Shown: positions 1 to 64,000 of the stretch, one piece after another
How positions within the stretch are numbered: position 1 is the stretch's first letter
Layout of the letters: the number at the start of each line of letters is the position of its first letter
NCBI GenBank assembly: GCA_027577415.1
Contig: JANBQS010000004.1
Location: 1-64,000 of the forward strand
Direction of reading: 5' to 3'
DNA length: 64,000 bases
Source: Coemansia sp. RSA 922
Taxonomy: Eukaryota; Kickxellomycota; Kickxellomycetes; Kickxellales; Kickxellaceae
Notes under the pieces: generated by a model
What the model saw: the letters and a program-made list of their open reading frames with translations, nothing else
The model's database searches: none
Told to the model about the DNA's origin: nothing
Program-made: the position numbers and the translations under genes

Positions 1-380
1 CCCTGTGGCCATATGAAAAATAATTTCCATTCGCGGTTTCCCTATGAGGCCGAAACGCCCATTGTGATTTGAACCTGTGACGCTCTTGAGAATAATCGGA
101 ATTCATCCTCCCTATGTTTCCATGTGCGGGGCCATTTTGGCACCCCGTCGTCCAGTCCGTCTGCTGTTTGCGGCTGGTCCTCACGCATCCTCTTCCTCCT
201 TGCTTCTGGCGATATTCCTGAGCCCCTCTCCTGCTCGATCTGGCAGTCATTTCTATGTTCCCATCTAGCCCGTTCATAATGTAGTCTTTCCCTATATGCC
301 GCTTGCATTATTTGTCTGACTGCACTCTCCTTTACCGTCTTTCCCGGGTGTAGTATTTAATGCTAATTGCTTTATTCTAT
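1..380. other. Intergenic start of window with an unassigned minus-strand open frame
   Basis: No recognisable gene. The minus strand is open from about 350 down to 42 and encodes a charged, Arg/Glu-rich stretch of roughly 100 residues with no family I recognise. It could be a fragment of a mobile-element coat protein or simply chance. Confidence 0.2.
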
Positions 381-527
381 CATTAGAGAAAAATAAGCAG
401 TCTATTTTAAAAATATGAAAAATAAACGTTACTTTAGCAGCCCTCTAAATGTGATATTTGAGCCAAGTCACTTACTATGATTCGATGGGCATACAGCCCA
501 CGATTAGGTTTGTGTCACAGCCACTGT
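381..527 (+). repeat. 147-bp direct repeat, copy A
   Basis: This copy aligns end to end with 2657-2803 over 147 nt. Both begin CATTAGAGAA and both contain GATGGGCATACAGCCCACGA (about 484-503 here), which can fold as GGGC-ATACA-GCCC. Copy A is the more degenerate at the site where copy B reads TGGTATCAGAGCC, suggesting it is older or inactive. The two copies lie in the same orientation on either side of the F-box-like gene. Confidence 0.75.
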
Positions 528-655
528 ATAAATTTGGATAGCAATCTGTATGTGGTAGGCAGGCAGCAGCGTTTATCGAAAATACGGCGTCTTCCTTTCC
601 TCCAGTGTACAAGCGGAGAACACTTAGCACTGCAAACATTCACTCTTGCACTGCT

Positions 656-2332
656 TTACCCACGAACAGCATTTAGCATCCTATTGAGCTGAGGTGCGTA
701 TTTGCTATATGGACCGATCTCCAGAGCTTTAGTAATGCTAGCGATATAATGTTGAGCAGTAATTGATAAGATTTCTACCCGATTGAACTTGGGACATACC
801 AGTGCCAAGAGCAAAATATAATCAATAGTTTCAGAGGCATATTGGCGGCTATAAGAAGTCATTTTCCAAGTTTGAAAATTCAATCCTGCGTCACCATATG
901 TGGAAACCATATGGTCTGGCAGCTCTTCAATGGAAATTATTTCTAGTTCAGATCCCAGAGTCATAATGCCACTAGTAAGGTTGACAAGAACTGGAAGATG
1001 TCTTAGTAAACTCAACACTTCAAATACTGAAAGATTTTCACCACATGTGTTAAGCATTTGGATATTCTGGAATCCCTGGCCATGTTTCATAGCTGATAGG
1101 CAGACATCCATCCCCAATCCTGAAAATGTCATTATTTTAGCTGCACACATCAATTGATTCAGGAATTTGCCAATATTCACTTCAGAATTAACAGAAGTAT
1201 CCCAATTTAATGTGTGCCCATAGATAGTAACATTTTGCAAGACTTTATTTCTGTTTCCAAATGCTCGACACTTATCAAGAGTGACAAGAGTTTTATAGTT
1301 CAAATGTAATTCCAGGGACTTTAAGGTGGCAGCATTGCCTCGGAATAACACATCATCAGCAAAGGGATATGGCGCTTCCAGCTTCAAAGCGCGTAGCACG
1401 GGAAATGGTACCATATTGGTAGTCATTGTCGTTGGTCCAGGGCTGTCGTTTCTTCTTGCACTTAATTGCAAATGCTGCATACTGGGGTATACAACAGCTT
1501 CGCCCTTTGTATCATGAATTAGCAAGTTGGCGGCATCAATAGGAAATGACAAATATTGAAGTTTGCCGGCAGACTTGTGAACCAGACTTGTGTGCATGTC
1601 TAGTGATCCCTCACAGTGTATGTTAAGCCAGGTGAGTGGTGGAATGGAACCAATAGATAATAGGGGATTAATGCCAACTTTTAATAACTGCAGAAGTGCA
1701 CAATTGGTGCCAGCATAAAGCTCATCCGCAAGCACCTTCAATATATTGTCACCCAGTTCTCCATCGCCAATTTCAGGAACATCCCTTCTTGGAAATAATT
1801 GGCCATGACATGCGATAGTTACTGTAGTTGATGTTGGGGCTATTGACTTGAGTAGTTTGACAAACTCCAGAGTATTAGCAATGGCAATATCCTTAGCATC
1901 GGTGTGCTGAATCACATAGTCTGACACAATGACACAAAGTTTGTTAGCAAGTGGAAAAGCTTTAGTGTTTCCAATATAGTCCTCCAAATGTTTGTATGCG
2001 GCTCCACTAATAATACCTAACAAAGAGACTCTTACATCAACCCCTTTAACCAAATTGTTAACATAGTTTGGCAAGCAATTATATTCTTTCCAGCCTTGAC
2101 AATCGAGATGTACTTTATTACTCTCAAGATTAACGAAAAAGCCGATGTTTCTCCACAAAAGTTGAAGTGCTTCCTGTCGCCAAGCAGAGCTCACATTCAG
2201 CAACTCCTTCAGGCGTTGGACCTGACAGCTATCACCATGCAAAAGCGACCTCTTTTCTAGTGTTACCCACTTTAGTATTGAGCGTAGAACATCTACGGGA
2301 AGAGACTGAGCTGGAGACAAATGGCTGGGCAT
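656..2332 (-). CDS. F-box-like protein, expanded fungal family type
   Basis: The frame encodes about 558 residues. The start is placed at the ATG at 2332, because the residues after it (MPSHLSPAQSLPVDVLRSIL) look like an F-box-like helix: LP-x-DVL-x-IL-x-W, then a predicted helix ending SSAWRQEALQLLW. The upstream in-frame extension is Phe-rich and looks like untranslated sequence. The rest is Leu-rich without clear catalytic residues, as in F-box proteins whose C-terminal part is an irregular leucine-rich substrate-binding region. By family analogy it could be an SCF ubiquitin-ligase adaptor; the substrate is unknown. Base composition is more AT-rich than the HMG gene next door. It lies between two direct repeats, which hints that the locus was duplicated or moved. 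F-box assignment is moderate; fungal origin and coding status are firm. Confidence 0.65.
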   Translation of the reverse strand: MPSHLSPAQSLPVDVLRSILKWVTLEKRSLLHGDSCQVQRLKELLNVSSAWRQEALQLLWRNIGFFVNLESNKVHLDCQGWKEYNCLPNYVNNLVKGVDVRVSLLGIISGAAYKHLEDYIGNTKAFPLANKLCVIVSDYVIQHTDAKDIAIANTLEFVKLLKSIAPTSTTVTIACHGQLFPRRDVPEIGDGELGDNILKVLADELYAGTNCALLQLLKVGINPLLSIGSIPPLTWLNIHCEGSLDMHTSLVHKSAGKLQYLSFPIDAANLLIHDTKGEAVVYPSMQHLQLSARRNDSPGPTTMTTNMVPFPVLRALKLEAPYPFADDVLFRGNAATLKSLELHLNYKTLVTLDKCRAFGNRNKVLQNVTIYGHTLNWDTSVNSEVNIGKFLNQLMCAAKIMTFSGLGMDVCLSAMKHGQGFQNIQMLNTCGENLSVFEVLSLLRHLPVLVNLTSGIMTLGSELEIISIEELPDHMVSTYGDAGLNFQTWKMTSYSRQYASETIDYILLLALVCPKFNRVEILSITAQHYIASITKALEIGPYSKYAPQLNRMLNAVRG

Positions 2333-2656
2333 ATTGTAGCTAAAGAAATTGACTGGTAAAATGTGTGGACAAATTGGGTGAAATAATAAATATGTTGAAA
2401 AGTGAGTGAAGCAGAAGAAAAAGGATGGATTGGAAAACCACCTTCCCTCAAAAGCATCACCATTCAAAGACTACCCAATTCCCTTTTACATCTTTTGTGA
2501 TAAAACTTTGGACAAGGCCCAACACAGAAAACAAAGGACGCAAAGGATACTAACGAGGCAAGGCTTTGATATCTCCATTCGTGATTACTTGTTGCTAATT
2601 TACACTAGCTATAGTACTTTGACGTAGAACATAAAACTTTACTTGCTGTAATCTGG
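2333..2656. other. Upstream region of the F-box-like gene
   Basis: AT-rich sequence between the F-box-like start and repeat copy B. It presumably holds the promoter of the minus-strand gene. I see no further gene. Confidence 0.4.
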
Positions 2657-2803
2657 CATTAGAGAAATAATAGGCAGTTTATTTTAAAATATATGAAAAA
2701 GACGTCTCTTTAATAACCTTATAAATGTGGTATCAGAGCCGAGTTACTTTCTCTGATCCGATGGGCATACAGCCCACGATTAGGTCAGTGTGACATCCAC
2801 TGT
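2657..2803 (+). repeat. 147-bp direct repeat, copy B, with a primer-binding-site-like motif
   Basis: Second copy of the repeat at 381-527. It contains TGGTATCAGAGCC at 2728-2740, identical to the primer-binding site complementary to plant-type initiator tRNA-Met used by many LTR retrotransposons. No gag-pol frame follows. The repeat ends on the last base of the HMG gene stop codon (2803), so the repeat boundary and the gene end coincide. Confidence 0.7.
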
Positions 2804-5800
2804 CAAACTGGCGTCTGTGCCACAGTGTCTAGGCCAGCGTTGTCATTCTCCTTGTTAGTCGCCGCCTCCTCGACGTTGTCCTCAGTCTTGACTACAGGTT
2901 TTGGCTTGTGCTTCTTCTTGCCCTCCTTCATGTCGATCTTGGTTCGCTTTGCCTTCTTTCGATGTAGGCTAGTAGACTGATCAGCGCCAGGCTCTTGTAC
3001 GTCGTCGTCGTTGTCCGCAGCCCGCCTTTTCTTCTTCTTCGCCTTTGTCTTGGTTGCAGTTGGCAGCTCAGCAGGCCTGACACTTTCGACTGGGTTGATG
3101 GGTAGGGCGCATAGAGGAGATTCCTTCTCTAGTGTAGGAGGACCCATGCTAAACGGTAGTACCGGAGAGTTGACAAGGGCCACGGTCTCAGTCGTGTCCG
3201 GGATATCCAACGACATTGGCCGTATCCCCACAGGTAATGACTCGAGTGGAACAACAGGCAGTGCCAAAGTCGCCGTTGCTGTCGCCGTCGCTTGAGTAGG
3301 CAATATCGAATGCTCAATCGCCATGGTGGGTTCCGGCAAGCCATCAGAATTGGCTGGAAGTGATGACAATGCTGGCGATTGGTCGGGCAAAGCGAGTTCT
3401 GCCGGCCATGAGATGGAAAGGGGGTGCGCCAGTGCAACGGTTCCTGAAGACTCTGCAGGCAAGGATGGACCACGATGACCGGCAGGTCGAGAGACGGATT
3501 CGGAAAGCGGAGCAGACCAAGGGACATGAGGAGGTATGGTAAACCAAGACGCAGCCCCAGGCGTGAGGAGAGACAGTGAAGGCGCAGGATATCCAACAGG
3601 CCCACTTGGGTCTAATGGATCAATTGGTGGCAACTGCGTCTGTGGCACAGATGCCGTCGCGCACTCAGGCTTATTGAGTTGCTCAGTCGGCTGGAGTGGA
3701 GAACCCGGCGATATAGACAACGTAGAGAGCTCGCGGTCTGCAATTCGCGTCGTCAACACAGATTCGCTGTAGGTAGATAAGAACGCCTCCTTTCGAGCGT
3801 TGTAGGCAGCAAAATCGGCATTATACTTCCTCTTCAGTGCATCGTAGCGACCCTTGAATGGCCTGCGGTCCTCGTCGCTGAGACTGTTCCAACGAATATG
3901 AGCAAGCCTAACAGCCTCTATCGAGGGCATCCCAGGGGTTTCCCTAAGAATATCCTTGGTGGCACTCTCGCAATACAGGCGGTCCGCTGGCGCCGGGGGC
4001 TTTGGCCTTGGACCCAGCACCCGCTCCAATACGTCATCAGCGACATTTGGTTTTGCGCCCTGATGTCGCTTCCCTGTCAGCCGATGTGGAAGACCTGACG
4101 ATAAAGTCGACGTAGAGAGATCGCGGTCTGCAATGGGCGTTGTCGACACAGATTCGCCGTAGGTAGATAAAAACGCTTCCTTACGAGCGTTGTAGGCAGC
4201 AATATCGGCATTATACTTCATCTTCAATTCGTAATAGCGATCCTCGAACGGCCGACGGTCCTCCTTGCTGAGGTTTTTCCAACGAATGGAAGCAACTGGA
4301 AAACTTTCTGCACCCTTCTTCCCAGGATTCTCCCTACGAACGTCGTCAACGATACTACGGAAATACAGGCGGACCGCGGGTTGAGGACGTATTGGTTTCG
4401 GGCCCAACTCTCGATCCAACACATCGTCCATATTTTGCTGCTTTGTCGACTGAGGCGGAGGACCTCGCGATAAATACGACGTCGAGGGCTCGGGCTCAGC
4501 GCCAGACACAGTCGGCTGGATTGGAGGACCCGGCGATAAAGACGACGTAGAGGGCTCGGGGTCTGCAATGGGCGTTGTCGACACAGATTCGCCGTGGGTA
4601 GATAAAAACACCTCCTTTCGAGCATTGTAGGCAGCAATATCGGCATTATACTTCCTCTTCAATTCGTAATAGCGATCCTCGAACGGTCTGCGGTCCTCCT
4701 CGCTGAGGTTTCTCCAACGAGTGGCAGCAACTGAAAGGATTTCTGCACACTTCATCCCAGGATTTTCCCTACGAATGTCGCCAATGACACTATTGTAATA
4801 CAGGCGGACCGCATGCTGAGGACGTATTGGCTTCGGGCCCAACTCTCGATCCAACACATCGTCCTTATTTTGCTGCTTTCTCAACTTAGGTGGGTGACCT
4901 CGCGATTTGGATAACGTAGAACGCTTAGGCTCGGCGCCGGGCACAGTCGGCTGGATTGGAGGACCCGGCGATAAAGAAGACGTAGAGGGCTCGGGATCTG
5001 CAATGGGCGTTGTCGACACAGATTCGCCGTGGGTAGATAAGAACGCCTCCTTACGAGCGTTGTAGGCAGTAATATCGGCATTATACCTCCTCTTCAATTC
5101 GTAATGACGATCCTCGAACGGTCTGCGGTCCTCCTCGCTGAGGTTTCTCCAACGAATGGAAGCAACTGAAAGGATTTCTGCATAGTGCATCCCAGGATTC
5201 TCCCTACGAATGTCGCCAATGACACTATTGGAATACAGGCGGACCGCATACTGAGGGCGTGATGGCTTCTGGCCCAACTCCCGCTCCAACACATCGTCCT
5301 TATTTTGCTGCTTTCTCAACTTAGGTGGGTGACCTCGCGATTTGGATAACGTAGAGGGCTCGGGCTCGGGCCCAGCGCCGGACACAGTCGGCTGGATTGG
5401 AGGACCCGGCGATAAAGAAGACGTAGAGGGCTCGGGGTCTGCAATGGGCGTCTTCGGCACAGATTCGCCGTGGGCAGATAAAAACGCCTCCTTATAAGCA
5501 TTGTAGGCAGCAATACCAGCTTTATACCTCCTCTTTAACGCGTGATGATGATCCACAAACGGCCTGCGACCCGCCTCGCTGAGGTTTTTCCAACGAGTGG
5601 TAGCAAGCATTTCGATTGTTTTAAAGCCCATCCCAGGGTTCTCCCTACGAATGTCGCCAGCGACTCTGCGGATATACAGGCGGATCGCGGGTGGAGGGCG
5701 TTTTGGCATTAGGCCAAACTCCTGCCTCGATACCTCATCGGCGACATTTGGATACGCTGTGGACACAGATTCGCCGTGGGTAGATAAGAACGCCTCTTTA

Positions 5801-7587
5801 CGAGCGTCGTACGCAACAATGTCGATTTGATACTGCTTGCTCAAAGCGTCGCAGCGATCCTTGAGTGTCTGGCGGTCCTCCTCGCTGAGACTGTTCCAAC
5901 GAATATGAGCAAGCCTAACAGCCTCTATCGAGTGCATACCTGGGTTCTCCCTAAGAATATCCTTGGTGGCACTCTCGCAATACATGCGGTCCGCTGGCGC
6001 CGGGGGCTTTGGCCTTGGACCCAGCTCCCGCTCCATTACCTCATCGATATTTGGTTCTGCGTCCTGATATTGCTGCTCTATCAGCCAATGTGGAGGACCT
6101 GGCGATAAAGACGACGTAGAGGGCTCGGGGTCGGCAATGCGCATTGTCGACAAAGGTTCGCTGTAGGTAGATAAAAACGCTTCCTTGCGAACATTATACG
6201 CGTCAATGTCGACCTTGAACTGTATTGCCAATGCGTCGAACCGATCCTTGAATGGCTGGCGGTCCTCCTCGCTGAGACTGTTCCAACGAATGTGAGCAAG
6301 CCTTACAGCCTCTATCGAGTGCATCCCTAGGTTCTCTCTAAGAATATCCTTGGTGGCACTCTCGCAATACATGCGGTCCGCTGGCGCCGGGGGCTTTGGC
6401 CTTGGACCCAGCTTCAGATCCAATACGTAATCAGGGACATTTGGCGCCGTATCCTCATGTTGCTGCTCTGTCGGCCGAGGTGGAGGGCTTGGCGATTTGG
6501 ATAATGTAGAGCGCTCAGGCTCAGCGAAGAGCACAGTCGGTTGTGGTAAAGGACCGGACGATATTGGCGGCGTTGGCTGTCGAGGAACATGTAGGTATGG
6601 TGTCGGCTGAGGTTGAGGTCCCGGTGATACTGACTGCATTGGGGACTGAAGCTCGCCTAGCGGTTCTGTCGGCGGAGCTCCCGGCGACAGAGATAATGTC
6701 AAGGGCTCACATTCAGTGACGCACACAGTCGTTGAAGGCTGATAATCGGGCGATGCCGACATCACTGGGGACTGGAGCTCGTCAAGCAGTTCTGTCGGCG
6801 GAGGTGGTGAGCCCGGCAATACCGATATCATTGAAGACTGGAGCTCATCTAGATGCTCAATCGACGGAGGTGGAGGACCCTGCGATATAGACAACGTCGA
6901 ACAATCAGGTTCAGTGAAGCTCACTGTCGTCAGAGGCGGAGAACCCAGTGATACAGGCGGCGAAACGCGTTCAGGTTCAGGCGAAGGACCCGGCAATACC
7001 GACGGAGTGTGGGTCTCAGCAAGACGCGCTGTCGACAAAGACTCCGTGTAGGTAGATAAAAATGCGTTCTTACGAGCGTTGTACGCAGCAGTGTCGATAT
7101 CATACTGTAGCTTCAAGGCCGTGTAACGATCCATGTATGTTTGACGCTCTTCGTCGCTAATGTTTTCCCACTGAGCGGCAATATACCTCTTTACCGCTTT
7201 GCCATTGAGGTCAGGGTTCTGAGCCGATGCAGCTTTAGCGTGATCAAGATAATACAATCTGCCAATGGTCAGCGGAGTCTTTGGCTTTGGACCCAGCACC
7301 CGCTCCAGCTCTGCCTTGTCATGGGCACACACGACCGGCACTGCTTTATCACGAGTACGTTCGATCGGCTTTGCTCTGGCTCCGACAAGTTCAAACACAT
7401 CTGCTATGGCCGTAAAGGCATCGGCCAACTACACAAATCAACGTATACATTGACGCAGAAGGTTTGTTAGCTACGGGTGACTTTCCAATATCCAATAAAG
7501 TAAATAGCAACTCTGCCATTTACTGTACTTCTGCAATTGGCATACCTGCTTGATATCCTTTCGAGTAACAGAATTGGAATGTCGCAT
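2803..7587 (-). CDS. Multi-HMG-box-like repeat protein (two exons)
   Basis: The large exon (2803-7428) is open back to a TAG with no suitable ATG, and that TAG reads as an intron acceptor. A 42-nt first exon at 7546-7587 (MRHSNSVTRKDIKQ, then donor GTATGC) joins in frame to give about 1,555 residues; intron 7429-7545. The protein has eight units of about 85 residues matching the HMG-box pattern: LGPKPxxP-x-RLY, RW-x-NLSEEDRRPF, then a helix ending YNARKEAFLSTY. Units lie at about residues 65-150, 335-430, 450-540, 545-640, 690-780, 815-905, 935-1030 and 1065-1155. Between them are Pro/Ser linkers based on ADPEPSTSSLSPGPP. The C-terminal 90 residues are Lys-rich (KTKAKKKKRR) and act plausibly as a nuclear signal. 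By family analogy it bends or bridges DNA, like UBF or other multi-HMG architectural factors. Units share long stretches of DNA identity, so internal duplication is recent and ongoing. Confidence 0.75.
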
Positions 7588-8343
7588 GTGCTGCTTCTTT
7601 TTGTGTGTGCGAATTAGTTCATAGGAAAAAAAATGCAAGAAAAATGTAAAAAGTTGGTAAACAAAAGAGTGAAAAAAACAACGATATTAGCATAGAAGCA
7701 TATTTTTTTTGTGTACCTTGCATATCGATCAAACAAATTCTTGATCTGATTTTAATGATTTTGATCCGGGTCTGAAGCGGGTCTTCTTGACCTGCCAAGG
7801 TCGGCGTCATATGCGGCTAATCTTTTGCTGTGCAAGTTGGAGATAGTGGACCTTCACTGGTAGGCAAATATATCCAGCCACATCTGCCATTGTCAGCAGT
7901 ACGACTGTGACGACTAGCATGTAGTCTTAGTGATTGTTTCTATGAGGAGCGCATTGTACCGGTGAAAAAGTATAAATCCGACCCCCACAGCTATACCAGA
8001 AGGTAAACAAAAATAGAGACGCCCAGATTGAATCCCTGAGCCTCTCAAGCTCTTTGTATGTACAAAACAGCACATAATTGAAGATTACGTTAGACTTGGT
8101 AGAGAGTGCCGTATAGAACGATTTTCTCAACGGCGTAAATAAATTTTTTGCTGGAAAAAAAAAATATCAAACGCCGTAGAGACTCCAACAGCATGTGAAT
8201 GCGCAATGAGAGAGCCCCACTTGAACATGGCAGGATACGTAGTCAACGTCTTAAAGAGAACCTGAGTGAGTCCAGTCCCCCGACCAATATATGTCAAGAA
8301 AAGAAGAAGATTTCATATATTTATGAAGAAAACAATACTTTTT
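7588..8343. other. Intergenic, no gene seen
   Basis: About 750 bp upstream of the HMG gene and downstream of the first MAPEG gene. Only short, AT-rich open stretches with no family resemblance. It should hold the HMG gene promoter. Confidence 0.5.
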
Positions 8344-8790
8344 TTAAACCAAAGCCAAAGCCTTGAAACTTCCATAGAACGATGCACCCAGGAGAGCAAT
8401 AACCGATGGGCAAATCAACATGACACCCCATTTACGTCCCTCCGGTCCATTCCTAATATACCCAAAGCTATAGACAAACCTACCGGCAATGTAGGCAGCC
8501 CCCAAGTACGCAGACAATTTAGGGTAAAACAGACCAGCCAATAAGACCGACGACTGAGCCAAAGGCAAGTACTCGACGTGAGCTTGGTGTACTTTTTGGA
8601 AGCGCGAAAACTCGTCATTCTCGGCATCCGACAGTTTCTCAGTAGCCCGAGACCCAACCTCTGCACTATGTGGCAAACCGAGACGTTCCTTTTGACGACT
8701 AGCACATCCTGACATAGCTGCTGTCTGTAGTCCCATGACAGTGGCGGTAACTATGTTCCACACATAGCTGGTTCCAATAACGATACTCAT
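8344..8790 (-). CDS. MAPEG-family membrane protein (microsomal glutathione S-transferase type 3-like)
   Basis: 148 residues, the usual MAPEG length, with four hydrophobic segments at about 1-25, 72-95, 98-115 and 122-145. The central part has the MAPEG hallmarks: FxRxQKVHQAHVEYLPLAQ followed by LLAGLFYPKLSAYLGAAYIAGRFVYSFGY. The RxxxNxxE-type motif is present in modified form, with H-x-x-H-V-E in place of Asn, which is seen in MGST3-like proteins. The family conjugates glutathione to lipid electrophiles or reduces lipid hydroperoxides in the ER or outer mitochondrial membrane. It is followed upstream by a second MAPEG gene on the same strand, 258 bp away. A poly-A tract at about 8830-8848 lies just upstream of the start. 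Family assignment is firm; the exact activity is not. Confidence 0.85.
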   Translation of the reverse strand: MSIVIGTSYVWNIVTATVMGLQTAAMSGCASRQKERLGLPHSAEVGSRATEKLSDAENDEFSRFQKVHQAHVEYLPLAQSSVLLAGLFYPKLSAYLGAAYIAGRFVYSFGYIRNGPEGRKWGVMLICPSVIALLGASFYGSFKALALV

Positions 8791-9048
8791 ATTTCTTAAA
8801 AATAAAAAATGATTTTGTTGATGACGGATAAAAAAAAAAAAAAAAAAAGTTCAAGAGAGAGAGAGATGAGAGATACGATGAGAAAGAAAGAGAAACACGC
8901 GTTCTGGATCATCTTTCTCACCCCCTACTCCTCTAACAGAAAAAAAAATATAAACCACATGGTATCCGATATTAGATTCATGCGGCCATTCCCCACCCCT
9001 GATCCCAAAAAAAGGTGACTATTTGTCTGCATGGCGATAAAAGTATAT

Positions 9049-9495
9049 TTAAGCGAAAAAAGTAGTCAAAGCTGCGTTATATCCAGCAATAATAGTCAGC
9101 GCAAAGAACGACAAGGCCGAGATAGGTGCACCAAACATTCTTCCTTTCGGACCCCAAGCCTTGTATCCATAGCCATAAATAATTTTACCCAAGATAAAAG
9201 CACCACCAAGCGATGCAGCCAAAATCGGCTGGAACAAACCAGCACATAGAAGCATAGTCAGAACCATGCCGACGCTCTCGCTGTAATTGTCGCTGACTCG
9301 CTTAATATTGTTAAACTCGATCCACTCCTTGTCGCTAAGCTTGTCAGAAAACCTTCCTCCTCCGTTATCAGGGTACGCGACCTTATATTTCTTGCGCGCC
9401 ATTGTTACAGACATACCAGCTAGAAAACATTGCGTTGATATGCCGACTGCCGCCAATACACAGTATCCAAAGTTTGCACCGATAACTATAGCCAT
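9049..9495 (-). CDS. MAPEG-family membrane protein, second tandem copy
   Basis: 148 residues, the same length as its neighbour, with four predicted membrane helices and the matching core: FNNIKRVSDNYSESVGMVLT, then CAGLFQPILAASLGGAFILGKIIYGYGY. It diverges strongly from the first copy (I estimate about a third identity by eye), so the duplication is old. The start at 9495 is the only sensible ATG. The polar central motif has R-V-x-D-N-Y-x-E, closer to the Arg/Asn/Glu signature of glutathione-binding MAPEG proteins than the first copy. It is divergent from the YbaK-type gene, with about 243 bp shared between the starts. Confidence 0.82.
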   Translation of the reverse strand: MAIVIGANFGYCVLAAVGISTQCFLAGMSVTMARKKYKVAYPDNGGGRFSDKLSDKEWIEFNNIKRVSDNYSESVGMVLTMLLCAGLFQPILAASLGGAFILGKIIYGYGYKAWGPKGRMFGAPISALSFFALTIIAGYNAALTTFFA

Positions 9496-9738
9496 TGTTA
9501 AAGAATATAATAATTAAAATGAGATATGGAGATAAAAAAAGGGGAGGGAGGAGGAGAAAGGGGGGAGCCGTTTTATATGCCGAAAAAAGAATAATCTTGG
9601 CATTCTCGACCCAATAAGGGGGCTTACTAATTCTAACCACAATCGGGCGGATCGAACACAACAAATTCCTCTCCGTAAGCGGTTTATCCCTTTTTTAAAA
9701 AAAAAGGCCCGTTTCGTATCTTTTATCTATTAAAAAAA

Positions 9739-10383
9739 ATGGACAAATTAATTTCTATTAGCCAGGATATTTCCCAGTTACTTTCCGGCGCCGACATTAG
9801 TCCGCTATACACTGCGAATTTTATCCTTACAGCCTCACGCCAAACCCACTCACCGAACCTACCACCGGGAGTACTCCGAGTCCTCGCCAGTCTCCAAACT
9901 CTGCTCCCAGTGACACAAATCTACCACGTAGATTCCGCCTACTACACATGGCCCTTACACCAACGCGCGCTCTGCATGCTAGCGCCAAGCCCGGACCATC
10001 TCTGCAAGACCGTGGTCCTAGAAAACAAAAAATGGCGCCAAGGTGCCGGACACCAATACATATCCGTAATAGTGCAGTACACTCAATCGATAGACACGAG
10101 TCTCCTAGCCGACTATATACGTTTGCAAACGGATAACCCTTTGGCTCGTAAGCATTTCAATTTTAGACTGACTACTCCAGAAAAGTCTTTTGAACTAACA
10201 GGGTTCACCAACAATGCTGTCAGCCCCCTAGGCCATTTGCCTATCGTTCTCTGCGAGTCAATCACAAGGTTAAGGCCGCCTGTGTTCTGGCTAGGCGCCG
10301 GACACATAGACTACAAGATGGCAATGCCCGTAGACAGTTTCATTAAAACAACCAAATGCATGGTAGCAAACGTCTCCAAATAA
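9739..10383 (+). CDS. Freestanding YbaK/ProX-type aminoacyl-tRNA deacylase domain protein
   Basis: 214 residues. The C-terminal two thirds match the YbaK/aminoacyl-tRNA editing fold: KTVVLENKKW around residue 90-100, the core TGFTNNAVSPLGHLPIVLCE at about 155-175, and FWLGAGHIDYKMAMPVDSFI near the end. In this family the lysine of the KT-V segment and the G-x-x-x-x-x-VSP-x-G loop shape the pocket that hydrolyses mischarged tRNAs in trans (for example Cys- or Ala-tRNA-Pro). It likely acts in cytosol or mitochondria as a translational quality-control enzyme. The start follows an A-rich leader. It ends 8 bp from the end of the convergent WDR59 gene, so the two 3' untranslated regions must overlap. 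Family call is good; substrate unknown. Confidence 0.8.
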   Translation: MDKLISISQDISQLLSGADISPLYTANFILTASRQTHSPNLPPGVLRVLASLQTLLPVTQIYHVDSAYYTWPLHQRALCMLAPSPDHLCKTVVLENKKWRQGAGHQYISVIVQYTQSIDTSLLADYIRLQTDNPLARKHFNFRLTTPEKSFELTGFTNNAVSPLGHLPIVLCESITRLRPPVFWLGAGHIDYKMAMPVDSFIKTTKCMVANVSK

Positions 10384-10391
10384 ATACTTTT

Positions 10392-13300
10392 TTACATGAT
10401 TAGTCGTCTTGACTCATAGATGCAGTTGCATCCACAGCCTGTAGGACACGTAGGGATCTCCAATTGCATGGCAAATGCGTCGTCCAGCCGCTGCTGCTGC
10501 AGCGGAGACTCCAGCCCCTGACGACGAATAGGGAGGATCTTGGGTCCCTGGTGGTGCAAATGGTCGTCCTCGTCGACATCGCTCGAGTCCCACTCCTGCA
10601 TATCAGGCTGGTCATGGCCCAATCCCCGCATACAGTCCGCCTCGCTATCCGACGAGTCGCTAGACGCCAGCGACAAAACGCTGCCCTTGCTCCCACGCCG
10701 ACTCCGCCCCGCCGGCAGCAGCATATCCAAGAGCATGCGGTCAGCGTCCTCCGTAGGCGACGTGATAGTAAACTCGGGCACCGAGGGCGTCGGCGGCTCG
10801 GGGGCCAGCTCGGGACTGTAGATATTCGCCAGCCCGCCCTTCCCCAAAAGGCCCAAGTTGCTGCTGCTGCTGCTGTTGCTCGACCCGAAGCGCGAGTAGT
10901 TGACGGGCGCCAGGCCAACGCGCTTCAGCTGCTTGCGCGCCGTGCGGAACCACCTAATGATATGCTCCTGGTGGCCGCCGTGGCCGCACGCATGGCAGAT
11001 CAGCGCGCGGCCATGCACGTACTCATGGCACCACGAGCAGCTCAGCCAGGGAGCGCCCGGCCCAGGAACATCCACAGCCGCTTTAGCAGCAGCACGCTTG
11101 CTAGGCTTGCTAATAGCTGCATGCTTGCTGGGCTTGCTAATGGCAGCAATGCCCACGCGCGGCAGATTGTCGTGCTGCGGCACCGTCGGCTGGCTCTGCA
11201 GCTGGTTGTACATGAGGCGGATGTCCGGGTCCTGGATGCACTTGAGCACCTCGACGGCCTTTGCGTCCATCTCCCACTTGTACAGGATCCGCGCATAGAC
11301 CAGCTTCCAGTGGTCCAAGTACGGCGACCGGCAGCCGCTCTGCCCACGGTCCCCGGCAGCTGCGTGGGTGACCAGCCGCGTGCGAGCGGTCGAGTACTCG
11401 CGCCGCACGCGCAAGTACGACTCCACGCCGTCCTTGGCGCTCTCCCGCCCAGCCCACGGCTCGGTCTCGTGAGCCGACGACTCGCTCCGCTCGCTGGGCT
11501 TGTCAGAGACAGGCTCGGCGTCAGGCTTGTCGGCGGCGACAGTGTGCACGCGGCCCAGAACATTGGTGCGCAGGCGGTGCCACAGGTTCTCAGTGCCCTC
11601 GGGGCTGGCGCGCTCCGGCTCGTCTGACGATGACCTGCGGCGCTGGACGACACTGCGCTTGGCCGCCGCCCGAGGCTCAGGCTGGCCAAGGCCCTCGCTC
11701 ATCATGATCTCGTTCTGCCTGATCTCGTCGCTGTCCAGATCGCGCAGGATCTCCGGCGACTTGAGGCCCGGCGCAAAGCGCGACCCCTTCAGCAGCGGCG
11801 GCGCATTTGACACGCTGCACAGCGGGTACGCCGCCAGAAACACCATCGTCCGCTGGATCTCCTCGCTCGTCGCGCCATCCGGTATACGTCGGCCCAGCGT
11901 CGCGTCCACCGACACTCCGCCGCGCGCCTTCTCCAGCGCATCGTCAATGATCCGATTGATATACGCGTCAGGGTTCTCATCCGCGTCAGGGTCCGCGTCA
12001 GGGCTCGCGTCAGGGTCCGCCTCCGCCCCGCCCATTGTCAGCCCCAGGCCCTTATTAGCGGGCGCGGTCTCGGCAGGCAGCTTAAACGACACAGACCGCT
12101 GCTGCGCGATATTGGCAAGCACCGTCTGCGCAACGCTAGTCATCACGGAGTCGGACGTGGCCATGGGCGCGGCAGCCTGGCTCAGCACGCACGCCAGCAG
12201 CGCCAGCGTCTGCACGTCGCCCGCTCTCTCATACTGCGTCATCACCGATCGCAGCCACCTGATGACCGGCGGATGCGACGCCCACAGCTTGGCGTTGCCC
12301 TCGGACGCCCCCATCAGGCACCCGAGCAGCGTCCACGTATGGGCCAGGCCAGGCCTCCCACTCGCCTCAGCCACATGCGCGTTGTGACGACACACCCACT
12401 CGGCGCTGTCGCCCGCCAGCACAAACTGCCGCGCCAGCCCCACGTCCGCCGACGCGTCCTCAGCCACGCGACATACAACAGCCAAGTTGCCCACGCCGCC
12501 GCCAGCCACACGCGTCTTGGCCCGGAAGTACTGCCTCGACTCCTCGCTGCCCACCGACGCCGAGCGGCTGACAGCGTGCTGGCGGAAATAGTACCTCGGC
12601 ACCTCCTCGTCTCGCGCGTCGCTGTCGTCGTCGGAATCAAACTCCCGCGAGTACTCGCCGCTGGCCATGTTGTTCGGGTACGAGAAAAACACGCCGCTGC
12701 TGTGCAGCCCCAGCTGCACCATGTGCTGGTAGTTGGTCAGCCGCGTGAGGTTCCGAGGCTTGGCCTGCGCCTGCAGCTGCTGGCTCATTTCCTCGCGGTA
12801 CACCTTCCGCCGCCCGTGCCACACCCCGCCCTGGTCGGGGTATGTGTCCGGCGTGTAGATCGACGCAAAGAAGCACACGAGCTGCCCGGGCCCCGAAAAC
12901 ACTCCGCCGCAGAGCCGGGGAAACGGCGTATACGCGTCATACCGGTCGCGGTTGTTGGCATGCCGCAATGGCCCGTCCATCCCCACGGGGACTTCGGAAT
13001 GGCTGTTTTCCGACATGTACCCAGCGTCGAACCCAAACACTTCATAGTCCTCCTCTTCTTCTTCCTCCTCCTCCTCCTCGTCGTCGTCGTCTTCCTCGTC
13101 GCCATTGGACTCATCCTCGCTGTAGTACTCTTCAGCCTCACGCGTCCACATCGACAGATTATCCTCCGACGTCAAGCTCGTGGGCACCACGCGCTCGCTG
13201 CCACGCTTGCCCGTCGACCTACTACGCGACCGATCGCTCATAGTCGCCTTGCGCCCCTTGTGAGCCGAGCCCTGTGCGCCGCTGCCATTCACTGCCTCCC

Positions 13301-15053
13301 ACAGAAGGGCTGGAGGCGGGGGCGGCAGCCGCTCAATGTCCCTCTGCTTGGCCGACGCCCCAGTCTTGGCCCGCGCATAGGAAATAAGCAGCGATAGGAG
13401 CGAGTACAAGCACTGGTGCAGTGCCTTTACGCCCTGTGCCGCACACGCGTCAGCCGTCCCAGCCGCCCGTCCCAGCAGCTCGACATTGCCACCGCTGAAC
13501 GCCGTCCCCGACGTCTCGAGCGCCAACTCCAGCGGCACTGACGGGTACTCGATCGGAAACGTCACTTGCAAGTGAACAGTCTCGCGCGTGACCCACGGCA
13601 CCCCCACCACCAGCCAGCACTGTCGCTCGTCGCGGTCCATTTCTTTGACCGACACGGTCTTTGACTCTCGGTATATGCCCACGGTTGCCTCCACCTCACT
13701 GAGCCAGGCGGTGGCAGAGTCATCCCCATCGCCAGCCATCTCATCGTCATCGTCGCTGCTATGGTCATCCGGCGTGCCCGTCCGCGCCACACTCAGCGCC
13801 ACTGCCCGCTCAGCCGGCCTGTCACTCGTGCTGACAAACCGTATGCCCTCGAGCATATTGCCCACTTGGTCGAACTCGTGCATAGTGGTAATACGGTGCG
13901 CCCCCGTACTGTTGGTAGCCGCCAACAGCAATTCGCTAGGCAGCAGCTTCTTGGCCACAAAGTGCATGACATCGTTGGGCTTCAGAAAGTTGGCTGCAAA
14001 CGACGGCGTCTCCTCGTAATGGTACTCCTGCTTATGATGCACCGTCCCGCCCACACGCTCCAGCAACGGGCTATCCACAGTCCACATACGCAACGTCTGG
14101 TCCTGGCCCCAAGTCACTAGCTGGAACATGCTGCTGCCGTCGCTTTCGCTGTGTGACCGCCACTCCGAGCCCAAAATCGTACTCTCGTGACCAATAAACT
14201 GGTGCTCAACCGACACTACAGCGCTATCCTTAATGATCATCGCCCTGTTGTCTGGCGACCGCTGCGTCACCAACAGTCCCTCTCCGAACGGCAGGTACTT
14301 GGCCCCAAGCACCTCGTGTTGGAACATATGGCAGTACTCCTCGGTCGCATGATGCTCAGTCGACCATCGCTTCACAGTGCAGTCGAGTGACGCCGATACT
14401 AGGACATTCTCCAGAGTCGGGTGCCAAGAAATACTAGTAACATCGTCGGCGTGCGCATCGGGAATAGTGAGTAACGGCGCCGATCCCTTTCGAATATCCC
14501 ACACCGCAATTTTGTTCCGATGTACTGTCGCCATTTGATGAATATTGACATTGCTAAACGCCAGCTTGTCGGCAGGCTCCCACTCCGTGTAATACCAGAC
14601 TGGCTTTTGGTCGCGTCGCACATCCCAGATCTTCACCACTGGGTCAATAGAGGCCGTGCCTATCCAAGCCGGAATCAACGGCGCCCACGCAATGTCGGTG
14701 ATAGCCTTGGGATGTGCTTTCAGCGCAAGCTTCGGTCCCCCAGTGTGCGCCAAATCGTAAATAACCAGTGTCTGGTTTACCGTCGTCCCCACCCACCCGT
14801 GGTGAGCGATATTAGGGCACCACGCGACAGCCGCTACTTTCCACAGCGAGTCTAGATGCAAGGTTCGAGGTGGATTCAATGGGAACTCCAAGTCTACTAT
14901 CGCCAGCCCCTTTTGACACGCGAGAACTACGTCTCGACCGTATGGACTTATACTCATATTTGTGAACGCACACGGGTAGCGGACTCCCATGTCGACGGCA
15001 ATCGTGGACTTTACATGACCACGTCGCTTTGTTGTGTCTGCTGGCCGATTCAT
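10392..15053 (-). CDS. WDR59: WDR59 / Sea3-Mtc5 homologue, SEACAT (GATOR2) subunit
   Basis: 1,553 residues from the ATG at 15053; the in-frame extension upstream is Phe-rich untranslated sequence. Order of parts: a WD40 propeller at about 20-370 (repeats ending DIAWAP-type, SASLDCTVKRW, GQDQTLRMW), an RWD domain at about 465-570 (FPIEYPSVPLELALET), a long acidic/disordered middle with an Asp/Glu tract at about 665-690, and a C-terminal zinc module. The zinc module has C-x2-C ... CHACGHGGH-x2-H and, about 165 residues later, CPTGCGCNC; in most homologues these parts are nearly adjacent. WDR59 is part of the coat-like complex on vacuole or lysosome membranes that signals amino-acid status to TORC1. 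A second half of middle helices (about 900-1320) fits the alpha-solenoid. Very GC-rich third positions produce long antisense open frames, which I discount. Confidence 0.9.
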   Translation of the reverse strand: MNRPADTTKRRGHVKSTIAVDMGVRYPCAFTNMSISPYGRDVVLACQKGLAIVDLEFPLNPPRTLHLDSLWKVAAVAWCPNIAHHGWVGTTVNQTLVIYDLAHTGGPKLALKAHPKAITDIAWAPLIPAWIGTASIDPVVKIWDVRRDQKPVWYYTEWEPADKLAFSNVNIHQMATVHRNKIAVWDIRKGSAPLLTIPDAHADDVTSISWHPTLENVLVSASLDCTVKRWSTEHHATEEYCHMFQHEVLGAKYLPFGEGLLVTQRSPDNRAMIIKDSAVVSVEHQFIGHESTILGSEWRSHSESDGSSMFQLVTWGQDQTLRMWTVDSPLLERVGGTVHHKQEYHYEETPSFAANFLKPNDVMHFVAKKLLPSELLLAATNSTGAHRITTMHEFDQVGNMLEGIRFVSTSDRPAERAVALSVARTGTPDDHSSDDDDEMAGDGDDSATAWLSEVEATVGIYRESKTVSVKEMDRDERQCWLVVGVPWVTRETVHLQVTFPIEYPSVPLELALETSGTAFSGGNVELLGRAAGTADACAAQGVKALHQCLYSLLSLLISYARAKTGASAKQRDIERLPPPPPALLWEAVNGSGAQGSAHKGRKATMSDRSRSRSTGKRGSERVVPTSLTSEDNLSMWTREAEEYYSEDESNGDEEDDDDEEEEEEEEEEDYEVFGFDAGYMSENSHSEVPVGMDGPLRHANNRDRYDAYTPFPRLCGGVFSGPGQLVCFFASIYTPDTYPDQGGVWHGRRKVYREEMSQQLQAQAKPRNLTRLTNYQHMVQLGLHSSGVFFSYPNNMASGEYSREFDSDDDSDARDEEVPRYYFRQHAVSRSASVGSEESRQYFRAKTRVAGGGVGNLAVVCRVAEDASADVGLARQFVLAGDSAEWVCRHNAHVAEASGRPGLAHTWTLLGCLMGASEGNAKLWASHPPVIRWLRSVMTQYERAGDVQTLALLACVLSQAAAPMATSDSVMTSVAQTVLANIAQQRSVSFKLPAETAPANKGLGLTMGGAEADPDASPDADPDADENPDAYINRIIDDALEKARGGVSVDATLGRRIPDGATSEEIQRTMVFLAAYPLCSVSNAPPLLKGSRFAPGLKSPEILRDLDSDEIRQNEIMMSEGLGQPEPRAAAKRSVVQRRRSSSDEPERASPEGTENLWHRLRTNVLGRVHTVAADKPDAEPVSDKPSERSESSAHETEPWAGRESAKDGVESYLRVRREYSTARTRLVTHAAAGDRGQSGCRSPYLDHWKLVYARILYKWEMDAKAVEVLKCIQDPDIRLMYNQLQSQPTVPQHDNLPRVGIAAISKPSKHAAISKPSKRAAAKAAVDVPGPGAPWLSCSWCHEYVHGRALICHACGHGGHQEHIIRWFRTARKQLKRVGLAPVNYSRFGSSNSSSSSNLGLLGKGGLANIYSPELAPEPPTPSVPEFTITSPTEDADRMLLDMLLPAGRSRRGSKGSVLSLASSDSSDSEADCMRGLGHDQPDMQEWDSSDVDEDDHLHHQGPKILPIRRQGLESPLQQQRLDDAFAMQLEIPTCPTGCGCNCIYESRRLIM

Positions 15054-15429
15054 TATTTTTTTGTGTGCTAAATGCGCAACTAGAGTACGCTCTGTGTCTG
15101 AGAATAAACAAAAAATAAAAGCGAAAGAAAATAAAAATAATACACAAGGAGCTGAAAATTGATTCATAAATGAAGGAAATGAGAACGCGAAGGAGAAGAG
15201 AAAAAAAAGGAAGCCACACGCTAAGAGGCTTAGCCCCTCTTCCTGATTATAACGTACACGCATTATACGTAATCAATTGACGATCAACATCAACATGTAC
15301 ATGTCGTTAAATGTTTTAGTTTCGGTCAATTAAGTAATAGACGAAGTGATAGTTAGAAGAGAATATAAAAGCTAGAAAAACGCGATCCATTTGTAGTTAC
15401 ACCCACCAGGTCATACCTTGCTATCTGAT
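15054..15429. other. Intergenic between WDR59 start and the secreted-repeat gene stop
   Basis: 376 bp. The part next to 15053 is A-rich on the plus strand (poly-pyrimidine on the gene strand) and is the WDR59 leader and promoter. No gene seen. Confidence 0.5.
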
Positions 15430-17353
15430 TTAGAAGAAGGCAGCGTACGGGGGAACAGCACCGACGGGCACAGCAGAGTAGCCGGGGTTGACGGGAGGAA
15501 TAGCAGAGTACTCAGGCTCGACAGGGACCGAGGGAACGGGGATAGCAGAGTATCCAGGGTTCACAGGAGGAATAGCGGAGTACTCAGGCTCAACTGGAAT
15601 CGAGGGGACGGGAATGGCGGAGTATCCAGGCTCAACGGGAACCGAGGGGATCGAGGTGATGTAGCTCTCGACGGGGGTCTCGCAAGGGGTGGTCAGGTAC
15701 GTGGTGTAGGTAGTGTAGCTCTCGACGGTAGAGTAGCTCTCAACGGGGGTCGAGCAAGGGGTGCTCTCGACGGTGCTGTAGCTCTCGACGGTGGAGTAGC
15801 TCTCAACGGGGGTCGAGCAGGGGGTGCTCTCAGAGGTGGAGTAGCTCTCAACGGGAGTAGAGCAAGGGGTGCTCACAGAGGTGGAGTAGCTCTCGACGGG
15901 GGTGCTCTCAACGGTGGAGTAGCTCTCGACAGGGGTCGAGCAAGGGGTGCTCACAACGGTGCTGTAGCTCTCAACGGGGGTCGAGCAGGGGGTGCTCTCA
16001 ACGGTGGAGTAGCTCTCAACAGGGGTGCTCACAACGGTGGAGTAGCTCTCGACAGGGGTCGAGCAAGGGGTGCTGACGACGGTGGAGTAGCTCTCGACAG
16101 GGGTCGAGCAAGGGGTGCTCACAACGGTGGAGTAGCTCTCGACGGGGGTGCTGACAACGGTGCTGTAGCTCTCAACGGGGGTGGTGGTGCAAGGAGTGGT
16201 CACAACGGTGGAGTAGCTCTCGACAGGGGTAGGCACGATGGGGACGGTGGTGCAAGGAGTGGTCACAGCGGTGGAGTAGCTCTNNNNNNNNNNNNNNNNN
16301 NNNNNNNNNNNNNNNNNNNNNNNNNNNNNNNNNNNNNNNNNNNNNNNNNNNNNNNNNNNNNNNNNNNNNNNNNNNNNNNNNCTCAACGGGAGTAGGCACA
16401 ACGGGGACGGTGCTGTATCCGGGAACGGGAGGGGTGGTCACAACGGTGGAGTAGCTCTCAACAGGGGTAGGCACGACGGGGACGGTGGTGCAAGGAGTGG
16501 TCACAGCGGTGGAGTAGCTCTCAACGGGAGTAGGCACAACGGGGACGGTGCTGTATCCGGGAACGGGAGGGGTGGTCACAACGGTGGAGTAGCTCTCGAC
16601 AGGAGTAGGAACAACAGGGACGGTGCTGTATCCGGGAACGGGAGGGGTGGTCACAACGGTGGAGTAGCTCTCAACGGGAGTAGGCACGACGGGGACGGTG
16701 CTGTATCCGGGAACGGGAGGGGTGGTCACGATCGAGTAGCTCTGAACAGGGGTACCGGTAGGGCGGGGACGGCACTTGTGAGGAGCAGTGCTGGTAGGCA
16801 CAACTGGGTAGGTAGGGATGGGGACAGTGCTGTATCCGGGAACGGGAGGGGTGGTCACAACGGTGGAGTAGCTCTCAACGGGAGTAGGCACGACTGGGTA
16901 GCTAGGGACGGGGATGGCGCTGTAGCCAGGGGCGACAGGGACCGAGGCCGAGTAGCTCTCAACGGGAGTGGGAACAACGGGGTAGCTGGGGACGGGGATG
17001 GCGCTGTAGCCAGGGGCGACAGGAACCGAGGCCGAGTAGCTCTCAACGGGAGTAGGTACAACGGGGTAGCTAGGGACGGGGATGGCAGAGTATCCGGGGT
17101 TGACGGGGATGGCGCTGTAGCCAGGGGCGACAGGAACCGAGGCCGAGTAGCTCTCGACGGGAGTGGGCACAGCCGAGTAGTTGGGCATACCTGGGTAGCT
17201 GGGCACAGCGGTGATGGTGTAGCTGGGGGCGGGAGCGGCCGAGTACTCGGGTGCAGGAGGAACGCTCAAGTAGATATCGCTAGGGGGGGCAGCGATGTAG
17301 GCGTTAGCAAAGCCAGCAGTGGCAAGAGCAGCAACGCTGAAAGTGGCCTTCAT
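15430..17353 (-). CDS. Secreted Pro/Ser/Thr/Tyr tandem-repeat surface protein, interrupted by an assembly gap
   Basis: The protein starts at 17353 with a clear signal peptide (MKATFSVAALATAGFANA, cleavage after about residue 18). It then runs through repeats of the type PVESYSTVVTTP, PVPGYSTVPVVPTP and PVxPGYSAIPVPSYP, and ends PPYAAFF-stop. Low-charge, Ser/Thr-rich repeats of this kind are typical of O-mannosylated fungal wall or adhesin proteins; there is no visible GPI signal. Repeat periods switch along the length: Tyr-Ser-Ala-Pro units at both ends, Thr-Val units in the middle, and a Cys-containing STPCSTPVESYSTV subtype towards the C-terminus. A run of Ns at 16284-16381 lies inside the repeats. 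The two sides are in different frames across it, so the true gap length differs from 98 or the array is misassembled. A TATATAAG element lies 226-233 bp upstream of the ATG. Confidence 0.75.
16284..16381. other. Assembly gap (98 N) inside the tandem repeat
   Basis: 98 consecutive Ns. Because 98 is not a multiple of three, the reading frame of the secreted repeat protein does not match across the gap, so the real sequence must be of another length. Confidence 0.98.
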
Positions 17354-18889
17354 GGTTATTATTGTTGCTGGTTGTTGTGAATATATGTGGACCTGCGAGA
17401 GTAACTGGCAGTATCTATTTTAGGCTTGACACAAGAAATGTCAGGTTAGCGAGAGAAAGATTAGAGGAAGGAAGGGGCGAAAGGGTGAGAGGAGAGTGGG
17501 CGTTAGGAAGAAGATTTTTTAGAAGAAAAAGCGGGTAGCTAGGGTTGTCGGTGCCAGGGCATGGCCGCAGGGCCCGTTCTTATATACCCACCTCGCTTTT
17601 CCTTTCACTTTTCCCGTCCTTTTTCGCGCTGGGAGCGGATGCCATGACACTCACAAGTGGGCTGCATTTGGGGAGGGGGGACAATAGATATGTCGATCAT
17701 CTTACGCATCACTACAGACCACTTATCCTCAGTCCCATCCCTCCTCTGAGCAGACAGACGGGCAGCGAAATGACCGATACGTGATACATGCAGCGGACCG
17801 CGCCTTTGCAGCCCTCTTCCCACAGACCGTTAAGCGGGGTGGGATTTACACGATGGTGCCTAAGCGACGCAAAACCCAAAGGACCAAATAAAGCATGCCA
17901 TTGCATGTTTTGGCTGCAAGCACTGGTAAATAAAGTAGCCAAGGGGGGTTGGCCTATTTGGGCCTGTCCCCTCCCTCTATCTTTATTTTTACTTTTCTCA
18001 CTCTGGTGATCTTCAAGCCAAGCAGTCTCAGTGACAATATTTGGGTATGCAGAGCAACTTGGCGCCAATCCGTACTTTATGCGTCAGACTCGGACTTTGT
18101 GGTTTCCTGTTCTGCAGCCTTTTATCGTGTCGCTCACAACATCCGCAGGCAGCCATGTGATTGGCTCATTGTATTGCCAAAGCGCCTCCTCCGGCGATCA
18201 CAACAAGGAAACGTGAAACCCCGCGCAGAATAGAACAGGACTGGGGACACAATAGCATTTCGAGATGGTGCCTATCGCGCGCCATGCATCTTGCACACAC
18301 ACACCCCTTCCCCAACTGGGCTGAGCCTCAACAAGGATGCAAATAGACCCGTTGCTTATTTTTTGGGGGTCCTCGATAAGGATCTATTTTGCTCTTGAGC
18401 AGAGCGGAATAGGGCTCTTGGCATACATGCTTTTCATGTGAGGGTGGGCCTTGCATTAGCTGAGCATATCTGCCACATGGCGTCACTTGTGGTGGAACCC
18501 ACTGCCACTATTTTTTTTATGGAATAGACTGAGGCTGTTTAAATGTCAGTTGACCCGAGTGAGATAGAAAGATTGATGGCCTACAAAGGCTGCAAGGTGA
18601 CCACCGGGATCAGTGGCAGATGCGGATGACTATCGCGGCTTCTTTCTGGGAGCTGGCCAAAAAAAACAAGCTGATTGACACTCTTTGTAGATGAAATAAG
18701 AACATCCTCCCTCCAAGTGCTAGTCAGTTGCACAACGTGAAATGAAAAATATTGAAAAGGCAATGTCTGTATTCGTGTGTGACAACTACGACAAGGTTCA
18801 CTTAACATGTGCTTGTCTGCTGGTTAGGTTCAATGGGTTTTGACAAAATTGCTAGAAAAATTAAGAAAAGTAAAAAAAAAAATAGACTA
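17354..18889. other. Intergenic, long upstream region of the secreted-repeat gene
   Basis: 1.5 kb without a convincing gene. The left part is the secreted-repeat gene promoter, containing a TATA element; the right part has only short open stretches. Confidence 0.5.
17579..17586 (-). promoter_or_regulatory. TATA box of the secreted-repeat gene
   Basis: TATATAAG on the minus strand, 226-233 bp upstream of the ATG at 17353. Confidence 0.5.
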
Positions 18890-19246
18890 CTACTTTTTGT
18901 CCTTGCTCTTCATCTCGTTGACGCACTTTTCGATGATATCCTTACCAAACAAGCTCATTAGAGCCTCTGGCACGGCATCAGCGGCCTTGCCGAGCCAGTC
19001 CCGGGGTGGTGGATTGACTGGCAGCTCGCTGGCACCATTTAGCAGGGCCTTGACCTTTTTCGCTCCTTCCTTGGGTAAAACACCGCTCATCATTGATAGC
19101 TTCGGGTTTACCACTTCACGGATCTCGTCCCAATGCTTTGCAGCACAGTGTGCCGCCTCGTCCGAGTGAAAGTCAAAGCCACGTACGACCGAGCCAGAAA
19201 GGCACATGGCCAATCCAATTACAAAGCATGTAACCTTTATCTGCAT
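18890..19246 (-). CDS. Small secreted protein, paralogue of the gene at 21616-21969
   Basis: 118 residues from the ATG at 19246, which begins a signal peptide (MQIKVTCFVIGLAMCLSG). An upstream in-frame ATG would add a hydrophobic, Phe/Tyr-rich stretch that looks like leader DNA. The mature part contains HWDEIREVVNPKLS, KVKALLNGASELP, ADAVPEAL and DIIEKCVNEM and ends Lys-rich. The same order of motifs occurs in the 117-residue protein two genes upstream, giving two members of a family I do not recognise. It could be an extracellular or vacuolar helical protein. It lies next to, and on the same strand as, the AP-3 mu gene. Confidence 0.65.
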   Translation of the reverse strand: MQIKVTCFVIGLAMCLSGSVVRGFDFHSDEAAHCAAKHWDEIREVVNPKLSMMSGVLPKEGAKKVKALLNGASELPVNPPPRDWLGKAADAVPEALMSLFGKDIIEKCVNEMKSKDKK

Positions 19247-20048
19247 ATCGCAAAAAGGATAAAAACTGAGAGATGAAAAAAAATAAAGACTATAGAAAAG
19301 TGCAACTAGGTGACGTGCCAAATGAGTCAAAAATAAAAGACGATAAAAAAAAAGCAAATAGGAATATTTCGGACGTTTAAATGATGCAGATACAAGGAAG
19401 GGGAAAAAGGCACGGTTTAATGATAGGGATGAGAGTATTTGCGCAGTGTTACATTATAATCTATAGTATCAAAAAGAAAAGTGTAGCAGGGAAGAGGTAG
19501 GGGGTTTTATACTACTCGCCGTAAATCTCTGGGACAGGGAGACAGGACTGCTATTTTTCTTCATATTTTTGAATAGAGATAAAACATATACGCCTCTTTT
19601 CCCTTCTTTGGACTCTCATGTCCAAACTATGAAGGCAACGCCACCCTCCCAGAAAGAAAGAAAGAAAAAAGTGTAAACGGTCCTCATAGTCGTGCAATAA
19701 TAGCAAAGTGGTATAAAAAGGAAATGAGGCGCTCTCAATATATACAAAAAAAAAAATAATAGAATGTTTGTAAATTGTCGTGTGCAATTCGACAGACAAT
19801 AGACAACTAGACCAGAGAACATTGACAGTTTGCTATAATAGGCATTGTATAGCTGTAAATAATGTATTGCGCCTCTCAGCTCATTTTTTTTTCTTCTTTT
19901 ACCAAGAAAGAAGTAAAAAAAAAAAATTTATATCGGCAAATATTCAACAACCACAGTAAAAAAAGAAAAATGAGCTGGAAGATTCCAATAACAACAACAA
20001 CTGTCAACAATATATTTATATATGCCCTAAAATAGCCGGACAAGTATT
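19247..20048. other. Intergenic, no gene seen
   Basis: About 800 bp, AT-rich with several A/T homopolymers. The part next to 19247 is the promoter of the small secreted protein. The part next to 20048 is the 3' flank of AP3M. Confidence 0.5.
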
Positions 20049-21474
20049 TTAGAAGCGTAGTTGGAACGAGCCTGCCTTGGTCACATATCGTACGCCTTTG
20101 AAGAGTTTGTACGACTCTACCAGCATTTTTAGCGAGTCGACTTTAATCGACGACACCGAGTACCCAGCAACCTCAAAATCAACAAAGGCAGCCAGTGCAC
20201 TCTGACTAGAGCCCGGCGACGGCGACAACTGCGGCGCACCCGTCGCAACCGAACCAGTAGCACGCACCTGATACTGGATAGTCAAACGGGCGCCACGATC
20301 AGTCGCACTCAGCGACTTTAGGCTCCACTCGACCTGCGGCAATCTTACATTGGACACAGTATGCGTGCCCGCCTTACACTGCACACGGATGTTATAGGCC
20401 TGTGCAGGTAGTGGCACACGGACCTGTATCTTCTCAACCGGCCTGTTGCCAGACTGACCAGCATCAGCCGATATTTCAATCGTATGAGACTGATCCGACT
20501 GCCGCGAAACCGTGGCATGCAAGTGCAAAGGAAGCAAGCGAGGCGCAGCGTCAGTAGCCACGTGGAACGACGCCAATTTGAACTGGCCATCAGGCGGCAC
20601 AAATCCAATAACACGCTCAGTGTGCCACTTGCTAGCGCGCACACAAGGGTGGAACGCAACGTCATCCATAGCCTCCGCCCGATTCAGAACCAGCAGCAAT
20701 TCAGGCATACCAGTGAGCCGCGATTTGCAGCTAATATCTCCCGACACGTCGTACGAGACCACTGAGCCATCGGCACCAACAGTAGCATCGATACGCTCAA
20801 TAATATCGACAAAAAACTCGTTGTTAGTGTGCCTGATACCCTGCGATCGCCACGGCGTCGACGACGTGTTGACGTCGGGCCGTTTTTCCGACCGTATTCC
20901 AATCCCCGACACGTTCTCAATCACCCGGTCCACCAGACTCGGAACGGGTACCAGTCCACGCAACACAGAAGTATCTGTCGTCACTGCGCTACCGCTATCG
21001 ACCATCTCCGATAGCAACTGGTACACGGTTGAAAAGTTCTCCTTAAGTGTCAGCTCCGACAAGTGCCCAATGTACTCAACCAGTGCTTGCACTACGCCCT
21101 CGAGCAACTCCAACACTTCCAGCGCCGGTACCTCTTGCGAGACTAGACCTAGATATACCAACTCTCCGCGCTGGATGTGAATACACACAGTGTCCTGTGG
21201 AGCGCTCCACACAGGTTCGGCCTCGTGCAGCGACGATACTGACCGCAGGTACTTTGCAAAGGCTGGCACTACAATCAATGACGCCCGCTGTATAGAAACA
21301 TCGTTGCACCAGTGTTTTTGAATTACCGGTGCTCTACAAGAGACGGTAAATGACAAAAAATAAAGCTTAGAGTTATAAGTTGAAACGCTCCATGGTTCTT
21401 CACAAGCGAGTGTAAATGTAGTAAGAGAACCCGTACCCAGAAGCATTTAGAACAAATAAACTGTCGACAGTCAT
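20049..21474 (-). CDS. AP3M: AP-3 adaptor complex mu subunit (two exons)
   Basis: Exon 1 is 21437-21474 (MTVDSLFVLNASG), followed by a 103-nt intron with donor GTACGG at 21436 and acceptor TTGTAG ending at 21334. Exon 2 is 20049-21333. The join gives NASGAPVIQKHW and a 440-residue protein, a normal length for AP-3 mu (about 418 in animals). The N-terminal longin-like domain covers about 1-135 (EVPALEVLELLEGVVQ). The mu-homology domain covers about 175-440, with W-R-SQGIRHTNNEFFVDIIERID, SGMPELLLVLN, DDVAFHPCVR and FIPPDG-type FVPPDGQFKL. AP-3 mu recognises tyrosine-based sorting signals for Golgi/endosome to vacuole transport. The single-exon reading would lack the conserved start, so the spliced model is preferred. 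Confidence 0.92.
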
Positions 21475-21615
21475 TGACGAAATCGACGAGAAAAGAAAAC
21501 AAAAGAAAACAAAATACAAAGTGAAGAAAAAAGATAAAGGGGCAAAGCGTGCGTGGAAATTATGACCTCTATATTTATACAGCTGAGAAAACGTAAAAAT
21601 TAAAAAAAAATCTTA

Positions 21616-21969
21616 CTAAGCGGCAGGAACCACAGCAGTGTGCTTGTGGTTGTTCAGGCATTCGTAAATAATGCTGCCAACGATGCGGTTCAAGCTAGCC
21701 TCCGGGATGGCATTGGGCAGTCCATCGAGTAGCTCCTCTGTCGGCTCATCAGGGAAGATGCCCTTGTTATCTAAAAGTTTCACCAAGGCAGCGTTTTGCT
21801 CCGCAGTCAGTCTCATCGAAGCCAAGGGCAAAGCAGGGTCGGCGGCGGCCTTGACTTCCTTCCAGTGGATAATAGCGGCCTCCTTGACCTCGGGCTTTGT
21901 CCAGTCTATTTCGTATGTCGCAGATGTCGCAATGTTGACGGCTGCCTTGAGGGTTTTGAAATAGTTCAT
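21616..21969 (-). CDS. Small protein, paralogue of the secreted protein at 18890-19246
   Basis: 117 residues from the ATG at 21969 (MNYFKTLKAAVNIATSATYE). It shares with its paralogue, in order, IHWKEVKAAADPALPL, ALVKLLDNKGIFPDEP, LLDGLPNAIPEA, and IIYECLNNHK. The N-terminus is weakly hydrophobic and is not a convincing signal peptide, so localisation may differ between paralogues. A TATA box lies about 92-100 bp upstream. The family is unknown to me; predicted all-helical. The pair flanks the AP-3 mu gene, all three on the minus strand, so duplication and insertion have happened here. Confidence 0.65.
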   Translation of the reverse strand: MNYFKTLKAAVNIATSATYEIDWTKPEVKEAAIIHWKEVKAAADPALPLASMRLTAEQNAALVKLLDNKGIFPDEPTEELLDGLPNAIPEASLNRIVGSIIYECLNNHKHTAVVPAA

Positions 21970-22328
21970 CTTTTTTAAAATATCGATACTTTGAAGCCAA
22001 AAAAAATAGTAAATGAGAGATGTGTGTTTCAAAAGCACGATCCACCCACTTCCCCAGGTCCTTTTTATATTGCCATGCGATCCCCAAGCACATGAACTAG
22101 CAATTTACGCACTGCCAAATTAAGTGCCACACGTGAAAGTAGCTTGACTAGACTGACATGTGCTAAGCGCCTTATAATACTCTTAGTACCCACATCTAAT
22201 CCATGTGAAAACCAAGAGCTGTTTGTAGATCGTCACTCCGTAAACTGTTTTTCCCGCACAGTCTAGAATAGTTCAAAAAGGGGGGGTGCTATTATTAAGA
22301 TGAAAGATAGTTTGAAAAAGTTTAGGTA
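21970..22328. other. Intergenic between small gene and chitin synthase 1 stop
   Basis: 359 bp containing the TATA-type promoter of the small gene and the 3' flank of the first chitin synthase. No further gene. Confidence 0.5.
22061..22069 (-). promoter_or_regulatory. TATA box of the small gene at 21616-21969
   Basis: TATAAAAAG on the minus strand, 92-100 bp upstream of the ATG at 21969, a usual fungal distance. Confidence 0.55.
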
Positions 22329-25300
22329 TCACAGCTGTCCAGCGAGAATAAGCTGGATAGCGTCGCCAATAAACTCCTTGCGCGAGCTGAGATCCATGCC
22401 ATACTCGGTGGCCAACTGCGTTCTGACGCTCTTCTTGGTCACACTGTTGAGATCCTGCGACCGGAGTATGCGGCGAATACTCACCACCAGCTGCTCATCC
22501 GACGGCATGGCGCCTGTCATCATCATCCCGGGCATGCCACCGCCCTGCAAAGCTGCGCTGCCTGGCGAGACCTGTGGCACGTACATGCTTGGCACGCCGT
22601 AAGACGAAGAGCTAAACATCGACTCGCGCTGCTGCTGCTGCTGTGGGGCACTGCCGCTGCTCGGTATCCATGTGCCAAACTGCTGTTGCTGAGCGGCAGC
22701 GTTGTAGGCTGGACTAGGCGCTCCCGAGCGACCCGTAGTGTGTGCTGTCTGCATACCAGGCGTCTGGAAGTAGTCGATGCTTCCTGGCGACATGCCGTCA
22801 TGGAACCCGCCAGCTCCAGGCGAGTTCTGTTGCTGCTGCTGCTGATAATACGACACAGCGCGGTTGCCCATCATCGTGCCATCCATCATCATCGCCGTAG
22901 GACCTGCCGCCGCACTCGCTGGCCGGGACAGGCTCTGATACTGCTGCTGCTGCTGCGCCTGAGCCACGGGCGTCGAGAGCGCCAGCCGAGGATCTGCTAC
23001 GCTCCCAGTGCCGCTGATGATCGTCGTGGGTGTCCCCGCCCGAGCCATTGTAGGCCCTGGCGTGTGCCCGCCGCCGCCATATCGACTACCAGCAACACCC
23101 GCTGATACTCTGCTGAACATCGTACCCCGGTCGTCTTCCTTGCTCGAATCTGCCAGCGGGTTCATGTTGGGCGGTGGCGCATTGAGCACGCCTGCCACTG
23201 TCAAGTCTGCCTCATACTCCGACCACCGGCGCTGTGGGATAGATTCTGGATCGAACGGCTTATCGTCCTTGATGATGATTTTGCGCTTGCCATCACCGAC
23301 AACGACACGCGTGTTACCCCACGAAAAGTCGTCCATGTGCCAGAACGAGTAAATCGGCAGGATACACGACCACAGCGGGTATGCCAAAAGGTAGATAAAC
23401 ATCCAGCCTATCTGTTGCCACTCGCGACGCAGAATAAAGATAATCGCCTGTACACCATAGATGGCTCCAATGAGGATAAGCGAGATGTAGCCGACATCAG
23501 CAAGGCCAGTCACAGCAACGTAGGTAAGGTAAATAAAGTACCCGAGAGTAGTTGGCATAGTGATGGTACCAAACAAGTCAAGGAACACGACGAAGCGCAT
23601 CGAGAAGAAGCAGAACCCGCACATGTCAGGCAAGAACATGAGTTCAGCCAAGTTATGAATGGTCGAGTTGATCCAGCGACGACGCTGCGACATGAGCACA
23701 GCCCACTTTTCCGGCGCTATGGTCTTGCATTTGGCATCATGGATAAACTTGAGCTTGTACTGCGGGAAGTGCTTCATCATCAGCGTCGTCAAGTAGCGAT
23801 CCTCGCCCAGAGACAGCAAGTTCTTCTTGTGCAATGTGTCGACGTGTAGCTCTGAGTACGCATCCAGCACAGGTTTGGCAACAAGCAGGGGCTTGCCGTC
23901 GCTGCTACGTAGGCGATACATGCAGAAGCAGCCAGGAAGACAAGTGACAGATCCAAACAGCGACTCGAAAGCCTTGGCCATATGATGCGAGATAAAGTAC
24001 TCGTAGACCTGCATCATCGTCGTCCAGCTCTTGTTCTCATTGCCCAGCATCGTCTCGCCACAGATACCGGCAATGCGCTGGTCGGACGAGCATGCGGCAA
24101 TAAGCCGAGACAACGAGTCTGGCATGACCTCAGTATCAGCGTCGACCTGCAAGATGTACTCAAAGTTGCTTGGCTCGATACCGATAATATGGCGGATCTG
24201 GTGGTACATCTCGAGCTCCAACGGCGTCATGGGCAGGTCAAAGTGCACCTTGTTGAAGAACGCCATGAGCAGGATCTGCGAGTCACGCTTGCCACGGTTA
24301 CCCGACCGATTGGACTCGTCGATAGTGCCGACCTTGACAACAACCATGAACGGCACGACGTGTCCTTCGAACTCGTACAAGCCCGAGTACACCTTGCCGA
24401 TGTTGTGGCGGCGCGAGCCCTCAGCGATAGCCAGGTAGTCACGACCAGGTGGATCGTAGGTAGGGTCGACGCCTAGGATATCGAGCACGAGGCGAGGAGT
24501 GGGCTTGTCGTTACCCGAGCCGATAATGTTGCCGTCGCAGATAATAAATATCAACTTGTGGTTGTCCTGATAGTCAAGCGCAGTCAGCGAGTTGATGGTC
24601 TTGAGCAGACTGTCGTCGTCCTCCGTGTAGCAAGGAACTTGGCAGACGACAAACTTGCTGGGCGGCACAGGTCGCTTCTTGTTGCCAAACTGCAGCGCAG
24701 CCAGGAACTTTACCAGCACGACCAGCATAAGCAAACAGGCAAAGGCCAGCAACATGTAGTTGGTAAACAGGCACCGGATACTGTGTCTGTCGTCAACATC
24801 GCCGACGTAGAAGAGGTTCTTCATGCAGTTGTAGTTGGAATCGCGAGTGACTGAGTCCCAGGCGATGTCGTTCCACGAATTTGTGACATCGGCCGAGCCA
24901 TAGCCGCCTTGGTCCATGACGGCCTCGAGTCTGCTATCGAGGATGTTATACTTTTTATTGACGTTGAGGCCGCTCTTTGCCGCGTCAAAGTACGGCTGCA
25001 AGTTGAAGACCTCCTTGTTGATGACGCGCCAGAACTGCGACTGATCCTTGTACATGCTGTTGACCCAGTCGTAGCTCCACACGACGCCGCCCTTTTTGAA
25101 CTTTTTCATCGTCGGCAGCGCGTACTTTGCGAAAAAGTCGGGGTCCTGCAGCTTCTTCGAGATGGGGTCGCGGTTCATGCTGTGCTGGAACATGTTGGCC
25201 TGGTTGGGATCCGCCTCGGAGGCGCCCGATACCGGGTAGAAAAACAGGTAGTTGGGGTCAGACTTTGCCGTGGCAAACTGCGGGCAAGCCACTCGCACGG

Positions 25301-26063
25301 GGAGCGGGAACGAGGCGTTGACGTCGTTGCCAGAGTAGCTCAGCAAAAAGGTGTCCATTGTGGCGGTATAGGCGCTGTCGCCGTGCTTCTGCCTCATAAA
25401 GTCAGTGATGTCGTAGACGCTGCCACGCAGCGCCACATAGGAGCTTTTCTCGGTGCTGTGGCCAGACACGTCGTCCAGCGTCCACACGTACTCTTTGGGA
25501 CACAGGATAAGGCCCAGGCCGATGATGATAAACAGCAGGAAGAACCAGAGAAAGACAATAATGACGCAAATGGCAACCTTCTCGCGCCACGCCATGCGCA
25601 CATCGGGTCTTTGCATACGGCCGCACCAGCTCAAGAACGGCGAGGGAATCCAGAACGTTAGTATCCAAGTGAACAGCACCCACATGCGGCGGGACTTTGT
25701 TGTCTCGAGATCTTCGACGTGCTCGTGGCTGCCCTTTGCGACGTTGCCCTCGCCGCCCGTGCCGCCGCCAGCCACTGCCTTGGCCGACTGCTTTTGCGCG
25801 TACGCGTCCATGCGAGCCTCCTTCTCGTCGGCGCCCGCCCCAAAGCTGCCAAAGCCCGCGCGCCGGTTGTGGCCAGTGTTGTGGTTATGGCGACTACCGT
25901 CCACTGCTGCTGCCGACGACTGATCGGCAAAGGGGTTGTCAAAGCCCGTTCCTCGCGCAAACCCTGCTGGGTTGTTGTGAGCCCCAAAGTCGTCCATGCT
26001 GGATGCGTTGGTATCGGGTTTGGCTCCGTAGTAAGAGTACGGCGGCTGCTGACGCCTGTCCAT
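22329..26063 (-). CDS. Chitin synthase, class V/VII-like without myosin motor (copy 1)
   Basis: 1,244 residues. Order of parts: disordered N-terminus (1-125); two membrane segments at about 130-200 with GRMQRPDVRMAWREKVAIC, as in class V/VII enzymes; a cytochrome-b5-like segment around YVALRGSVYDITDFMRQKHG; a further membrane helix near 435-455; the family-2 catalytic domain, with LQVDADTEVMPD, LGEDRYLTTL and QRRRW at residues 793-797; and C-terminal membrane helices. A Gln-rich stretch follows, then a DEK-C-like helical domain at about 1188-1244 (SIRRILRSQDLNSVTKKSVR). It polymerises UDP-GlcNAc into chitin at the plasma membrane. Class V/VII enzymes normally carry an N-terminal myosin-like motor; none is encoded here or visible upstream. 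The second copy at 32289-35945 is nearly identical over the catalytic core. Confidence 0.95.
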   Translation of the reverse strand: MDRRQQPPYSYYGAKPDTNASSMDDFGAHNNPAGFARGTGFDNPFADQSSAAAVDGSRHNHNTGHNRRAGFGSFGAGADEKEARMDAYAQKQSAKAVAGGGTGGEGNVAKGSHEHVEDLETTKSRRMWVLFTWILTFWIPSPFLSWCGRMQRPDVRMAWREKVAICVIIVFLWFFLLFIIIGLGLILCPKEYVWTLDDVSGHSTEKSSYVALRGSVYDITDFMRQKHGDSAYTATMDTFLLSYSGNDVNASFPLPVRVACPQFATAKSDPNYLFFYPVSGASEADPNQANMFQHSMNRDPISKKLQDPDFFAKYALPTMKKFKKGGVVWSYDWVNSMYKDQSQFWRVINKEVFNLQPYFDAAKSGLNVNKKYNILDSRLEAVMDQGGYGSADVTNSWNDIAWDSVTRDSNYNCMKNLFYVGDVDDRHSIRCLFTNYMLLAFACLLMLVVLVKFLAALQFGNKKRPVPPSKFVVCQVPCYTEDDDSLLKTINSLTALDYQDNHKLIFIICDGNIIGSGNDKPTPRLVLDILGVDPTYDPPGRDYLAIAEGSRRHNIGKVYSGLYEFEGHVVPFMVVVKVGTIDESNRSGNRGKRDSQILLMAFFNKVHFDLPMTPLELEMYHQIRHIIGIEPSNFEYILQVDADTEVMPDSLSRLIAACSSDQRIAGICGETMLGNENKSWTTMMQVYEYFISHHMAKAFESLFGSVTCLPGCFCMYRLRSSDGKPLLVAKPVLDAYSELHVDTLHKKNLLSLGEDRYLTTLMMKHFPQYKLKFIHDAKCKTIAPEKWAVLMSQRRRWINSTIHNLAELMFLPDMCGFCFFSMRFVVFLDLFGTITMPTTLGYFIYLTYVAVTGLADVGYISLILIGAIYGVQAIIFILRREWQQIGWMFIYLLAYPLWSCILPIYSFWHMDDFSWGNTRVVVGDGKRKIIIKDDKPFDPESIPQRRWSEYEADLTVAGVLNAPPPNMNPLADSSKEDDRGTMFSRVSAGVAGSRYGGGGHTPGPTMARAGTPTTIISGTGSVADPRLALSTPVAQAQQQQQYQSLSRPASAAAGPTAMMMDGTMMGNRAVSYYQQQQQQNSPGAGGFHDGMSPGSIDYFQTPGMQTAHTTGRSGAPSPAYNAAAQQQQFGTWIPSSGSAPQQQQQRESMFSSSSYGVPSMYVPQVSPGSAALQGGGMPGMMMTGAMPSDEQLVVSIRRILRSQDLNSVTKKSVRTQLATEYGMDLSSRKEFIGDAIQLILAGQL

Positions 26064-27160
26064 TTGTGCGTATCGACTAGCTCAAGCCTTGAGTAAAGCC
26101 AACCAGTGTCGCTATAGCCAAGGAGGAAAAAAAAAGATTATTAATATGTCAAAGAGAATAGTTAGTATCAAAAAAGCACAGGGATGTATCGACAGACTAT
26201 AGCTCAAAGGCAAAGTACAGCTCAGTGTAAGATAGTGAGCAAGCATTGTTGACTGCCACACGAGCCTTGACAATGGACTGCAGGCGGTGGAAGAGAAGCC
26301 GGCGGTCACACAGTGAGCAAAAAAATAAAAATAAATCACAACAACAATATTATCTCGCTGAATACAGGGAGCACATCCTGTCTCGGACAATGAACCTGCT
26401 TTGGTGAGCACAATAAGTGGCAATTTCTCGCCGAGCATGTCCATTTACAAGAGGCGGCTGTTTGGAGATTTTGCCTCCCTCTTCGCCGCCCATGCGCTCA
26501 AAAGCCTGTCACATATTCAAGGCTATATAGGTCACTTGGTTCGCTTGCTAAATGAAATGCAAGAGCCACGCTCAAGAGGAACATTCATAGCATATATCCA
26601 ACCACCTCTATGACTTGTGCTCGTCAGCTGGGTACATGCAAGCAGTATTAGTATGTGGACTGATGACGCTATGTACCTTAATATAGAGGCCAAGTAAGAA
26701 CGGCAAAGAAGTCAAGCCAGGCGTTGCCCTCCTAAAGATACTAACAAGACCGAGTAAGTGTATAAAAGAAACAAAAAGAGGAAAAGGAGCTAAAGGACAA
26801 GAGGTGCAAGAAGCTGGTGGGTTAACTGGGTCTAATGCAAATGTCGTTCAAGTGGAGGAGGCGCGCGTATCAGTGCCTCGATCCGTAAGATTGGGCGGCG
26901 ACTGAGCCAGGTGGTGGGAGAAACTCTTGCTTAGCGCTGGGACATCGAGGATGCAACTGCAGAAAGAAGAAAAAAAAGATCATTGTTGTGGCGCTGTGAG
27001 AAAAAAAAAAATATGTTGCAGATGGCTCTGACATATGCGGGAGCTGGTCCTTTGTCCATGAGGTTCATTGTGCATCTCATCTGCCTTTATTGACCGAACA
27101 CAGCGCAATAGTATTCCTTCCAACTCGAGCTGCCTGAATGAGCCGAGCCGAATCGCAGTG
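26064..27160. other. Divergent intergenic region, chitin synthase 1 / PCNA
   Basis: About 1.1 kb between two divergent starts. It should contain the chitin synthase promoter and possibly untranslated exons. I see no convincing coding exon and no myosin-motor sequence. Confidence 0.5.
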
Positions 27161-27192
27161 ACGCGTACGCGTTGATCTCTATCAACGCGTAC
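27161..27192. promoter_or_regulatory. Palindromic cluster of three MluI cell-cycle boxes upstream of PCNA
   Basis: ACGCGT occurs at 27161-27166, 27167-27172 and 27185-27190. The second and third are the cores of a perfect 12-bp inverted repeat (arms 27165-27176 and 27181-27192, spacer CTCT). ACGCGT is the MCB site bound by MBF (Mbp1/Swi6, Cdc10/Res) to drive G1/S genes, of which PCNA is a classic target. Distance to the ATG is about 165-195 bp. Confidence 0.75.
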
Positions 27193-27357
27193 AATTTTTT
27201 TTGTACGCGGTTGTTGATTGTTTTTTTTCTCTTGAAAACCCGCCCTCTCGCTTTCTTTTGCCTTTCCATCATTTTTATTTATTTACTATTTTTCTCACTT
27301 AAATTAAAGCTTTGCTCGCTAATTGGAACTGCATTTCCAAACAGAAAAGAAACCATC

Positions 27358-28152
27358 ATGATCGAAGCTACTCTTCCCCAGGCGTCTCTACTCAAGAAGA
27401 TTATCGAAGCTGTCAAGGAGCTTGTCGATGAGGCCAACTTTGACTTTTCCGAGACTGGCATCAGACTGCAGGCCATGGACAAGTCGCACGTTGCCCTCTC
27501 CTTCCTCCACTTGCGCGAGGAGGGCTTTAGCGAGTACCGCTGCGATCGCGCACAGACTCTGGGCATCGGTCTCGGGTCGCTGAGCAAGATTCTCAAGTGT
27601 GCTGCCAACGACGACCAAGTACAGATCAAGGCCTCGGACTCGGCAGAGACCCTCGAGCTGGCGTTTGAGAGTTCTAGCAAGGACCGCGTGAGCGAGTTTA
27701 AGCTGAAGCTCATGGACATTGACACTGACTCGGTTGATGTTCCCGATATGGATTACCAGGCCACCGTGTCTATGAGCTCGCAGGAGTTTGCTCGTATTGT
27801 TCGTGACCTCCTCAGCATCGGCGACACTGTCAGCATTGACGCTACTAAGCAGGGCGTCAGGTTCTCTGCTTCCGGCGATGACGGTAAGGGCAGCATCTTG
27901 CTCAAGCACCAAAAGACTGTTGACGACGAGAAGAACACGCCCGCCAACACCACCGTTCAGATCAACGAACCCGTGAGCCACTCGCTTGCCCTCAAGTACC
28001 TGTCCAACTTTGCCAAGGCCGCTCCCCTGGCTGAGCGCGTCACCATTAACCTTATCGAGGACGCCCCTGTCATGTTCGAGTTCAAGATCTCCGATATCGG
28101 CCACATTCGCTTCTACCTCGCTCCTCAGATCGACGAGGACATGGATATCTAA
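27358..28152 (+). CDS. PCNA: Proliferating cell nuclear antigen (sliding clamp)
   Basis: 264 residues starting MIEATLPQASLLKKIIEAVK at the ATG at 27358, preceded by CCATC. Longer in-frame extensions start at non-ATG codons and are untranslated. Both clamp domains are present: GIRLQAMDKSHVALSFLHL and the EYRCDR segment in the first, the linker with DVPDMDYQATV near 125, and GHIRFYLAPQIDEDM at the end. The family length is about 258-264. It forms a homotrimeric ring around DNA and holds polymerase delta, ligase I and repair factors through PIP boxes. Transcription is probably G1/S-regulated through the upstream MCB palindrome. No intron seen. Confidence 0.97.
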   Translation: MIEATLPQASLLKKIIEAVKELVDEANFDFSETGIRLQAMDKSHVALSFLHLREEGFSEYRCDRAQTLGIGLGSLSKILKCAANDDQVQIKASDSAETLELAFESSSKDRVSEFKLKLMDIDTDSVDVPDMDYQATVSMSSQEFARIVRDLLSIGDTVSIDATKQGVRFSASGDDGKGSILLKHQKTVDDEKNTPANTTVQINEPVSHSLALKYLSNFAKAAPLAERVTINLIEDAPVMFEFKISDIGHIRFYLAPQIDEDMDI

Positions 28153-28799
28153 GTCTTTTCTTCCTTTACGCTAGTTGTTCTTTTTTTTTCTTCTCCGGTT
28201 TGCTTTGAATTTCTAAATTCAACACTGTTATTTTTTTCTTTGCCGATGTTGTTGCCGAGCTTTTGTGCGGCACGTCGCTTGTGACTGCGGGATTGTCGCC
28301 AGTCTTTCTCTTCTTCGCTTTGTGCTTCGCCTAGTTTGCTTAGCATCCTCGTCCACAAATAACCAAGTCTCGGCTTTGTACACGCTTTTTTCCATGGAAT
28401 GTTTTTTTTTTACCAAACGGCTTCTCCCGATAGTAAGGGCAACGGTGCTTACCAATTCCTTCTGGAGCTGACACATCGCGTCTTTTCTCAAAGGGGCTTT
28501 CTTGGAAGCCTTCTTCGGAGCAACAAAGTCTCACTTATAGTGCTTTCCTTGTCCACAGCGTACACTATGTTGCTTTGGCGCTTCCCGTTAAAAAGAAAGC
28601 GCCTCAAAGTAACCACTATAGAAAGTCCACTTGAAGAAAAAAAGTGTTCTTTGAAGCCGGCTCCCTTATGCTTTGTTGGCTTCACAGAGGTATAAAAAGC
28701 CAGGCAACCCCGCTGTAATTTCTCCAGTGCTTGATATACATTATCATTCAGCTTTCCAATTCTTAGCCATTAAAGTACACTTGAGCTAATACTACCACT
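28153..28799. other. Intergenic, PCNA 3' region and promoter of the small gene
   Basis: About 650 bp. T-rich 3' flank of PCNA, then sequence without a gene, then a TATA box (TATAAAA at 28691-28697) about 105 bp before the next ATG. Confidence 0.5.
28691..28697 (+). promoter_or_regulatory. TATA box of the small gene at 28800
   Basis: TATAAAA, about 105 bp upstream of the ATG at 28800. Confidence 0.55.
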
Positions 28800-29159
28800 A
28801 TGAGCAATAACAGCAACCCGAACTCTATCTTTTACATCCATGTTGGCGATGGTGCAACTACCGGTGGATTTTTCCTTATTGATCGCACCCATGTCAAGAA
28901 TGTTGATAACTTGGTTGAAGCAGAGAGAGTTGCTAGAACCATGCCTAATATCACGTTTAACGATATAAATTCAGGTAATGGAGACACTCGCATTCAGCTG
29001 GATATTGGCTTTAGGAGGATTGGCGACTCTGGTGTAATTGAGTTTATGATCGACCCTGCTTGCAAGTACATAATTGCTGGAAACAGTGCTAGTGTTGATG
29101 CCAGAATTGCAGACTTTAACATTTCTCAGTTCGATGCTATTCGTGCGAGCAATCCATAG
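28800..29159 (+). CDS. Small orphan protein, divergent fifth member of the RIQ-CKYIIAG family
   Basis: 119 residues, no signal peptide or membrane segment. It begins MSNNSNPNSIFYIHVGDGAT and contains RIQLDIGFRRI followed by DPACKYIIAG. The four tandem genes at 51.5-56 kb have RIQV-xxx-Y-x-YI ... D-xx-CKYIIAG (or CEIIVVG). The spacing between RIQ[VL] and the cysteine is exactly the same as in the 51503-51844 protein. The N-terminal pattern, a beta-like strand IFYIHVGD, also aligns with IIYVLAKED. I do not know the family; it looks like a small mixed alpha/beta cytosolic protein. It lies between PCNA and an HSF-type gene, about 22 kb from its relatives. Confidence 0.6.
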   Translation: MSNNSNPNSIFYIHVGDGATTGGFFLIDRTHVKNVDNLVEAERVARTMPNITFNDINSGNGDTRIQLDIGFRRIGDSGVIEFMIDPACKYIIAGNSASVDARIADFNISQFDAIRASNP

Positions 29160-29382
29160 GGATTTGACAGATAACGAGTCTGAGAACGTTAGGAATATCG
29201 CATACTTACGCGCTGCAAGTACTTGATATTAAACTTGAGATATTTGTAGCCTGGTTCATAGCTATGAGAGTTTTTGCTCAGACCCACTTATTTACTGCAC
29301 ATCTACGATTGCTTGGACTTATATCTAATTCATAGGCCAGGTAACAGTAATCGTAGTCATAGTTTGGTTGTTTCAAGTTCTA
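29160..29382. other. Intergenic, no gene seen
   Basis: Between the small orphan gene and the possible OB-fold gene. It may contain further exons of the latter but none is clear. Confidence 0.4.
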
Positions 29383-29646
29383 TTATAGTTTAATGACATT
29401 ATACAATATTATAATACTTTTCAAAACCTGGAAATGCTCCAACTGCTTATCGTTCTCTACTAAATGAATGTAGCACTCTTGTAAAGGAGTAGTTGATCCA
29501 AAGTCTAGCACTGCAAGCTGACTTGACTGTAATACCTTCAGTCGCATGGCGCTTTTCCTTCCAACAAAACGTACTTGTGTAAGAGGGCAATGTGCATTCA
29601 TTATTGCAGGAAGAAAGGACGTGGTTGACGTTATGGTCGCCGACAT
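29383..29646 (-). CDS. Possible small OB-fold protein (TEN1/RPA14-like?), model uncertain
   Basis: From the ATG at 29646 the frame gives 87 residues: MSATITSTTSFLPAIMNAHC, then LTQVRFVGR, LQSSQLAVLDFG and QECYIHLVE. This is reminiscent of the first strands of a small OB fold such as TEN1 or RPA14. A CAG-GTTTTG near the C-terminal end might be a donor, so the last residues could belong to an intron. Similarity is by pattern only. It could also be chance, or the antisense of another frame. The opposite strand carries a 61-codon open frame that I do not call. Confidence 0.28.
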   Translation of the reverse strand: MSATITSTTSFLPAIMNAHCPLTQVRFVGRKSAMRLKVLQSSQLAVLDFGSTTPLQECYIHLVENDKQLEHFQVLKSIIILYNVIKL

Positions 29647-29915
29647 GGAGAACAAAAACAAAGCGAATACAAAAAGTGAAATACAAAGCAAAGGATTAAG
29701 CGACGACGATGAGGTAGATATATCGCAGTAGCTGAATATCTAAAATTTAATAGAGCTGGCAAAACCCTCAAACACATTATAGGCTACAATTGTCGAGCGC
29801 TATTTGACTTGAATAGTCGACTACTCGTTCATGACAAGTAATGTAAAGTTATTGAGAATATGTTCCAATATTGATAAATAAATATATTGTTGCCGTGGAT
29901 AGTAGTGAAGAGCAT

Positions 29916-30876
29916 TTAGTTCTTGCGAGGAGGAGCGGTGCGTATAATGTCCTTGAGGAGCCCAGGTTCGTCGCGTATAAACTTGTCATGCTGCAGCACA
30001 GTCCACACAACGCCGTTCTCGTCGGGGATGCGGTGTCTGCCATCGGACATCAGCTTAAAACCATGCGAGTAGAAATTTCTCATTGCTGATGTCCGCCCTG
30101 ACATGCTGAATCCCATGTCGACAAGTGTGTCGACAAAAAATTCCCAATTGCCTATAAGCAATTGGTCTCCATCGTCGCTCCACTTGACCCAAGAGCTATA
30201 GTCATTATTGTTAACAATTCTAGAGCAAACAAATACAAAAACATATGTCAAATTTTCCAGTTAGAAATTAGCAGACAAGTCGCGGGCATTACTTACAAAA
30301 ACACTAGCACAAGTGCTGCGGGTTTACTTACCTGTAAATGGCGTATTTGAAAGCCATGGCTGGTTTTTTTGGCTTATGGCGAGCAGTAGTGGCATAAGAG
30401 GAAAGGGATGGTAACGACAACGGGTGACCCTGTGTAGGTGCGGGTGTGATAGGGTCCGCAGCCAATACAGGCGATGGTGTGGGCAAGTATTCTGGTACAA
30501 AAGGCTGAGCCACGGCTCTAGGCATGTTCACAACAATGTTGTTAAGGGTAGGTCGACTAACCACGTCGCTAATGGTCTCGTCGGCGCTATAAAGGCTTGG
30601 GTGGGATTCCGTAGCACCAGAGGAAGCCGGGTGACTGCTGTTGGAGGCTGGGTCGAGGCTAGCTTCAGCCGCGGGTAGGAGTAGGGCAAGAGGTTGTTCC
30701 GAACAGTTGCGGGTATGTTGGCTGGTGTTTTGAATGCTTGGCCTGCTTCGTGACCGAGTGCGGCTGCTAACACTCTCAGCGTTGCTGTCGGTGGCAAGAG
30801 AATCGTCGACTGTATTTTGGCGCCTCTTTTTGGCGCTTAGTTCAGCAGCAGTAAGTGTGTTCCGCTTGCGACTCAT
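29916..30876 (-). CDS. HSF-type DNA-binding protein (two exons)
   Basis: Exon 1 is 30332-30876 and exon 2 is 29916-30219; the intron (112 nt) has donor GTAAGT at 30331 and acceptor CTCTAG ending at 30220. The join reads MAFKYAIYR-IVNNNDYSSW, restoring an HSF-type winged helix at about 173-272. This includes the W-V-K-WSDDGDQLLI strand pair, a recognition-helix region MSGRTSAMRNFYSHGF, and the wing. The fold is in the C-terminal third and there is no coiled-coil trimerisation region after it, unlike true HSF1. N-terminal 170 residues are Ser/Pro-rich with a basic start (MSRKRN, KKRR). The protein has 282 residues. Fungal HSF-like factors (Skn7, Sfl1, Flo8-type relatives) regulate stress or morphogenesis; this one cannot be assigned further. 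Confidence 0.75.
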
Positions 30877-32288
30877 ATTTTTTTACTTGTAGGTCCGGCG
30901 TGCAGAGAATAAAACGTGTTCCTATAGCAAAAACTGAAAAGCGGGCAGGAAAAAGTACCTAAAAACAAGTGGTATTGGGCAATATTGAAATACGTATTAG
31001 CCAGAATAAGAGTGCAAGAGGGCAAAAATATTTTTTCGATTTTTATATAAGAAAAAAGTAGTCTTTTTTATTACTCTTGATGTGCGCGCATGGGGGGTGG
31101 GGGTTGCGGCGATCATGCCCTACGCCCTGGGCGACCAAACCTCTCGTTGACAACTCGGAGAAAAATGCGCAAGCATTCTTTTTGACTTGTCATTTTTGCC
31201 AGCTCTTAATTTGCTCCCGCCAAAGCATGGGTTGATTTTTGGCCTATCAATTACCAAGGTCTGACTACGCATTAAAGCCAGCACTCGGCCGTCAGGTGAC
31301 AAGTAGGCGCCTGTATTCTATTGCCATACGTCGACGCCTGGCTCCAAAACGCGAGAAAGCAGCCCGCCCCCTACGTATCCTCCACTAAGATTAAAGGCCT
31401 CGCATATCTTATCGTATCTCATCTGTTGCCATTTTGAACGCCGGCCAAGAAAAGGCTCTCTCATTCTCATGACCACGGGGGCTTAGGCGCCTGTGTCCTT
31501 CGCAGCGGCGAGAGGGTGTTCTCAACAGAAAAAAAATTGGACGTCATCTAAATGAAACGAATGGTACGTAGTGGCCAGTTACGACACCATGTTCTATTTT
31601 TGACATTCAACGATGTGCCGCACACATGGCAAACACGGCAGAAACAATGACCCGCTCTCTCCTTGATTGTCCACCGCGCCCAATCGCCAAATTGGGCAAG
31701 CGGCTCCAAGGTTCACAATACGCCTGTCTCTCTCTTTTTCTTTTGGCACGGTTGGTTTATTTTTGCTGACAAAGAAATCAACGGCTAGTGTCTCAATTGC
31801 CGACTGTATTCACAAAAAGACGGTCAGTACCTACGTATCTATCAGCTGTAGAGCAATTTACGTGAGGTAAAATAATATCAAGGTAGCAGGACGCGTGAAC
31901 GTAGCTCTGTCGGCATACAACAGCGCACATTGTTGCCACGATAAAGCCGACTACAACTTTAAAAGTGCGCTTGACTAAACTGAGCGGAGGCAAAGGAACA
32001 CAGAGAGAGAAGGGACTGGTGGAATTTTCTCTTTCTCATTCCCGAGTACACTCACAATTACAGCTTTTACTCTACATGCCAACTTATGCATGCATGTCGG
32101 ATACCCTGGGGTTGGGAGTCACATTACATAGATCAACTTGGAAACAGCGATCGTCATGCATGCGGACCATGGCGCACTACCACTGGACAGTGCCAGGGGC
32201 GTCACCAATGACGTACGACAAAAAAGTGTATCACCAAGCTTCATCAGCACTCCTATCACAGTGTAGGTTTATAATTTGACAACAGCTC
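30877..32288. other. Intergenic, no gene seen
   Basis: 1.4 kb holding the HSF-like gene promoter and the 3' flank of chitin synthase 2. Only short, unconvincing open stretches on both strands. Confidence 0.5.
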
Positions 32289-35200
32289 CTAAATGGCGCC
32301 AGAAAGCATACGATCTATAACATCGCTAATAAAGTCCTTGCGACTACTCAGGTCGATGTTAAACTCTTGCGCCAACTGCTGCCGTATCTTCTTTTTGGTC
32401 ATCGTAGTCAAGTCAGACGTAGCCAATATGCGACGCGTAGCCTCGATAAGTTGGCCATCTAGCGGCATCGTCTCAAGGTTCTGGCCATTGCTTTGGTCGT
32501 AGTAATCGACACCAGCTGGCGCGATATACGAGGACATGGGACGCTGTTGTTGCGGCGTTTCGGGAGTGCCGTTGGGCATAGTATAGTCGGGAATACCAGC
32601 TTGGCCCATATACCCGCCATTAAGCGGCGTAGTGGCAACTATTGTGTGCGGACGACTTGCACTCATGCTTGGCGGAGACGGCGAACGCGCACCAGGCATG
32701 GCTGCATAGATCGACTCGTGGCCTCCCATGGTGCGGTCCATGTGGCCAACAGATACAGACGAGCGTGTGGTCGCCATGCCGTATGGCGACGCAAATGTGT
32801 TTTGCAGGTGGCCATTCACAGTGGCCATCGAGTAGCGATAGTCACCGTTGACTGGCACTTGCATGGCCATAGTCGGTGTAGCCGCCCGAGACATCGTGTA
32901 CTGCCCATTATGAGGAACTTGCGCAATAACCGAGGGCGCATTAGGATAGCCGTACATACTGCCAGTGCGCATATGATTCATGACCGCAGCGTTGGCAGCC
33001 GCCGACTGTCTACTATACAACGACATACGTTCATCGTCTCTACTCGATGACCCAGCATGGGGGTTCATATTAGGAGGTGGTGCGTTGAGTACACCAGCGG
33101 CGGCCAACTCGACTTCATATTCAATCCACCGACGCTGCGGGATAGACGCTGGATCGAACGGCTTATCGTCCTTGATGATGATTTTGCGCTTGCCATCACC
33201 GACAACGACACGCGTGTTACCCCACGAAAAGTCGTCAAAGTGCCAGAATGAATAGATAGGCAGCACAAATGACCACAGCGGGTACGCCAAAAGGTAGATA
33301 AACATCCATCCGACATGTTGCCACTCGCGACGCAGAATAAAGATAATCGCCTGTACACCATAGATGGCTCCAATGAGGATAAGCGAGATGTAGCCGACAT
33401 CAGCAAGGCCAGTCACAGCAACGTAGATAAGGTACGCAAAGTAGAAAAGCGTAGTTGGCATCGTGATGGTACCAAACAAATCAAGGAACACGACGAAGCG
33501 CATCGAGAAGCAACAGAACCCGCACATGTCAGGCAAGAACATGAGCTCAGCCAAGTTGTGGATAGTCGAGTTGATCCAGCGACGACGCTGCGACAGGAGC
33601 ACGGCCCACTTTTCCGGCGCTATGGTCTTGCATTTGGCGTCCTGGATGAATTTGAGCTTGTACTGCGGGAAGTGCTTCATCATCAGCGTCGTCAAGTAGC
33701 GGTCCTCGCCCAGAGACAGCAAGTTCTTCTTGTGCAGTGTGTCGACGTGTAGCTCCGAGTACGCATCCAGCACAGGTTTGGCAACAAGTAGGGGCTTGCC
33801 GTCGCTGCTACGTAGGCGATACATGCAGAAGCAGCCAGGAAGACAAGTGACGGATCCGAACAGCGACTCGAAGGCCTTGGCCATATGATGCGAGATAAAG
33901 TACTCGTAGACCTGCATCATCGTCGTCCAGCTCTTGTTCTCGTTGCCCAGCATCGTTTCGCCACAGATACCGGCAATGCGCTGGTCGGACGAGCATGCGG
34001 CAATTAGGCGAGAAAGCGAGTCTGGCATGACTTCAGTATCAGCGTCGACCTGCAAGATGTACTCAAAGCTGCTTGGCTCGATACCGATAATATGGCGAAT
34101 CTGGTGGTACATCTCGAGCTCCAACGGCGTCATGGGCAGGTCAAAGTGCACCTTGTTGAAGAACGCCATGAGCAAGATCTGCGAGTCGCGCTTGCCACGG
34201 TTACCCGACCGATTGGACTCGTCGATAGTGCCGACCTTGACAACAACCATGAACGGCACGACGTGTCCTTCGAACTCGTACAAGCCCGAGTACACCTTGC
34301 CGATGTTGTGACGGCGCGAGCCCTCAGCGATAGCCAGGTAGTCACGGCCAGGCGGATCATATTCAGGGTCGACACCCAGGATATCGAGTACGATGCGTGG
34401 CGTCGACCGGTCGTTACCAGAGCCGACGATGTTGCCGTCGCAGATAATAAACATCAGCCTATGCTTATCGTCGTACTCAAGAGCAGCCAACGAATCGATA
34501 GTTTTAATCAAGCTCGCCTCGTCTTCCGTGTAGCAAGGAACTTGGCAAATAACGAACTTGCTCGGAGTGATAGGCCGATTCTTGGCACCGAACTGTAACG
34601 CCGTAACGAATTTAACCAAAACAATGGTCATCAGAATGCAAGCAAATGCCAACAACATATAGTTAGTGAAGAGGCACCGCACGCTCTGACGGTCGTCGAC
34701 TTTACCCACGTAGAAGAGGTTCTTCATACAGTTGTAGTTGGCTTGGTGCTCGCTGGGACTCCACTGGATACGATCCCACTCTTTGGTAATATCCGTCGTG
34801 CCGGCGCCCTTGTCGTCAAAGATATTCTCAATGTGGTTACTCAAGAACCGCCACTTGGAGTCAGTGTTGCCCGGATACTCGATAGTAGCAAAGTAGTCCT
34901 CGAGATTATAGACCTCCTTGTTGATGATACGCCAGTATTTGCCCTGGTCCTTGTGCATGCTGTTGACCCAGTCGTAGTCCCACACGACGTCGCCCTTTTT
35001 GAACAGGTTGAGCGTAGGCAACACGTATTTGACGTAAAAGCCCTGGTCGCTAAGCTCCTTCGAACTGGGCATAGACCCGACCTTGTGAGTAAAGGGGAAG
35101 GTCTGTAGAGCGGTAACATCGGCGACATTCAAATACATGGAGTAATTCGGGTCACTCTTTTTTGAGACTAGACCCGAGCACGCAGTTCTGATAGCGACCG

Positions 35201-35945
35201 GGAACGAGGCGTTGACGTCCAAACCGGCGTACATAACCATGAGATCCTTTGAGGCGACAAACGACGAGACGCCATGCTTCTGATTCAAATACTGTGTGAC
35301 ATCGTAGACATGGCCACGCATAGCGATGTAGGCATCTTTTTCCGAGTTGTGACCAGATACCTCGTCCATCGTCCACACGTACTCACGCGGACATAAGATC
35401 AGGCCCAGACCGATGATGACGAACAGGAGAATGCACCAGATAAAAAATATGATAATGCAAATAGCGACCTTTTCGCGCCACGCCATACGCACATCGGGCC
35501 GCTTCATGCGGCCGCATAGACTGAGGAACGGCGAGGGAATCCACCAAGTCAGGGCCCACGTAATTGTTGACCATGTGCGGCGTGTTCGTGTGATCTCTAC
35601 GTCCTCGATGGTCTCGTGGGCGGGAGACATGTCGCCGTGTTTCTCGGACGTAATGACACCCGTGTTGACGTTGTAGGCGGTTGTGCGGTCGCTGGGCGCC
35701 TTGGGTGGAGATCCACCAATACGACTGTACTCTTCGCTGGAGTAGTGACCAGGTCCCATGTATCTGTCATCGCCGGGCATGCCGTAGGTAGGCAGTGTAC
35801 GTGTCGAAACGGCTGCAGGGGTAGCGGCGACCGAAGCAATATTGGTGAGACGGCGTGCGCCTGGACCGTTGTTGTTGGTACTAGCCATTATATCGCCAGC
35901 ATGGGATGTCGTACCCGTCCACTCCAGATCGTCCGTCGAGCCCAT
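32289..35945 (-). CDS. Chitin synthase, class V/VII-like without myosin motor (copy 2)
   Basis: 1,218 residues from the ATG at 35945 (MGSTDDLEWTG). A slightly longer frame starts at a TTG just after a TAG and is not used. Domain order is the same as in copy 1: disordered N-terminus, GRMKRPDVRMAWREKVAIC membrane region, cytochrome-b5-like YIAMRGHVYDVTQYLNQKHG, family-2 catalytic core (LQVDADTEVMPD, QRRRW at 786-790), C-terminal membrane helices, low-complexity Met/Ser/Pro region, and a DEK-C-like end (ATRRILATSDLTTMTKKKIR). From RDYLAIAEGSRRHN through the helices after QRRRW the two copies are almost identical, including synonymous sites. The N-terminal 450 and C-terminal 200 residues are clearly diverged. 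Confidence 0.95.
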   Translation of the reverse strand: MGSTDDLEWTGTTSHAGDIMASTNNNGPGARRLTNIASVAATPAAVSTRTLPTYGMPGDDRYMGPGHYSSEEYSRIGGSPPKAPSDRTTAYNVNTGVITSEKHGDMSPAHETIEDVEITRTRRTWSTITWALTWWIPSPFLSLCGRMKRPDVRMAWREKVAICIIIFFIWCILLFVIIGLGLILCPREYVWTMDEVSGHNSEKDAYIAMRGHVYDVTQYLNQKHGVSSFVASKDLMVMYAGLDVNASFPVAIRTACSGLVSKKSDPNYSMYLNVADVTALQTFPFTHKVGSMPSSKELSDQGFYVKYVLPTLNLFKKGDVVWDYDWVNSMHKDQGKYWRIINKEVYNLEDYFATIEYPGNTDSKWRFLSNHIENIFDDKGAGTTDITKEWDRIQWSPSEHQANYNCMKNLFYVGKVDDRQSVRCLFTNYMLLAFACILMTIVLVKFVTALQFGAKNRPITPSKFVICQVPCYTEDEASLIKTIDSLAALEYDDKHRLMFIICDGNIVGSGNDRSTPRIVLDILGVDPEYDPPGRDYLAIAEGSRRHNIGKVYSGLYEFEGHVVPFMVVVKVGTIDESNRSGNRGKRDSQILLMAFFNKVHFDLPMTPLELEMYHQIRHIIGIEPSSFEYILQVDADTEVMPDSLSRLIAACSSDQRIAGICGETMLGNENKSWTTMMQVYEYFISHHMAKAFESLFGSVTCLPGCFCMYRLRSSDGKPLLVAKPVLDAYSELHVDTLHKKNLLSLGEDRYLTTLMMKHFPQYKLKFIQDAKCKTIAPEKWAVLLSQRRRWINSTIHNLAELMFLPDMCGFCCFSMRFVVFLDLFGTITMPTTLFYFAYLIYVAVTGLADVGYISLILIGAIYGVQAIIFILRREWQHVGWMFIYLLAYPLWSFVLPIYSFWHFDDFSWGNTRVVVGDGKRKIIIKDDKPFDPASIPQRRWIEYEVELAAAGVLNAPPPNMNPHAGSSSRDDERMSLYSRQSAAANAAVMNHMRTGSMYGYPNAPSVIAQVPHNGQYTMSRAATPTMAMQVPVNGDYRYSMATVNGHLQNTFASPYGMATTRSSVSVGHMDRTMGGHESIYAAMPGARSPSPPSMSASRPHTIVATTPLNGGYMGQAGIPDYTMPNGTPETPQQQRPMSSYIAPAGVDYYDQSNGQNLETMPLDGQLIEATRRILATSDLTTMTKKKIRQQLAQEFNIDLSSRKDFISDVIDRMLSGAI

Positions 35946-36867
35946 GTGGTACAAGAATATCCGTCCCTAAAAAGAACAACTTGAATACAGAGTTTATTAA
36001 TAATGTATCCTAATATTATTTGCTTGGACCGTCTTTAGATTATTTGTTTATATGCGCTTACCTCGAGAGGTTACGTCAGAGTACTGGTAGTAAAAAAAAG
36101 CTACGCAGTTTAAATGTTTGAGAGAGAAAAAAAAAAGAAGAGAAAAAGTTAAAAAGGTGAAGTAATGGAGTTCCAGAGAAGAAGGACGAATATACTCTAT
36201 GAGCCCGTGTGCGCGCTAAGACCAACTGAGGGGAGAGGGAGAAGTTGGACAGCGTGTGAGAAACAGCAACATCGTTGGGATCAGACAATAGGTTCCTGCC
36301 ATTTACAGCGCACACGCTGACTTGAGCTAAAAAAAAAAAAAAAAAAGGCGGCGTCAAACACATTTTTTTCCCACTCTGGACATAAAGGCAGTAAAAAAAT
36401 ATATACAAGAATGGGCATTGCCCCTTTTCAAGCTCAAAGTAAACAATAACAAAAAAAATTACTCTCCACTCCCCCCTGTACTCATATTTTTTGGGAAAAA
36501 GGGGGAGGGATCTCGAGTGATTGTACACGCCTTGAGTATCTGTGTGTGGGGGAGAGAGAGAGAAAAATGAGAAGGTCTCCCAAGACTTTAACGACTACAG
36601 TGCATTGTTTAAAAAAGTTCTTGGCTCTTAATATAAATTCGCTGGCAGCAAAAAAAAAAAGAGGGTGGCGCTGGTGTTTTTTTTGAAGCAGTAGCCACTT
36701 TATCGTTGCAAGTGAGAAACGTTCGTGAGTAACAGCCACATCTGCCTCCCATCCATTTTAGGAAATGTGCATATTCTAATAGTACACACCGAATAAGCCT
36801 CATGTCACAGCAAAAACGTTTCTCACAATTCCAACAAAGTAGTAAATAGGGAGAGAGAAAGAGAGAG
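35946..36867. other. Intergenic, promoter region of chitin synthase 2
   Basis: About 920 bp rich in homopurine and poly-A runs (for example about 36330-36346). It is the upstream region of chitin synthase 2 and the 3' flank of DAM1. No gene seen. Confidence 0.5.
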
Positions 36868-37551
36868 CTACTGAGGAAACTGCTCAGGGTCAAGAAAGAA
36901 CAAGTGTCCCTTTTTATTGACACGCTTAACAGCGTCGGTCTGTACCAGGGCATTCATATAATCCGTACACTTGTTACGAGTCAATCCGCCACCGACATCC
37001 CGCAAAATCTCATGGGCGTAAAGTCCCTCGCGATTCATAGAAAGCTCTCTCAAGATCAGCTCAATAACACCCTTATGCGGCTGGTCCTTGAACCTCGACG
37101 GCAATAGATCAGTAATTCGCCGAGTCTGAAATACTGCCTTACGCCGCTTAACACCAGTCTTTATCACTACGCGTTTCTTCTGCACCGCCTCCGCTTTCCG
37201 TGGTATCGCTGACCGTGCTCGCATTTGTTCTTCGCTTTGCAAATAGAGGTCATCGTCGTCCACGTTCATATCAGTGTCTTGCGCTGGCTCGAATGGTGGC
37301 GGAGTAACTGGTCGTTGTGCTAGGGCGTAGGAATCGGCATTGGGTGCTTCGAGAAACTCTAAGCACTCGCTGTTTAGTCGTAGGCCTTGTAGGAATACAG
37401 AAAAGTTCCGGTTAAACGTCAATAGACTGCTGTTTATATTGTCTAATTCCCGCAAATTCGTCGCTAGTCCAGAGAAATTCCGTTGTAGCTCACACAGGTT
37501 GTCCTCAAAGCTTTGGCTATTAGGATATATACTAAGTCTACGCGTCGTCAT
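36868..37551 (-). CDS. DAM1: DASH complex subunit Dam1 with a C-terminal winged-helix-like extension
   Basis: 227 residues. Positions 14-70 match the conserved Dam1 core: FEDNLCELQRNFSGLATNL, then SLLTFNRNFSVFLQGLRLN and CLEFLEAP. Dam1 is the subunit through which the DASH/Dam1 ring couples kinetochores to microtubule plus ends and is an Aurora B target. After an acidic linker (91-108) and a basic patch (118-146, KRRK), residues 157-222 form a compact domain. It reads KGVIELILRELSMNREGLYA, then a recognition-helix-like TRNKCTDYMNALVQ and a wing KRVNKKGHLFFL, which looks like a winged helix. I do not know this domain as part of yeast Dam1. It starts 206 bp from GLO2 in the opposite direction. 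Confidence 0.8.
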   Translation of the reverse strand: MTTRRLSIYPNSQSFEDNLCELQRNFSGLATNLRELDNINSSLLTFNRNFSVFLQGLRLNSECLEFLEAPNADSYALAQRPVTPPPFEPAQDTDMNVDDDDLYLQSEEQMRARSAIPRKAEAVQKKRVVIKTGVKRRKAVFQTRRITDLLPSRFKDQPHKGVIELILRELSMNREGLYAHEILRDVGGGLTRNKCTDYMNALVQTDAVKRVNKKGHLFFLDPEQFPQ

Positions 37552-37634
37552 TATGAATGATTAGTAGTGAAGAAATGAGGTGAGCTCAGAGAACAAGAGA
37601 TGGCAAATTTCGAATTTCAAGTGTGTTTACTATT

Positions 37635-37672
37635 AGTGGTGATCTTCTGGATCACCACTTCTGGATCACCAC
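37635..37672. repeat. Inverted and tandem repeat in the DAM1/GLO2 shared promoter
   Basis: AGTGGTGATC (37635-37644) and GATCACCACT (37650-37659) form a perfect 10-bp inverted repeat with a 5-nt spacer. The right arm is repeated as a 14-nt tandem unit, giving a third GATCACCAC at 37664-37672. It lies between the two divergent starts and could be an operator or a cruciform. Confidence 0.7.
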
Positions 37673-37757
37673 ATCGAGGGCTAGGGGGGAGGGAAATAAG
37701 CCTAGCGCGTTGGCAATTTGTCAGCTTTCTTTGTCTCTACTTTTTCGAGATAAAAAA

Positions 37758-38591
37758 ATGTCAATTTTTAAACACCTACTATCTACTTCTTTTAAGAATC
37801 CATCGGGTCGTCGCTTTTCTCTGTTAAACTCCCAGCTACTCAGTATGAAGGTCATCCCTGTTCCCTGTCTTTCCGACAACTACGCCTATGTTCTCGTCGA
37901 CGAAGATGCGAACCAAGTCATAGCAATCGATCCCGTAGAGCCCAAAAAGGTCATGGCAGTAATCAAAGACACCAAGCTGACATTCAACACGGTGCTCACC
38001 ACACATCACCACATGGACCACTCGGGCGGCAACAATCAGATCACAACCATGGTTCCAGGGCTCCAAGTCTACGGCGGGGACTCGCGGATCCCCCAAATGA
38101 CCCATCAGCTCAAAGACAGCGAGGAATTCACGCTGGGCAGTCTGCGAGTCCGCGCTATTCAAACCTTTGGACACACTACCAGCAGCATATGCTACTACAT
38201 TAGGAGCAAAAATGAGAGAATAGTGTTTACTGGCGACACCCTGTTTGTAGGCGGTTGTGGAAGACTGTTTGAGGGCACGCCGGAGGATATGTACGAGTCG
38301 TTGATCGGTAAATTGGCTAAACTACCGGGAGACACTGAAGTTTATGCGGGACACGAGTATACCAATAGTAATCTGAGGTTTGCGCGCAGTGTGGATCCTG
38401 ATAACCTAGAATTGAAGCAAAAGGCAGAACGCTGCGCGGAGCTCTCATATACTATGCCTAGTACCATAGCTGAGGAGCTAGCGACCAATCCGTTTATGCG
38501 CGTGGACCAGCCTGCGCTCCAAATCGCATCTAGCAAAACTGATCCAATCGAAGTGTTGGGTGAGATTCGTCGTATGAAAGACAATTTTTAA
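37758..38591 (+). CDS. GLO2: Hydroxyacylglutathione hydrolase (glyoxalase II), mitochondrial and cytosolic forms likely
   Basis: The catalytic protein begins at the ATG at 37845 (MKVIPVPCLSDNYAYVLVDE, 248 residues). An upstream in-frame ATG at 37758 adds 29 residues that are basic, Ser-rich and amphipathic (MSIFKHLLSTSFKNPSGRRF), as in a mitochondrial presequence. Metal-binding motifs of the metallo-beta-lactamase fold are present: THHHMDH at 53-59 of the short form, the GHTTSS histidine, FTGDTLF, and GHEYT near the C-terminal domain. It hydrolyses S-D-lactoylglutathione to lactate and glutathione, the second step of methylglyoxal detoxification. Human HAGH makes both compartments' forms from two starts; the same is inferred here. 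It ends 11 bp from the convergent mannosyltransferase gene. Confidence 0.93.
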   Translation: MSIFKHLLSTSFKNPSGRRFSLLNSQLLSMKVIPVPCLSDNYAYVLVDEDANQVIAIDPVEPKKVMAVIKDTKLTFNTVLTTHHHMDHSGGNNQITTMVPGLQVYGGDSRIPQMTHQLKDSEEFTLGSLRVRAIQTFGHTTSSICYYIRSKNERIVFTGDTLFVGGCGRLFEGTPEDMYESLIGKLAKLPGDTEVYAGHEYTNSNLRFARSVDPDNLELKQKAERCAELSYTMPSTIAEELATNPFMRVDQPALQIASSKTDPIEVLGEIRRMKDNF

Positions 38592-38602
38592 TAATAATAT
38601 AT

Positions 38603-40212
38603 TCATTCACCTGCAAATAAATCATACCACCTACGTCGTTCGGCAACATTAGCGCCCTCGTGCGAGATCAAGAACCGCTTCCTATCTCTAACCAGCCGTA
38701 TAGCCTCCTTCGTATCCCTAGGTGACCAAGTACTAGGCTTATATGACTTGTATCGCGGTAGACAGCTTCCGGGGCTATTGTCGAAACTCTCTAGCTTGGG
38801 GCACTGGCATTTGATCGTATCCGAGCAATGAGCGAAATCCGCGTGCTTATAGCCGATATCATCGAAAAAATGTACCTGATCGTAGTTCAGCAACATACCA
38901 GCCGCCAAAGAATGTACAGGCGCGTCGCCCCACCGTTCCATGAAAAAACCACCAGCTCGATCAAGTGCCTGAAAAAACGAATCATACTCTGGGGACCTTA
39001 ACCAGTTGAGTGAGGCGATTTCGAAATTAGACCAAAAGTGACATAAATTATATCCGCCCGATTCAGTCACGAAATACGACATAAAATCAGACGTAATGTT
39101 GTTAACCAACATATACTCCAACATATGATCCCAAAGCGACGGAATAGTAAGCTCGAGTTCCTTCAATGCGATAACGAACGAATAAAGTTTACCATGGTCC
39201 TCCATATACCTAAATGGATCATAATCCAAATCACAGTAAAAATCGACTCCAGGCTCAACTCTCCAATACCAATCTTTTGATAGGAGAAGCGGATGTTTGT
39301 AAAAGAACCCGCTGTTAAACCGACACATATGCCGGTAACTTAGACTACCACCGTAGATAACATTGTTTGCTGCCATTTGTTGTCGAGCCGCCAGCGCACG
39401 CGTATCGTCGATGAATTCGGGTACCGACCAGTGCTCCCTAGGAATCAAAGCAAATGTGACATTGCTCGTAGTGCTCGCAGATATTGTCTGCATAAACTCG
39501 TCGGTGAAGGGCTCGTCGTTCAGGAATAGATACGGGTAGTGATATTTGCCATTAAATCGGTCTTCCAATTGTCGCATAGTAGCACGGAACTCGTCCATTT
39601 CGCGGTTACGTATCAGAACGACAAACGACGCGTTAACCCTTTCTTCGTAATTGGGGAGTATCTTACGCCGCGCCATATCCCTTTGAGCCCCCGCCGCAAC
39701 CACAGGATCACTAGACATGGCCAGCGACTGTAGTATATCGGCTTCTCCGCGGTGATGCCATACCCAGGGCGCGATTTCCGCCACATGTTTCTCCTCGTCG
39801 GTGGCCCACTCAGTATCCAAAACTTGTTGTCGGTATTGTGTCAAGTTCTCCGGAAACTCTGTAGGCCATCCATCGAGCCGCACTAGTGGTATCCTCATTG
39901 CGACTACGGTGTCTGACTCCCGTAATGGACCCATGGGTTTGGTGTCTGGGCGACGGTTCTTCCAATCAAACGTGGTATCTTCAACTGATGGTCGTCCATA
40001 GGTGAGTGTATCCTGGTTAAAGTACTTTTGGCGTGAGTGGATAGCACTTCTCGAGATTATAATAACGCAGAGGAAAAACGTACAGGCGATACCAAGGATT
40101 ACCGTCGATGGAATAGCCAGTCGTTTAACAGCCTAAAAGTAGTTATATTTAGCTCTTGTGTATTACTCTTGTATCGAAAATAAAGGATGTTTTTACTTAC
40201 AGTGGTCCTCAT
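38603..40212 (-). CDS. Alpha-1,2-mannosyltransferase, KRE2/MNT1 (GT15) family (two exons)
   Basis: Exon 1 is a 12-nt micro-exon at 40201-40212 (MRTT), followed by a 68-nt intron (GTAAGT at 40200, TTTTAG ending 40133). Exon 2 is 38603-40132. The join gives MRTTAVKRLAIPST and then a signal-anchor helix (VILGIACTFFLCVIII), typical of a type II Golgi enzyme. The protein has 513 residues. The lumenal GT15 domain (about 140-490) has HWSVPEFIDD, YRHMCRFNSGFFYKHPLL, the EPGVDFYCDLDYDPF manganese/nucleotide segment, and YNLCHFWSNFEIASL with the candidate catalytic Glu. It adds alpha-1,2-mannose to O- or N-linked glycans. Without the first exon the protein would start at the ATG at 39934 and lose its anchor. 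Confidence 0.93.
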
Positions 40213-40447
40213 AGTATAGAAAATAATATAAATATGTGAAAAGAGTATAAAAAAAAATTTTGTTTTTGAGAAAGAAAAGAAAAAACATAATGAACAGTAA
40301 TGCCCTCAAAATTGACAACAAAACAAAAAAAAAAGCGCCACATTGTCTACAAAAAAAAGCAGTTTTTGCCAAAAAGTGAACAATGAAAAAAGCTTACAAA
40401 CCATCAAATTCCCAAATACAAATATAAAAAAAAGGACTTGAAAATAT
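40213..40447. other. Short intergenic, GT15 upstream and TRAPPC11 3' flank
   Basis: 235 bp, very A/T-rich with several A runs. It serves as the promoter of the mannosyltransferase. No gene seen. Confidence 0.5.
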
Positions 40448-43400
40448 TTAGGCAGGTAAGCAGTATATAGTAGTTTGATCAAGTCTCTGGATTTCCTCAT
40501 CATCGCTCTCCTGAGCACATTGCTCGTCATCGCTGTCTTCAAAGTCCGATTCAGCACCACCCGCCGAGCCATAGACCAAGCACTGCGGAAGCACATCGAT
40601 ACATTGCTCAGCCAATCCAGGCGTCATCGGTCGCTGATCAATATCAACACCCGCCAGCTCGGCAACAGTGCTCTGAGCACGGACCAAAGAATCATTCACA
40701 TCAGAAGCGGCTGATCCAAGCTGAACAGCAGACGTCTCAGCCCTAGTAGGCGGCGGCGCACGCAACTGCTCGCTATGAGGCGAAGACACAGGCAAAACAA
40801 CAGGCTTAATCTCCAACCTAGGCAACAAAACCCATCCACTACCAGTCTGGTTACCAGATTGGGTCTGGAACACAGCAAAACCCGGTGCAAACACAGTACC
40901 CAGAGGAGCAACAGCTGTTACCGGCAACAGACAAAACCTTAATATAGTAGCATGCCCCGGCATCACAGTAAGGGTTAAACGTCGGGGTCCCGCAAACACA
41001 AAGGCCTCGGTAGCGTGCATAGCAATATCCATAGTACGCGTCCTTCTCGTCGCATTAGTAATACGGTAGCTCAGTGGCAAAGCCTGACCGACACGCGCAG
41101 TACCACATATATTCTCGACTAGCAAGCGACGAGTAATCAGACGCATTGCCGGCATCCACATACGCGCAGTACAACGCGACTCGTCTCTCCGCCACTCGAC
41201 ATGCAAAATACCTGGACACACGTCGGCCGACACACGCACCAGATCGCTAGCCGTTATATCTATCCAGACCACGTGTTTCAGAGATCCACCCGCCACCAAC
41301 GTCCCAGCAGCAAAAGTCGATCCCATCACAGTGACAGTCATAGGCGCAGCACCCGCAGCACTCAGCGCCACGGCCAACGCGTCAGCAGATGGCGGGTGCA
41401 AGACCATATTATCTACGGTGATATCCCAGGGTCCAGCATTATGCAATGTTACGAGTACAGGCCGTCTGAAACAAAACTCGCCAGCGCTATTAGCATTCAA
41501 ACTAGGCGTCTCGGGAGCCGCCACATGCGACGGCAGTAATTCGGCGGCGGCATACAAGGGCCGCGATACAGGGATAGAGGCCTGTGCTAGAGCCTCAATA
41601 ATATCTGAACCATTATTGTAACGCACAGAACAGTGTACCACGGACACATCAGTAGCCGTAGAGCGATTGGCACTGGATATCTGAGTAGCTGGAAAGTTCA
41701 CAAACACAGTAATGGTTTGCGACTCTCCAGCCATCAGATCCTTAGTACCAGGCAATACCCCAAGCAGCTCGCTTCCGCCAGCCTCAGCACTAAGCCATGG
41801 CATATCGCTCGATGCTTTGTCACTACTCTCGACGTTCAGCTCGCTCATAGAGTCAGCCGCCGTGTCCAGCGCCGCCAACCGCACGCCGACTGAAATGTCC
41901 AAAGCAGACAGCCTCGTATGCTTATTATGAACGAGGATTTCCACAGCAAAGGCCTCGCCACGATACGCCGGTGCCAAGGCCCCGACCTTTGGCATACTAA
42001 CCACCACGCCAGTCTCAGCCAGAGGCAATCCAAGGACACGGCATCTGCTGTACGCCGAGAACCCAGGCTCATCCTGAATATTCTGAGGAAGAAGCAAAAG
42101 TGGAGGATACCCCAGCTCCTTCCACTCAGTGCCAGCTACTAGCCAGCGCCGGTTCAGAGGGACGGCAGACGTGGGCCCGCAGACAGTCACTGCTCGTCTC
42201 AGTGCCACGTGCTCGGAGTACCTGGCCGCAGCAACATGAGATTTCGCCATACGAGTTTGGCGCAATGGGTCGTGGATACAGGCAACCGCAGCGCTGGCGG
42301 CCAGTAATGCCTCCATATGGCTGAATCCTTGCTCGCTGCCATCGCTCAAAGCAGCAGTCTGAGCAGAAGCCTGGGCGCAAGTAGGCCAATGAAGTCGCAG
42401 ATTGGCCGAGCTCCCAACAACAGCCGATACGCCAACAAGTACCAGCGCACTAGCCACAGCACACGCCTCAATCTCCACACATCCCTCAAGCACCAGAGTC
42501 GATCCAGGCCGCATCTCCAGGTTGCACTTGGCTCGGCCGCGTATGTCGCAGAACCTCACTTGCGGTATTTGATCCTCGTCGTGGCTCAGTCTCACAGAGT
42601 AACGGGGGTCGCTAAACTCCACACACAATTCGCTCAGCGTTAGCGGCTGTCCCAAATGCCGACAATCCAATTCCACCTGAAACTCCATCTTTCGCCCATC
42701 TACCGGCAGCCGCCAGTGTCGCCAGTGTGCATGGCAGGTAATCGGCGAGTAAATCTGCGTCATATCCACAAGTGCCATATCGCTAAAGTCAATATCTGTC
42801 GTCGAGTCCTGCTGAGACATAAGCTCAACGACAGCAGTAGCCATAGCCTGCTTATCGCTCACCGAAGACGCACAGCGAAATACCCACTGCAACGCGTGTC
42901 GAGTCAGTGTCTCCCATCCCTCGGCGCGGAACCGGCCAGCCAGCGATTGGAAAATGTTCAGTGCCTCCTGCTGACTCTCCTCAGACTCTGCATAAACCTC
43001 AGCCAGCTCGCTCGCCAGACACAAATGCTGATGACCATACGACTCTGCTAAACCCCGCACCAACGAGTCTACGCCCGACTCACCACCCACAACAGCTGAC
43101 GGCTGGAGGCAGGCCAACGCAGCAGCAAGCAAGCCCGTGGTGGTAGCCAGCATGGCTCCAGGCTCATTGACCTGACGAGTGCGCTCGGCTGCAAGCCACA
43201 CGCTGGCATAAGTGTTTTCAACACCAGGGTTTGCGCTAAACACACGCGTCTCATCCGATGGCTCTGAAACCAATGGCTGCTTACTAGAGTATGCCTTGTC
43301 CTCGGCAGCCAGCCGCCTATGCCGCTGCAAACTAGCAAACGACGCAGCCTGAAACAGCGCCGACGCCGTACGTGGCCACATCCACAATGGGAACAGACTG

Positions 43401-45523
43401 CCTCCAGTAGACACCGCCACATTATCACTGGGTTTGTCTTTAGGTCCAACGACAGCGTAGATTCCGCCCAGCGTCTGGTCAAACGCAAACCCAGAAAATG
43501 CCGTACTAGGAGCTCTTGGCCTATTAACCGGCCTACTAGCAGGCTGAATAGCAACTACAGTACGCGGCCTGCGAAGCGTAGCAACAACCGAGTCAACCAC
43601 CGACGACAACTGAGGCGTATCCAAACTATCGTCAAAGGCATGACCAAAGTCAACGCCATTCGCCGAGGCAACCACATACAAAGCAGCATGGTTAGTGTAC
43701 TGGCGACCTACAGTAGCCCAGAAATAACTGCTGTCGCCGCCAAACCCCGCCCTTGTCAGCACCTGAGCCAGCGACACTACGTGCTGAGCACACTGGCGCG
43801 CAGCCAGCGTCAAATGCATGTCATACTGGTTAGTCTGCGGCAAATGCGACGCCATAGCTCCAGCATCCAGCGAACTGTTAATAACCAATCCCAACCGACT
43901 AGCACCGTCAAACCCCGTAGGCCGTAAGCGCGATCCACTGCTGCTCCCTGAAAAATCAACAACAGCGTACTGCCCTCCCAACGGCCACCATCCACAGGTA
44001 TCAGAGGACACTGGCTGCAATAGATCAACATCGGCTGTCTCCGATCCAAGCGCCAAATAATACATTGCGTCTTTGCCTTGGATTCGCCGCCTACCTCGCT
44101 CCATATCCATTAGTTGCTCGGTTGCCGCCGAGCACTCGCCAGCATGCACCGAGAATATCAGCGACTCCAATGACCCATTTCCACCAGCCACGAGCGACTC
44201 TGAAAACGACGCAGCAAGTGGACTGGTCGTAGTAGAATTAGTAGCTGGTGCCGCGCGTGGGCCAGACCGACTGATAGGAGTGATGGGCGGTTTGAGCTGA
44301 GTCTCCGCCGACGACCGTAGTGCAGCTGCATCCAAAGCCTGGTACAGCCACCCGCGTACCACACGCACATGCACGGCATCAAGCAGGTCCACGGCCTCGT
44401 CCCATCTTGGCCCAAACATCCGCAGGCTACGAGCACGCGACCCATCGGCATCGCCCCCATTAAGGTCCCACAGCCACCCGGGCTGCAGACCGTGGTCTGG
44501 ACCATCAGCAATCGGCAAATAGGCTCCAGCGGCAATCTCACCAACATACGAAAGAAGATGGACATACGCCAGCCACATACACCTTTGAGCAGTATCGCGG
44601 TCACCTCCACATTCAGCAAAAACAGCCAGTTTGAAATGATACCGCACCAGCCACGCTCTAAGCGGCAGGAACCTTGAGTACCGAGACACTAGCCCAGGTT
44701 CCTTAAACACAGCCAGAGCTGCTGAACCGGCTCCCACGAGTCCCAGGGCTGTTGTGTCGCTGGGACGTGGAGGCAAAGGCAGCTGTGGAATAGCCACAAG
44801 CTTTGCCTGCGTACGCATAAAAGCTGCCGCATAAAACGCACACGCACGGGAGTATTGGCGTCGCTCCAAGTCACCCAAAAATAACTGGAACGCCTGCTGA
44901 GTACTGCCAGGCCGACAGACAAAAAACTGGCTAGCATCTAGCCCTCCACGCTGCATCAACCCGCTCAGACGCGCTTCAAGGGGCTCGTCAGCCTGAGCAC
45001 GGCTAACAATAACTACTGCCGAGTATGTGAGCCCGTATGCTGCCAGACACACGCGATTACGAGCCATCTCCTCACCCATCGCCACATCATCTTCCGCTGG
45101 CAATGAGTGCAAAGACATGACTGTTGCTGGTCGTTGCTGCTGCTTGTCTACCCATCGAGTCGTCAATAGACCTTCTCCACTTAGCTCACCGTGCTTGTTG
45201 CGTGGTGATAGGTCGTCCGCTGGGGCCTTTTGCTGGATGGCCTTGCGTCGTGGAATATCGTCTACTCTATCATAGCTCGAGGTTTGCCACCGTGGTACTC
45301 GCCCGGCTCCACCAGAGTCCCACCCACTGGGCCCTGTTGTCTCGCTGGGTCCGCCTCGGAAATACCGAATTATCGAACGTGCTACTTGGCGTCCGTACGG
45401 TGTTAGCGGCGATTTGTCCCCCGACGGCCCATTCAGTATACCGAGGACCGGGTAGTAGTGTCGAGTAAACGTTGTCGCTAAAACACTCACTGCCGGTCCG
45501 CCAAACACCGCCTCTGTCGTCAT
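40448..45523 (-). CDS. TRAPPC11: TRAPPC11 (foie gras/gryzun) homologue, TRAPPIII tethering subunit
   Basis: 1,691 residues from the ATG at 45523; upstream in-frame sequence is an AT-rich leader. The N-terminal part has the TRAPPC11 pattern VVIVSRAQ..., FFVCRPGSTQ, YSRACAFYAAAFMRTQAKLV. The foie gras region follows: RYHFKLAVFAECGGDRDTAQ and MFGPRWDEAVDLLDAVHV. Much of the remainder is alpha-solenoid. The gryzun-type Ig-like region is at about 1000-1560, with VELDCRHLGQPL, LVTLHNAGPWDITVDNMVLH and LPLSYRITNATRR. The C-terminus is acidic and includes DFEDSDDEQ. TRAPPC11 works in ER-to-Golgi traffic and autophagy. GID8 lies only 168 bp upstream on the same strand. No intron needed. Confidence 0.85.
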   Translation of the reverse strand: MTTEAVFGGPAVSVLATTFTRHYYPVLGILNGPSGDKSPLTPYGRQVARSIIRYFRGGPSETTGPSGWDSGGAGRVPRWQTSSYDRVDDIPRRKAIQQKAPADDLSPRNKHGELSGEGLLTTRWVDKQQQRPATVMSLHSLPAEDDVAMGEEMARNRVCLAAYGLTYSAVVIVSRAQADEPLEARLSGLMQRGGLDASQFFVCRPGSTQQAFQLFLGDLERRQYSRACAFYAAAFMRTQAKLVAIPQLPLPPRPSDTTALGLVGAGSAALAVFKEPGLVSRYSRFLPLRAWLVRYHFKLAVFAECGGDRDTAQRCMWLAYVHLLSYVGEIAAGAYLPIADGPDHGLQPGWLWDLNGGDADGSRARSLRMFGPRWDEAVDLLDAVHVRVVRGWLYQALDAAALRSSAETQLKPPITPISRSGPRAAPATNSTTTSPLAASFSESLVAGGNGSLESLIFSVHAGECSAATEQLMDMERGRRRIQGKDAMYYLALGSETADVDLLQPVSSDTCGWWPLGGQYAVVDFSGSSSGSRLRPTGFDGASRLGLVINSSLDAGAMASHLPQTNQYDMHLTLAARQCAQHVVSLAQVLTRAGFGGDSSYFWATVGRQYTNHAALYVVASANGVDFGHAFDDSLDTPQLSSVVDSVVATLRRPRTVVAIQPASRPVNRPRAPSTAFSGFAFDQTLGGIYAVVGPKDKPSDNVAVSTGGSLFPLWMWPRTASALFQAASFASLQRHRRLAAEDKAYSSKQPLVSEPSDETRVFSANPGVENTYASVWLAAERTRQVNEPGAMLATTTGLLAAALACLQPSAVVGGESGVDSLVRGLAESYGHQHLCLASELAEVYAESEESQQEALNIFQSLAGRFRAEGWETLTRHALQWVFRCASSVSDKQAMATAVVELMSQQDSTTDIDFSDMALVDMTQIYSPITCHAHWRHWRLPVDGRKMEFQVELDCRHLGQPLTLSELCVEFSDPRYSVRLSHDEDQIPQVRFCDIRGRAKCNLEMRPGSTLVLEGCVEIEACAVASALVLVGVSAVVGSSANLRLHWPTCAQASAQTAALSDGSEQGFSHMEALLAASAAVACIHDPLRQTRMAKSHVAAARYSEHVALRRAVTVCGPTSAVPLNRRWLVAGTEWKELGYPPLLLLPQNIQDEPGFSAYSRCRVLGLPLAETGVVVSMPKVGALAPAYRGEAFAVEILVHNKHTRLSALDISVGVRLAALDTAADSMSELNVESSDKASSDMPWLSAEAGGSELLGVLPGTKDLMAGESQTITVFVNFPATQISSANRSTATDVSVVHCSVRYNNGSDIIEALAQASIPVSRPLYAAAELLPSHVAAPETPSLNANSAGEFCFRRPVLVTLHNAGPWDITVDNMVLHPPSADALAVALSAAGAAPMTVTVMGSTFAAGTLVAGGSLKHVVWIDITASDLVRVSADVCPGILHVEWRRDESRCTARMWMPAMRLITRRLLVENICGTARVGQALPLSYRITNATRRTRTMDIAMHATEAFVFAGPRRLTLTVMPGHATILRFCLLPVTAVAPLGTVFAPGFAVFQTQSGNQTGSGWVLLPRLEIKPVVLPVSSPHSEQLRAPPPTRAETSAVQLGSAASDVNDSLVRAQSTVAELAGVDIDQRPMTPGLAEQCIDVLPQCLVYGSAGGAESDFEDSDDEQCAQESDDEEIQRLDQTTIYCLPA

Positions 45524-45691
45524 TGCTAATAATAATAAAAAGAGTTGGTCAGATGGAACAAGAAAAAAAAAATTATATAAATGTGAAGAGTAGGGCAAGG
45601 AGTTCAAACCCCTTTTTCCAGATCAGGTTTTTAATGCGACTAATGTTGAATACAGAACAAAAAAAAATGGATGATTAAAATGGTATTGGAC

Positions 45692-46510
45692 CTATGTTCT
45701 TGACGAACTGGCAGTTGTCTCCTTTGCTCCAGACTGCGGAGTCTGTTCCTCGAGTACCGGGTTGACGATATTGTTAATCCTAGGATAACTAGCCTTTTCA
45801 TCCAGCTGTTCCTGAGTCCACGCCAACAACTGCAACAACGCCGGCAGTTTAGGTTCCCTTGGCTGACTATGAGCCGCCAACAACGCGGCATTAAGTTCGT
45901 TAGCCGTCTTCTGCCTATGAGCAAAATCCAACAACTCAGCCAACGGTGACCTAGCACTAGCGTCAAACGCCAATAACGCCATAGTCTTCTCCAACTCCCT
46001 CAACAGTTCAGGATGTTCCTCGCCGTGAGGCGCCAATTCGTCCTGCGCAAACTCCAACGCCTCCTCAGCCTTCCCCTGTCTGATAAGCTCAATTAGGTGT
46101 TGCTGCTGTAGGTGAAAGTATAAACGTGGGTCGGTATCCAAAAGGTCAGGGTTTAGGTCGTTGACTCGCTCTATTGCTGTTTTGATATCGCCGTTTTGTA
46201 CCGCTACTCGTATCTGCATTCGCTCATCTATCGAACCCAAGTCTACGCTAGAATGTAGGCCGCTCTCTTCGCTGAACTTTTCTGCTGCGTCCTTGTACCC
46301 CTCGATAATAAGATAGTTCATTATCAGTTGGTTCAAGTCACTACAGGGCAACATATTTTTGTAGTTAGTTACGTGTACTTTTTAGAGAACACATAATTCT
46401 TCCTTTCTTTCTTTTTTATCTTACCTTTTGGCAATCGGCACCTCTGCCATTTTTCCCTCCCATTCTTCGAGCGAGATATTTTGTTTCGCATTTGACGATG
46501 ACGTAGTCAT
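45692..46510 (-). CDS. GID8: GID8/TWA1 homologue, GID/CTLH E3 ubiquitin ligase scaffold (two exons)
   Basis: Exon 1 is 46425-46510 (MTTSSSNAKQNISLEEWEGK); the 83-nt intron has donor GTAAGA at 46424 and acceptor CTGTAG ending at 46341; exon 2 is 45692-46340. The join reads VPIAK-SDLNQLIMNYLIIEG, reconstituting the LisH motif (about 31-63). CTLH follows (about 70-125, DERMQIRVAVQNGDIKTAIE), then CRA (YFHLQQQHLIELIRQGKAEE, LLAFDASARSPLAELL). The length of 244 residues suits Gid8 (about 228-250 in many species). The GID/CTLH complex ubiquitinates gluconeogenic enzymes and other targets; Gid8 is a core scaffold. A single-exon reading from the ATG at 46354 would break LisH. Confidence 0.95.
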
Positions 46511-46644
46511 GTTATATAATATGATACTAATAATAATATTAATAATAATACGAATTGGAATTTTAGCGAGGAGAGAAGAGGAGGAGGGGAAACGCACTTT
46601 AATCCTCAGAACCCCTACCAGAGAATGTAAAAGTGATCTCGTGA

Positions 46645-48423
46645 TTACATGATCTGTGCCATTTCCCAAGTATTGCCGCTAATCAAGTTCAATCTCGACT
46701 CGCTTGCAACTCCGGTCCCGTCGTCTCTATATACATCCGCCAGGCCCTCGGGGATCTCGTCGGTGCTGCTTACGGGCAAAATATGGTGCAACGGAATGTT
46801 TCTAATGAACAGACAGATGATACATGCCAGCGCAGCAAACGGCACATCAACGACAAACACCAAGTGTAGTGCCCTGACAATACCCTTGTATAGAGGCTCG
46901 GACATGGACTGAGGCAAAAGACTAATCAGTGGAGACAAACTTCCAATCGCCACTGTATCATGGCCCGCTCCACCTCCACCAGACATAAAATCAAGGAATG
47001 CCGAGAACGACTCGCGTACTGTAATCGCCAATCTCTCCTTCATAATGACTTCGCCGATAACCAGCCCAATCATTCCGCCCAATGTCCGTGCATAGTCGAT
47101 TAGCGTAGTTACCGTGGATATCTCGTTAGCTGGTAGTCCCGCTTGGCTGGCAAGCAGAACCTGCTGCATGCAAAACCCAAGTCCCAGTCCAATTATTACT
47201 TGGAATCCAGCGTGCTTGGTAGATTCAGCAGGGTCGCGAGGCCACGTATACATCAGTATATAGCCCACCGTCATCAGCGCAGTACCCGATACAGCCCATT
47301 CGCGGTAATAGACGCGTCCGCGGAAGCTTACTAGACCACCCGCAACAACAGCACCGATACAGCCGCCGAGCGTAAACCACAGAATATGTATCGAAGCCGG
47401 AAGTGGTTTCTGCGCAAGTACCATTTGATAGTACATTGGCACAAATATAACCATGCCATACATACAGAGCCCGATGAAAAACGACGCGATAATAGTCAGC
47501 AATGTACGAGGTCTCGCCAGCAAGTGCAAGGGGATGATTGGCCATTTAGCGAATTTGCCCTCGATAGCTCCGAATATAGCCATTACCAAGAATCCAAACA
47601 CAAACAGACATATGATTAGCACCGAGTCCCACGCATACTCATTGCCACCCCACGATAACGCCAACAAGATCATCGTACTGCCGCCCAGCCAGAAGAGTGT
47701 ACCCAAATAATCAAATTCGCGCAGCTTACGCGCAGTCCGACCAGGAGGTGTTGGCAGATCGTGCAGAGTAAAATAGAGAATGGCCAACGCCAGCGCGCCA
47801 ATAGGCAAGTTCATAAACCCGACCCAGCGCCAATTATTATTGGCAAAGAACGCAGCCCCGATAACAGGACTAGTCCAAGTAGCCAGTATAATAACCGCGC
47901 CCAACATTCCCATGTAAAAGCCACGCTGGCCCGGCGTCAAAATATCGGTGAGAACAACTAGCGCCAGGGGCATCATCCCTGCGCCACCCACACCCTGTAG
48001 GGCTCGTCCCACGCACATGACAATCATGCTATTCGAGACTGCCACCATTGTCGAAAACGCCATGAATAGAAGAATGGAAAAGAAAAGGGGCCACTGGCGT
48101 CCGAGTTTTTCTGCCAGTTTCACCCAAATGGGCTGCAGCATAACGCAGGGCAAGAGAAACGAGACCGCCATCCACTGCGCAAATATTTCTGTGTTAAAGT
48201 CCTTTTTCAAGTCGTCCAGTATCAGGTTAAACATCGTCTCTGCCCCACAGACCATGAACATCGCTAAGGAGAGGCCAAGAAACGTCAGTACTGCTTTCCA
48301 TACCGGCCACTGCGCCTGACCCAAGAGATTGAAGCTCCGGTTTCGCTCAAAGTCCACCGCCTCGCTTCGAGATCTGAAGCGAACGAGCTTTGCCTGACCT
48401 GGTTGGAGCTCTGCTGCCGCCAT
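46645..48423 (-). CDS. MFS multidrug/H+ antiporter, DHA2 14-TM type (paralogue 1)
   Basis: 592 residues from the ATG at 48423 (MAAAELQPGQAKLVRFRSRS). Upstream in-frame sequence is Phe-rich leader. About 14 hydrophobic segments begin near residue 65. The antiporter motif C region reads GRALQGVGGAGMMPLALVVL, followed by DILTPGQRGFYMGMLGAVII; a motif A-like turn RxxYREW lies after helix 11. The LLGQAQWPVWKAVLTFLGL entry is shared by all three paralogues here. The DHA2 family expels small toxic compounds across the plasma or vacuolar membrane; the substrate is unknown. The three paralogues are on one strand within 12 kb, with small-protein genes between the second and third. Confidence 0.9.
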   Translation of the reverse strand: MAAAELQPGQAKLVRFRSRSEAVDFERNRSFNLLGQAQWPVWKAVLTFLGLSLAMFMVCGAETMFNLILDDLKKDFNTEIFAQWMAVSFLLPCVMLQPIWVKLAEKLGRQWPLFFSILLFMAFSTMVAVSNSMIVMCVGRALQGVGGAGMMPLALVVLTDILTPGQRGFYMGMLGAVIILATWTSPVIGAAFFANNNWRWVGFMNLPIGALALAILYFTLHDLPTPPGRTARKLREFDYLGTLFWLGGSTMILLALSWGGNEYAWDSVLIICLFVFGFLVMAIFGAIEGKFAKWPIIPLHLLARPRTLLTIIASFFIGLCMYGMVIFVPMYYQMVLAQKPLPASIHILWFTLGGCIGAVVAGGLVSFRGRVYYREWAVSGTALMTVGYILMYTWPRDPAESTKHAGFQVIIGLGLGFCMQQVLLASQAGLPANEISTVTTLIDYARTLGGMIGLVIGEVIMKERLAITVRESFSAFLDFMSGGGGAGHDTVAIGSLSPLISLLPQSMSEPLYKGIVRALHLVFVVDVPFAALACIICLFIRNIPLHHILPVSSTDEIPEGLADVYRDDGTGVASESRLNLISGNTWEMAQIM

Positions 48424-48953
48424 AAATGTAGCTGTGTGTATGTCGTTCGTCGCCCACAACAGAAAATGGATAGAAAATAAGAAAATAAAAAGAAAAGATG
48501 GAAATGAAAAAGAGATGAGAGAAAGAAACATGTGTGTTTTGGTGCTGTGGCGAGGAAAGAGAAAAAAAGGTTTTTTTTTTTCTTATCCATTGTGCTAACT
48601 TAGTGGGAATATTTATGCACAGTAACTTTCTTCGTGTATTCACAAAAGCAGTCTCCCTGCCGCCATTGTCTCGTTTGCAACAAATAAACTCGCGCATTGG
48701 TTAGGCGACCTACTTCTAGAAGCAGTAACACACAGAATAGCATACAACGTTTTTAGAAAATGTGGAAAGAAATGCAGCCACTTTTATGATGTAAGCGGGT
48801 GTGGGAATACATATGCATATCTGCATGCAACAGTGGCCAACACAGAATTAAGGTTTGCCATGACCACCAACAGGTATGCTATAGATTGAATTAGTAAACA
48901 TGGTCTGTTTAAGGGAATGCTAGTTTTAAAAAGAATGACTGATATAAAAAATT
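48424..48953. other. Intergenic between MFS paralogues 1 and 2
   Basis: 530 bp, AT-rich; promoter of paralogue 1 and 3' flank of paralogue 2. No gene seen. Confidence 0.5.
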
Positions 48954-50699
48954 TTACGCGCTTGAAACGTCGGTTTCTTCTTTTCCGTGCAAGTCGACCA
49001 AGCCCTCGGGGACCTCTTCTGTGTTGTTAACGGGCAAAATGTGGTGCAATGGAATGCTGCCAATAAATAGGCAAAGAAGACAAGCCATCGCAGCAAACGG
49101 CACATCAACGACAAAGACCAAACGCAGTGCCTTGACAATACCCTGGTACAAGGGCTCAGACATGGCTTGTGGCAACTTGCTAAGCATGGGCGCCATGGAC
49201 TGTAGCGCAACCACGTCCTGCCCTTCAAGAGGTGCCGAACCGATAAAGAAGGAGAACGATTCACGAACCGTGGCAAACATCTTCTCCTTCAGGATGACTT
49301 CTCCGACAACGAGTCCAATCATACCGCCCAATGTGCGTGCATAGTCGATTAGCGTAGTTACCGTTGAGATTTCGTTAGCTGGTAGTCCTGCTTGACTGGC
49401 AAGCAGAACCTGCTGCATGCAAAAGCCTAGTCCGAGGCCAACGAGTACCTGGAATCCCGCATGTTTAGCGCTCTCCGTAGTGTCGCGAGGCCAAGTATGC
49501 ATTAGGCCATACCCAATAGCCATGAGTCCAGCTCCTAAGACTGCCCACTCGCGATAGTAGACACGACCACGGAAGCTCACCAAGCTGCCAGCAACAACTG
49601 CACCGATACAGCCGCCTAACACGCACCAGAGGATGTACTTGGTCGAACCGTACGCTCCCTCAGCCATGACCATGACGTAGTAAATAGGCACAAACATAAT
49701 CATGCCATACATGCAAAAGCCAATAAAGAACGACGCGACGATAGTCAACAGCACGCGGGGCTGTATAAGCAAGTGCAAGGGAATAATCGGCCATTTGGCA
49801 TACCTGCCTTCAATAACGCCGAATATCAAGATAGCGACGAGTCCAAAAGCAAACATACACGCGATGAATGCCGAGCTCCAGGGATGCTCGTTACCGCCCC
49901 ACGAGAGCGCCAGCAAGATCATCAGACTACCGCCCAGCCAGAAAAGTGTTCCCAGATAGTCGAACTCGCGCAGCTTCCGGCTGAGGCGACCCGGAGGCGT
50001 TGGTAGGTCGTGCAAAGTAAAATAAAGTATACTCAAGGCGACAGCGCCAATAGGCAAGTTCATATACCCAACCCAGCGCCAAGTGGACCGCTCGAGAAAC
50101 GCGGCACCTACAATCGGTCCAGTCCATTTGCCCAAGATAATAACAGCGCCTAGTAGTCCCATGTAAAAGCCGCGCTGTCCGGGAGTCAAGATGTCGGTAA
50201 GCACGACCAGGCTTAGTGGCATCATTCCGGCGCCACCCACGCCCTGGAAGGCGCGGCCCACGCACATGACGACCATGTCCTTGGAGGCAGCGACCATAAT
50301 GGAGAATACCATGAATATGAGAGTAGATATAAAGAGCGGCCACTGGCGTCCAAACTTCTCGGCCAACTTTACCCAAATGGGCTGCACCATGACACACGTA
50401 AGCAAGAACGAGGCTGACATCCACTGAGCAAAGATTTGAGTACCAAACTCTTTCTTTATGTCGCCTATAATCTGGTTAAAGCTGGTCTCAGCGGCACAGA
50501 CTATGTACATCACTAGCGACAGGCCCACAAACGTAAGGCTGCTCTTCCATAGCGGCCACTGGGGCTGGCCGAGGAGGTTGTGTCCCTTGTTCCGCTCAAA
50601 GTCAATAGCCGTCCTGCCAAGCACAGGAGCTCTCGCGGGGTGCCCTTTGTCCGTTTGCGTGTCCTCCGCCGAAGCAGTGGTGTGCATATCGTCGGTCAT
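48954..50699 (-). CDS. MFS multidrug/H+ antiporter, DHA2 14-TM type (paralogue 2)
   Basis: 581 residues (MTDDMHTTASAEDTQTDKGH). About 14 hydrophobic segments. Shares GRAFQGVGGAGMMPLSLVVL, LTPGQRGFYMGLLGAVIILG and YYREWAVLGAGLMAIGYGL with its neighbours. It contains the conserved ending pattern LPVNNTEEVPEGLVDL. It is closer to paralogue 1 than to paralogue 3 by eye, and has an almost identical DNA patch with paralogue 1 (49325-49420 against 47077-47170). It likely exports small molecules; the substrate is not shown by sequence. Upstream lie 800 bp of non-coding DNA and then the small-protein array on the same strand. Confidence 0.9.
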   Translation of the reverse strand: MTDDMHTTASAEDTQTDKGHPARAPVLGRTAIDFERNKGHNLLGQPQWPLWKSSLTFVGLSLVMYIVCAAETSFNQIIGDIKKEFGTQIFAQWMSASFLLTCVMVQPIWVKLAEKFGRQWPLFISTLIFMVFSIMVAASKDMVVMCVGRAFQGVGGAGMMPLSLVVLTDILTPGQRGFYMGLLGAVIILGKWTGPIVGAAFLERSTWRWVGYMNLPIGAVALSILYFTLHDLPTPPGRLSRKLREFDYLGTLFWLGGSLMILLALSWGGNEHPWSSAFIACMFAFGLVAILIFGVIEGRYAKWPIIPLHLLIQPRVLLTIVASFFIGFCMYGMIMFVPIYYVMVMAEGAYGSTKYILWCVLGGCIGAVVAGSLVSFRGRVYYREWAVLGAGLMAIGYGLMHTWPRDTTESAKHAGFQVLVGLGLGFCMQQVLLASQAGLPANEISTVTTLIDYARTLGGMIGLVVGEVILKEKMFATVRESFSFFIGSAPLEGQDVVALQSMAPMLSKLPQAMSEPLYQGIVKALRLVFVVDVPFAAMACLLCLFIGSIPLHHILPVNNTEEVPEGLVDLHGKEETDVSSA

Positions 50700-51502
50700 G
50701 GCTCAAAATAGTGCAAAAAATAATAAAAGTGCAAAAAAATAATAATAACAGGTAGGAGTGGGGAAGAAGTTGCATTGTTTTTTTTGGCGGCACGGCGTGC
50801 ATCAAACACGTTCAATGTGGTTAGTTAGTTGCCACAACAATGCTACAAAGGAGCAGTAGCACCAGTGGTAAAGAAGGGCGAGGATCCCTCAACTCTCCCC
50901 CTTGATTTTTTTACATAGCCAGCCAGCCATACATGCACATGGTAAATCTCAACCTTTTTTCTAAACAGGTTTGATTTGCAATTAGAGACCACCGTATTGG
51001 TTGCACTGGTCTCAATAGGTAGTAAGGTAGGAATGGTGAGGTGCAGGGTGCTCCTTTTGTATCCCCCTGTCACATTGGCAAGAAGGTGTCACTTGCAGAC
51101 CTGGCCCCTACTTTGGGAGAAGAGTGCTCCAGTGTCTGAATTGCTGTAGGACATGTTTGGTAAATCCAAAGGTGCTCGTGACTGCAAAAAAGGAGGGGCT
51201 TCTTTTACAATGCTGCATCTGACAAAAAATTGCAGTTTTTCTTTCAAGCTACTAGTTTTTATTTCATTGAAAGTGTGTGTCTATAAAAACAGTACTCTTT
51301 GTAGCTTATTCTGGTAGCCACTATTCGGTGAGAACAAGCAGGTATTCAGAATTAGTGCCAGAATTAGTGCCAGCGTCGATGGTCTAGCGAGAACTTGAGC
51401 GCCTGGCTAGTAGGCAAACAGGAGCACGGCATGTGTTTTTGTAGTCAGGAATCACTAGATTATTTTTTAAGTGTAGATGTACTTACCATCGGCAATATTC
51501 AT
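50700..51502. repeat. Intergenic with first copy of the array flanking repeat
   Basis: MFS paralogue 2 promoter near 50,700-50,900. From about 51,130 to 51,385 the sequence is homologous to 52,380-52,610, 53,950-54,180 and 55,305-55,545. All share GCTCCTGAACAGG-like DNA and a GTGCCAG-GTCGATGGT-like end. No gene. Confidence 0.55.
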
Positions 51503-51844
51503 CTACACTTCACTCCTACACGCCCGGATAATATCACCAGGTGTATAGCACATGAGCGCTATATCACTTGGTTTTCCAGCAATTATATACTTACATGTAA
51601 TATCAACATCTGCGTTCTCCTTATTCAACTCCTTGATATACTCGTAATTGCTGTTTACCTGAATACGCCTAATTTGTACTAAATCACTCTGTACGAATGA
51701 AAGGTATGTATGAATATCACCAATTGTTTTCTCTTTTTCCAACACTTCGTCATATTTTGGATTGTCACTAAGTTTTAGTATAGAGGGTGTCACCGTAAGA
51801 TCCTCTTTTGCAAGGACGTATATTATTTCACCTTCTTTTGGCAT
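51503..51844 (-). CDS. Small-protein tandem family member 1 (RIQ-CKYIIAG type)
   Basis: 113 residues from the ATG at 51844 (MPKEGEIIYVLAKEDLTVTP). The longer frame upstream starts at a TTG inside a promoter-like GA-rich tract and is not used. It has no membrane segment or signal peptide. Conserved positions in the family are IIYV-x-AKED-x-TV at the start, YLSFVQSDLVQIRRIQV, NYEYIKELN, and D-x-x-CKYIIAGKPSDI. It closely matches member 4 (55608-55985), whereas members 2 and 3 match each other. No domain known to me fits; predicted fold alpha/beta. The (GA)n tract just upstream, at 51914-51932, is shared by all four copies. Confidence 0.68.
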   Translation of the reverse strand: MPKEGEIIYVLAKEDLTVTPSILKLSDNPKYDEVLEKEKTIGDIHTYLSFVQSDLVQIRRIQVNSNYEYIKELNKENADVDITCKYIIAGKPSDIALMCYTPGDIIRACRSEV

Positions 51845-51913
51845 AGTAATACTCGTCTGTGTGGGAATGGCAAAATTTTGTAAAATAGGGGAAATGTTAT
51901 GTTGAAGTGGAAA

Positions 51914-51932
51914 AGAGAGAGAAGAGAGAGAG
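51914..51932. repeat. (GA)n tract before family member 1
   Basis: GA-rich tract (TC-rich on the gene strand) 70-90 bp before the start of member 1. Equivalent tracts precede members 2, 3 and 4. Confidence 0.7.
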
Positions 51933-52041
51933 GTGGGAGTGGAAGGGCTTTTATTCTTTTCAAGAGTTGGGGAAGCGCCCTGCAAGGTAGTTCCTCCCCA
52001 AAGGACATGAGCTACTTATCCAAAAGAAACACCCTATGTAA

Positions 52042-52606
52042 GAGGAAATGCAAAAAGGAGGCTTCACCTTTGCCATTACAAAAAGGCGTCCTTTTTGTAA
52101 TAAGCACACCCCCAACCAAAGGTGAGTTTTTGGGGCATTTCTTGGAAGAGCAGTTGCAATGGCTGATGTAGTCCCCTTTAAAGCTGCGATTGATGCGCTC
52201 CTAAGTGCTGGCATGATAGGTAGGGGTGGTGAACCATTTTCCGCTGCAGAATCCAGCTCAACAGTGCATCAAGTGAGGTAACAACACTACCAACAATGCT
52301 TGCACGCACTTCCAACCTTGCGAGCAAAACTTCCAATACATTTTTGGACAGGGCGCCCAAAGCAAGACTTTTCAGTTTGTAGGATGCTCCTGAACAGGTT
52401 TGGCCGAAAAGGGTGGTCGAAACTGCAAAAGATAGGGGGGCTTTTTTAACAATACTGCAGCTGTCAAAAATTTCAACTTTCTTTTAAACTACTTGCATTC
52501 TCAACGTTGAAAGTATATTTTTTCAAGAAAAAAGTGCTACGCAAAACTCTGTTTAAAGAAAACATGCAGGTACTTGGTGCTAGTGCCAGTGTCGATGGTT
52601 AAGCAA
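52042..52606 (+). repeat. Direct repeat, copy 1, with internal hairpin
   Basis: About 565 bp nearly identical (strongest over the first 480 bp) to 53618-54180, 1,576 bp away in the same orientation. It contains a perfect 12-bp stem: ATTACAAAAAGG at 52075-52086, loop CGT, CCTTTTTGTAAT at 52090-52101. An outer TCACCTTT/AAAGGTGA pair surrounds it. Open frames inside are short and change frame between copies, so I do not call a gene. Confidence 0.8.
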
Positions 52607-52932
52607 GCCCTTAGATATGTGGCCTGTTTCCAAGCACGAGTGGTAAGTCTGAGTAGCACCACTTACGTTGTATGTTACCTCCAACTTTTGTCAAAAAAAG
52701 ATATACTATTCATAACTATTGTTAAATATCTCTTTTGTCCCTCGGTACCATTGTCATATGTCTTGACTCGGCTCAGTTCCGTTCTCACGGTTCACTGGTT
52801 TGTTTGGCACTTTGGATATAGTGCGTGTTTGACCGGTTAACCTCTTTCTTCTTTTTCTTTAACCTTTCCAATATTAATTTTATTGACACTTAAGCTTTTA
52901 ATAAGCTACGCTAGTTCACTCCGCTCTAAAAT

Positions 52933-53343
52933 CTAATAACTATAGAAGATTTCTGATATATTGACTTTGCTACCCGCAGGTTCTGGAATAAAGGTAACAT
53001 TTTCCTTTCCTCTACGACATTTTCCACTTAACTTTTCGGGACTCCAGCACAAAACATTTATATCACCCTCTTTCCCAACAACTATGATCTCACATGCATC
53101 ATCAATAGCCGAGACCTCATCATTCAAGTCCTTTATATAAGTGTAATTTCTGCTGACCTGGATATGCCTAATATTTAGGCCATATTCTCTGAGAATCTTA
53201 TAATGTGCGACCATTTGAGTAAATCGGCTTTCTTGATTTAGTAAATCACCATATGTTTTTACATGCTCGCGTGATATCAGAGCTGTTTCTACTGTGCAAT
53301 CTTCCTTTGCGTGTATGTATAGTATTAAACCGTCCCTAATCAT
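52933..53343 (-). CDS. Small-protein tandem family member 2
   Basis: 136 residues from the ATG at 53343 (MIRDGLILYIHAKEDCTVET). Shares the family pattern: ILYI-x-AKED-x-TV, RHIQVSRNYTYIKDLN, D-x-x-CEIIVVGKEGDINVL. The C-terminus extends about 20 residues beyond the other members (ENVTFIPEPAGSKVNISEIF). Members 2 and 3 have almost the same 5' flank just before the ATG (GCCGACGCTCGCTTATGTAT). A (GA)n tract lies at 53437-53454. Function unknown. Confidence 0.68.
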   Translation of the reverse strand: MIRDGLILYIHAKEDCTVETALISREHVKTYGDLLNQESRFTQMVAHYKILREYGLNIRHIQVSRNYTYIKDLNDEVSAIDDACEIIVVGKEGDINVLCWSPEKLSGKCRRGKENVTFIPEPAGSKVNISEIFYSY

Positions 53344-53436
53344 GCCGACGCTCGCTTATGTATAAATATCTGAATAGTACTTTCTATTAGGGAAAACAGG
53401 TATGTGGAGTAAAGAATATACTGAGCTGTAATAGTT

Positions 53437-53454
53437 AGAGAGAGAGAGAGAGAG
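53437..53454. repeat. (GA)n tract before family member 2
   Basis: About nine GA units roughly 95-110 bp upstream of the start of member 2. Confidence 0.7.
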
Positions 53455-53617
53455 GCGGGTGGGGGGCCTTTTATTCTCCTCAAGAGTTGGAAAAGTGCTA
53501 GAATAATAAAGGGGTTGGAATAGGGCTAGGAAACTGTTGTAATTATTCGCTAAGATGTGACGTGCAATGAGGTTCCTCCCCAAAGAGCATGCATCACTCA
53601 TTGAAAATCTGACGTAG

Positions 53618-54180
53618 GAGGAAGTGCAAAAAGGAGGCTTCACCTTTGCCATTACAAAAAGGCGTCCTTTTTGTAATAAGCACACCCCCAACCAAAGGTG
53701 AGTTTTTGGGGCATTACATGGAAGAGCAGCTGCAATGGCTAATGTAGTCCCCTTTAAAGCTGCGATTGATGCGCTCCTAAGTGCTGGCATGATAGGTAGG
53801 GGTGGTGAACCATTTTCCGCTGCAGAATCCAGCTCAACAGTGCATCAAGTGAGGTAACAACACTACCAACAATGCTTGCACGCACTTCCAACCTTGCGAG
53901 CAAAACTTCCAATACATTTTTGGACAGGGCGCCCAAAGCAAGACCTTTCAGTTTGTAGGATGCTCCTGAACAGGTTTGGCCGAAAAGGGTGGTCGAAACT
54001 GCAAAAGATAGGGGGGCTTTTTTAACAATACTGCAGCTGTCAAAAATTTCAACTTTCTTTTAAACTACTTTTATTCTCAACGTTGAAAGTATATTCTACA
54101 ATAAAAAAGTGCCACGCAAAACTCTGTTTGAAGAAAGCATGCGATTATTCAGTGTTAGTGTCAACATCAATGGTTGAGAA
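53618..54180 (+). repeat. Direct repeat, copy 2, with internal hairpin
   Basis: Second copy of the repeat at 52042-52606, with the same hairpin at 53651-53662 and 53666-53677. It is interposed between members 2 and 3 of the small-protein family, so each unit of the array comprises gene plus flank. Confidence 0.8.
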
Positions 54181-54259
54181 GGTCCATAGGAGTGTGTTCA
54201 GTTGTCTAGCACCACAGCACAAGTGCCATGTTACCACTGGCCCTTGCTAAAGAGACGTA

Positions 54260-54625
54260 CTATTCTGGAGTATAGGTAACATTACCTACTCCCATAGTGC
54301 ATTTCTCTAATAACTTTTTGGGACTCATAAACAATACATTTATATCGCCCCCTTTACCAACAACAATAATTGCACATGCATCATCAACAGCCGAGACCTT
54401 ATCATTCAGCTCGCTAATATAAGTGTAATTTCTGCTGACCTGGATATGCCTCATCAGTTGGCCATGTTTTTCGAGAAAATCTTGATGCTCTGCTATTTGA
54501 GTATATTGTTTTTCCTGTTCTTTCATAGTAGCATAGGTTTTTATGAGTTCCCGTGATATCAGAGCTGTTTGGACTGTGCAATCTTCCTTTGCATAAATGT
54601 ATAGTATCAAACCGTCCCTAATCAT
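54260..54625 (-). CDS. Small-protein tandem family member 3
   Basis: 121 residues from the ATG at 54625 (MIRDGLILYIYAKEDCTVQT). Very similar to member 2 in residues 1-100: RHIQVSRNYTYISELN and D-x-x-CAIIVVGKGGDINVL. Its C-terminal tail is shorter (KCTMGVGNVTYTPE). The 5' flank resembles that of member 2; a (GA)n tract is at 54724-54742. Function unknown. Confidence 0.68.
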   Translation of the reverse strand: MIRDGLILYIYAKEDCTVQTALISRELIKTYATMKEQEKQYTQIAEHQDFLEKHGQLMRHIQVSRNYTYISELNDKVSAVDDACAIIVVGKGGDINVLFMSPKKLLEKCTMGVGNVTYTPE

Positions 54626-54723
54626 GCCGACGCTCGCTTATGTATAAATATTTGAGTAGTACTTTCTATTATAGAGGGCAAGTATGTGGCAAAGAATATA
54701 ATTGTAAAACAAGAAGAAAAGAA

Positions 54724-54742
54724 GAGAGAGAGAGAGAGAGAG
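54724..54742. repeat. (GA)n tract before family member 3
   Basis: About nine GA units, 100-120 bp upstream of the start of member 3. Confidence 0.7.
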
Positions 54743-54779
54743 GTGAATGAAAAGGCAGTTTCTCAATTAAAAAGTGGGT

Positions 54780-55560
54780 GAAGCGTCCAGCAAAGTGGTT
54801 TTTTAAAAAAAACCCCTAGCCATGGAGACAATGCCAAAGGCCACTTTACCCTTTTCAGCGTAAAATGGCAGACTTTAAAAACAAGCACACCCCCAACCAA
54901 AGGTAGATTTTTGGGGGTATTCAATGGAAGAGCAGTTGCAAAGGCAGGCCTGTCCCCTTTTTAGGCTAAGCAAGTGGAGGGTGTGCTGTAAAATTTTTAT
55001 TGAAGTATCACAAATGTGCACAGCGTCAGCATTGCAACATATCCAAGTAAATCATATTGAGGGTAGCGTTCTCGCCTCTCTACCAAACCCAGTGGCAGGC
55101 GGACTATGTGAGGCGCAAGGCAGCTCTGCTAATGATTGACTGGCTCAAGAGGCAAAACATATAGCACTCACCACTCTCACTGTACACGTTGACGGGTGCT
55201 ACAATGCATGCACTCTTAGGTACCGACTCCATAGGCAAAAGTGATAGTACAACTGCAGCTATAACAAGTTCAGCAGTGCATCACGTGCGACTTGGCCATT
55301 TTCAAAATGCTCCTGAACAGGTTTGGCCGAAAAGGGTGGTCGAGACAGCAAAAAAAGAAGGAGCTGTTTTTACAATACCGCAGCCAACAAAAGCTGCAGT
55401 TTTTGTATTTGAGCAAAGTGTACTATTTACCATTGAAATTATGTTCTACTGAAAAAGCACTGCATGAAGTTCAATTTGAAGGCCTTTATTTGATGAAAAC
55501 ATGTGGTTATTCCGTATTAGGGTCAGCATCGATGGTCTAGCGAGTCCCTGGGCATGTGGC
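54780..55560. repeat. Degenerate third copy of the array flank
   Basis: Contains the shared CACACCCCCAACCAAAGG core (about 54,886-54,903) without the hairpin. At 55,305-55,545 it carries the GCTCCTGAACAGGTTTGGCC block and its downstream part. No convincing gene; an open frame at 55189-55452 on the plus strand falls within this repeat DNA. Confidence 0.55.
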
Positions 55561-55607
55561 CAAATGTCGAGCATGAGCACCACATGTAATTTAGGTATTT
55601 GTCACCC

Positions 55608-55985
55608 TTAGCTCAAGTATATAATATTGGGATAACTTAACCACTTCTCACACGCATAGGCTAAGTTGCCAGGTGTGCTGAGCAAGAGCTTTATGTCACT
55701 TTCTTTTCCAGCAATTATATACTTACAATTATCATCTACATCTGGGTTCTCCTCATTAAACTTAAAATACTCGTACTTCTTGTTTACCTGAATACGCATA
55801 ATTTGTACTAAATCACTCTGTACAAATGAAAGGTATGTGTGAATATCATCAATTGTTTTCTCTTTTTCCAATACTTTGTTATATGTTGACTTCTTACCAA
55901 GTTTTAGTATAAATGGTGTCACTGTAAGATCCTCTTTTGCAAGGACGTATATTATTGCTCCCTTTTTCAGCTTATTGGCGCACAT
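55608..55985 (-). CDS. Small-protein tandem family member 4
   Basis: 125 residues from the ATG at 55985 (MCANKLKKGAIIYVLAKEDL). Closest to member 1: LAKEDLTVTPFILKLG, IHTYLSFVQSDLVQIMRIQV, NKKYEYFKFNEENPDVDDNC, KYIIAGKESDIKLLLSTPG. The longer upstream frame covers GA-rich leader and is not used. A (GA)n tract is at 56048-56070. With the members in the order 1-2-3-4, the similarity pattern is A-B-B-A, which points to a duplication of two genes or to a later B duplication inside an A pair. Confidence 0.68.
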   Translation of the reverse strand: MCANKLKKGAIIYVLAKEDLTVTPFILKLGKKSTYNKVLEKEKTIDDIHTYLSFVQSDLVQIMRIQVNKKYEYFKFNEENPDVDDNCKYIIAGKESDIKLLLSTPGNLAYACEKWLSYPNIIYLS

Positions 55986-56490
55986 TTGTGTAGGAATAAA
56001 AAATTTGCACAAAATAGAAAATATGTCTATTTGAAGTGGAAGAGAGAAGAGAGAGAGAGAGAGAGAGAGGTGATGGGACAGGGCATTTAGTATTCCCAAG
56101 TGCTGAGGAAGCGCCCTGCAAGGTAGGTTCTCTTCAAAGAACATGCGCTACTCGTCTTTAAGAAATGCCCAACACAGGAAAAATGCCAAATGTGACTTTA
56201 CCTCCTTTTCCGCTCAACTGAACATACTTTGACAGCAGCCTAAAAGGGGCCAAGTCTGCCTTTGAATGTTCTCTTCCATGGAATGCTCCCTAAAACTCAC
56301 TTGGTTGGGGATGTACATGTTTTTAAAAAAAAAAAAAAAAGTGCTCCTTATTGCTAAGGTAAAAGTGGAGACATTGTAGAGCAGGAAATTTTTCTTGCCC
56401 AATTTCCCTACTTCTCAAGTCTCTATTTTAATTAGATTCTAAAGTAGAATTACTAAGGCAATTCTTACTAGCTGGCTTATTTCTATTGAT
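55986..56490. repeat. Intergenic with an inverted fourth flank copy
   Basis: Contains the (GA)n tract (56048-56070). It also holds, in opposite orientation (about 56,220-56,310), a diverged copy of the flank with CCCCAACCAAGTGAG on the minus strand. No gene. Confidence 0.5.
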
Positions 56491-58224
56491 TTACATATTT
56501 CTATCATCTCTTTTGTTCAGTTCTGTCATGTCGTCCGAGGCCTCGTCAATGCTACTTGTGGACAAAATGACATGAAGCGGGATATTGGATATCAGGAGGC
56601 AAAGAATACAAGCCAACACAGCAAATGGCACGTTGACGACAAAGACCAAGTGCAAGTCTTCGACAATACCCTTATACAGCTGCTCTGACAATGCCAGTGG
56701 CAAGGTCTTAAGCAACGGAGCCAATGATTCGAGCCAAACTGCATCTAGGCCCTTCAGAGACTCTGATCCGAATAGTATAGGAAACGACTGGTGAACAGTA
56801 GTAAACATCTTTTCTCTCATTATTATCCCACCAATAGCCAACCCAATCATTCCGCCTAGTGTGCGAGCGTAATCAATCAGAGTAGTCACAGTGGATATTT
56901 CTCTAGCTGGCAGCCCGGCTTGACTAGCAAGTCGCACCTGCTCCATGGAAAATCCCAATCCCAGGCCAACTAGTACTTGGAATCCGGCATGTCTAAGGGT
57001 CGCAGTAGGACTGCGTGGCCAAGTGTACATCAATATATAACCTACTGACATTAATGCTGTTCCGAGGACTGACCATTCGCGGTAATATACTCGGCTGCGA
57101 AAGGTCACTAGATAACCAGCGACAACCGCACCGATGAATCCACCAAGTGCGCACCACAAGATGTGCTTTGCAGCAGAAAGCGGACCTTCTACCTCGAGCA
57201 TCAAGTAATATATAGGCACAAATGTAATGGTGCCGTACATGCACAGCCCAATAAAGAATGAGGCGAGGAGAGTGAGCAATGTCCGCGGCTGTACAATGAC
57301 TGATAGGGGAACTATAGGCCAACTCGAGTATCTGCCCTCAATAACCCCAAATATGAGCATAGCCACTACTCCAATTATTAATGGAACAATTATAAAAGCA
57401 GAGCTCCATGGGTGCTCGTTACCGCCCCAAGTAAGTGCTAGCAGAATCATTAGACTGCCTCCTAGCCAGAATATAGTTCCAATATAGTCAAAGTCGCACA
57501 AAGTTCGCGCAAGTTGTCCAGAAGGCTTTGGCAAGTCACGAAGTGTATAATACAGAATTGATAGTGCCACTGCGCCAATTGGCAAGTTCATATATCCAGT
57601 CCAACGCCAGCTGAATTGTTCGAGAAGAACAGCGCCAATGATCGGACCAGTCCATTTGCCAAGAATAATAACGGCGCCAAACAAACCCATGTAAAACCCG
57701 CGCTGCCGTGGAGTCAAGATATCAGTTAACATAACAGATGCTAGTGGCATCATCCCAGCGCCTCCAACGCCTTGTAATGCGCGACCCACACACATGACAA
57801 TCATGCTACGTGACAGGGCAACCATGACAGAGAATGCCATGAATATGAGAATAGAAAAGAGAAGCAGCCATGTTCGACTAAATCGCTCTGTCAGTACAAC
57901 CCAGATGGGTTGTACAATGGTGCACGTTAAGAGAAATGATGCGCCCATCCACTGAGAGAATATTTTGGTGTTAAACTCTTGCTTCAAATTACCTAAGCTC
58001 TGGTTGTAAACAGTTTCGGCAGCACATACCATATACGCGACCAACGATAAGCCCACAAATGCCAAGAGCGTTTTCTTTAGCGGCCACTGAGGTTGGCCCA
58101 GTAGATTGATATCCATGTTTTGCTCATAGTCGACCACTGGCCTGCCTAGTAAGTTGGTGTGAGCGAGTCTCTCTTTTCCTATATGCTGTGCTGCCATATC
58201 CGTGTCATTGTTGCTACTCATCAT
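56491..58224 (-). CDS. MFS multidrug/H+ antiporter, DHA2 14-TM type (paralogue 3)
   Basis: 577 residues from the ATG at 58224 (MMSSNNDTDMAAQHIGKERL); one codon upstream is a TTG. Fourteen hydrophobic segments, with GRALQGVGGAGMMPLASVML, TDILTPRQRGFYMGLFGAVI and YYREWSVLGTALMSVGYIL. It is the most diverged of the three and has lower GC. Orientation and position beyond the small-protein array suggest that the array arose within a once-continuous MFS cluster. Substrate unknown. Confidence 0.9.
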   Translation of the reverse strand: MMSSNNDTDMAAQHIGKERLAHTNLLGRPVVDYEQNMDINLLGQPQWPLKKTLLAFVGLSLVAYMVCAAETVYNQSLGNLKQEFNTKIFSQWMGASFLLTCTIVQPIWVVLTERFSRTWLLLFSILIFMAFSVMVALSRSMIVMCVGRALQGVGGAGMMPLASVMLTDILTPRQRGFYMGLFGAVIILGKWTGPIIGAVLLEQFSWRWTGYMNLPIGAVALSILYYTLRDLPKPSGQLARTLCDFDYIGTIFWLGGSLMILLALTWGGNEHPWSSAFIIVPLIIGVVAMLIFGVIEGRYSSWPIVPLSVIVQPRTLLTLLASFFIGLCMYGTITFVPIYYLMLEVEGPLSAAKHILWCALGGFIGAVVAGYLVTFRSRVYYREWSVLGTALMSVGYILMYTWPRSPTATLRHAGFQVLVGLGLGFSMEQVRLASQAGLPAREISTVTTLIDYARTLGGMIGLAIGGIIMREKMFTTVHQSFPILFGSESLKGLDAVWLESLAPLLKTLPLALSEQLYKGIVEDLHLVFVVNVPFAVLACILCLLISNIPLHVILSTSSIDEASDDMTELNKRDDRNM

Positions 58225-58533
58225 CAACTATTGATACAAGTGAAAGACCAAAAAAAAAAAAAGAATAGGTGTAAAAAAAAAGTAACAAGATGGAAAATTC
58301 GGTATTGTATCACAGGAATCCTACTCAATCTGTCATGGATGGGCATATGACCTGTTCATGGCGGAGCGCCACCAATTAGCAAATCACATAATCAGACTCC
58401 CAAATAGTGGCTCATGCAAATACGTGGTGATGGTAATAGTGATGTAGACTGGAAAAATTAGTATTAGTATAGCATAGATTGAAAAAGAGACAATAAAAAT
58501 CGCATCATTTACACAAAGCGAAGGGATAAGAAT

Positions 58534-59511
58534 CTACTCCTTCTTGGACTTGGGCTCAGGCAGGATGAAGAACTGGTAGACAAAGATACCCAGGACAGCG
58601 CCAACAAAGGGCATAGTGAGAGGAACCCAGAAGTAGTGGCCGCCGAAAGTGAAGGGGTCGCTGCCGTAGAGAATAGTGGAGAAGACACGAGGTCCAAAGT
58701 CACGAGCAGGGTTGATAGCGTAGCCAGTGACCCATCCAGTACAATTGCCGATGGCAAACACCAGCAGACCAATGGCAATAGGCAAATGGTGCTTGGCGGG
58801 TGTCAGACGGTCGTCGCCAATCGAGTAAATGACAAAGAGCAGGACGGCGGTGTTGACAATCTCCGAGAAGGCCGAGAAGAACTTGCCGTTACCAGGCTTG
58901 GCATACGTGCACCAGATACCACCAGTACCCTGAGGACCCATAAGCTGGCGGTTTCCACCGTCGAACTCGTCGAACTGATCCCTGAAGATGCCGTAGAGCG
59001 TAGCAGCGGCGACAAAGGCACCCAGGAACTGAGCGAGCATGTAGCCGGGGACCTTGCGCCAAGAGAACTTGCCAAAGAGAGCATTGGCAAAAGTAACAGC
59101 CGGGTTCAAGTGTCCACCAGAGACACCCATGCAGCAGTAAAGAGCCATGGCGAGACCGATACCCCAGCCGAAAGTGATAGCCAGGTACGCGGAAGCAGCA
59201 TTGGTAGTGTTGAAAGTCACCGTAGCAACGACACCGTCGCCAAAGAGGATCAGAAGGAAGGTACCCCAGAACTCGGCAAAGTAGTCACGGAAGCGGTACC
59301 GCAGGTTGTACAGCGGCCAGTTGGTCGGGTCGTACATGGGGTGCATGGCGAGGACCTCAGGAAGCTCGTAGTCGGCGGCCTGTGGGATGGCTATCTCGTG
59401 CTCGGGCAGCATGACGACCTTGGGGTGCTCGTGGTACCTAGCGTTACCGTCTGGCCGCTCGCTCGCCACATAGTACTGGTCGGCGCGACCATGAGGTTCT
59501 GCCGAGGACAT
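58534..59511 (-). CDS. Aquaglyceroporin (MIP family)
   Basis: 325 residues with an 80-residue hydrophilic N-terminus and six membrane helices plus two half-helices. NPA motifs are intact at 136-138 (GGHLNPAVT) and 267-269 (GYAINPARDFGPR). Asp271 after NPAR is the aquaglyceroporin signature, so glycerol or other small polyols as well as water are expected to pass. The FAEFWGTFLLILFGDG start of helix 1 and GCTGWVTGYAINPARDFGPR-type end are usual fungal forms; here the former is at about 78-93. It probably sits in the plasma membrane and acts in osmotic adjustment. A TATATAAAG element lies about 320 bp upstream. High GC in the third position suggests high expression. Confidence 0.95.
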   Translation of the reverse strand: MSSAEPHGRADQYYVASERPDGNARYHEHPKVVMLPEHEIAIPQAADYELPEVLAMHPMYDPTNWPLYNLRYRFRDYFAEFWGTFLLILFGDGVVATVTFNTTNAASAYLAITFGWGIGLAMALYCCMGVSGGHLNPAVTFANALFGKFSWRKVPGYMLAQFLGAFVAAATLYGIFRDQFDEFDGGNRQLMGPQGTGGIWCTYAKPGNGKFFSAFSEIVNTAVLLFVIYSIGDDRLTPAKHHLPIAIGLLVFAIGNCTGWVTGYAINPARDFGPRVFSTILYGSDPFTFGGHYFWVPLTMPFVGAVLGIFVYQFFILPEPKSKKE

Positions 59512-61639
59512 GAGGAAGATAAAAAGAGATCGAACAACGAGCTAAGGGGGGAAAAAGAGGGAGGTGGCACACGCACAACAAAAATCTAAAAGAGACTTTT
59601 TTCGAGGAGTGGGGAGCCGTGTGTGTGGGGGGAGGGACCGAGTAGATGTTATAATATGCGATCTAGGCCCTGAGTATGTGTGGGGAAGAGGAAGGAGCTA
59701 ACCCGACAGAAACGAAATAAAGGCACGAGGAACCTCGGGACTGTGTATAAAGAAGAAAAGTTGGTGGATAGAGAAAAAAAGATAAGTGGAGCGTTCGTCT
59801 CGTGTCCTCGGCCAAAAAAATGCCTGCCTTTATATAGTTCTCTTTTCAGCTGGCCAAGGAGATGCCAGGTGGCGACCGACCCAGCAACCGGGGGTGGTTG
59901 TGCACAAATTCATTTTTCTCTCTTCGTGCTCCTTCGTACAAGGCTGAATGAGTGAGGTCGCACAGCGCCCCCCCTCTCCCAAGCACCAGCCCGCCTGACC
60001 AGCAAGAGTGGCTCGAGCACTTACCCACCCCCACGCCCGGACACAAGGCTAAGCGCATTATTTTTTTCTTTCCTCCGTGCACATGGGAATCGTCCAAAAG
60101 AGGGAAGGCGATACCCGCATAAGGTGTGTGTGCTGGGTAAATCGTCTGTCGCCGTGTCCCCCCCTCCTCCCTCTTTAGCAAGAGAGTAATGATTGTAAGC
60201 CAAACCTGGCGCTTGGGTGGCCTGTTCACATAAGCCTTGTCCAGATAATTTAGGATTCGCTTATACGGCCGATGCGTTTAGTGGAAAAAAAAAGAAGACG
60301 ATTTCCCGCGGCGTTCTCTTCCCCTCCGTCCTCGTGAGTTTCTGTATCTGGCGTGTGCCCCCGAACCTGCTTTCATTTTTTTTTTTTGACAAAGGGGAGT
60401 GACAAAATGTCAGGCGGGCCATTATCAGCCATTGACAATCGCCCAGTCATTTTTAGCACATAGTCGGATGGTTTTCTTTTTGGGCTTATCTTGCTCCCGC
60501 CTTTTATCCTCTTTTGAAATCCTTGCCTGCAGCCGAGGAAGCTGTGTGGCGGTCACGTCTCTTCCATTGTAGTGCATGCATCTTTGGCCGTTTTATTCAC
60601 GTCATCTCTATTTTACTCTCTTGTCATCCCTCAGCGGGTGGGGGTGGGGAATACGTATTTGGTTGTACTCAGCGCCACTGACAATTGGATGAGGTAGGTA
60701 TTTTTTTGGGTAATTGGGATAGTCTTGTTCCACAACTCTTGGGATGGATGGTTGGACAGACAAGACCACAACAAAAAAAAAACTGGACTTGCGAATGAGA
60801 AAATCTTTCCTGTCGTACGTAGTACTTCCATTACGCAGAGAAAGAGATGATCCTCTTAGGCTGTTAGGTTAGTCGCGTGTAAAAGGCGGACGACATCGTG
60901 CACATTATATTACTCCTCCGCGTTTTGTAGATCGGTTTAATGGAAGAGAAGCTGACCGCACGTGAAAATCTGACTAGCTTGTGGATTGGCTAGTGCGTGT
61001 CGATCTTTGTTGCACAAAGCATAGGCCCAGTTTTCTTTCCTCCCCTCCCGGCGCCGAGCAGCTCCCCGTGCTGTGGATTCATAGATGTGCATATTAAGTG
61101 CACAGTAGGCAGTACATTACATTTGCATTGCATATCTCACATGTCTCCCTAAGCTATCTTCAATAGCGCAATGTGGGAGAAAAGAAAAAAAAATTAAATG
61201 GCTCGGTATTTTTTTTTGTTTTTCAGTTGACCAAAAATATGCAGTGGAGCTCGTTTGACCAATTTCCCTTGAGGTCAGCTGCCAATGTGTTTATCGCGTG
61301 CCTTTTGGAATTCATCCTTTCTGATGTTCAGTTCGGTGCTTCTTTTTTTGCCTCTTCCATAAACACGTCCTTTTTTTGTGCACACTTGTCAATGCGCAAG
61401 AATGAAAATCTCAGTCATGTGCCAGGATCTACCATTCTATTATCGACATGTCAGCTGTTTGAACTGAGATCTAGTGCCAGGCTCGGACACCGAGCTATAG
61501 ATTGCCCCCTTCACTCCGCTGACATCGCCGCTTTTCCACCAATGCCTTAATTCTCGGGCTCTTTAAGTGCTTGATCTCCACAGGCGTGATCTAGGAGAAG
61601 GATAAGTCAAGGAGCTTAATTTATATATGATCAAGTTAC
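59512..61639. other. Long intergenic, aquaglyceroporin promoter region
   Basis: About 2.1 kb without a convincing gene. The left half contains the TATA element (59828-59836) and purine/pyrimidine runs. The right half has only short unsupported open stretches. Confidence 0.5.
59828..59836 (-). promoter_or_regulatory. TATA box of the aquaglyceroporin gene
   Basis: TATATAAAG on the minus strand, 317-325 bp upstream of the ATG at 59511. Confidence 0.45.
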
Positions 61640-63101
61640 AGCCCAGCTGGACTTGTTACATTCCACCAGCCGCAATCAGCTCGCCAGAAGCAGCTGCCGT
61701 CGCAGAGCCAACAGTCGCACTCCCGCTGTCGCTCTGGGGCAAGGTTACGGACCACAAAACCAAGAAATATCCTCGTCATCCCCACTTTTTATGGTAGACG
61801 ACCGGTTACAAGTGTCTCATCGACTGCTACCTAGATGATCTGGTTCTCCCAGACATCTCGGTTCTCCGGTTCTCAATGGACGCAGTCTTGTTTTTTTTTG
61901 TGCACGACTATACTCACCACATGTCTCAAGGTGATTTTGCCAAGACAATGCGTCCTTTTCTTCTACAATCCCACGACCAACTCTGTCAGTATAAGTGGTA
62001 GACAAAGCCTGCGACATCGTTGAGCCACTTGCAGAAACTTGTATAGACTAGATAGTACACTCTGTCAGCTCCAAAAAAACTCAAAATGAGCTGATCTCCG
62101 TAGGCAATACCCGCCTAATCAGTCATGTCTTGCGCCCTTCAGCGTTACGGATGGCAGAAAGGACGTGTTTTGCAAGCATGGGAATTGCAGAGCCAGATGC
62201 AGTGTATTGCCAAGCAGCTACTGTGGTGGTCTATGGCGTAGAACTTCTATGACTGACGTGTGCACCTTCAAGAGCATGGTAGAGACGGGTAATACAGGCA
62301 AGCAATATTTTTGCCAAGCTATGTGCTATGTGCTAAGCTCACTGACACTCGCAATTGACACAGATGCGCTGTGGCTATGGGGCTCGTGAAGAGGACAATA
62401 CTTGCGTGGACGAGTCAAGAGTGGTAGATGAGTCAGAATTGGAGCAGAATTCTGGGAGAGTTGCTCCCATTCAGCGCATCATTCAACACATTGTACCAAT
62501 GGTGTGTAGATATGGAGTGTGAGTCAACAGATGTAGTACAAGTGGGCGCAGCCATCCTTATTGCTGTGAACGCAGACAGCTGGAGACCTTGGGGCTGCAA
62601 CAGCAGCAGCAGTTATGTGGTCGTGATACTGTGCAAGTGGTCGATTCTACCCCCCAAGCACTTACTTTTACCCTGAGTTAACTAGCATCAGCGATGGACG
62701 ACATGCTGGCAAAGGCATGTGGAATACTCCGGTTGTCGCTGCAGTTGCTATGACATCGGATTCTAATAGTACGATGGGAGAAAGCACAGGTAAAACAGAC
62801 TGTCCCCCAAGCGACTGGTATAGCAGCGGTTGCTGCTGTCCTCACTAGACCTCGCTGATAGAGGCTACCAATGGAGCTTAGCGGTTGAAGTATCATTTGT
62901 GATGGCCTCTTGCGCCAGGGCCTCTCAGAACTGGCTGCTTCTGCGTACTTTAACCAATTAAGTAAAGACACCCTCAAACCCTCTAGTTACGCATGGAGCT
63001 ATTGGACAAAATGGTGTGCAGATAATGGCATAGATCCGTGTATAACGTCCAACGTGGATTCAGAGACCTTTATTTCAAGGGAGAGAGGAGTCGGAGCCTA
63101 A
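61640..63101 (+). mobile_element. Decayed DIRS-like (tyrosine recombinase) retroelement
   Basis: Reading three frames on the plus strand, remnants appear in the order expected for DIRS elements. A reverse-transcriptase YLDDLVL motif lies near 61,830. Traces of the following RT segment are at 61,890-61,990 (VHDYTHHMSQG, then FFYNPTTNSVS). An RNase-H-side WELQSQMQCIAKQLLWW lies at about 62,180-62,240. A weak RNase H motif lies at 62,350-62,390 (IDTDALWLWGS). The N-terminal DNA-binding region of a tyrosine recombinase is at 62,910-63,060 (LSELAASAYFNQLSKDTLKP, followed by SYWTKWCADNGIDPC). Many stops and frameshifts interrupt it. The recombinase catalytic domain (R-H-R-Y) is not visible. I find no terminal repeats. 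Confidence 0.55.
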
Positions 63102-63684
63102 GAAGAATATGAAAACACATCAGGTCATATTACCTTGGTCGATTATCGAAGGCTATCCACCGCTAAGAATTTGCAGCCATAGAGCAAGTAGTGCAAGAGC
63201 TGCCGAGAGTTTCTCCAATATGACATGATATATTTTAGAAACATACTAGTTGACATTCGTCGTGACTCTCTTGTTAAAGCTTGCACAGAGTGTACAGCAA
63301 CGCATAGATCCAAATCCATCCCGCCAAAGATGGTTACTGCGGCTAAATCGTGGTGCTCGTGTTGCTTTATACGAACTACTAAGATCTGCTCTACCATGAT
63401 GTTGCATTTCAATCCACCCAACGAAGACCGACAGCTGATCGACAGAGGACTAGCATTTCCGAAATGCATGACTTGTACTTGGTAGGCCTATGTAGGCCAA
63501 TCATATCTGGTGATCACAAACGTTCTGGTACCTTCCACGTGGCCCCGTGACTCACCTTGACAAGCAGCATGTATACATTTTTTTCTTCTAGCATAAACTC
63601 CTCCTCCTTTCGAAATTTTCGAAATTGAACAATTTACTACACCTACCCAAATTTTCTGCCTTGCCAACCACTTTTCTTATTGAA
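63102..63684. other. Intergenic and possible second element fragment
   Basis: A plus-strand stretch at about 63,225-63,485 holds a C-x2-C pair (KACTECTATHRSKS) like the zinc-binding region of retroelement integrases, but this is weak. The last 150 bp is the pyrimidine-rich leader of the following gene. Confidence 0.3.
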
Positions 63685-64000
63685 ATGACTTCTATACGAA
63701 TGAACACCGTTTCTTTTGCTACTCTTCTTAAGCTCGCCAACGAAAACACTGCGCTTGGCTTCTCTACCGAACATGACTTGAATTTGCAACTCGACCACGA
63801 CATTGTCGATATTACTACTACTGGCTTTAGTGATGTGGACTCTATATCGGGTCACTCGAGTGACAACGCGGATGTCTGGGAGGCAGACGAAGAGGACGAG
63901 TGCGCTGCTGTCATGCCGATTCCCTCGCAGGCGATCGATATTCCAGGAGCCAAAAAAGAGGAGGAGCAGCAGTCCGCGCAAAAGCTCGAGCGACGTGTGT
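63685..64000 (+). CDS. Acidic protein, 5' part only (continues past the window)
   Basis: The frame opens at the ATG at 63685 and is still open at the window edge after 105 codons. It starts MTSIRMNTVSFATLLKLANE and is Asp/Ser-rich, then acidic (WEADEEDECAAV, 70-82), then Glu/Gln/Lys-rich (KKEEEQQSAQKLERRV). The codon usage (C-rich third positions, GAC/CTC) is like that of other housekeeping genes here. No family visible in the available part. A coiled coil could begin at the end. Confidence 0.6.
   Translation, partial: MTSIRMNTVSFATLLKLANENTALGFSTEHDLNLQLDHDIVDITTTGFSDVDSISGHSSDNADVWEADEEDECAAVMPIPSQAIDIPGAKKEEEQQSAQKLERRV

What the first reader, a model, noticed from the sequence alone, without database searches (positions are those of the whole stretch)
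51500..55985. Undescribed tandem family of ~115-135 residue proteins in an MFS cluster
Four minus-strand genes (51503-51844, 52933-53343, 54260-54625, 55608-55985) share a fixed pattern: [IL]YV-x-AKED-x-TV, R-x-IQV-xxx-Y-x-YI, D-xx-C-[KEA]-[YI]-I-[IV]-x-G-K. There is no signal peptide, membrane helix or domain I recognise. Similarity is A-B-B-A (1 with 4, 2 with 3). They lie between DHA2 exporters on the same strand. This is seen directly; a role in export, immunity-like self/non-self recognition or a small-molecule response is only speculation.
Basis: partly seen in the sequence, partly recalled or inferred. Interest (0 to 1): 0.8.

Follow-up and report, generated by a model that had tools for sequence, protein, structure and literature searches.

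The report
Fast-evolving ubiquitin-fold mini-protein family in Coemansia
Four neighbouring genes in a Coemansia-like fungus encode small proteins that probably fold like ubiquitin but lack its attachment tail; they are one local branch of a family scattered over dozens of places in the same genome, often in the same neighbourhoods as a large F-box-like gene family, and their function is not yet known.

Summary
The four genes are real and pair A-B-B-A (70% and 66% protein identity within pairs, about 33% between). They are not a stand-alone tandem family: a profile of 33 dispersed relatives without any window sequence ranks these four, and an unreported fifth window gene (28800-29159, +), first among 421 window ORFs. 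The genome (20.4 Mb; Coemansia by nearest proteins) holds 49 places. Three protein searches found five relatives, four of them Coemansia. Two AlphaFold models (pLDDT 85 and 82) suggest a beta-grasp, ubiquitin/PB1-like fold, without significant Foldseek hits. No family library recognises them; PB1 hallmarks are absent and none of 22 aligned members ends in Gly-Gly. Coding is supported (dN/dS 0.34-0.64; significant in three of four window comparisons). Gene 2-3 replacements concentrate in the helical segment. About 400 bp upstream of genes 1 and 2 are 98-100% identical although the genes are not. Dispersed members often lie near F-box/LRR-like genes, partly a shared-compartment effect; no co-divergence was seen. 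The MFS neighbours look incidental. Most likely these are lineage-restricted intracellular protein-interaction modules, perhaps linked to SCF-type recognition. The mechanism is inferred, not shown.

The parts
51503..51844 (-). gene 1 (type A), 113 aa, predicted beta-grasp protein
52933..53343 (-). gene 2 (type B), 136 aa, predicted beta-grasp protein
54260..54625 (-). gene 3 (type B), 121 aa; structure modelled (pLDDT 84.9, pTM 0.80)
55608..55985 (-). gene 4 (type A), 125 aa, predicted beta-grasp protein
28800..29159 (+). fifth member of the family in the window, 119 aa, with a TATA-like box (gtataaaaag, 28690-28699) about 105 bases upstream of the ATG
29522..29728 (+). possible decayed sixth copy (weak profile match, E 0.026)
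52038..52480 (.). spacer upstream of gene 1; 98-99% identical to the spacer upstream of gene 2 over two ungapped stretches; matches found only in this cluster
53614..54056 (.). matching spacer upstream of gene 2
51914..51933 (-). CT-rich tract (GA on + strand) upstream of gene 1; similar tracts at about 53437-53455, 54716-54743 and 56040-56070 upstream of genes 2-4
656..2332 (-). F-box/LRR-like protein of the genome-wide family that often neighbours the dispersed relatives (not beside the four genes)

Best explanation
The four genes are a local, recombining branch of a family of small beta-grasp (ubiquitin/PB1-like) proteins known so far almost only from Coemansia. They act as intracellular, non-conjugated protein-interaction modules: a conserved beta-sheet scaffold (invariant E in the helix, C at the start and G at the end of strand 5) carries surfaces that differ between copies, mainly the helical segment in genes 2/3 and the loops plus C-tail in genes 1/4. 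The most likely job is binding other intracellular proteins. Because dispersed relatives often lie in the same neighbourhoods as members of a very large F-box/LRR-like family, the partner is plausibly the SCF ubiquitin machinery or its targets, with the small protein as adaptor, decoy or substrate. Shown by computation: family membership, dispersal, selection for protein sequence, near-identity of upstream spacers. Predicted: the fold. Inferred only: intracellular location, the interaction role and the SCF link. My confidence is about 0.95 for the family, 0.75 for the fold, 0.5 for a non-conjugated interaction module and 0.25 for the SCF link.
Confidence: 0.5

Rival explanations
1. Lineage-specific family that drifts by duplication in dynamic regions, under modest constraint, with no single shared role; its neighbourhood with F-box and kinase genes reflects only the compartment.
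For: Kinases of the FunK1 block are also near F-box genes; no co-divergence; dN/dS of some pairs near 0.8-0.9; possible decayed copy at 29522-29728 and two places with an in-frame stop.
Against: Pooled pN/pS 0.34 with p 3e-13; E, C and G invariant in 22 of 22; no replacement in strand 5 over 60 codons of 12 young pairs.
Confidence: 0.25
2. Selfish or incompatibility pairs: small protein as toxin or recognition tag, neighbouring F-box protein as antidote that sends it to the SCF ligase, as in Caenorhabditis klmt-1/kss-1.
For: Repeated neighbourhood with a large, diverse F-box/LRR-like family, some pairs divergently transcribed; a published precedent with F-box antidotes from a family of 560 genes (PMC12680543, passages read).
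Against: No co-divergence of pairs; the four window genes have no scored F-box place within 6 kb; most scored F-box places have no small gene near them; the F-box match itself is below Pfam's cut-off; no toxicity data.
Confidence: 0.1
3. Stand-alone relatives of Crinkler (CRN) ubiquitin-like header domains used as effectors.
For: CRN headers are described as ubiquitin-like, with earlier signal-peptide calls ruled out by one study (PMC5289972, passages).
Against: No Crinkler match in Pfam for 15 of 15 members at E<=10 nor in the genome, though that search had no positive control; no second domain: members are 104-144 aa with the start codons I chose.
Confidence: 0.05
4. Accessory proteins of the DHA2 exporters (export, immunity or small-molecule response).
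For: Position between MFS genes on the same strand.
Against: MFS and small genes are not duplicated together; relatives elsewhere have other neighbours.
Confidence: 0.05

Closest known systems
PB1 domains of plant ARF/Aux-IAA proteins (best VIA-align rows in both models)
   Different: No conserved lysine in strand 1, no OPCA core (1 of 22), no Pfam PB1 hit, stand-alone proteins
Ubiquitin and UBL domains (USP15/USP4 DUSP-UBL, ISG15, HOIL-1L)
   Same: Same fold class in Foldseek and VIA lists
   Different: No C-terminal Gly-Gly in the 22 aligned members; two helical segments and a helical C-tail; 3-16% identity in the ubiquitin-like rows shown
DIX domains (Dvl, Axin, SOSEKI)
   Same: Beta-grasp rows in the same lists
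   Different: No sequence similarity found; polymerisation not tested
Crinkler ubiquitin-like header
   Same: Ubiquitin-like fold (paper passages)
   Different: No sequence match and no effector domain
KSS F-box antidotes with linked toxins (Caenorhabditis tropicalis)
   Same: Large, fast-evolving F-box family with linked partner genes is the analogy (passages)
   Different: Toxins there derive from a tRNA synthetase subunit; pairing, toxicity and degradation are untested here

Membership tests
PB1 domain | Conserved lysine in strand 1 | tested here: not met
   Alignment columns 20-25 hold K/R in 0-1 of 22 members; column 19, just before the strand, in 8 of 22; definition from PMC7051960 passages
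PB1 domain | OPCA core D-x-D/E-x-D/E | tested here: not met
   1 of 22 members
PB1 domain | Beta-grasp fold | tested here: inconclusive
Conjugated ubiquitin-like modifiers | C-terminal Gly-Gly | tested here: not met
   None of the 22 aligned sequences ends in GG
Conjugated ubiquitin-like modifiers | Ubiquitin-like fold | tested here: inconclusive
   Predicted models only
Crinkler (CRN) proteins | Sequence match to the Crinkler header (PF20147) | tested here: inconclusive
   0 of 15 members at E<=10; 0 in the genome, but nothing rang in the controls either
Crinkler (CRN) proteins | C-terminal effector domain | tested here: not met
   Members are 104-144 aa and show no second domain
Toxin with F-box antidote | Tight linkage to an F-box gene | tested here: inconclusive
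   12 of 39 clusters within 3 kb; weaker with the fuller control; not seen at the four window genes
Toxin with F-box antidote | Cognate co-divergence of the pair | tested here: not met
   Mantel r 0.07, p 0.38, 7 loci; a small test
Toxin with F-box antidote | Toxicity and rescue by degradation | not testable with these tools
   Needs experiment
F-box proteins (the neighbouring family) | N-terminal F-box above Pfam cut-off | tested here: not met
   Sub-threshold matches only: E 0.031 and 0.051 in 2 of 5 proteins

The most novel reading that the evidence does not exclude
An early-diverging fungus runs a genome-wide, rapidly renewing recognition network in which dozens of ubiquitin-fold mini-proteins (tags, toxins or decoys) are read by hundreds of F-box/LRR-like receptors of the SCF ligase, a fungal counterpart of plant self-incompatibility or nematode toxin-antidote loci.
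Probability: 0.1. Interest if true: 0.85.

Novelty: new variant of a known kind. Interest (0 to 1): 0.5.

Why it matters
If the fold is right, this is an expansion of stand-alone ubiquitin-fold proteins that no family library used here contains and of which three searches of a very large protein set found five. Its neighbourhood with an F-box-like family of 548 candidate places makes a concrete question testable: whether Kickxellales evolved an SCF-based recognition or conflict system. It also shows that a tandem cluster read in isolation can be the visible tip of a dispersed family.

Tried and rejected
MFS-linked function: rejected as above. Transposable element as carrier of the units: the spacer of gene 1 matched only within this cluster (that search skips very common words). 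A second copy of the region, for an empty-site comparison: none found; window 45692-50699 and 56491-59511 matched only themselves and the tandem MFS genes. Viral origin: best viral structure match E 0.11 for gene 3's model; no phage match for gene 3's protein at E<=1. Relatives with solved structures by sequence: none credible. Co-divergence with F-box genes: not found. Positive selection in the helical segment: suggestive, not significant (p 0.08). Literature, listings only: Coemansia with genome and F-box (2 papers, neither on this by title), Coemansia and Kickxellomycotina gene families (15 of 3,837 listed), Coemansia/F-box/lineage-specific/orphan/FunK1 (10 of 590 listed), ubiquitin-like/F-box/Zoopagomycota (4 listed). 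None of the rows shown describes this family by title or abstract start. Open-access papers only. DIX/PB1 polymerisation papers were seen as a listing.

Rows dropped. Profile: 33 of the 36 dispersed sequences put into that script; 3 (L037, L064, L075) were dropped by its motif filter; 22 of 41 rows kept after removing rows 80% or more alike; 117 of the 123 F-box rows (second pieces of a gene left out), 77 of 115 kinase rows and 50 of 68 RRM rows; only 117 of 548 F-box candidates had been scored by the tool. The kinase rows left out included six that lie about 1.9 kb from an F-box place (C5, C26, C31, C66, C198, C257); the one at C66 matches FunK1, C5, C31 and C26 are its relatives, C198 and C257 were not tested. 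One search adds 37 of the 38 omitted kinase rows; 11 of them lie within 3 kb, several being pieces of one gene, so the 12 of 138 there overcounts the control. Near-duplicate contigs were not removed on either side.

Full report
What is there. The four minus-strand ORFs are present at the stated coordinates, 113-136 aa, each one open frame. Genes 1 and 4 are 70% identical and genes 2 and 3 are 66%; between the pairs identity is about 33%. The duplicated unit is larger than the gene: upstream spacers are shared too, and all four genes have a CT-rich tract (GA on the + strand) between 55 and 118 bases upstream of the ATG (my reading).

They belong to a dispersed family. Searching the window's own genome (20.4 Mb, 960 contigs) with gene 3 found the four genes and four weak places, E 0.008-0.06. 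Using one of the weak places as query (P0005) gave 50 matches, which I count as 49 places because two pieces at C894 belong together; five are in the window and two carry an in-frame stop. A second member as query gave 46 matches, all at places already listed. The decisive test is: a profile of 33 dispersed members without any window sequence ranks, among 421 window ORFs of 60 residues or more, the ORF at 28785-29156 (E 5e-16) and then genes 1, 4, 3 and 2 (2e-10, 2e-9, 4e-8, 4e-8); the next row is 0.026 and the best of 20 shuffled sets is 0.15. The fifth gene reads 28800-29159 (+), 119 aa. The 0.026 row (29522-29728) lies beside it and may be a decayed copy. In a 41-row tree the four window genes and P0011 form a fully supported branch; the fifth gene falls with the dispersed members on a long branch whose place is unsure.

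Taxonomic reach. Three searches of about 5.8 billion proteins returned, in all, three Coemansia sp. S17 entries (one partial), one partial from Coemansia sp. RSA 2531, and P0011, 60% identical to gene 3, from a source labelled lgn on a 988-base contig without an organism name. That the window comes from Coemansia or a close relative is inferred from these hits. The tool finds only relatives that share short words, so wider reach is not excluded.

Coding and selection. Nei-Gojobori dN/dS is 0.64 (1-4), 0.52 (2-3), 0.48 (1-2) and 0.34 (3-4). A one-sided Fisher test of silent against replacement changes gives p 0.08, 0.01, 0.002 and 0.0002. Over 11 of the 23 dispersed pairs, pooled pN/pS is 0.34 (p 3e-13); single dispersed pairs run from 0.10 to 0.91, and one pair (C66-C26a) has no silent change. 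So the proteins are maintained, but loosely. Elements were mapped through the alignment onto the P0009 model; the helical segment is its residues 40-63, both helices and the link to strand 3. Between genes 2 and 3 replacements concentrate there (29 of 66 sites against 28 of 221 elsewhere, p 2e-7; site numbers approximated from averages) while silent changes do not (p 0.39). The excess of replacement over silent change in that segment is not significant (p 0.08). Between genes 1 and 4 the pattern is the reverse: the segment is conserved (3 of 67 against 46 of 202, p 0.0004) and loops and C-tail vary.

Recombination. Upstream of genes 1 and 2 about 400 bp are 98-100% identical (a fifth 100-bp window 94%) although the two genes are only 55% identical in DNA. 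The spacer matched nothing outside the cluster. A recent exchange or duplication of upstream DNA, independent of the coding parts, is the simplest reading; which one is not shown.

Neighbours. In 38 dispersed loci, most with 1.5-kb flanks, single-linkage BLAST grouped 28 neighbouring open frames into one F-box/LRR-like set; several loci overlap and some frames may be read-through, so these are not independent genes. Pfam's F-box models match only below cut-off, in 2 of 5 proteins tested. The genome has 548 candidate places for this family, of which the tool scored 117. Twelve of 39 small-gene clusters lie within 3 kb of a scored F-box place against 1 of 125 control clusters. With kinase rows first left out, the control is counted as 12 of 138, an overcount (p 0.001), because kinases of the FunK1 block also sit near F-box genes. 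In four loci the small gene lies between a FunK1-type kinase and a DUF4246 gene (one kinase and one DUF4246 gene tested by Pfam; the others joined by BLAST). Distances between small proteins and between their adjacent F-box proteins do not correlate (Mantel r 0.07, p 0.38, 7 loci). So there is a shared dynamic compartment and perhaps a functional link, but no evidence of fixed cognate pairs. The four window genes have no scored F-box place within 6 kb; they sit between tandem MFS genes, with an aquaporin-type gene beyond the third, in a region whose flanks have no second copy in the genome.

Verdict. I hold the family secure, the fold likely, an intracellular interaction role plausible and the SCF link a lead. 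The KSS F-box antidotes of Caenorhabditis tropicalis (passages read) are an analogy, not a match.

Noticed in passing
window 656-2332 (-) and genome-wide: Very large F-box/LRR-like family: 548 candidate places, 117 scored in this genome; F-box match below Pfam's cut-off.
   Followed up: partly
L009-L012 (C5, C31, C66, C26): A block of FunK1-type kinase, small beta-grasp gene and DUF4246 gene occurs in four places.
   Followed up: partly
window 29522-29728 (+): Possible decayed copy of the family beside the intact gene at 28800.
   Followed up: no
G000 contigs C772/C764, C317/C391, C148/C51, C521/C396, C235/C549, C574/C613: Kinase matches come in equal-scoring or nearly equal-scoring pairs on different contigs, suggesting a partly doubled (heterozygous, hybrid or duplicated) assembly; no second copy of the finding's flanks was found.
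   Followed up: partly
window 2803-7134 (-): 1443-aa ORF with five HMG-box stretches passing the threshold on their own.
   Followed up: no
window 16172-17353 (-): Repeat-rich Pro/Ser/Val protein whose reading contains a run of unknown bases and seems to go on in another frame, so its repeat number is unsure.
   Followed up: no
window 52075-52101 and 53651-53677: 27-base inverted repeats with 12-base arms around three central bases in the near-identical spacers.
   Followed up: no
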